Positions 1 through 32,046 of a DNA stretch of 32,046 nucleotides are shown piece after piece. Location: positions 1 through 32,046 of the IMG/VR virus record IMGVR_UViG_3300020207_000100. One strand, given 5' to 3'. The position numbers were made by a program, and so were the translations under genes. The notes beneath the pieces were generated by a model. It was not told the DNA's origin. It searched no databases and was given only the letters and a program-made list of their open reading frames with translations. The DNA is from a virus. The first letter of the stretch is position 1; each line of letters begins with the position of its first letter.

Positions 1-2
1 CA

Positions 3-290
3 AAATTATTATACGCTAATAGATTGTTCAGAGCTTATAACTTAAACAATGAGCAAAAATCTAAAGTTGTTGAAAACTTAGACAGAACATCATCTGTTAG
101 AGAAGTAAAATTAGTTTACGCTACGTTAGCAGAATCAATGAATTTTACAGGAACTGAGAAAAAAACTAAGAAAGTTGTAGCTGAAGCTGCATCTAAACCA
201 GTTGCTTCTACTGCTCCTGCAAAAGAAATTATTTCTGAAAACACAAATGCATTAGCTGAAAGATTTAAGCAATTAGCTAATATCAAATAA
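3..290 (+). CDS. Prohead scaffold/core protein gp22-like, C-terminal fragment
   Basis: The reading frame is open to the left edge, so this is the 3' end of a longer gene; the TTG at 24 is not a convincing start because in-frame codons precede it without a stop. About 96 residues are visible. They are charged and predicted helical, with an Ala/Lys/Pro-rich linker in the middle and a C-terminus ending ERFKQLANIK. In T4-like phages the gene just before gp23 is the scaffold protein gp22, which forms the internal core of the prohead and is later degraded by the prohead protease. A helical, Lys/Glu/Ala-rich tail fits that role. The assignment rests mainly on position (27 bp before the capsid gene) and composition, not on a diagnostic motif; the end of a prohead protease or another core protein is the alternative. 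Confidence 0.65.
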   Translation, partial: KLLYANRLFRAYNLNNEQKSKVVENLDRTSSVREVKLVYATLAESMNFTGTEKKTKKVVAEAASKPVASTAPAKEIISENTNALAERFKQLANIK

Positions 291-317
291 TTAACTTAAC
301 ATTAAAGGAAAAGAAAA

Positions 318-1919
318 ATGGCAAATTTTGATTTATCTAAACTAATGGAAGGAAAGAACCCACAAACTGTAATGTTGAATGAAACAAGACAACTTAAAGG
401 AAAATGGGAAAACACAGGACTTCTTGAAGGTTTAGGAGAAAAAGAACAAGGCTCAATGGCCGTTCTTTTAGAAAACCAAGCAAAGCAATTGCTTGATGAG
501 GCATCACAAACTGGTGTCGGTAATAATAGTGAAGAGTGGAGTGGTGTAGCCCTTCCTCTTGTAAGAAGAATCTTTGGTGAGATTGCTTCTAAAGAATTCG
601 TTTCTGTTCAACCAATGAACTTACCTTCAGGTCTAATCTTTTATTTAGACTTTAAGTATGGAACTGCAACTGGTGGAAAATCTACTGGTACTGGTGGTTC
701 ATTATTCGGTGGTACAGGTGCGGACTTAGGTTCAACTGATGTTGCACAAGGTGGTCTTTATGGTTCAGGTTCTTACGGATACTCTGTAAACGAATTCACT
801 GCTTCTGTTGCAACTGGTGCTCAGACTTGGGCTTCTGCTTCTTGGGCTGATGTAGGATTTGACGCAGTACTTTCTGCTTCAGTTGCTGCAGGTGATGTTC
901 AAAAAGTAACTTTCGCTGCAACTCAATTAGATAACGCTGATTTAGACGCAGTAAGAAGTTTCAGAATTTCTGGTACTGACATTACTGATAATGTAAACTT
1001 TAGTCAATTTAACTCTTCAGATGGTACAAACATCACTGCGTTTGTATTCTCTCAAGTAGCTGTTGACCAAAACGCAATTACAGTAAACTATTCAAGAGTA
1101 CCTTCTGACTATGCAAGAGGTGACTTCGAAGCTGGTAAACCACAAAGAGGTTCATCTATTGATGCGGATATCCAAATCCCAGAAGTAGACTTAGAATTGA
1201 AGTCTGAAGCAATCGTTGCTAAGACAAGAAAACTAAAGGCTGTGTGGACTCCTGAGTTAGCACAAGACCTTAATGCTTACCACAGTATTGATGCTGAAGC
1301 AGAGTTAACTTCTATGTTATCTGACTATATCTCATTAGAGATTGACTTAGAAATCTTAGATATGTTAGCTTCTAACGCATTAACTACTGAGTACTGGTCA
1401 GCAACTATTGGTGAAGAGTATGTAAATAGTGCATGGACTTCTGCAACTGCAGGACAAGCATATCAGAAAAATACTTGGTTCCAAACTTTAGGTACTAAAA
1501 TTAACAAAGTATCTAACAAGATTCACCAATTAACATTAAGAGGTGGAGCTAACTTTATCGTTGCTTCTCCTGATGTATGTACTATCTTAGAATCAATCCC
1601 AGGATTTACAGTTTCTGCTGATAAAGATGCAATGTCTTTCGCAGCGGGTGTAACTACTGTTGGTGCTTTAGCTAGTAGATATACTGTTTACAAAAATCCT
1701 TATATGACTTCTAACGAAATCTTATTAGGATTTAGAGGTTCTAACTTCTTAGAAACTGGTGCTGTATATGCTCCGTATGTACCTCTAATCATGACACCAT
1801 TAGTGTATGACCCAACTAACTTCACTCCAAGAAGAGGAGTTATGACAAGATACGCTAAGAAAATGGTTAGACCAGAATTCTATGGTAAGATTTATGTTAA
1901 AGATTTAGCATCTATCTAA
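318..1919 (+). CDS. 23: Major capsid protein, T4 gp23-like
   Basis: This 533-residue protein forms the hexameric lattice of the phage head. The strongest evidence is the block at residues ~73-114 (EEWSGVALPLVRRIFGEIAS, then VQPMNLPSGLIFYLDFKYG), the conserved N-terminal signature of T4-like gp23; T4 gp23 is 521 residues. T4 gp23 is cut by the prohead protease after a (L/I)-x-E site near residue 65. Here L59-D60-E61 followed by Ala fits such a site, which would remove a charged ~61-residue delta peptide; this is inferred. Residues ~120-270 form a Gly/Ser/Ala-rich stretch that probably holds the insertion domain. The C-terminus (TRYAKKMVRPEFYGKIYVKDL) is also gp23-like. The start is supported by AAAGGA at 304-309, 8 nt before the ATG. 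A strong terminator follows, so capsid mRNA can end here, suiting high-level late expression. Confidence 0.96.
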   Translation: MANFDLSKLMEGKNPQTVMLNETRQLKGKWENTGLLEGLGEKEQGSMAVLLENQAKQLLDEASQTGVGNNSEEWSGVALPLVRRIFGEIASKEFVSVQPMNLPSGLIFYLDFKYGTATGGKSTGTGGSLFGGTGADLGSTDVAQGGLYGSGSYGYSVNEFTASVATGAQTWASASWADVGFDAVLSASVAAGDVQKVTFAATQLDNADLDAVRSFRISGTDITDNVNFSQFNSSDGTNITAFVFSQVAVDQNAITVNYSRVPSDYARGDFEAGKPQRGSSIDADIQIPEVDLELKSEAIVAKTRKLKAVWTPELAQDLNAYHSIDAEAELTSMLSDYISLEIDLEILDMLASNALTTEYWSATIGEEYVNSAWTSATAGQAYQKNTWFQTLGTKINKVSNKIHQLTLRGGANFIVASPDVCTILESIPGFTVSADKDAMSFAAGVTTVGALASRYTVYKNPYMTSNEILLGFRGSNFLETGAVYAPYVPLIMTPLVYDPTNFTPRRGVMTRYAKKMVRPEFYGKIYVKDLASI

Positions 1920-1944
1920 TCTTAGTTAGTTCTTAGATAAAATT

Positions 1945-1974
1945 AGAGGGGTAGGAAACTATCCCTCTTTTTTT
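1945..1974 (+). terminator. Rho-independent terminator after the capsid gene
   Basis: A 10-bp stem, AGAGGGGTAG (1945-1954) against CTATCCCTCT (1959-1968), contains a single G-U wobble, closes on a GAAA tetraloop (1955-1958) and runs into seven T residues (1968-1974). This is a textbook intrinsic terminator. It lies 26 bp past the gp23 stop and separates head genes from the following neck/tail run. Confidence 0.95.
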
Positions 1975-2009
1975 ATGCCTTTTTGAAAAACACTATTCTT
2001 ATATTTCTT

Positions 2010-2019
2010 TATATTTATA
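2010..2019 (+). promoter_or_regulatory. Candidate late promoter element TATATTTATA
   Basis: The 10-mer lies between the capsid terminator and the gp13-like gene, 29 bp before its ATG, where a promoter is expected. The identical 10-mer occurs at 31935-31944 before the last gene of the window. It resembles the T4 late promoter box (TATAAATA), but that box reads on the opposite strand of this motif, so this would be a variant rather than a match. No well-spaced sigma70 -35/-10 pair was found (a TTGAAA at 1983-1988 is 21 bp away). In such AT-rich DNA chance occurrence is possible. Confidence 0.4.
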
Positions 2020-2048
2020 GATACGATATTAAAAGAGAGGAATAATAG

Positions 2049-3197
2049 ATGTCAGTAGAATACATATACCCAGGTTCATCATCATTTGCTACGGGTTCAA
2101 CTCCTTTTGGTACTTATGATTCAGAGTCTTCATTTCAAACCGATGCTCCTAAAGTAGCAAATTGGTGTGCAAAGAGATTAGGATATCCTGTCCAAAATGT
2201 GGAATTGGTTGATGAAAATCTATTTGCTTGTTTTGAAGAAGCAACTGCAGAGTATGCTTCACAAGTAAATCAATTCAACATTAGAAATAACTTAGATACA
2301 CTTAAAGGAAATCCAACGGGTACGAATTATAGTGGAAAGTTAGTACAAGGTTCATTCTTACCAACGGTTGTTGGTATATCCGATGCTTATGGAACATTAT
2401 CTGGTGTTGGTGGTAATACTGATATTAAAAGTGGTTCTATTGATTTAGTCATCGGACAACAAAGATATGATTTAGACGCTTTATTTGCAAGTGGTAGTGA
2501 GGGTGGAAAACGAATAGATGTAGTCAAGGTATTCCACGAGGTAACTCCTGCTATTAATAGATTCTTTGACCCATATTCAGTTTCTGGTCAAGGAACACTT
2601 AACTTAATTGATGAATTTGGATTTGGTTCATTCTCACCAGCAGCACAATTTGTATTAATGCCAATTTTTGAAGATATGTTAAGAATTCAAGCAATTGAAT
2701 TCAATGACCAAATTAGAAAATCTGGACACTCGTTTAATATCACAAACAATAAATTACAAATTTTCCCAATACCAACTTCAACTGGTAAACTATGGTTTGA
2801 ATATTTTGTGAGAGATGAGTTTGTACAAAACTCAACATCAGTAACACCTGATGTAGTTTCAGACTACTCAAACATAGGATATGACTTTATACCATATACA
2901 TCTATAAATGATGTTGGTAGACAATGGATTAGAAAATATACACTTGCTCTCGCAAAAGAACTATTAGGAGCAATCAGAGAAAAATATAGTTCAGTACCTA
3001 TTCCTGGTTCCGAAATATCGTTGGATGGAGCAGCATTAAGAGCTGAAGCACAAACTGAAAAAGATGCTTTGATTGAACAACTCAGAGAAAACTTGGAAGA
3101 GTTAAGTAGAAAAAATCAGTTTGAAATTAGAAATAACGAATCTAATTATCAGCAAGAAATGTTACGAAAAGTTCCATTAACGATATACACCGGATAA
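2049..3197 (+). CDS. 13: Neck / head-completion protein, T4 gp13-like
   Basis: This 382-residue protein is expected at the head-tail neck, where gp13 and gp14 close the filled head and form the docking site for the tail. The diagnostic part is residues ~37-80 (ANWCAKRLGYPVQNVELVDE, then a Cys and a helical CFEEATAEYASQV stretch), matching the gp13 pattern 'CLxxLGxPVxxVxLxxxQxxxCxxxAxxxY'. Before it lies a Ser/Gly-rich leader of ~30 residues. The C-terminal ~60 residues are charged and probably coiled (KDALIEQLRENLEELSRKNQ). T4 gp13 is 309 residues, so this version is longer. A strong Shine-Dalgarno (AGAGAGGA, 2034-2041) precedes the ATG. It opens a run of six tightly linked genes ending with the giant protein. 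Confidence 0.82.
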   Translation: MSVEYIYPGSSSFATGSTPFGTYDSESSFQTDAPKVANWCAKRLGYPVQNVELVDENLFACFEEATAEYASQVNQFNIRNNLDTLKGNPTGTNYSGKLVQGSFLPTVVGISDAYGTLSGVGGNTDIKSGSIDLVIGQQRYDLDALFASGSEGGKRIDVVKVFHEVTPAINRFFDPYSVSGQGTLNLIDEFGFGSFSPAAQFVLMPIFEDMLRIQAIEFNDQIRKSGHSFNITNNKLQIFPIPTSTGKLWFEYFVRDEFVQNSTSVTPDVVSDYSNIGYDFIPYTSINDVGRQWIRKYTLALAKELLGAIREKYSSVPIPGSEISLDGAALRAEAQTEKDALIEQLRENLEELSRKNQFEIRNNESNYQQEMLRKVPLTIYTG

Positions 3198-3198
3198 G

Positions 3199-3654
3199 AT
3201 GCCAAGATTTGCATTAGATAGAGACATACGATTTTTTGAATCAATTTCAAAAGAGTTGGTAGATACTGTAATTGAAACTACGGTAGTTCTATTCAAACTT
3301 GCTATTGAAGATATCTCAACAAACCTTTATGGTGAATCTCTAAACAAATCTTATTATCAAGGTACGGAATGTACTGCAGTCATCGAAAGAGATGATACTT
3401 CGGTTTCTTACGAAGGTTTTGGTTCAGATAGTGGACAAAATGTAGAATTCAGATTCAATCGTATTACATTAAAAGATAAAGGATTCTATCCCGAAATTGG
3501 TGATATTATTAAACACAATGATGCTTATTTCGAAATTGATAATGTAAGAGAGGACCAACTAATTGGTGGACAAAGTGGAGAGAAATTCTCAATTATTTGT
3601 TCAACATTTATGACAAGAAGAAGTTCTATTCAAACTGAAATGAGAGTTATATAA
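3199..3654 (+). CDS. 14: Neck protein, T4 gp14-like (short)
   Basis: A 151-residue protein starting one base after the gp13-like stop. Visible features that fit gp14 are NLYGESLNKSYYQGTECTA around residues 42-60 and a C-terminal beta-rich part with FYPEIGDIIKHNDAYFEIDN followed by a basic/acidic tail. In gp14-type neck proteins such a 'P..GD.I....YFEI..V' stretch is typical. In T4, gp14 forms the lower neck ring with gp13. At 151 residues it is well short of T4 gp14 (256), so it may be a minimal form. Its stop overlaps the next start by one base (TAATG), suggesting translational coupling. The assignment combines motif resemblance with the 13-14-15 order. Confidence 0.72.
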   Translation: MPRFALDRDIRFFESISKELVDTVIETTVVLFKLAIEDISTNLYGESLNKSYYQGTECTAVIERDDTSVSYEGFGSDSGQNVEFRFNRITLKDKGFYPEIGDIIKHNDAYFEIDNVREDQLIGGQSGEKFSIICSTFMTRRSSIQTEMRVI

Positions 3655-4715
3655 TGAACAAGAAGGAAACAAATAGAGCATTACAAAGAGGTATCAAACC
3701 AGAATACACTAAGGGTGTAAAACTTTTAGATGTAGATACTACTATTGCAGAGTATATGGTGGATACTGTAATTCCTGATGTAGAAGAACACAATAGTAAA
3801 GTTAAAGTTCCCCTACTTTATGGAAATGCTGAAAGATGGAATAATGCTCGAGCAAAGGGATATCTGAGAGACCAAAGGGGTAAGATTCAAATTCCATTGG
3901 TAATGTTTAAGAGAAACTCTATTGAGAGAGATTCTAACTTAGCACAATTCAAAGATGTAAATACTCTTCCTGCTTATAAAAAATATTCTTCAAAAAATAA
4001 ATACGAAAGATTTACCTTACAAACAAATGCAAAGTCTCCCTTAGAACAATATGAAGTTTCTGTACCTGATTATGTAACTGTAACTTATGAGGTAATGATT
4101 TGGACATCGTTTACCGAACACATGAATAAGATTGTAGAGGCATTTCAATATGCTACTGATAGATATTGGGGTAAAGAAGATGGATTCAAATTTAGAACTC
4201 GTATTGACTCATTTGATAATCAACAAGAAGTAGGAGAAGGTTCGGAAAGAATTATTAGAACCTCTTTCACTATGGTTGTAAACGCATATCTACTTCCTGA
4301 AACTTATGATGAAAAACCAACCGTTAGAAAATCATTCACACCAAAAAAAGTAGTATGGGGTGTAGAAACGGATTTAAGTGGACTTACATTTACAAATCCT
4401 AATATTATAAATGAATATCAAAATGTTTTAGATTTCGTTACTATAAGAAGTTCTCAAAGAGCAGAATTTGTAAGTGCGAATCAAGTTAAACTAACCAATG
4501 TTAGACAACCGGTTTTACCACCGGAACTCATAGGTTCTTTTGATACCATAAATTGGTATAGAGTTTACATCAATTCAGAATTCAAACCAGCATCGGTTTA
4601 TTCTTATTCTTTTAATGGTGCAACAAATGAAATAACATTTGTATTTACTGGTCTTGGTTTTAACTTAGATTCAAACGATGAAGTAGACATTGTTGGTAAA
4701 TTTGAACAATTATGA
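3654..4715 (+). CDS. 15: Tail sheath stabiliser / tail completion protein, T4 gp15-like
   Basis: A 353-residue protein. T4 gp15 forms a hexamer on top of the finished tail and joins it to the neck. Matching features are residues ~50-58 (VKVPLLYGN, compare T4 'IRVPITYAS'), IQIPLVMFKRNSIERDSNL at 78-96, the Tyr/Lys-rich segment at 107-121, and TVTYEVMIWTSFTEHMNKIV at ~142-161, which parallels the T4 gp15 helix that follows 'YELSIFTRYEDDMFQIVEQ'. The conserved region ends near residue 220 (NAYLLPE). The remaining ~130 residues are an extra beta-rich C-terminal domain, making the protein ~80 residues longer than T4 gp15 (272). That extension ends DEVDIVGKFEQL, resembling the end of the product encoded at 5089. 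It overlaps the next gene by 4 bases (ATGA). Confidence 0.82.
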   Translation: MNKKETNRALQRGIKPEYTKGVKLLDVDTTIAEYMVDTVIPDVEEHNSKVKVPLLYGNAERWNNARAKGYLRDQRGKIQIPLVMFKRNSIERDSNLAQFKDVNTLPAYKKYSSKNKYERFTLQTNAKSPLEQYEVSVPDYVTVTYEVMIWTSFTEHMNKIVEAFQYATDRYWGKEDGFKFRTRIDSFDNQQEVGEGSERIIRTSFTMVVNAYLLPETYDEKPTVRKSFTPKKVVWGVETDLSGLTFTNPNIINEYQNVLDFVTIRSSQRAEFVSANQVKLTNVRQPVLPPELIGSFDTINWYRVYINSEFKPASVYSYSFNGATNEITFVFTGLGFNLDSNDEVDIVGKFEQL

Positions 4716-5089
4716 GTGATATAAAAACCATAAAAAATATAATGAAAGAAGTTAACGAACCCAATGAGTTCGTTATGGAAGAATACAATGGTACTCATCC
4801 ATTATATTGGATATGGAGAGTTCAGAATTGTAGACTAAAGACTTTAGATAGTAGAGTTGCTGATAAAAGAAAAACGGAGCATCGTTTTGATGTTTTTATT
4901 TGGGGTGGTTACATTGCTCCAAGAGACTACAAGTACGAGCAGGTTGGAAACGATTTTCATATAAAGTTTATAAGAGCAAACTTTCCATCAATAATTGAAA
5001 ATCCAAATGACCCAAATTTTGGAGAAGCATGGCAGATTGAGTCAAGTGATGAAATTAAAATTGAAGGTGATTTAGAGCAAGTTAACTAA
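4712..5089 (+). CDS. Small probable virion protein, unrecognised
   Basis: A 125-residue soluble protein with no signal peptide or membrane segment. I do not recognise the family. The first ~20 residues are polar/helical; the middle is aromatic-rich (NGTHPLYWIWRVQNC, FDVFIWGGYIAPRDYKYEQV), suggesting beta strands; the C-terminus is acidic. The start shares an ATGA with the gp15-like stop and the stop shares TAATG with the next start, so it is translated as part of the neck/tail block and is probably a structural or assembly protein of the tail terminus or of the fibre attachment. A role as a connector for the giant protein two genes downstream is conceivable but unsupported. Confidence 0.6.
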   Translation: MSDIKTIKNIMKEVNEPNEFVMEEYNGTHPLYWIWRVQNCRLKTLDSRVADKRKTEHRFDVFIWGGYIAPRDYKYEQVGNDFHIKFIRANFPSIIENPNDPNFGEAWQIESSDEIKIEGDLEQVN

Positions 5090-5568
5090 TGGCAAGAAGA
5101 AGACCACATATAGAAATTGGTAATATTGAAAAGAAAAGAGATAAGGAATCTTTTAGAACATTCTTATTAGATGTAATTAAAGATACATTTATAAAAGAGT
5201 TTACACCTACATCTATTTCCTTAAATGATGAATTGTTTACCCTTACATTAGGTCCTGTTGATAACTCAACACCATCGGATGGTGATTACACGGATTACGG
5301 TGATATAAAGGGGTATAGATTTGTTTATGAAGATTTGATTGTAGATGATGTGAAAGATTACATTGATGTATATTTATATGGAGTAAAGCAGACGGGAGAT
5401 AGGTACGAAGTTAAAATATTCAATTCTATTGGTGGTGAAATAACTACTGGTAATTTGATGAACGGTGTATCCATCAAAATCATTTTTAATCAAAGTATTA
5501 CATTAGTTCCAGCAGATGTGGTTAGAACTGACTTTGAAATTAAAGGTAAAATTGTAGAAATTGAATAA
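5089..5568 (+). CDS. Small probable virion protein with beta-rich C-terminal domain
   Basis: A 159-residue protein. A basic N-terminus (MARRRPHIEIG) leads into a helix (FRTFLLDVIKDTFIKEF, ~residues 22-38), then a beta-rich domain with YIDVYLYGVKQTGDRYEV and a C-terminus TDFEIKGKIVEIE. The pattern 'xDVYLxGVxxxxxxYxV ... IxFN...VxxxDFEIKGKIV' is one I associate with virion structural proteins of marine T4-like phages, but no precise function is known to me. It also resembles the C-terminal extension of the gp15-like protein, so the two may share a fold. Both ends are coupled by TAATG overlaps, to the preceding small gene and to the giant gene, suggesting co-expression in fixed ratio, perhaps as a base or adaptor for the giant protein. 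Confidence 0.62.
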   Translation: MARRRPHIEIGNIEKKRDKESFRTFLLDVIKDTFIKEFTPTSISLNDELFTLTLGPVDNSTPSDGDYTDYGDIKGYRFVYEDLIVDDVKDYIDVYLYGVKQTGDRYEVKIFNSIGGEITTGNLMNGVSIKIIFNQSITLVPADVVRTDFEIKGKIVEIE

Positions 5569-8500
5569 TGGCTAGATTAATACCACAGAAGCAGATAGAA
5601 GAAATAAATCAGTTTAAGGATTCCATATCCGTAGCTAACTCTGTTTTTATTTCTGGTTCTCTTTTAGTATCTCAATCAATAGATATTGGGTCAACTGCCG
5701 ATACTATACAAAGAATCACAGGTTCGGTAGAAATAACTGGTTCATTAGAATTAGATGGTCAGTTATCGTTTAAGGATGCTCAAAGTAGATTAGACGCAAC
5801 CTCATCGTTCTCTGATGAATCTGTTGATACTCAACGATTTGGTGGTATTTCAGTAACCGAATTTGGAGGTAGTGATGCCACTATTTATGTATCTGCTACA
5901 AGGGGTGATGATACAAATGATGGTCGTTCACCACAATTCCCACTAAGAACTATAAAGAAAGCAGCCGAATTAGCAACTCCTGGTGATGATGGTAGATTTG
6001 GTTTAGATACTGGTTCTAACTTTACTGGTTTCCGAATCGATGTAGATACTGGTAATTATGTAGAAGATAACCCAATTGAATTACCAAGAAACACAACTGT
6101 TTGGGGAAGTGGTTTAAGGGTAACAAAAATTATTGCTAAAAACGAAAACGAAGACCTTTTTTGGGTAAATTCTGGTTGTTATCTTGCTGAAATGACTTTC
6201 GCAGGTCTAAGAGTTTATCCATCGGTTGATGTAGCAGCAAAAGGATTTGCTATTGCATTCGCACCAAACGCATTTATTACAACATCTCCTTATGTTCAGA
6301 ACTGTTCGATGATTTCGAATCAGGAAAATTCATTCTTAGAAGCATACGAAGAAATACCTGCGGGTGGTGGTGGTTTGAATGTAGATGGTAATAGAATCCA
6401 TCCCGACTCACCACTTGCTTCAATGGTACTTGATGCATATACACAAATTGCACCAAATGGTGTGGGTTGTCAGGTTGTTGGTAGAGGATTCATTCAGTTG
6501 GTATCATTCTTCACCAACTTCTCAGCATATTCAGTAAAAGTAATTGATGGTGGACAAGCAGTACTACTTAACTCAAACACCTCGTTTGGTGATTATGGTA
6601 TGTACGCATCTGGTTCTCGTTTCATTACAGGTAGTGGTGGTAACCAAAATGCATTTATAAATGTACAAAATAACTATTCAATTATTGTTGATACAATTGA
6701 AGATGGTCTTTCTGCAATTCCACCATTGGTAACGAATACCGAAAATGGATATAGAGCAACTGACCCAAATGTAATTCCTCAATACTTTACTTCGGCAGAT
6801 TCTAATGCTGAAGTTGCAGAAATTGCAAAATCTGATTTTAGATTAGTAACATCTGTAATTGAAAATGGTGATACTAATGAAGTTGCTTTAGTTGCAAAAA
6901 GTAGTACAACTGGATATTCATCAGCATCGGTTTATAATATTAGTGGTGATACACAAATCACATCATCATTAACTGCATCGGTTTCTGATATTCAAAAAAT
7001 AGATACAAACTATACAATAGTTCTTGATATTATTGATAGAGGTAACGCAGCAACATCATCATATACTCAAGTTGAAAATACTTCAGCATCAATTTATGTT
7101 GGTGATGTCGAACAATATAAAAGTGGAATTGCAGTAACTTCTACAACTAAACAAATTGTTGGAGATAGGTTTGATGAGGTAATTGATATTATTACCAATG
7201 GACCAACATTTGCAGATACACTAATAACAAACACTTCAGCAAGTTTCAAATTTTCAAGTGAAACTCCATATGAAACAGATGTTATTTCATCAGATAGTAT
7301 TGTTCAAAGTATTAGTGAATCTATATCGATTGTTTATAATATTTTAGACAATGGAACTGGTTCAAATGTAGTTCCAACTATTGTACCAAGTAGTTCAATA
7401 GCAAACCCAACGGTTGAATACCAAAATGCATACGAATTATTGATTAACAATATTCCATTTATTCAAGAAGAAACAATTCTTTATTTGTCATCTTCTTGGA
7501 GTGAATTTGAATACAATCAAGAAACTTGTAAAAGGGATGTTGGATACATTGTAAGTGGTGCCGCACATGATTTATTATATGGTGGAAATGAAGAATCTGT
7601 AAGAAGTGGTATTTTCTATTATCAGTATCCATCAGACGCAACAACGACACAAAAAGACCCTACACTAACTGCAATAAAATATGTTAGAGGTCTTACTGAA
7701 AATATATTAAAGAATAAAACATTTAGAGATACAAATTCTGATATTGATAATGGATATGATGTTTTATTCAATAACAAAGATTTTATTAGAGAAGAAACGA
7801 TTGCATATCTAAGTTCATCTTGGTCTACTTTTGATTATAATGAAGCAAAATGTAGAAGAGATTTAGGATACATAATTGATGCAGTTGGAACTGACTTATT
7901 ATACGATGGTAATGAAAGAACCCTCGAGGCAGGAAACTTCTATTACAAATACCCTTCGTTAGCAACTACTGATAATAGAACCGATGGTCAAAAACAACAA
8001 ACTTTAGATGGTATAAAGTATGCCAAAAGATTATCACAAAAATTGGTTAACAATGAAACATTTGTAACTGCATCACAATCAATTCAAGCAGCAGCCGATT
8101 TAGCAAGAAAAAATCGTTCTCTTATTCAAGATGAAACGATTACATATATAAACACAAAATATCCAACATTCTCTTACAATGAGGCAAAATGTAGGAGAGA
8201 TACTGGATATATTATTGACAATGTTATCACCGATTTAGTTTATGGTGGTAATGAAAGAAGTGAATTGGCAGGATTGTATTACTACTTATACCCTTCTATT
8301 GCAAATACAACTCAATTAGAAGAAACTTTAGAAGGTATAAGATACTCACAAGGTTTCTTACGAGAAATAGTATTATCAAACAATATCAGTACACCACAGA
8401 TTGTTCTAAATACTGATGGTAACATACGAGTAACATCTTATACACCAACAACAGGTTCTATTAGTGGTGGGGAAACTGAAATACAAATAGTATCTCAATC

Positions 8501-11500
8501 TTTCGGTATTATTGAAGATATTATAAGATATGGTGATTCTAATGTATTGGGTGCTATAGCAGCAAACTCAAGTGATATTGAATGGACTACTACAAGTCCT
8601 GTAAACACAAGTGGAAGAAATCAAATAACAAGTAGTACAAGTTTTGATAATACATACACCGAAAGTATTTCAAGTAATTATGAAACCGTTATAAAAATAA
8701 TTGAAAGTGGTTCATCAATAACTACTGAAGAAACAATAGGAACCGATTCTAAAGGAAATCCAATATCAACAGTTGGTATTCCTAAAAATTCTTATGGAGA
8801 CAATTTAGTAAAAACGGTAACTGGTGTAAACATTCCTAATGAAATTACAATAGTAAAAAATACCGATTCGGCAATTAAATTTAATAATAATAATCAATAC
8901 ACCGCATCGGTAACGGCATCTTCGGTTGAGGTAGCAAAAGTATCATCTTCATTCGCAGTAGTTTCCGATATTATAGAATTTGGAATTACTGGAAGTCGAA
9001 TAATAAGTGGTTCATCTGATGCATCAACTTATTTTGAAGTTGTAACATTGGATAGTAATTATAACGCATTTTATTTTAACAAGAATCAGTTATCAAAATT
9101 TGATGACATTGATGGAAAGGATTTACCAGAAGATAGTGGTTCTTATGATGATGGAATAAAAGACCCAACACTTACTCTAAAACGAGGAGAACTATATACT
9201 TTCTCTATTAACTCTCTAAATATCGTAGATGGTGGAAGTATAAATCCTGATGAGAGACAACCATTCTATATTAAAACACAAAGAAAATCAGGAACAGAGT
9301 TCCAATACACAACTGGTATAACAAATAATGGAACAACATTTGGTACTTTAACATTCATTGTACCATTTGATGCACCCGATAGGTTATTCTATGTGAATGG
9401 AAATAATGTTTCTGCAAGTGGTGTAATTGATATTGTAGACAACTTACCTTTATCTGATACTCAAAGATATATTGATGTTCCATCTAAAGGTGAAATAGAG
9501 GTTGTTTACAACACTATTGATAATATTAAGGTAACTGATAACATTCAATTTAGTTCATCTTTTTCAGCGTCTGTAAATGATACTCATAATGTAAGTTCAT
9601 CATTCGCAACCGTGATTGATGTTTTGGAGAATGGATTAGATAATTTACCAACGGTTGTTAGTAATATTACCGGTTCAATAAAGAAAAGTAATATAAGTCA
9701 ATATACTTCATCAACTGATGCAACGGTTGGTATTAGAAATATTGTAACATCATCTTTTGATACAATTATTGATATCTTAGAAAATGGAACTGACAACATA
9801 CCAACTTTAGATGACAATGTGTCAGATTTAATTAAAGTAACTTCGACCAATCAGTTAACATCATCAGTTTCTGCTGGTGATTATGAGGTGGGTCTTGTTA
9901 GTTCATCATACGCAACTATTATTGATGTTTTATTTAATGGGTTGGGTAATTTACCAAGTGAAATCTTAAATACTTCAGCAAGTATAAAAGTAACCAACAC
10001 ACCTCAATACATTTCTGCATCTTCGGTTAGTAGTGAAGAAATCAACAAAGTATCATCTTCGTTTGCTATTGTATTAGATATTGTAGAAAATGGAACGGGT
10101 AGTATTCCTACGATTGTAGAAAATGTAAATGAGAATATAAAAGTTGGAAACATAGGACAATATATTTCATCCTCTTATAGTGGTTCATTAGAAGATGTAT
10201 CTTACCTTTCTTCATCATTCGCAATAGTAACGAGTATAATTAAAAATGGATTAAATTCGGCACCAACTCTTGTTGATTATACAACAAGATTGACAACCGA
10301 AAATGCAATAGCATCTTATGAAATATTAAAAGAAAATATTGATTTTATCCAAGAAGAAACAATAGCATACTTATCATCTTCTTGGTCAACTGCTTCTTAC
10401 GATGAACAAAAGTGTAGAAGAGATGTTGGATTTATTGTTAGTGGTGCAGCAGAAGATTTAATTTGGAATGCAAATTCCGCATCGGTAGTAAATGGTAAGT
10501 TCTATTTTGAGAACCCTTCTTTAGCAGAAACTTCTCAGATAAATCAAACTTTAGATGGTATCAATTACGCAAGTAGATTGGCACAAAAACTTATTCAAAA
10601 TATTGAATTTGTAACATCATCTGAAGAAAGGTTATTAACACAAACTTTATTAACCGAAAACACACCATTTATTCAGAATGAAACTATTTCTTATTTGAGT
10701 TCTTCATGGTCAACATTTGATTATAATGAAGTAACTTGTAAAAGAGATATAAACTATATAATTGATGCAGTAAAAACTGATATTGTTTATGGTGGTAATG
10801 AAAGAAGTGCAAACGCAGGAGAATTCTACTACCTATACCCATCGGATGCTACCGGTTCTCAATTACAACAAACACTTGATGGAATTGACTATGCAAGAAG
10901 ATTAGCAGATAAAGTAATACAAAATGTTGAATTTATAACTTCTTCAAATGAGGCATCGGCATCTCATCAGTTATTGAGAGACAATAAACAATTCATTCAA
11001 GATGAAACTATTGCATATATTTCAGCAAGTTGGTCTGACTTTGATTATGTAGAGTCAACTTGTAAACGAGATGTGGGATACATCATTGATGCGGTTGCAA
11101 CAGATACACTTTATGGAGGTAATGAAAGAACTGTTGAAGCAGCAAGATATTATTACCTATATCCATCGGATGCTACTGGTTCTCAATTATCTCAAACAAC
11201 TGATGCGATTAATTACGCAAGAAGATTATCTGAAAACATTATAGTAAATACACAATTTGCATCTGCACCATTTAGTAGAACAAATGGATATGACCTAATC
11301 TTCAAAAACAGAAACTTAATTCAAACTGAGGTTGTAGAATACATTTCTTCATCATGGGCAGATTTTGAATACGATGATGTAAAATGTGCAAGAGATGTAG
11401 GATATATTTTAGACGCAGTATCTACTGATTTACTTTATGGAGGAAACGAAAGAAGTAGAGTAGCAGGTGAATTCTACTACCTATATCCATCAGATGCTAC

Positions 11501-14500
11501 TGGTTCTCAATTAACACAAACAGTTGATGGTGTTAAGTGGGCAAAATCAATGACTGATGAAATTTTACAAAACAATTTATTTGTAACAGCATCGGAACAA
11601 AAGTTAGCAGTAGCAAGTTTAATAACTGAAAATAAACAACTAATACAAGATGAAACAATAGCATATTTATCTTCATCTTGGTCAACATTTGATTATAACG
11701 AATCTAAATGTAAAAGAGATGTTGGATATATTTTAGATGCAGTTGTGACTGACTTTGTATATGGTGGTAATGAAAGAAGTGCTAAGGCAGGAGAATTCTA
11801 CTATCTATATCCTTCAGAAGCAACTGGTTCTCAACTATCTCAAACATCGGATGGTGTTTCTTTCGCATCAAGACTTACAAATAAGTTAATTACAAATACA
11901 ACTTTAGTAAGTCCTTCGATAGAAAGACAATCAACTTATGATTTATTATTTGAAAACAAATCATTCATACAAGATGAGGTAATATCTTATATTTCTTCTT
12001 CTTGGAGTGGTTTTGACTATATAGAATCTAAATGTAGAAGAGATACTGGATATATTATTGATGCGGTTGCAACTGATACACTTTATGGTGGTAACGAGAG
12101 AAGTGTAACTGCGGGTGAGTTCTATTACTTATTCCCATCTGAAGCAACTGGTTCTCAATTACAACAAACATTGGATGGTGTAAGACATGCGGCAGGTGTA
12201 GCAGATAAACTGATTGAAAATACAATATTTACTACTGCCTCTTTAGACAAAAAACAATCTTATGATTTAATCTTAGACAATAAAGACTTAATTCAAGATA
12301 ATGTTATTGACTTTATAGACCAGACATATCCATACTTCACTTATAATAGAACTAAGTGTAGAAGAGATACTGGATACATTATTGATGCGGTTGTAACTGA
12401 CTTATTGTATGGTGGTAATCAAAGAAGTGTTGTAGCAGGTGTTTATTATTATCTATACCCATCTGAAGCAACTACAACTCAAATAATAGAAACTGTACAG
12501 GCAATACGATATGCCGATTCAATTAGTAAAAAGGTTGTACAAAATGAAGAATTGGTAACACCATCAATTTCTAAGAACACGGAAAACAATATTAGGTTTA
12601 CTAATTCTACTCAATATACCGATTCATTAGCAATTAGTGGAAGTGAAGTATTAGAAATAAGTTCTTCATTTGAAACTGTTACTGGAATTATAACAGATGG
12701 TGTAAAATCATTTACTCCAACAGATGCATCATATGACCCATCAAGTGGAGATTTTGTAATTACTATTGCAAACCATTCACTAAGTACATCAAATGGTATT
12801 TGGATAAAACCTAATTCATTTACCTTTACTTGTGAAATGGATGGTAATAGAACTGAACATATTTTACCTTCACTTGGTCAACCCGCATACAATAATAGAT
12901 TACCAATAACAGCAACAACATCAGATACTATAACTGTAAATGTTGGCAAATCAGGTCCGAATATTGAATTCAATCCAACTAATGCATCTTATGACCCTGC
13001 AACTGGTGATTTTGTGGTAACTGTTGGAACTCATAGTTTAAGTGTTGGTGAAGGTATCGTTATGGAACCTGAATCATTCGCATTCACTTGTGATATGGAT
13101 GATAACCAATCAGTTAAATCTTATCCAAGAGTTGGTATAGACCCTAAAGCAGTTCGTTCTATTCCTCTAACTGCGGTAACTGATACTACATTAACATTTA
13201 ATGTTGGAGCATCTGGTCCAAACAAATATTTCACACCTGTATCTGCATCTTACAACGCATTAACTGGTGATATGACATTGACTGTTAGTGAATCATTCGG
13301 ATTGGGTGTTGGTAGAAGTGTAGTATTGGAAGATGAATCATTTGCATTCACTTGTGACCAAGATGGAAACACAACAACTCATTCTTACCCAAGACCAGGT
13401 TCAGACCCATATGCTGGAAAATCAATTGTGATTACTTCAGTTGGTACAACAACACATACTATAACCGATGCACCATACGATTCAGCAACTGGTGATGTTA
13501 CTATAACAATTGCTAATCACGGATTCTCAAATGGAGATTACATCAAATTAGATGATAACTCTCTAACTTATACTTGTGTATTAGATGGTAATACAACTAC
13601 CAAATCTTACCCAAGACCTAATTACGATTATCCAAGTGGAAGATGGTTAGAGATTTCAAATGTAACTACAAATACATTTGATATCAATATTGGTTCATCT
13701 CCATATGTAGGGGCACATACATTCGTATCTGCAACTTCTGATGGATTAGAAAGACAAGATGGTACATTTACAATCAATGTGGGTAATGCTGGAAGTGCTT
13801 CTGGTTCTTTACACACATTTGTATCTGCATCAAATAACGCAGTTAAACACGAACCTCAATCAGTACACACATTTGTGTCTGCATCAAATGGAGCATTGAA
13901 ACATTTACCTCAATCTACTCATACATTTGTTAGAACTGTTGAAAATTCAATAAGTACAGTTCCATACGAAACTAAAAATATTGAATCACTAACTAAAGTA
14001 AATAATATAGAACAATTTACTTTATCTACAAGTGGTTCATCTACTGAAGTGGGAATTGTATCTGCAAGTATTGATTTGATTAATGATATTATTAGACTTG
14101 GTACTGATAATATACCATTTACTATCGCTAAACATTTCCAAACTTCTGAGTTAGATACTCCACAACAATTAACAACGGGTTCTTATACTCAAATAACTGG
14201 ACCTACATTAGATTCAGAATACAACAATGGTTCAATTATATCTTTAACTGGTGATGGTAGTGATTTCTTCAAAAAAGAAGTTACAGTCAATGGTGTAAGA
14301 ATTGTTGTAGCCGGTGATGTTGGTGGACAAACTGCTGTACCTGATGCATTTACTGAGAAAGTTGCTCGTATGTTTGAATTATTTACTGACCCAAGTGGTT
14401 CGGGAATAAATGAAACATTCCAAAGAAATTTAATTAAAACATTAAGTGGTGATAGTGGAACTTACCACGCTGGATTACCAACTATACAAAGAGTAGCAAG

Positions 14501-17500
14501 AGGGGCTGGAAGTGATTATACTCCAAACTTCCTTGATGATGCTGGTATTTTATATTGGAACTTAACAAACTTGCTTGATACTCATGTACAAAACGATATG
14601 GTTTGGTATCTAAACTCAACAGGTGATATATCTGGTTCTGGTGATATAGATGCACAAGAAGTAATTGAACACATATTCCACACATTACATATGCATGGTT
14701 TACCTGCAGATGATATAAAACTATATTCTTATTTGGCATCTGATTGGCAGACTGGTGATTTATATCTTGCAATGGAAGAGGCATATGATGCTGGATTGTG
14801 GGATTCATCGGGATATGGTGGTAATAGTTGGAAAACTGATTCTGATGCATTTGAGGTAGCTGCTAAAGAATATCTATATTTGTTAAACTTCTCAATGTTT
14901 GAATATACCGATTTATGGGAAAATGGAAGTCTTTCTCCTGAGTGGGATGATTCAATGAGAACACAAGCTGGAATTTTAGCAAATAACCCATTAGGTTATG
15001 CATTCCATAACACATATATTTCACCTACAATTAGTAAACCATCATTGGCAACTATTAGAAGTATATTCCAAGATGGTGATTTGGGTGACCCAACAATAGC
15101 AGGTGAATCTGGATATGTTGTAACTCCAACTGGAACTTATGATGTGACCGATGAGTTAGTCATTGTTAGTTCTTCGGTTAAGATTGTAAATGATATAATT
15201 CAAAGTGGTACTGGTTCACTACCAACTCAAATTTCAAATACATCAAATACTATTAAAGTAGGAACAGTAGACCAATTCATTGGAGTACAAAGTGGTTCAT
15301 TAACTGAAATTGATTTAGTTAAAAACAGAGCAGGTATTATAGAGAATGTGGTACAAAATGGAACGGGTTCACTTCCAATATTAGTTAGAACAAATAGTGA
15401 TATTACAAACCTAATCAAGTATACTGATAGTTCTCAAATAACCGGTAGTAGTGGTGATAAAGTTCAAGAGAAAATTATTTCTTCATCATTTGGTATTGTG
15501 GTTGATATTCTAAACAATGGTACTGGTTCACTACCAACATTAGTTGATTATGAAACAAGAATTGATGCACCTAAGAGTGTTAATGCATATAACTTATTAA
15601 AGGATAATATTGAGTTTATTCAAGATGAAACTATTGCATTCCTTTCTTCATCATGGACTGAATTTGATTACAATGAAGCAAAATGTAGAAGAGATTTAGG
15701 ATTTATCATTAGTGGAGCAGCAGAAGATTTAATTTGGAATGCAAATTCATCTTCAATAGTAAACGGTAAATTCTACTATGAATATCCATCTCAAGCAACT
15801 GGTTCTCAATTACAACAAACACTTGATGGTATTATCTATGCAAGTAATATGGCACAAAACATTGTTAGAGGTAGAACTTATGTAACTGCTTCACAAAATG
15901 TGTCTGCATCATTTGAATTGTTAAGAAACAATAGAGAATTTATTAAAGAAGAAACAATCGCATTTGTATCTTCTTCATGGAGTGATTTCTACTACTCAGA
16001 ATCTAAATGTAGAAGAGATACCGGATATATTGTAGATGCTATCGCAACTGACTTACTATATGGTGGTAATGAAAGAAGTACAATAGCAGCAGAATATTAC
16101 TATCGTTACCCATCAGCAGCAATTGTGGGTGGTGTACCAAATGAAAATCAACAAAAAGACCCAACGGTAACTGCAATAAACTACATTAAAGGTTTAGTTG
16201 GAGAACTTGTAAGTGGTTCTACCTTTGTATCACCAAGTAACGAAGTTGAATACACTTATGATTCGATAAGAGAAAATAGACAATTTATTCAAAATGAAAC
16301 AGTAGCATTTATTAATGCAAAATACCCTGATTTAATTTACAACGAAGCAAGTTGTAGTAGAGATACTGGGTTTATTGTTGATGCTATTGCTACTGATTTA
16401 AGATGGGGTGGTAACCAAAGAAGTATTACCGCAGGTGAGTTCTATTATAAATTCCCATCTAAAGCAATATCATCTCAGGCAAGTTCAACAATTGATGGTG
16501 TAGTATACATCAAAGACTTGATTGAAAGTATTGCAAATAAAGAAACATTATCAGTACCACAAAGAACACTTAATACAGATTCTAATATTAAGTTCTTCAC
16601 ACATAATCAGTTTACTGGTTCACTAAGTGGTAGTTTAGAAAATATAGCATTTGTTTCATCTTCAATTGATATAGTCACTACGATAATCGCAAATGGAACG
16701 GGTTCTTATGAAACTGCAAGTTTATATGGAGTTCGTTCTACTGACCCATCTACTCTCGCTGCTTATGAGATTATCAAGGAAAATATTGACTTTATCAAAG
16801 ATGAAACAATTGCTTACTTATCATCTTCTTGGAGTACATCATCGTACAACGAGGAGAAATGTAAAAGAGATGTTGGATTTATTATTAGTGGAGCAGCAGA
16901 AGATTTAGTTTATAACACTTATTCTGCATCTATTGTAAATGGTAAATTCTATTACGAATACCCATCAGAAGCAAATGGAACGGGTTCACAGATAAATCAA
17001 ACATTAGATGGAATTTTCTACGCAAGTAGAATTACACAAAAATTAATTCAGAATATTGAATTTGAAACTGCTTCATTAGAAGTATCATCTTCTTACAACT
17101 TGATAAGAGAAAATAGACAATTTATTCAAAGTGAATCTATTTCTTACTTATCATCTTCTTGGAGTTCGTTTGACTATAATGAAGAAAAGTGTAAACGAGA
17201 TATAACTCATATTATTGACGCAGTATCAACTGATATTCTTTATGGTGGAAATGAAAGAAGTATTACAGCAGGAAACTTCTACTACAAATACCCATCATCT
17301 GCAACAACTGCTCAAGTTGACCCAACAACAACTGGTATTAATTATGCTGGTGATTTAATGGAAAACCTTATTCAAAACAATGAATTTGTAACTGCAACTG
17401 CAGAAAGAATTGCAGGAAACAAAACATTATTAGAAAATAGAAGTTTTATCCAAAATGAAGTAATAGCATATATTTCTTCTTCTTGGAGTGGTTTTGAATA

Positions 17501-19013
17501 TAATGAAGCAAGTTGTAGTAGAGATACTGGATATATTGTAGACGCAGTTGCGACTGACTTACTATATGGTGGTAACGAAAGAAGTAGAACTGCGGGAGAA
17601 TATTACTATTTATATCCATCTGAAGCAACTACAACTCAAGCAAATCAAACAACTGATGGTGTGAAATACGCAAGTGGTATTGCACAAAAGTTAGTTCAAA
17701 ACATTGAGTTTGTAACTGCTTCCAATGAAGTATCGGCATCTTGGAACTTACTAAGAGATAACAAAGAATTTATTCAAAATGAAGTTATTGCCTTTGTATC
17801 TTCTTCTTGGAGTGGTGTTTACTACGATGAGGAAAAATGTAAAAGAGATGTTGGTTTCCTAATTGATGCTACTGCTACTGATTTATTCTATGGTGGTAAC
17901 GAAAGAAGTGTAACCGCAGGTAGTTACTATTGGAGATATCCTTCAAGAGCAACTAACAAGGGTGTACCTTCAGAAGAAAATCAATTAGACCCAACTGTTG
18001 ATGGAATTAGATATGCAAAAGGATTATCACAAAAAGTAATTCAAAATACTGAATTTACTACTCCTACTAATTCTACTTTAGTTGGTGCAGAATTATTGAT
18101 TGGAAATAAAAACTTAATTCAAAATGAAGTTATTACATTCTTATCTTCATCTTGGAGTGAATTTGAATACAATCAAGAAAAATGTTTTAGAGATGTTGGA
18201 TATATTATTGACGCAGTAAGAACTGATATGGTTTATGGTGGTAATGAAAGAAGTTTACAAGCAGGTAGATTCTATTACTACATACCTTCAGTAGCAATTA
18301 CGGAACAAAAACCACAAACAATTGATGGTATTGATTTCGCAAAAGGACTTGCTGAAAGAGTAATATTGAAAGACCAATTAACAAGAGCACCATTTAATAC
18401 AAGAGTATCGGTTGACTTGTTAAGAGCAAATAAAAAAGTATTACAAGGTAAGGCAATATCTTATACAAATGGAGCATTCCCAGACTTTGTGTACAATGAA
18501 GAAAAATGTTATAGAGATACGGGATTCATCGTAGACGCAATCGCAACAGATTTATTATATGGTGGTAACGAACGAAGTATCGAAGCAGCAAAATCATACT
18601 ATAATGGTGTGTATGGAGATGCATCCGCAGTTGTTAATGAACAAAAATACGAAACTGCGGAAACTAATAGATTTTTGAGAACTCAATTCCAGAGAATTGT
18701 AAGGAACTCTCCGTTAGAATTATTTGGTTCCTTAATAATTACTACTGGACATGACTTCTCTTATGCGGGTTCCGGTGTAACTTATAAAGCATTACCTCCT
18801 AACCAAGGTGGTGCAGGTGTACCAGACCCAACAAAAGAAATAACAGAAATAGGTGGAGGTAGAGTATTCTTTACTTCGGGTAATGAACTTGGTGACTTTA
18901 GAATTGGTGCAGGACTGGTAATTAACCAGGCAACAGGTACACTTCAGGGTCGAACATTCTCTCGTTCATTGTTCTCGTTAGTAACACCATTCTCACTTGC
19001 ACTACAAGACTAA
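5568..19013 (+). CDS. Giant modular structural (fibre-like) protein, 4481 residues
   Basis: One uninterrupted frame of ~13.4 kb. Order of parts: N-terminal SGS segment (~1-80) with GSTADTIQRITGSVEITGSL, a motif type shared with the downstream fibre protein; a right-handed beta-helix/pectate-lyase-like domain (~103-370, opening DGRSPQFPLRTIKKAAELA); then runs of a ~105-residue helical module (19 copies in four cassettes) alternating with ~45-50-residue 'SSSFAIVxDIIxNGTGSLPT' linker repeats. The linkers are interrupted by a ligand-less cupredoxin-like domain (~1155-1292), four ~75-87-residue 'FTCDxDGN' repeats, and a His-rich globular domain (~2895-3183). The C-terminus (GRVFFTSGNELGDFRIGAGL, then a Leu/Phe-rich end) resembles the end of structural proteins of T4-like cyanophages. 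It is not a typical tape measure: it has no long coiled coil or membrane segments. A huge baseplate- or head-attached fibre is the best inference. The start follows a TAATG overlap. Confidence 0.85.
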   Translation: MARLIPQKQIEEINQFKDSISVANSVFISGSLLVSQSIDIGSTADTIQRITGSVEITGSLELDGQLSFKDAQSRLDATSSFSDESVDTQRFGGISVTEFGGSDATIYVSATRGDDTNDGRSPQFPLRTIKKAAELATPGDDGRFGLDTGSNFTGFRIDVDTGNYVEDNPIELPRNTTVWGSGLRVTKIIAKNENEDLFWVNSGCYLAEMTFAGLRVYPSVDVAAKGFAIAFAPNAFITTSPYVQNCSMISNQENSFLEAYEEIPAGGGGLNVDGNRIHPDSPLASMVLDAYTQIAPNGVGCQVVGRGFIQLVSFFTNFSAYSVKVIDGGQAVLLNSNTSFGDYGMYASGSRFITGSGGNQNAFINVQNNYSIIVDTIEDGLSAIPPLVTNTENGYRATDPNVIPQYFTSADSNAEVAEIAKSDFRLVTSVIENGDTNEVALVAKSSTTGYSSASVYNISGDTQITSSLTASVSDIQKIDTNYTIVLDIIDRGNAATSSYTQVENTSASIYVGDVEQYKSGIAVTSTTKQIVGDRFDEVIDIITNGPTFADTLITNTSASFKFSSETPYETDVISSDSIVQSISESISIVYNILDNGTGSNVVPTIVPSSSIANPTVEYQNAYELLINNIPFIQEETILYLSSSWSEFEYNQETCKRDVGYIVSGAAHDLLYGGNEESVRSGIFYYQYPSDATTTQKDPTLTAIKYVRGLTENILKNKTFRDTNSDIDNGYDVLFNNKDFIREETIAYLSSSWSTFDYNEAKCRRDLGYIIDAVGTDLLYDGNERTLEAGNFYYKYPSLATTDNRTDGQKQQTLDGIKYAKRLSQKLVNNETFVTASQSIQAAADLARKNRSLIQDETITYINTKYPTFSYNEAKCRRDTGYIIDNVITDLVYGGNERSELAGLYYYLYPSIANTTQLEETLEGIRYSQGFLREIVLSNNISTPQIVLNTDGNIRVTSYTPTTGSISGGETEIQIVSQSFGIIEDIIRYGDSNVLGAIAANSSDIEWTTTSPVNTSGRNQITSSTSFDNTYTESISSNYETVIKIIESGSSITTEETIGTDSKGNPISTVGIPKNSYGDNLVKTVTGVNIPNEITIVKNTDSAIKFNNNNQYTASVTASSVEVAKVSSSFAVVSDIIEFGITGSRIISGSSDASTYFEVVTLDSNYNAFYFNKNQLSKFDDIDGKDLPEDSGSYDDGIKDPTLTLKRGELYTFSINSLNIVDGGSINPDERQPFYIKTQRKSGTEFQYTTGITNNGTTFGTLTFIVPFDAPDRLFYVNGNNVSASGVIDIVDNLPLSDTQRYIDVPSKGEIEVVYNTIDNIKVTDNIQFSSSFSASVNDTHNVSSSFATVIDVLENGLDNLPTVVSNITGSIKKSNISQYTSSTDATVGIRNIVTSSFDTIIDILENGTDNIPTLDDNVSDLIKVTSTNQLTSSVSAGDYEVGLVSSSYATIIDVLFNGLGNLPSEILNTSASIKVTNTPQYISASSVSSEEINKVSSSFAIVLDIVENGTGSIPTIVENVNENIKVGNIGQYISSSYSGSLEDVSYLSSSFAIVTSIIKNGLNSAPTLVDYTTRLTTENAIASYEILKENIDFIQEETIAYLSSSWSTASYDEQKCRRDVGFIVSGAAEDLIWNANSASVVNGKFYFENPSLAETSQINQTLDGINYASRLAQKLIQNIEFVTSSEERLLTQTLLTENTPFIQNETISYLSSSWSTFDYNEVTCKRDINYIIDAVKTDIVYGGNERSANAGEFYYLYPSDATGSQLQQTLDGIDYARRLADKVIQNVEFITSSNEASASHQLLRDNKQFIQDETIAYISASWSDFDYVESTCKRDVGYIIDAVATDTLYGGNERTVEAARYYYLYPSDATGSQLSQTTDAINYARRLSENIIVNTQFASAPFSRTNGYDLIFKNRNLIQTEVVEYISSSWADFEYDDVKCARDVGYILDAVSTDLLYGGNERSRVAGEFYYLYPSDATGSQLTQTVDGVKWAKSMTDEILQNNLFVTASEQKLAVASLITENKQLIQDETIAYLSSSWSTFDYNESKCKRDVGYILDAVVTDFVYGGNERSAKAGEFYYLYPSEATGSQLSQTSDGVSFASRLTNKLITNTTLVSPSIERQSTYDLLFENKSFIQDEVISYISSSWSGFDYIESKCRRDTGYIIDAVATDTLYGGNERSVTAGEFYYLFPSEATGSQLQQTLDGVRHAAGVADKLIENTIFTTASLDKKQSYDLILDNKDLIQDNVIDFIDQTYPYFTYNRTKCRRDTGYIIDAVVTDLLYGGNQRSVVAGVYYYLYPSEATTTQIIETVQAIRYADSISKKVVQNEELVTPSISKNTENNIRFTNSTQYTDSLAISGSEVLEISSSFETVTGIITDGVKSFTPTDASYDPSSGDFVITIANHSLSTSNGIWIKPNSFTFTCEMDGNRTEHILPSLGQPAYNNRLPITATTSDTITVNVGKSGPNIEFNPTNASYDPATGDFVVTVGTHSLSVGEGIVMEPESFAFTCDMDDNQSVKSYPRVGIDPKAVRSIPLTAVTDTTLTFNVGASGPNKYFTPVSASYNALTGDMTLTVSESFGLGVGRSVVLEDESFAFTCDQDGNTTTHSYPRPGSDPYAGKSIVITSVGTTTHTITDAPYDSATGDVTITIANHGFSNGDYIKLDDNSLTYTCVLDGNTTTKSYPRPNYDYPSGRWLEISNVTTNTFDINIGSSPYVGAHTFVSATSDGLERQDGTFTINVGNAGSASGSLHTFVSASNNAVKHEPQSVHTFVSASNGALKHLPQSTHTFVRTVENSISTVPYETKNIESLTKVNNIEQFTLSTSGSSTEVGIVSASIDLINDIIRLGTDNIPFTIAKHFQTSELDTPQQLTTGSYTQITGPTLDSEYNNGSIISLTGDGSDFFKKEVTVNGVRIVVAGDVGGQTAVPDAFTEKVARMFELFTDPSGSGINETFQRNLIKTLSGDSGTYHAGLPTIQRVARGAGSDYTPNFLDDAGILYWNLTNLLDTHVQNDMVWYLNSTGDISGSGDIDAQEVIEHIFHTLHMHGLPADDIKLYSYLASDWQTGDLYLAMEEAYDAGLWDSSGYGGNSWKTDSDAFEVAAKEYLYLLNFSMFEYTDLWENGSLSPEWDDSMRTQAGILANNPLGYAFHNTYISPTISKPSLATIRSIFQDGDLGDPTIAGESGYVVTPTGTYDVTDELVIVSSSVKIVNDIIQSGTGSLPTQISNTSNTIKVGTVDQFIGVQSGSLTEIDLVKNRAGIIENVVQNGTGSLPILVRTNSDITNLIKYTDSSQITGSSGDKVQEKIISSSFGIVVDILNNGTGSLPTLVDYETRIDAPKSVNAYNLLKDNIEFIQDETIAFLSSSWTEFDYNEAKCRRDLGFIISGAAEDLIWNANSSSIVNGKFYYEYPSQATGSQLQQTLDGIIYASNMAQNIVRGRTYVTASQNVSASFELLRNNREFIKEETIAFVSSSWSDFYYSESKCRRDTGYIVDAIATDLLYGGNERSTIAAEYYYRYPSAAIVGGVPNENQQKDPTVTAINYIKGLVGELVSGSTFVSPSNEVEYTYDSIRENRQFIQNETVAFINAKYPDLIYNEASCSRDTGFIVDAIATDLRWGGNQRSITAGEFYYKFPSKAISSQASSTIDGVVYIKDLIESIANKETLSVPQRTLNTDSNIKFFTHNQFTGSLSGSLENIAFVSSSIDIVTTIIANGTGSYETASLYGVRSTDPSTLAAYEIIKENIDFIKDETIAYLSSSWSTSSYNEEKCKRDVGFIISGAAEDLVYNTYSASIVNGKFYYEYPSEANGTGSQINQTLDGIFYASRITQKLIQNIEFETASLEVSSSYNLIRENRQFIQSESISYLSSSWSSFDYNEEKCKRDITHIIDAVSTDILYGGNERSITAGNFYYKYPSSATTAQVDPTTTGINYAGDLMENLIQNNEFVTATAERIAGNKTLLENRSFIQNEVIAYISSSWSGFEYNEASCSRDTGYIVDAVATDLLYGGNERSRTAGEYYYLYPSEATTTQANQTTDGVKYASGIAQKLVQNIEFVTASNEVSASWNLLRDNKEFIQNEVIAFVSSSWSGVYYDEEKCKRDVGFLIDATATDLFYGGNERSVTAGSYYWRYPSRATNKGVPSEENQLDPTVDGIRYAKGLSQKVIQNTEFTTPTNSTLVGAELLIGNKNLIQNEVITFLSSSWSEFEYNQEKCFRDVGYIIDAVRTDMVYGGNERSLQAGRFYYYIPSVAITEQKPQTIDGIDFAKGLAERVILKDQLTRAPFNTRVSVDLLRANKKVLQGKAISYTNGAFPDFVYNEEKCYRDTGFIVDAIATDLLYGGNERSIEAAKSYYNGVYGDASAVVNEQKYETAETNRFLRTQFQRIVRNSPLELFGSLIITTGHDFSYAGSGVTYKALPPNQGGAGVPDPTKEITEIGGGRVFFTSGNELGDFRIGAGLVINQATGTLQGRTFSRSLFSLVTPFSLALQD
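5874..6677 (+). other. Right-handed beta-helix-like domain of the giant protein (residues ~103-370)
   Basis: The domain opens with ATIYVSATRGDDTNDGRSPQ and FPLRTIKKAAELA, the usual entry of phage and bacterial right-handed beta-helix domains (YVs..GsDs.DG...PfkTI..A...A). It continues with short strand-turn units rich in Asn and Gly (NTTVWGSGLRVTKI, LFWVNSGCYLAEMTFAG, FITTSPYVQNCSMIS, GRGFIQLVSFFTNFSAYSVK). Such domains often bind or cut polysaccharide in phage tailspikes; I see no obvious catalytic set, so a structural role is equally likely. Confidence 0.65.
7419..8399 (+). repeat. Module cassette 1 of the giant protein (3 copies)
   Basis: Three tandem copies of the ~105-residue module 'NxxFIQxETIxYLSSSWSxFxYNExxCKRDVGYIxxAVxTDLLYGGNERSxxAGxFYYxYPS'. 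Copy 1 is the start-cap type (IVSGAAHDLL); copy 3 is the end-cap type, with NTKYPTFSYNEAKCRRDTG in place of SSSWS. The cassette follows SSIANPTVEYQNAYELL and exits into STPQIVLNTDGNIR. Confidence 0.85.
9030..9443 (+). other. Cupredoxin-like domain lacking copper ligands (giant protein, ~1155-1292)
   Basis: A beta-rich insert between linker repeats has the same layout as the three cupredoxin domains of the fibre protein: a start of the type 'VxTLDSNYNAFYF', PTLTLKRGELYTFSINS, PFYIKTQRKSGT, TFIVPFDAPDRLFYV, then a final strand SGVIDIVDN. The positions that would carry Cys, His and Met are Val1276, Asn1279 and Ser1282, so it should not bind type-1 copper. It is a degenerate or purely structural member. 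Confidence 0.55.
9540..10310 (+). repeat. Linker repeats 'SSSFAIVxDIIxNGTGSLPT' (giant protein)
   Basis: Five near-tandem units of ~45-50 residues follow the pattern '(V)SSSFA(T/I)V(I/L)D(V/I)(L/V)ENGxxxxPTxVxNxxxxIKVxxxxQYxSS'. Similar single units occur before cassette 1 (from ~6820), after cassette 1 (~8490-9000), after cassette 2 (~12600, ~14060), before cassette 3 (~15170-15560) and between cassettes 3 and 4 (~16640-16710), roughly fifteen in all. They always occupy the space between module cassettes. Length and Ser/Thr/Asn richness suggest rigid beta-rich spacers. Confidence 0.75.
10311..12563 (+). repeat. Module cassette 2 of the giant protein (7 copies)
   Basis: Seven tandem copies. 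The first is the start-cap type (FIVSGAAEDLIWNANSASVV); the middle five are close to consensus, several sharing GEFYYLYPSDATGSQL; the last is the end-cap type (IDQTYPYFTYNRTKCRRDTG). It enters from LVDYTTRLTTENAIASYEIL and exits through TPSISKNTENNIRF. This is the longest cassette, and its middle copies are the most alike, suggesting the most recent duplications. Confidence 0.85.
12711..13935 (+). repeat. Four 'TFTCDxDGN' repeats followed by HTFVSA repeats (giant protein)
   Basis: Four repeat units begin at about 12711, 12969, 13230 and 13455 (86, 87 and 75 residues for the first three). Each contains 'ASYDPxTGDxVxTI', then 'xSFxFTCDxDGNxTxxSYPRxGxDP', then a closing strand 'TxTTxTxNVGxS'; each has a single Cys. 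They run into four HTFV units spaced ~17-35 residues apart. I know this repeat type only from marine phage structural proteins and cannot name a function; a beta-rich spacer is likely. Confidence 0.7.
14250..15116 (+). other. His-rich globular domain of the giant protein (residues ~2895-3183)
   Basis: This ~289-residue segment breaks the repeat pattern and looks globular: it is rich in Trp/Tyr/Leu/Asp, starts GDGSDFFKKEVTVNGVRIVV, and contains a His cluster in a helix, E3034-H3035-IF-H3038-TL-H3041-M-H3043. Downstream are acidic/aromatic stretches (SDWQTGDLYLAMEEAYDAGL, AAKEYLYLLNFSMFEY, LWENGSLSPEWDD). The EHxxH arrangement plus later Glu/Asp residues could bind a metal, as in zincin-like hydrolases, but this is not the canonical HExxH and I cannot assign a family. 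Function is unknown. Confidence 0.6.
15579..16559 (+). repeat. Module cassette 3 of the giant protein (3 copies)
   Basis: Three copies: start-cap (FIISGAAEDLIWNANSSSIV), a middle copy with an insertion in the tail (AAIVGGVPNENQQKDPT), and an end-cap (INAKYPDLIYNEASCSRDTG). It enters from LVDYETRIDAPKSVNAYNLL, close to the entry of cassette 2, and exits through VPQRTLNTDSNIKF, close to the exit of cassette 1. Confidence 0.85.
16755..18710 (+). repeat. Module cassette 4 of the giant protein (6 copies)
   Basis: Six copies: start-cap (FIISGAAEDLVYNTYSASIV), four middle copies (the fourth of the cassette with a tail insertion NKGVPSEENQLDPT like that in cassette 3), and an end-cap (TNGAFPDFVYNEEKCYRDTG) whose tail diverges (SYYNGVYGDASAVVNEQKY) into the C-terminal region of the protein. 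Confidence 0.85.
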
Positions 19014-19027
19014 AAAGGAAAAAAGAT

Positions 19028-19894
19028 ATGGCAGATGTATTTGTACCACTTAACGCATTCAAATCAGTAGTAACTTCTTTAACAGGCGAGGAAGATGTAG
19101 TGTATACTACACCCTCTGGGGTTTCTACAATTATTCTTTCTGCTCAGATTACAAATCAGAATGTAGCACAGAATAATAATGTTACACTTAAATTAGATTC
19201 TAATAGAAAGATACCAGTACCTCAAGTTCAAAATATTGAAAATACCGGTAGTTTTATTAGTTCTTCACAACTTTTAGAAATAAACAGAACCTTCTTAAAG
19301 AAAGAAGCAACCGCATATGCAAATTTCTTAAATAACTTGGAAGATATTCCATTTGCATTCACTTCATCAAAATTTGAAACTTATGTAGATGAAGCATTAG
19401 ACGCTGTTACTTTTGATATTGAAAATGGTGGTACTTTAAGAACTCAAAAAGAAGCATTGTCTTATTATGATAAAAATGGTGTAAGATTAGATACTGATTT
19501 ATTACAAGTAACTTCATCGTATAACACGATAAATTATGTAAATACCTTATCACAGCAAATTCTAAAAAATGAATCAGTTACTGGTTCGGTAGATATTGAC
19601 AGATTATATCAAACTACATTTACACAATCATACGATGCAACATTAACAGCAGAATCTGGTTCTCCTGCTATTATAGAGGATTTATTTGAAGTAATTGCAA
19701 ATACAAACTTTATACCAGTAAGACAACCCCAAGAAAAGATAGAATTAGTTAAAGATTTCCCAATACGAAAAGGAGATTCATTTTCACCAGTTACCGCAGG
19801 TAAACTGGTAATGGAGGAAGAGTTTTCTTTGGTAGTTTCCGGGTCAACAGACTTAAAAGTTATACTTTCTATTCTTGAAAGCGCAAATGAATAA
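19028..19894 (+). CDS. Beta-sandwich structural protein with inserted helical module
   Basis: A 288-residue protein, probably a virion component working with the giant protein. Residues ~1-68 look like the first half of a small phage beta-sandwich family (VVYTTPSGVSTIILSAQITN, VTLKLDSNRKIPVPQ). Residues ~241-288 look like its second half (PIRKGDSFSPVTAGKLVMEE, then LVVSGSTDLKVILSILE). Between them, residues ~78-187 are a divergent copy of the giant protein's ~105-residue module: FLKKEATAYANF corresponds to FIQDETIAYLSS, and KFETYVDEALDAVTFDIENG to KCRRDVGYIIDAVATDLLYG. The Cys and the GGNERS motif are lost. Spacing to the giant gene is 14 bp, with AAAGGA as ribosome binding site. Whether it caps or decorates the giant fibre is inference. 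Confidence 0.75.
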   Translation: MADVFVPLNAFKSVVTSLTGEEDVVYTTPSGVSTIILSAQITNQNVAQNNNVTLKLDSNRKIPVPQVQNIENTGSFISSSQLLEINRTFLKKEATAYANFLNNLEDIPFAFTSSKFETYVDEALDAVTFDIENGGTLRTQKEALSYYDKNGVRLDTDLLQVTSSYNTINYVNTLSQQILKNESVTGSVDIDRLYQTTFTQSYDATLTAESGSPAIIEDLFEVIANTNFIPVRQPQEKIELVKDFPIRKGDSFSPVTAGKLVMEEEFSLVVSGSTDLKVILSILESANE

Positions 19895-19919
19895 TATTTA
19901 CTATTATATACCCGAGTAG

Positions 19920-22900
19920 ATGAGTCAATTATTAAGTGGAAAAGTTAGAGTAATCAGACCGAGTGATGTATCGGTTGATAGATACGAGTTCTTAGAACTT
20001 GCGGAGGCAGAACCTAATTTAGGTGTACCTATTAGTGGGAGTCTGTCATCGGGTTCTATCGCACTTGTTGCTTCTGATGCTGATGGTAATAGACTTTTCG
20101 TAACTAAAATACAATTAGAAGAATTTACGGGTTCTTTTAGTGGTTCATTCGCAGGAGATGGTTCTGAATTAAATAACTTACCTGATACTTCATTATTAAG
20201 AAGTGGTTCGGCATCTGCATCAATCGCACCAAACACAGGATTCTTAGTAAATGTATCTTCATCATTTGATGGGGACATGGACATTAATGGTGATGTTAGA
20301 ATTACTGGTGATTTATTAGTAGATAATAGAATTGTAGCAAGAGAAATACTTGTTGAAATTATTTCTTCTTCAATTATTTTCTCAAGTGGTTCAAATCGAT
20401 TTGGAAACGATGTAACCGATTTACAAGAATTTACGGGTTCACTATCCATTTCAGGTTCTTTTGGTCTTAGAGGTGATGCAAATGTAACTGGTTCGGTCTT
20501 TGTTACAAATGATATAGAGGTAAACGCAGTTTCCGCATCATTCTTTAGTGGTAGTGGTAGAGATTTATTTGATATTCCACAATCAGCACTTTCAGAAGAT
20601 GCCTCTTTAATTGCAAGTGGAGCAATTACCGCATCAACAGCAGACAATCAATTTAGAGTTACTTCCGTTGAAAGTGGTTCTTTATTTGATGGTGATGTAA
20701 AACTTGTAACGGGTTCGGTATTTAGTGGTAGTGGTAGAGATTTATTTGATATTCCAAGAAGTGCATTAACTGAAGACGCACTTTTATCATCTTTCATAGC
20801 AAGTGGTTCAGTAACCGCATCAGTTGACCCTGATTTTGGATTTAGATTAGAGGGTACTGATAGAGCAGAATTTAGTTCTTCTTTATTTGTAGAAGGTGGA
20901 GTATCCGCATCAGTATTTAGTGGTAGTGGTCAAGGACTTTTTGATATTCCTCGTTCAGCATTAACCGAAGACGCATTATTAACTGATTTAATAACAAGTG
21001 GTTCGGTAACAGCATCGGTTTCACCAGATGATGGATTTGTAGTAACATCCGAAGAAAGTGGTTCACTTTTTATTGGTGATGTAAAACTACAAAGTGGTTC
21101 GGTATTTAGTGGTTCGGGTAGAGATTTATTTAATATACCTCGTTCGGCACTCACCGAAGATGCTTTATTATCTTCATTTATAGTAAGTGGTTCAGTAACT
21201 GCTTCTGTTTCACCAGATGATGGATTTGTAGTAACCGCAGTTGAAAGTGGTTCAACATTCTTTGGTGAAGTTAGAGTAGTTAGTGGAAGTTCTTTTAGTG
21301 GTAGTGGTGAAAAGTTATTTGATATACCTCTTGCAGCATTATCAGATGAAACACAACAAGCAATTAACGCTGCGATTGCAGCAGAGGCAAAATTATTAGC
21401 AACGGGTTCGGTTACTGCTTCGGTAGACCCTGAAGATGGGTTTATAGTAATATCTGAAGCAAGTGGTTCTACATTTACGGGTGAATTAAGATTAACATCG
21501 GGGTCTGACTTTAGTGGTTCGGGTGCAAAATTATTTAATATTCCAAGAACTGCACTTACTCAAGATGCTTTAATTTCTTCATTCATCGCATCGGGTTCAG
21601 TAACAGCATCGGTAGACCCAGAAACCGGATTCAAAGTAGAAGACTTTGGTTCGGGTATATTAGGAACAAGGTCAGAATTTAGTGGTTCTGTATTTGTATC
21701 AAGAAATGTAAGTATTGGAAATGACTTAGATGTAGTTGGTGCAATATCTGGTGCGTTCTTTAGTGGTAGTGGTAGAGATTTATTTGATATTCCATTATCT
21801 GCTTTCGCAGAAGAAGTTGTTGCTTCAACAAGAATACAACAAGGTAATGTAACGGCATCGGTTTCTAATGAAGATGGATTCAAAGTTAAATCATTAGATA
21901 GTGGTTCTCAATTCACAGGTTCAATAGATGTACTTGGTGGAATTTCTATTAGTAGTGGTTCGGTATTTAGTGGTAGTGGTGCAGAATTATTTGATATTCC
22001 AAGAACCGCACTTACTGAAGATGCTTTACTTTCCGCATTTATCGCATCGGGTTCAGTAACGGCATCTACATCACCAGATGATGGATTCGTAGTAACTTCA
22101 GTCGATAGTGGTTCTACTTTCTTTGGAGAAGTAAGAGTACAATCAGGTTCTGCTTTTAGTGGTTCGGGTGAAAAGTTATTTAACATTCCCGTAGCAGCAA
22201 TTGCAGATTTAGATACATCAAAAATATTTAGTGGTTCAGTAACAGCATCTACATCACCAGATGACGGATTTGTAGTAACTTCGTATGATAGTGGTTCAAC
22301 ATTCTTTGGTGATATAAAACTATATACTGGTTCATTTAGTGGTAGTGGTGCTAATTTATTTAATATACCAAGAAACGCATTAACTGAAGATGCCTTAGAT
22401 TCAAATAGAATTATTAGTGGAGCATTCTCTGCGTCAATTGACCCCAAGACTGGACTTACTGTAAACGCAAGTGCATCAATTGATGGTGATTTGGTAGTAG
22501 CAGGAGCAATTGTTTCTAATGAACTTTATACGAATTATATAGCAACTACAATAATCTATTCTTCGGGTTCAAATCAATTTGGAAATGATTTAAGTGATAG
22601 ACAAGAGTTTACTGGTTCGGTATTTGTAACTAACTCTTTAGATGTTGATGGTGTAATTAGTGGTGATGGTAGTGGACTATTTAATATTCCACAAGCAGCA
22701 TTATCAGATGATTCCCCAAGAATTGCAACAGGTTCGGTATCCGCATCAGTATTTGAATATAGAGAGTTCCTTGTTGCCTCATCTGAAGGTTCAGTTCGTT
22801 CTATATTTAGTGGTTCGATAGATACTCAAAATTATATTTCTGCATCATTATTTAGAGGTGATGGTAGTGGTTTATTTAATATTCCACAATCCGCACTTTC

Positions 22901-25900
22901 AGAAGATGCATCAAGAATAGCATCAGGTTCAGTAACAGCATCGGTTTCTCCAAATGAAGGATTTATTGTAAATGAGTTTGGTAGATTTGAAGATGATTTA
23001 AGAGTAAGTGGTAGTTTTATAGTATCTGCCTCAAATCAAATTGTTCCTACGGGTTCTTTAGATACTCACTTCTTTGTATACAATGTTGGTAATACTGCGT
23101 ACTCAATCGATGGTAGATTGAATCCAGATTTAGTATTAGTTAAAAATCTTGCATACGAATTTGAAATATCAGCATCAGGACATCCTTTCTACTTAAAAAC
23201 CGCAGCAGGAACAGGAACTGGTAACGCACTTCCATTTACAAACAATGGTGGAACGAGTGGTTCTATTTTCTTCTCTGCATCTGCACAAGGTACATATTAC
23301 TATAATTGTGAAAATCATGCCGAAATGGCAGGTACAATCTATGTTGTAGATGAATATGTACAAAGTGGGTCAATAGAATTATACAATGATACTAAAATAG
23401 AGGGTGATTTAGACCTAAATGGAAACTTAGATGTACAAAGTAGAATAGACTTTGGAACTACAATAGTTGGACCTAAGGCAGTAATAACCCAAGTATCTGC
23501 ATCTTTCTTTAGTGGTAGTGGTAGAGATTTATTTGATATTCCTATTTCACAAGATGCAAGGGATTTCCCACTACAAGCAGCAATTGCAACTGGTTCGGTA
23601 ACGGCATCACTATCACCTGACTTTAGATTTGAAATGAATGCTACCGCATCTATTAGTGGTGGATTAAATGTTGGTGGTAATGTTAAAACTACTGGTTCTT
23701 TATTAGTATCGGCATCATTTGAACCATTTGAAGATATTACAAGTCTAAATGTAGATGTTCAAAACTTTGATGGTAGTAACAAATATGTTATCAATTCAGA
23801 AAGACAACCCACATTAGAATTCTTAGTTGGTTCAACTTATACATTTTGGCAAACGGGTAGTAATAACCTAACACATGATTTAAGATTATCTACAACTTCA
23901 GATGGTACTCATAATAGTGGTACTGTGTATACGGGAAGTGTAGATACTGGAAGTATAGAAGCAGGGGAAAGTGGTTCAAGAGTAATTATTGATGTTAATT
24001 CGAACACACCAACAACTCTTTATTACTATTGTATTAATCACTCTGGTATGGGTGGTCAAATTAATGTACTTAGTGAAGAACCAACTAATGCTAATATTGT
24101 ATTTGATGGTAGAGTTGATATTAGTGATAATGTAACGGTTGAAAAGACTCTAAAGGCAGACAAATTAGTTGCCAATGAAATAAGTGGTAACTTTAGTGGT
24201 TCGGGTAGAAATTTATTTGATATTCCTCGTTCTGCATTTACTGGTGACGCATTTAGAATCGCATCTGGGTCTGTAACTGCATCGGTAACACCTGATGATG
24301 GATTTGTAGTTGAATCAATAGATAGTGGTTCTCGATTAATTGGTGATGTACAAATAACTGGTTCAACTATTATTGATACCAACTTAGATGTAGAGGGATT
24401 AACTACATTACAAACTTTATCAGCACCAAATAGTAATACATTTGGTTCTACAACAGAATCGTTACAACAAATAACAGGTTCGGTTGATGTAACTGGTTCA
24501 ATAAATGTAACGGGTTCAGTTCTCGCAACTGAATTTGTGGGTGATGGTTCTAAATTAACTGGTGTAATCGCAGAAAGAGCAGAAGATACTCCATTGATTG
24601 TTAGTGGAGGTGTAACCGCATCAGTATCACCAGAATTTGGATTTAGAGTAGAATCTCAAGCAAGTGGTTCTGAGTTTACTGGTTCAATAGATGTAGATGG
24701 AGACTTAAAAATTACAGGTATCTATACGGGTGATGGTAGTGGACTTACAAATATTGATATTGCTAATTTAGCAATTGATTCATCTCGTATCTTTACTGGT
24801 TCAATAACTGCATCAGTTGACCCCGAAGGATTCTTTAGAGTTGAAGGAGAGGGTGCAACACCCGTAACATCTGAATTTAGTGGTTCGGTTCTTGTTAGTG
24901 GTTCAATCACTGCTACAACATACTTTGGTGATGGTTCTAATTTACAAAATGTACAAGCAGCAGCAGCACCAAAAATAGCAAGTGGTTCGGTAACAGCATC
25001 AGTATCACCGGTATTCGGATTTAGAGTTGAATCTGAAGATAGTGGTTCTGAGTTTACTGGTTCGGTTGATATTAGTGGTTCATTATCAGCATCTTTATTT
25101 AGAGGTGATGGTAGTGGTCTATTTAACATCCCCGCAGAATCCTTAACTGACCTTGAGTTAGATAGAATTAAATCGGGTTCGGGTCTTGCAATTATTGACC
25201 CGAATGAAATGAATGTTAATGTTAGATTAACCGCATCAGTATTTGCTGGTGATGGTTCTGAACTATTTAACATTCCCGCAGAATCCTTAACGGACTTACA
25301 ATTAGACAGAATTACATCAGGTTCGGCATTTGCAATCATATCACCTGATAAAGGTTTAGAAATATTTACACCAGCAGACAAGGTTGATATAACTGCTTCA
25401 CTTAATGTTAGTGGTGCATTAAATGTACAAGATGGTGATTTAATCGTAGAGAGTGGTGGTGTAATATATGGTGATGGTGCAGGACTTAGAAATATTAATA
25501 TTGCAAACTTAGCATTTGAAACAAATCTACTTCAAAGTGGTGCCTTCACTGCGGAAATTTCACCTGACTTTGGATTTGTTGTAAATGCATCAGCATCAGT
25601 TAGTGGTAATTTAAGTGTAGAAAATACTATATTTGCTCCAAGATTTGAAGGTGGGTTATTTAGTGGTTCACTTAAAGGTCCTTATGAGGGAGAAGGTGAC
25701 GCAGAAGATAGAGAAATACTAATATTTGACCAATCGTTAAATAAGTTTGTACCAGTTCCTGAATCAACACCAACAACAACGGTTCCATTTAGTGATGTAA
25801 CTCAAGTAACTGTTGTTCACAACTTTGATTTAGATTATCCAATTGTACAAGTTTATGAAACAGGTTCAAACTCACAACTAATTCCTGCTTCTATTGAATC

Positions 25901-28900
25901 TATTGACAATAATACAGTAAAAATTACATTCAGTACACTAACGAGTGGACAAGTTGTTGTTGGTAGTGGTGGTTCTAAGATTAGTGGAGCAGTTAGTGGT
26001 GATAATGTAATTGGAATAGTAAACTCGGCATCAAGAGCAATAACTGCAGAACAAGCAGACTTAGCACTTGGAGTTGTAGGTTTAGATTCTGCATCTATCG
26101 CAGCAATCCAAGATTTAGAAAACTTTATAAGAAACGAACAAACTGCCTCAATGACAGTTTTATCGGCATCTTACGCAGTCACTGCTTCATTCGCATTGAA
26201 TGGTGGTGGAGGTGGTGGTAGTGGAGACTTCCTTGGTACTGCATCGTTTGTAACATCATCTGATGTATATGGTCCATTTGGAAGTGATAGTATTCAATCA
26301 GCATCTTATTCAAATTACGCAGTAACTGCCTCTTATGCTATAAACGCAGTATCTGCTGAAGATTATGTTAGAAATGACCAAACCGCATCTATGACGGTTC
26401 TTTCTTCATCATTTGCATTAACCGCATCATTCGCACTAAATGCAGGTGGAGGAGTTGGTACAGGTTTCCCATTCTCGGGTTCAGCAGAATTAACTGGTAG
26501 TTTGAATATATCAGGTGACTTAATTGTTAGTGGTGGTGCATTTATAGAAGATTTACCAGTAGGTAGTTCATCTACTATTATTTCATATGACCCAACTAAT
26601 GGTAGGTTAGAACAACAAAGTATAACTATTGCAAGTGGTACATCTGGTACGGCAGGTACAACTGGTACTGGTGGTTCATCGGGTTCAAGTGGAAGTAGTG
26701 GAACATCAGGTACATCAGGAACATCTGGTACAACCGGTTCTGAAGGTACTTCGGGAACATCGGGTACGAGTGGTACAAGTGGAACAAGTGGTACATCAGG
26801 TACATCAGGAACATCAGGTTCTTCGGGTTCTGCTGGTACGAGTGGTACAAGTGGAACAAGTGGAACGGCAGGTACATCTGGAACTTCAGGAAGTTCAGGA
26901 ACTTCGGGTTCAAGTGGAACTTCGGGTACAAGTGGTAGTTCTGGTTCAAGTGGTACTTCGGGTACAAGTGGTAGTTCAGGTTCCGCAGGAACAAGTGGAA
27001 CTTCGGGAAGTTCGGGAACTTCGGGTACATCTGGTAGTTCAGGTTCAAGTGGTACTGCCGCAGAAGACCCTGTTACTGATATTTTCATAGTAACTGCCAA
27101 TGGTTCTAATTTCTACAATATAGATGGAGTTAGACAACCAACTCTAACACTATTACGAGGATTTACTTATGAGTTTGATGAAAGTGATGCTACAAATAGT
27201 GGTCATGCTATAGCATTATCAACAACTTCTGATGGTACACATGGTGGAGGTAGTGAATATACAGTAGGTGTAACGAGAACGGGAAGTCCAGGTGTAAGTG
27301 GAGCAGAATTAAGATTTAAGGTTCCTGATAACGCACCAAATACATTATACTATTATTGTGTTAACCACACGGGAATGGGTGGTACACTTTTAATTGATAC
27401 TCTTTCAAGTGGTACATCTGGTAGTTCAGGTACTTCAGGAAGTTCAGGAACAAGTGGTACAACGGGTTCTGCTGGTACGAGTGGTACATCTGGTACGAGT
27501 GGTACAAATGGTTCTTCAGGTAGTTCTGGTTCATCGGGTTCATCTGGTTCAAGTGGAACAAGTGGTTCTTCTGGTTCATCAGGAACAAGTGGTTCTTCGG
27601 GTTCTGATGGTTCAAGTGGAACAAGTGGAAGTTCGGGAAGTTCAGGAACTGCTGGTTCAAGTGGTACGGCAGGTTCAAGTGGAACAAGTGGAAGTTCGGG
27701 AAGTAGTGGAACCGCAGGAACAAGTGGTTCAAGTGGTTCTTCTGGTTCAGGTGGAGAAAGTGGTACATCTGGTACATCAGGTTCTTCGGGTACAAGTGGT
27801 ATAGATGGTGAAGATGGAACAAGTGGTACATCTGGTGTGAGTGGAACTTCAGGAACGAGTGGTTCTGATGGTATTGATGGTACAAATGGTACAAGTGGTT
27901 CAACGGGTTCAGCAGGAACGAGTGGTACAAGTGGTACAACTGGTACTTCGGGTTCAAGTGGAACATCTGGTAGAGATGGTACATCAGGTACATCAGGTAG
28001 TTCGGGTAGTTCGGGTACAACTGGTTCTGATGGAACATCAGGAACATCAGGAACAAGTGGAACGAGTGGTACAAGTGGAGACCCTGGTACAAGTGGTACT
28101 TCAGGAAGTTCAGGAACAAGTGGAACGAGTGGTACAACTGGTTCTGATGGTACAAGTGGAAGTAGTGGCACAAGTGGAACATCTGGTACAAATGGTACTT
28201 CAGGAAGTTCAGGAACAAGTGGAAGTAGTGGTACAACCGGTACTTCGGGTTCAAGTGGCACAAGTGGAACATCTGGTGAAGATGGTACATCTGGAACGAG
28301 TGGAACGAATGGAACTTCGGGAACTTCGGGAACGAGTGGATTAGGTACAGATGGAACTTCAGGTTCTTCTGGTACGAGTGGAGAGACAGGAACAAGTGGA
28401 ACAAGTGGTACAGATGGAACCTCTGGAACTTCGGGAACAAGTGGTTCAACTGGAACCGATGGTACGAGTGGAAGTAGTGGTACAAGTGGTACAAGTGGAA
28501 CTTCAGGAACCTCTGGTAGTTCAGGTTCTTCAGGAACAAGTGGAAGTAGTGGCACAAGTGGAACGAGTGGAAGTAGTGGTACGAGTGGTTTAGATGGTAC
28601 ATTATTTGGTTCATCAGGAACCTCTGGTACTTCAGGAACATCTGGTACATCGGGTACAAGTGGAAGTACGGGTACTTCTGGTACGAGTGGTCAAGATGGA
28701 ACATTCTTTGGTTCATCTGGTACAAGTGGTACAACTGGTTCCGATGGTACGAGTGGAACAAGTGGAACAACTGGTACATCAGGAACTTCGGGTTCTGCTG
28801 GTACGAGTGGTTCAAGTGGTTTAGATGGAACATTCTTTGGAAGTAGTGGAACTTCAGGAACATCTGGTACTTCGGGTACAACAGGTACATCTGGAACAAG

Positions 28901-30539
28901 TGGAACTGCTGGTACGGCAGGTACAAGTGGTGTTGATGGTACATTATTTGGAAGTAGTGGTACGAGTGGAGAAACTGGAACTTCAGGAACAACTGGTACG
29001 AGTGGTACAAGTGGAACGCAGGGTACATCGGGTACAAGTGGTGTAGATGGTACTTTATTTGGTAGTTCAGGTTCAAGTGGAACTTCAGGAACATCAGGTA
29101 CAACCGGTACATCTGGTTCAAGTGGAACTTCAGGAACATCTGGTTCTTCGGGTGTAGATGGTACTTTATTTGGTTCAAGTGGTTCGAGTGGAACGAGTGG
29201 TACATCGGGTACTTCGGGAACAACTGGTACGAGTGGTACAAGTGGAACGAGTGGTCAAGATGGTACTTTATTCGGTTCAAGTGGTTCAAGTGGAACCGCA
29301 GGAACGAGTGGTTCAAACGGTTCATCTGGTACATCGGGAACTTCTGGAACAAGTGGAACTTCTGGTACGAGTGGTCAAGATGGTACTTTGTTTGGAAGTA
29401 GTGGTACAAGTGGTACAAGTGGTACAACTGGTACATCAGGAACTTCGGGCACACGAGGTACATCGGGTACTTCTGGTCAAGATGGTACTTTATTTGGTTC
29501 ATCTGGTACTTCAGGTACATCGGGAACCTCTGGTACAAGTGGTGAAAGTGGTTCAAGTGGAACTTCTGGTACAAGTGGTACTTCAGGTTTAGATGGTACT
29601 TTATTCGGTTCAAGTGGTTCAAGTGGTACAGCAGGTACAACTGGTTCGGAAGGGACTTCAGGTACAAGTGGTGTAAGTGGTTCAAGTGGAACTTCTGGTA
29701 CGAGTGGTCAAGATGGTACTTTATTTGGTTCAAGTGGTAGTTCAGGTACTTCAGGAACATCTGGAACTTCAGGTACAAGTGGTTCAACTGGAACCAATGG
29801 TACAAGTGGAACTGGTGGTACTTCAGGTTTAGATGGTACTTTGTTTGGAAGTAGTGGTTCAAGTGGAACAAGTGGTGTTAGTGGTACAACCGGTACTGCA
29901 GGTACATCAGGAACTTCGGCAGCAGGTTCGAATGGTACTTCAGGTACTTCAGGTTTAGATGGTACTTTATTTGGTTCAAGTGGTTCGAGTGGAACGAGTG
30001 GTACATCTGGTATCAATGGTACAAACGGAACATCTGGTGTAAGTGGAACAAGTGGTTCATCGGGTAGTTCTATACCTTTAAGTGGTACAACCAATAATGG
30101 TTTAACTACATATAACAATGCTTTAGCAGGATTGGATGTAGAGAGTGGACTAACTTATGATGGTAATACATTAGATGTAACTGGTATCATTGACGCATCA
30201 GTATCTATTCATACAACATTATTTGAAGAATTAGTAAGTGCAGAAGGAACGGGTGGTAATGTAACATTGGATTTAACATCAGCAAACAACTTTACATATA
30301 CGGTTAATACAAATGCTACATTTACATTCTCAAACCCACCATCAAATCCAAAAGCATTAGGATTTACACTACTTTTACAAAATGGTGGTAATTATACAAT
30401 AGGATGGCCTGGTACAGTTCAATGGGCAGGTGGTGTAGCACCCGCATTAACTTCAAATGGTTATGATGTATTAGTATTCTACACATTTGATGGTGGAACA
30501 AATTATTGGGGATTCCTTAGTGGAGCAGATTTAAGATAA
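19920..30539 (+). CDS. Giant fibre protein with cupredoxin domains and collagen-like stalk, 3539 residues
   Basis: Likely a long tail or baseplate fibre. Order: short N-terminal region (~1-70); a long SGS/GSG beta-repeat region (~75-1860) with ~16 'SGSGxxLF(D/N)IPxxALxEDA' units; two cupredoxin-like domains embedded in it (~1048-1145, ~1276-1384); a 'VTVVHNFDLDYPIVQVYETG' strand domain (~1955-2015) of a type common in phage tail fibres; 'TASMTVLSASYAVTASFALN' repeats; a collagen-like Gly-Thr-Ser stretch (2240-2379); a third cupredoxin-like domain (2387-2494); a longer collagen-like stalk (2498-3383); and a C-terminal knob (~3385-3539) ending GYDVLVFYTFDGGTNYWGFL, a widespread phage fibre tip. 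The motif SIIFSSGSNRFGNDVTDLQE near 155 recurs near 875. No strong ribosome binding site is seen (weak GAG before the ATG). Such length far exceeds T4 gp37 (1026). Confidence 0.88.
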   Translation: MSQLLSGKVRVIRPSDVSVDRYEFLELAEAEPNLGVPISGSLSSGSIALVASDADGNRLFVTKIQLEEFTGSFSGSFAGDGSELNNLPDTSLLRSGSASASIAPNTGFLVNVSSSFDGDMDINGDVRITGDLLVDNRIVAREILVEIISSSIIFSSGSNRFGNDVTDLQEFTGSLSISGSFGLRGDANVTGSVFVTNDIEVNAVSASFFSGSGRDLFDIPQSALSEDASLIASGAITASTADNQFRVTSVESGSLFDGDVKLVTGSVFSGSGRDLFDIPRSALTEDALLSSFIASGSVTASVDPDFGFRLEGTDRAEFSSSLFVEGGVSASVFSGSGQGLFDIPRSALTEDALLTDLITSGSVTASVSPDDGFVVTSEESGSLFIGDVKLQSGSVFSGSGRDLFNIPRSALTEDALLSSFIVSGSVTASVSPDDGFVVTAVESGSTFFGEVRVVSGSSFSGSGEKLFDIPLAALSDETQQAINAAIAAEAKLLATGSVTASVDPEDGFIVISEASGSTFTGELRLTSGSDFSGSGAKLFNIPRTALTQDALISSFIASGSVTASVDPETGFKVEDFGSGILGTRSEFSGSVFVSRNVSIGNDLDVVGAISGAFFSGSGRDLFDIPLSAFAEEVVASTRIQQGNVTASVSNEDGFKVKSLDSGSQFTGSIDVLGGISISSGSVFSGSGAELFDIPRTALTEDALLSAFIASGSVTASTSPDDGFVVTSVDSGSTFFGEVRVQSGSAFSGSGEKLFNIPVAAIADLDTSKIFSGSVTASTSPDDGFVVTSYDSGSTFFGDIKLYTGSFSGSGANLFNIPRNALTEDALDSNRIISGAFSASIDPKTGLTVNASASIDGDLVVAGAIVSNELYTNYIATTIIYSSGSNQFGNDLSDRQEFTGSVFVTNSLDVDGVISGDGSGLFNIPQAALSDDSPRIATGSVSASVFEYREFLVASSEGSVRSIFSGSIDTQNYISASLFRGDGSGLFNIPQSALSEDASRIASGSVTASVSPNEGFIVNEFGRFEDDLRVSGSFIVSASNQIVPTGSLDTHFFVYNVGNTAYSIDGRLNPDLVLVKNLAYEFEISASGHPFYLKTAAGTGTGNALPFTNNGGTSGSIFFSASAQGTYYYNCENHAEMAGTIYVVDEYVQSGSIELYNDTKIEGDLDLNGNLDVQSRIDFGTTIVGPKAVITQVSASFFSGSGRDLFDIPISQDARDFPLQAAIATGSVTASLSPDFRFEMNATASISGGLNVGGNVKTTGSLLVSASFEPFEDITSLNVDVQNFDGSNKYVINSERQPTLEFLVGSTYTFWQTGSNNLTHDLRLSTTSDGTHNSGTVYTGSVDTGSIEAGESGSRVIIDVNSNTPTTLYYYCINHSGMGGQINVLSEEPTNANIVFDGRVDISDNVTVEKTLKADKLVANEISGNFSGSGRNLFDIPRSAFTGDAFRIASGSVTASVTPDDGFVVESIDSGSRLIGDVQITGSTIIDTNLDVEGLTTLQTLSAPNSNTFGSTTESLQQITGSVDVTGSINVTGSVLATEFVGDGSKLTGVIAERAEDTPLIVSGGVTASVSPEFGFRVESQASGSEFTGSIDVDGDLKITGIYTGDGSGLTNIDIANLAIDSSRIFTGSITASVDPEGFFRVEGEGATPVTSEFSGSVLVSGSITATTYFGDGSNLQNVQAAAAPKIASGSVTASVSPVFGFRVESEDSGSEFTGSVDISGSLSASLFRGDGSGLFNIPAESLTDLELDRIKSGSGLAIIDPNEMNVNVRLTASVFAGDGSELFNIPAESLTDLQLDRITSGSAFAIISPDKGLEIFTPADKVDITASLNVSGALNVQDGDLIVESGGVIYGDGAGLRNINIANLAFETNLLQSGAFTAEISPDFGFVVNASASVSGNLSVENTIFAPRFEGGLFSGSLKGPYEGEGDAEDREILIFDQSLNKFVPVPESTPTTTVPFSDVTQVTVVHNFDLDYPIVQVYETGSNSQLIPASIESIDNNTVKITFSTLTSGQVVVGSGGSKISGAVSGDNVIGIVNSASRAITAEQADLALGVVGLDSASIAAIQDLENFIRNEQTASMTVLSASYAVTASFALNGGGGGGSGDFLGTASFVTSSDVYGPFGSDSIQSASYSNYAVTASYAINAVSAEDYVRNDQTASMTVLSSSFALTASFALNAGGGVGTGFPFSGSAELTGSLNISGDLIVSGGAFIEDLPVGSSSTIISYDPTNGRLEQQSITIASGTSGTAGTTGTGGSSGSSGSSGTSGTSGTSGTTGSEGTSGTSGTSGTSGTSGTSGTSGTSGSSGSAGTSGTSGTSGTAGTSGTSGSSGTSGSSGTSGTSGSSGSSGTSGTSGSSGSAGTSGTSGSSGTSGTSGSSGSSGTAAEDPVTDIFIVTANGSNFYNIDGVRQPTLTLLRGFTYEFDESDATNSGHAIALSTTSDGTHGGGSEYTVGVTRTGSPGVSGAELRFKVPDNAPNTLYYYCVNHTGMGGTLLIDTLSSGTSGSSGTSGSSGTSGTTGSAGTSGTSGTSGTNGSSGSSGSSGSSGSSGTSGSSGSSGTSGSSGSDGSSGTSGSSGSSGTAGSSGTAGSSGTSGSSGSSGTAGTSGSSGSSGSGGESGTSGTSGSSGTSGIDGEDGTSGTSGVSGTSGTSGSDGIDGTNGTSGSTGSAGTSGTSGTTGTSGSSGTSGRDGTSGTSGSSGSSGTTGSDGTSGTSGTSGTSGTSGDPGTSGTSGSSGTSGTSGTTGSDGTSGSSGTSGTSGTNGTSGSSGTSGSSGTTGTSGSSGTSGTSGEDGTSGTSGTNGTSGTSGTSGLGTDGTSGSSGTSGETGTSGTSGTDGTSGTSGTSGSTGTDGTSGSSGTSGTSGTSGTSGSSGSSGTSGSSGTSGTSGSSGTSGLDGTLFGSSGTSGTSGTSGTSGTSGSTGTSGTSGQDGTFFGSSGTSGTTGSDGTSGTSGTTGTSGTSGSAGTSGSSGLDGTFFGSSGTSGTSGTSGTTGTSGTSGTAGTAGTSGVDGTLFGSSGTSGETGTSGTTGTSGTSGTQGTSGTSGVDGTLFGSSGSSGTSGTSGTTGTSGSSGTSGTSGSSGVDGTLFGSSGSSGTSGTSGTSGTTGTSGTSGTSGQDGTLFGSSGSSGTAGTSGSNGSSGTSGTSGTSGTSGTSGQDGTLFGSSGTSGTSGTTGTSGTSGTRGTSGTSGQDGTLFGSSGTSGTSGTSGTSGESGSSGTSGTSGTSGLDGTLFGSSGSSGTAGTTGSEGTSGTSGVSGSSGTSGTSGQDGTLFGSSGSSGTSGTSGTSGTSGSTGTNGTSGTGGTSGLDGTLFGSSGSSGTSGVSGTTGTAGTSGTSAAGSNGTSGTSGLDGTLFGSSGSSGTSGTSGINGTNGTSGVSGTSGSSGSSIPLSGTTNNGLTTYNNALAGLDVESGLTYDGNTLDVTGIIDASVSIHTTLFEELVSAEGTGGNVTLDLTSANNFTYTVNTNATFTFSNPPSNPKALGFTLLLQNGGNYTIGWPGTVQWAGGVAPALTSNGYDVLVFYTFDGGTNYWGFLSGADLR
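23061..23354 (+). other. Cupredoxin-like domain 1 of the fibre protein (residues ~1048-1145)
   Basis: Beta-rich domain with NPDLVLVKNLAYEFEISASG before His1088, and a final loop YYYNCENHAEMAGTIYVVDE holding Cys1130, His1133 and Met1136. The set His ... Cys-x2-His-x2-Met is the type-1 (blue) copper ligand set, with the loop spacing seen in amicyanin. Copper binding is inferred, not shown. Confidence 0.72.
23745..24071 (+). other. Cupredoxin-like domain 2 of the fibre protein (residues ~1276-1384)
   Basis: Same layout as domain 1: RQPTLEFLVGSTYTFWQTGS, His1319 in LTHDLRLSTTSDGTH, and LYYYCINHSGMGGQINV with Cys1371, His1374 and Met1377. All four candidate copper ligands are present in amicyanin-like spacing. 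Confidence 0.75.
26637..27056 (+). repeat. Collagen-like (Gly-Thr/Ser-Ser)n stretch 1 (residues 2240-2379)
   Basis: About 140 residues with Gly at almost every third position, mostly as GTS, GSS and GTA triplets and without proline. It is separated from the longer second stretch by the third cupredoxin domain. A collagen-like or polyglycine-type trimeric shaft is likely. Confidence 0.85.
27078..27401 (+). other. Cupredoxin-like domain 3 of the fibre protein (residues ~2387-2494)
   Basis: Inserted between the two collagen-like stretches. It has RQPTLTLLRGFTYEFDES, His2429 in SGHAIALSTTSDGTH, and LYYYCVNHTGMGGTLLI with Cys2480, His2483 and Met2486. It is very similar to domain 2 (STTSDGTH, YYYCxNHxGMGG), pointing to duplication within the gene. 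Confidence 0.75.
29155..29206 (+). repeat. 52-bp exact direct repeat, copy A
   Basis: By eye, 52 bases starting TAGATGGTACTTTATTTGGT and ending GTGGTACATC are identical to 29956-30007, 801 bp downstream. The flanking bases differ on both sides. It encodes the DGTLFGSSGSSGTSGTS segment in the same frame. Confidence 0.8.
29956..30007 (+). repeat. 52-bp exact direct repeat, copy B
   Basis: Second copy of the repeat at 29155-29206, in the last GTLFG unit of the stalk. Recombination between the copies would remove or add 801 bp (267 codons, in frame). Confidence 0.8.
30072..30539 (+). other. C-terminal knob of the fibre protein (residues ~3385-3539)
   Basis: After the stalk comes a ~155-residue beta domain: SGLTYDGNTLDVTGIIDAS, then NVTLDLTSANNFTYTVNTNA, TFTFSNPPSNPKALGFTLLL, TIGWPGTVQWAGGVAPALTS and GYDVLVFYTFDGGTNYWGFL. 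This arrangement is common at the ends of phage fibres and collagen-like phage proteins. A trimerising tip or receptor-contact domain is the likely role. Confidence 0.75.
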
Positions 30540-30556
30540 ACGATAAGTTATGAATT

Positions 30557-31465
30557 ATGAGTATAGCAAGAAGATTAGTAAGTTCAGGGGGAGGAGGTGG
30601 AGCAGTGGCCTTTAGTTTTGATTTAACAGTAACTGCAGGACAAACATATACCTTACCTTTATTTTCAGTTGGTGGTACACAACCAAATATTTCGGTATCT
30701 TGGGGTGATGGTTCTGCTGACTCGGTAGTAACTTCTACAACCGATGTAAATGCTACGCACACCTTTTCAAGTGGTGGAACATATACAGTAAATATTACTG
30801 GGTCATTACCTGGTTTCAGGGTGGATAATGATAGTTTTAGATTATTATATTCTGCCATAAATAGTTTTGGTAATGTTGGTATAAGACAGATAAATTTTTA
30901 TGGTTGTTCCAATATAACCACAATAAGTGGAATTTCTGATTTGGATGGTTTAGCAAGGGTAACACAGTTTAACAATACATTTAGAGGAACTGGTATCACA
31001 TCAATCCCATCGGGATTATTTGAATATGCAACATCTGCACAAGAATTTACAGATACATTTTCATTTACGGGTATAACATCAGTACCAAATAATTTATTTG
31101 ATAATGCAGGAACTTCGGTAGCATCATTTAACTCTACTTTTTTAGGATGTTTATCTTTAACAACAGTTCCAACCAATATGTTTCAATATAACACCGCAGT
31201 TCTTTCATTCTCATCAACTTTTAGAAATTGTAGAGCATTAACTAATATACCAACATTTGTATATAATTCAAATGCTACTTTATTTTCTAATATATTTAAT
31301 ATGAGTTCAACAACAAACGGTTCATCATCTTGGGATTTAGATGAGGCACTATGGTTAAGAACACCAACTCCATTGGGTACAAACGCATACAACAATTGTA
31401 CAGGTATTGGTACTAACCCATCCTCAACTTATGATTATAATGATATACCATTAAATTGGAAATAA
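30557..31465 (+). CDS. PKD plus BspA-type leucine-rich-repeat protein (putative adhesin)
   Basis: A 302-residue protein. After a Gly-rich start (SSGGGGGAVAF), residues ~18-85 form a PKD-like beta domain with the signatures SVSWGDGSAD and THTFSSGGTYTVNITG. Residues ~100-245 carry four to five ~23-28-residue BspA/DUF285-type repeats, for example FNNTFRGTGITSIPSGLFEY, FTDTFSFTGITSVPNNLF and FNSTFLGCLSLTTVPTNMF. PKD domains and BspA repeats both mediate protein or glycan contacts on surfaces, and in phages they occur in tail-associated adhesins. It lies 17 bp after the fibre gene and just before a tail-assembly-chaperone-like gene, so receptor binding or a fibre-tip accessory is a reasonable inference. 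No signal peptide. The ATG at 30557 keeps the frame open; the ATG at 30550 does not. No clear Shine-Dalgarno. Confidence 0.8.
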   Translation: MSIARRLVSSGGGGGAVAFSFDLTVTAGQTYTLPLFSVGGTQPNISVSWGDGSADSVVTSTTDVNATHTFSSGGTYTVNITGSLPGFRVDNDSFRLLYSAINSFGNVGIRQINFYGCSNITTISGISDLDGLARVTQFNNTFRGTGITSIPSGLFEYATSAQEFTDTFSFTGITSVPNNLFDNAGTSVASFNSTFLGCLSLTTVPTNMFQYNTAVLSFSSTFRNCRALTNIPTFVYNSNATLFSNIFNMSSTTNGSSSWDLDEALWLRTPTPLGTNAYNNCTGIGTNPSSTYDYNDIPLNWK

Positions 31466-31467
31466 TT

Positions 31468-31920
31468 ATGTATATAAAAGTATCAGGTTCAGTAACAACA
31501 TATCCATACACTATTCAAGATTTGAAAAGTGATAATCCTAATATTAGTTTTCCTAATGTTTTAACGGATTCGGTATTGAATAACTTTAATGTATATTCCG
31601 TAATTCAAGTTGAAAATGGTGGAGACTATACAAAAGATTATGTAGAGGGAACTCCAACACAATCTGGTTCAGTTTATGTACAAAATTGGACAGAATCAGA
31701 CGCAAGTAGTGAGGATATAGAAACAAGAAAAAATGAAAAGTGGGAAGAAGTTAGAGATATAAGAGATAATTTATTAGCACAATCAGATTGGACACAATTT
31801 CAAGATTCACCAATTACTGGTTCTTTGTTAACTGATTGGCAAACTTATAGACAAGGACTAAGAGATATTACAAGTCAAGAGAATCCATACTCTTTAACTT
31901 GGCCCACAAAACCATCTTAA
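31468..31920 (+). CDS. Phage tail assembly chaperone-like protein (Phage_tail_APC type)
   Basis: A 150-residue protein. The C-terminal part (~92-150) carries the signature of phage tail-assembly-chaperone-like proteins: W92 and R96, RDNLLAQSDWTQFQDSPIT, then DWQTYRQGLRDIT and the ending LTWPTKP. Members usually sit beside tail fibre genes and are thought to help fibre or tail assembly, though the family is defined more by context than by biochemistry. The N-terminal ~75 residues are beta-rich and less conserved. The start is placed at the ATG at 31468, three bases after the adhesin stop; a TTG at 31456 would extend it by four residues but overlaps the upstream gene. The position after fibre and adhesin genes suits a fibre-assembly helper. 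Confidence 0.82.
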   Translation: MYIKVSGSVTTYPYTIQDLKSDNPNISFPNVLTDSVLNNFNVYSVIQVENGGDYTKDYVEGTPTQSGSVYVQNWTESDASSEDIETRKNEKWEEVRDIRDNLLAQSDWTQFQDSPITGSLLTDWQTYRQGLRDITSQENPYSLTWPTKPS

Positions 31921-31934
31921 CAAAAAGATTAAGT

Positions 31935-31944
31935 TATATTTATA
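31935..31944 (+). promoter_or_regulatory. Candidate late promoter element TATATTTATA, second copy
   Basis: Exact copy of the 10-mer at 2010-2019, in the 46-bp gap between the chaperone-like gene and the last gene, 22 bp before its ATG. A TATAAACA lies just downstream (31947-31954) but would leave almost no leader. A promoter role is inferred from recurrence in the two largest gene-free gaps. Confidence 0.35.
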
Positions 31945-31966
31945 CCTATAAACAATGAGTAGATAA

Positions 31967-32046
31967 ATGAGAATAGACCAACCCAGTTTTTCAGGTTCGA
32001 TTACACAAGCATCAATTGCGTATGCTGAATTAAGTGGTTCGTTTAC
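31967..32046 (+). CDS. SGS-rich structural protein, N-terminal fragment
   Basis: An open frame from the ATG at 31967 runs off the right edge; 26 codons are visible, with the product starting MRIDQPSFSGSITQAS and continuing AYAELSGSF. The SGS motifs resemble the shaft segments of the two giant proteins, so another fibre or virion protein is likely. The nearby ATG at 31955 gives only a three-residue peptide (MSR). No strong ribosome binding site is visible; a GAGTAGAT stretch before the start resembles the one before the 3539-residue gene. Confidence 0.6.
   Translation, partial: MRIDQPSFSGSITQASIAYAELSGSF

What the first reader, a model, noticed from the sequence alone, without database searches (positions are those of the whole stretch)
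23061..27401. Three type-1 copper-site cupredoxin domains in a phage fibre
Three domains in one fibre protein keep a complete candidate blue-copper ligand set with the same spacing: H1088/C1130/H1133/M1136, H1319/C1371/H1374/M1377, H2429/C2480/H2483/M2486. Spacing Cys-x2-His-x2-Met is that of amicyanin. Conservation of all four ligands in three diverged copies implies selection for metal binding. A copper-binding virion fibre could scavenge copper, stabilise the fibre, or contact host respiratory or metal-uptake proteins; these roles are speculative.
Basis: partly seen in the sequence, partly recalled or inferred. Interest (0 to 1): 0.75.

Follow-up and report, generated by a model that had tools for sequence, protein, structure and literature searches.

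The report
Blue-copper-type domains in phage fibre
A giant tail fibre of a marine T4-like phage carries three protein modules that fold like blue copper proteins and keep the complete copper-holding residues; the same unnamed module sits in the tail machinery of many ocean phages and in surface-type proteins of marine bacteria and archaea, although copper binding itself is still unproven.

Summary

AlphaFold2 models of D3 (pLDDT 95) and D1 (pLDDT 82) are cupredoxins. D1 matches rusticyanin at Z 13.1, 2.0 Å over 101 residues; D3 matches the N-terminal cupredoxin domain of a nitrite reductase at Z 9.0.

Among 239 non-identical relatives, 220 keep His + CxxH + axial Met (Gln in three), 18 keep none and one keeps only the first His. 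The residues are kept or lost as a set, as expected for one metal site.

The module is widespread but unnamed. It forms the C-terminus of the cyanophage baseplate/tail-fibre connector gp9 (phrog_677), occurs in pelagiphage and methylophage fibres, and ends lipoprotein-like proteins of SAR86, K189A and Marine Group II. I found no paper describing it in phage tails.

Best explanation: a mobile, copper-site-competent cupredoxin module used as a rigid surface/docking domain, probably metallated after lysis. Copper loading and function remain untested. A fourth, ligandless copy lies in the neighbouring fibre.

The parts
19920..30539 (+). Giant collagen-like tail fibre ORF (3,539 aa) that carries the three domains
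   Evidence: collagen PF01391 and tail-fibre PHROGs
23070..23354 (+). D1: cupredoxin domain, ligands H1088 (23181-23183), C1130 (23307-23309), H1133 (23316-23318), M1136 (23325-23327); lies among the GSGRDLFDIP shaft repeats
   Evidence: AF2 pLDDT 81.7; rusticyanin Z 13.1, rmsd 2.0
23757..24074 (+). D2: cupredoxin domain, ligands H1319 (23874-23876), C1371 (24030-24032), H1374 (24039-24041), M1377 (24048-24050)
   Evidence: profile E 2e-39; fold inferred from about 42-48% identity to D3
27084..27401 (+). D3: cupredoxin domain between two collagen-like (GTSGTS) stretches, ligands H2429 (27204-27206), C2480 (27357-27359), H2483 (27366-27368), M2486 (27375-27377)
   Evidence: AF2 pLDDT 95.4; NiR N-terminal cupredoxin domain Z 9.0, rusticyanin Z 8.3-8.7
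9132..9443 (+). D0: ligandless paralogue of the domain (Q/N/N/A at the four positions) in the 4,481-aa neighbouring fibre
   Evidence: (E 2.7e-25)
5568..19013 (+). Neighbouring giant structural ORF (4,481 aa) that hosts D0
26629..27070 (+). Collagen-like (Gly-Xaa-Yaa) stretch before D3, approximate limits
27405..30140 (+). Collagen-like stretch after D3, approximate limits

Best explanation
D1, D2 and D3 are members of an unnamed marine cupredoxin family with a complete type-1-copper ligand set (His, Cys, His, Met). They are mobile extracellular modules inserted into phage tail fibres and baseplate connectors, and shared with surface lipoprotein-like proteins of marine bacteria and archaea. 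Shown here: sequence, predicted fold, all-or-none ligand conservation, distribution. Inferred: the site binds a metal, most likely copper; because virion proteins fold in the host cytoplasm, where free copper is vanishingly low, loading would happen after lysis in seawater. The bound metal locks the ligand loop, and the module acts as a rigid docking domain on the fibre, for host-surface contact or fibre-baseplate contact. In cyanophage gp9 the module occupies the C-terminal end, which in T4 gp9 faces the long tail fibre (recalled knowledge). Ligandless copies would be versions that kept only the docking fold.
For: Exact ligand sets and no other Cys in the fibre. Cupredoxin models: D3 pLDDT 95.4, D1 81.7; most top hits are copper proteins, and for D1 the match is strong. 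Ligands align with rusticyanin and plastocyanin ligands. Survey of 239 non-identical copies: 220 complete, 18 with none, 1 with only the first His; in the earlier set of 213, 2 partial versus 24 expected from shuffles, minimum 18. Three cellular copies have Gln as axial residue, an alternative known from stellacyanins. The Met, second-His, Cys and first-His columns rank 3rd, 4th, 6th and 11th in conservation over 91 representatives. Purifying selection: dN/dS 0.02, 0.10 and 0.15 for D1-D3 against relative L001, CxxHxxM kept. Surface context: gp9 C-terminus (phrog_677), tail fibres, lipobox-like N-termini in 33 of 80 cellular ORFs, cadherin or collagen partners.
Against: No metal measurement exists. 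Model coordinates were not readable, so ligand distances are unmeasured. Ligandless copies persist in related phage proteins and in this phage's other fibre, so the fold can be used without metal. The site could hold Zn(II) or stay empty. Pfam Copper-bind is below its cut-off. Independence of ligand losses rests on a weakly resolved tree. The loci were found partly with a CxxH-containing pattern, which favours ligand-bearing copies; whole-record searches of 23 reference phages give the same split. There is no direct evidence on docking.
Confidence: 0.6

Rival explanations
1. Ig-like decoration only: the module is just a beta-sandwich adhesion domain, and the conserved His/Cys/Met form a structural network or bind Zn(II); copper is irrelevant in the virion.
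For: Ligandless copies do exist in phage proteins, including D0 next door. Several proteins with the module also carry Ig, cadherin or collagen repeats. Phage proteins fold in cytoplasm with almost no free copper (general knowledge).
Against: Ligands are kept or lost as a set; Met or Gln at the axial position is typical of copper sites rather than zinc sites; many cellular relatives look exported, where cupredoxins normally work.
Confidence: 0.2
2. Copper Trojan horse: the copper-loaded module on the fibre docks on host outer-membrane copper receptors or copper-delivery partners, as proposed for iron in phage tails and siderophore receptors.
For: Azurin, a cupredoxin, has been reported to bind the TonB-dependent copper receptor OprC (discussed in PMC8610252). 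Iron-binding tail fibres and the Trojan Horse hypothesis exist (PMC11705849).
Against: PMC8610252 saw no complex of purified functional OprC with azurin. The module also occurs in phages of picocyanobacteria and SAR11 and in archaeal proteins, where such a receptor is not evident.
Confidence: 0.1
3. Redox role: the fibre copper site exchanges electrons with host surface redox proteins and senses a live, respiring host.
For: The nearest folds (rusticyanin, plastocyanin, auracyanin, NiR domain) belong to electron-transfer proteins.
Against: No dedicated redox partner was identified near the phage genes or next to the cellular lipoprotein-like genes read. The domains lie far apart on a long fibre.
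Confidence: 0.05
4. Copper scavenging or buffering by virions.
For: Several sites per fibre (up to 54 per virion if trimeric with six fibres; assumption).
Against: At 1e10 virions per litre that is about 1 pM of sites, small against nanomolar seawater copper (own estimate from general knowledge).
Confidence: 0.03

Closest known systems
Rusticyanin (e.g. PDB 2cal, 1rcy)
   Same: Best whole-domain fold match of D1: Z 13.1, rmsd 2.0 over 101 residues; ligands align in the profile alignment
   Different: Rusticyanin is a free periplasmic electron carrier with a longer Cys-to-Met loop; here the loop is C-x2-H-x2-M and the domain is part of a virion fibre
N-terminal cupredoxin domain of three-domain copper nitrite reductase (PDB 2dv6, 6tfo)
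   Same: Best match of D3 (Foldseek E 2.6e-4; Z 9.0, rmsd 3.2 over 99 residues); also a cupredoxin domain fused into a larger protein
   Different: Enzyme context, no phage context; 16-18% identity
Amicyanin ligand loop (CxxHxxM)
   Same: Identical Cys-His-Met spacing; PDB chimeras with the amicyanin loop appear among the fold hits
   Different: For D3, amicyanin scores TM about 0.5, no better than rusticyanin and with weaker E-values
phrog_677, cyanophage baseplate wedge tail fibre connector (gp9)
   Same: Its C-terminal quarter (profile about 305-410 of 412) is this module: D3 E 2e-18, D1 3e-14, D2 5e-11; the gp9 copies read keep H/C/H/M
   Different: The window protein is a giant collagen-like fibre, with the module inserted three times
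T4 gp37 / R22Y HxH iron-binding tail fibres (PMC11705849)
   Same: Metal-binding residues in a phage tail fibre
   Different: Iron held by HxH motifs; no HxH motif is found in this fibre; here the site lies within one cupredoxin domain
Lipoprotein-like proteins of SAR86, K189A and Marine Group II archaea (unnamed)
   Same: Same module, about 45-60% identical to D3, mostly at the C-terminus; one MGII protein pairs it with collagen repeats like the phage fibre
   Different: Cellular proteins with a lipobox-like N-terminus

Membership tests
Cupredoxin superfamily | Greek-key beta-sandwich cupredoxin fold | tested here: met
   AF2 models of D3 and D1; top structural matches mostly cupredoxins, D1 Z 13.1 to rusticyanin, D3 Z 9.0 to NiR domain. 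D2 by homology to D3
Type-1 copper proteins | His...Cys-x(n)-His-x(n)-Met/Gln ligand set in sequence | tested here: met
Type-1 copper proteins | Ligand side chains converge on one metal | not tested
Type-1 copper proteins | Binds copper with ~600 nm charge-transfer band and small EPR hyperfine splitting | not testable with these tools
   Needs purified protein
Pfam PF00127 Copper-bind (plastocyanin/azurin family) | Score above gathering cut-off | tested here: not met
   14.1 bits against 21.2; so not filed as a member of this Pfam family
Amicyanin | C-x2-H-x2-M loop | tested here: met
Amicyanin | Closest whole-domain match is amicyanin | tested here: inconclusive
   Amicyanin appears at TM about 0.5 for D3, behind the NiR domain and rusticyanin by E-value; D1 is closest to rusticyanin
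phrog_677 gp9 connector | C-terminal module homologous | tested here: met
phrog_677 gp9 connector | Match including the N-terminal gp9 part | tested here: not met
   Only the C-terminal part of phrog_677 is matched by the domains; the full window fibre does not list phrog_677
HxH iron-binding tail fibre (T4 gp37 type) | HxH motifs | tested here: not met
   None among the 11 His of the fibre

The most novel reading that the evidence does not exclude
Many tailed phages of the ocean's dominant bacteria carry copper-loaded blue-copper domains in their host-attachment machinery, including a conserved one in the gp9 baseplate connector, and copper occupancy or redox state affects adsorption.
Probability: 0.15. 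Interest if true: 0.87.

Novelty: new variant of a known kind. Interest (0 to 1): 0.62.

Why it matters
If the site is filled, the attachment organelle of abundant marine phages contains a metalloprotein family so far known mainly as electron carriers, which would add copper to iron as a metal built into virions and give a directly testable handle on host attachment. Even without copper, the result identifies a widespread unannotated module, explains the C-terminal domain of the cyanophage baseplate connector gp9, and links phage fibres to surface-type proteins of SAR86 and Marine Group II.

Tried and rejected
Chance motif: rejected, expectation about 2e-5 for the whole fibre (counts). Recent tandem triplication: not supported; D1 and D0 group with cyanophage copies in an 18-row phage set (support 95), D2 and D3 fall outside it (tree weakly resolved). 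Iron HxH fibre: no HxH. The alignment with ligandless members (A1) was too diverse for a contig scan. Sequence profiles against PDB stayed at E 0.08 or worse for copper proteins; with D1 alone a nitrite reductase reached 0.004, below repetitive 'Pizza' design proteins whose match looks compositional. The paired-loss test on the tree had only one pair on well-supported branches and is uninformative. Searches for papers joining cupredoxin or plastocyanin-like domains with phage tails, virions or cyanophages found none that describe this; subscription journals and preprints are not held. In one search the printed composition expectation used a file with several proteins and is not used here. In one search fetched copies of the window's own domains (L219-L222) are labelled as reference phages; one search leaves them out.

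Full report
Observation. The fibre ORF 19920-30539 encodes 3,539 residues. All twelve named residues are correct, and the three Cys ligands are the only cysteines in the protein. The window is a fragment of a T4-like myovirus: gp23 major capsid protein and gp15 sheath stabiliser are present, the best-covering named gp23 match is from Flavobacterium phages at 53% identity, and G000 is itself a 32 kb virus record. A fourth copy, D0, without any of the ligands, sits in the neighbouring 4,481-aa fibre.

Fold. With a 73-row alignment, D3 was modelled at mean pLDDT 95.4. Foldseek against the PDB ranks the three-domain nitrite reductase of Hyphomicrobium first, then rusticyanin, and mostly copper proteins after that; VIA-align places the match on the N-terminal cupredoxin domain (chain residues 25-138) at Z 9.0 and gives rusticyanin Z 8.7, modest values. 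D1, the most divergent copy, was modelled at 81.7 and matches rusticyanin at Z 13.1, rmsd 2.0 over 101 residues, followed by nitrite reductase, laccase and auracyanin domains. D2 is 42-48% identical to D3 and was not modelled. Profile alignments put the first His, the Cys and the second His on the ligands of rusticyanin and plastocyanin. Ligand distances in the models could not be read.

Selection on the site. Relatives were collected from viral contigs, cellular contigs and 23 whole reference phage records and scanned with an iterated profile. Of 239 non-identical copies, 220 keep the first His, CxxH and an axial Met or Gln, 18 keep none and one keeps the first His only. At 95% non-redundancy (213 copies) two are partial, against a shuffled mean of 24 and minimum of 18; both have a single stray His. 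Three copies replace Met by Gln, the axial ligand of stellacyanin-type proteins (general knowledge), and three use a longer Cys-His-Met loop (L004, L208, L258). The ligand columns rank 3rd, 4th, 6th and 11th in conservation over 91 representatives that include ligandless ones. Against the close relative L001 the domains have dN/dS of 0.02, 0.10 and 0.15 and keep CxxHxxM. Caveat: the scans used a CxxH-containing pattern; the whole-record search of reference phages did not, and shows the same split.

Where else the module lives. tblastn finds it in 346 phage records, mostly Synechococcus and Prochlorococcus phages, also Pelagibacter and Methylophilales phages; each of 23 records read has one to five matches. 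In cyanophages it is the C-terminal part of gp9, the baseplate wedge tail-fibre connector; phrog_677 positions about 305-410 are this module. A pelagiphage fibre has the gp9/10 N-terminal domain followed by it. Among cellular contigs, 33 of 80 ORFs with the module have a lipobox-like N-terminus, in SAR86, K189A and related gammaproteobacteria and Marine Group II archaea; some carry cadherin or collagen repeats. Some other cellular-contig hits look like phage genes in assembled genomes. Pfam, NCBIfam and PHROGs have no family that names the module as a copper protein.

History. In a weakly resolved tree, D1 and D0 fall in an all-phage group of 18 with cyanophage copies (support 95), while D2 and D3 fall elsewhere among phage and cellular copies. 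The three copies are therefore probably not one recent triplication, and phage and cellular copies are interleaved, which suggests exchange.

Mechanism. Shown: fold (by prediction), ligand set, all-or-none conservation, location in attachment proteins. Inferred: metal binding, copper as the metal, loading after lysis, docking function. A phage protein folds in the cytoplasm where free copper is very low, so the virion would leave the cell with an empty or zinc-filled site and could pick up copper in seawater (general knowledge). With up to 54 sites per virion (assumed trimer, six fibres) and 1e10 virions per litre the sites amount to about 1 pM, so bulk copper scavenging is an unlikely purpose. 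A docking or rigidifying role fits the gp9 location, the adhesion-like partners and the ligandless paralogues; a copper-receptor Trojan horse is possible but its closest precedent, azurin on OprC, is disputed.

Novelty. The fold and site are known; the setting is not described in the held library. I rate it a new variant of a known kind.

Noticed in passing
L145:4818-8262 and L151:4878-8368: In SAR86 a 161-174 aa lipoprotein-like ORF made of little more than this module lies directly upstream of a 966-996 aa ORF with no Pfam match; the order is conserved in two genomes.
   Followed up: partly
L255, L261, L264: Some cyanophage copies carry a shared insertion of about 45 aa between the first-His strand and the CxxHxxM half; L264 keeps all ligands, L255 only the first His, L261 none.
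   Followed up: partly
L181, L185, L186: SAR92/Porticoccaceae copies have Gln in place of the axial Met.
   Followed up: no
L200:3130-9552: Cyanophage S-TIM54 2,140-aa virion protein combines esterase-like, subtilase and Ig domains with this module.
   Followed up: no
window 23910-23912 and 27240-27242: D2 and D3 have an extra His in a GTH[GN] turn (H1331, H2441), common in the family but absent in D1; possible second metal contact.
   Followed up: no
window 5568-19013: The 4,481-aa ORF contains about 20 copies of a roughly 108-aa repeat with the core C[KR]RDxGYIIDAV...YGGNERS.
   Followed up: no
L207:5992-6330: Cyanophage PSS2 has a stand-alone gene of 112 aa that is just this domain, without the His/Cys/His ligands.
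   Followed up: partly
window 27361-29871 (-): An 836-aa open frame opposite the collagen-like repeat is most likely a mirror of the repeat, not a gene.
   Followed up: no
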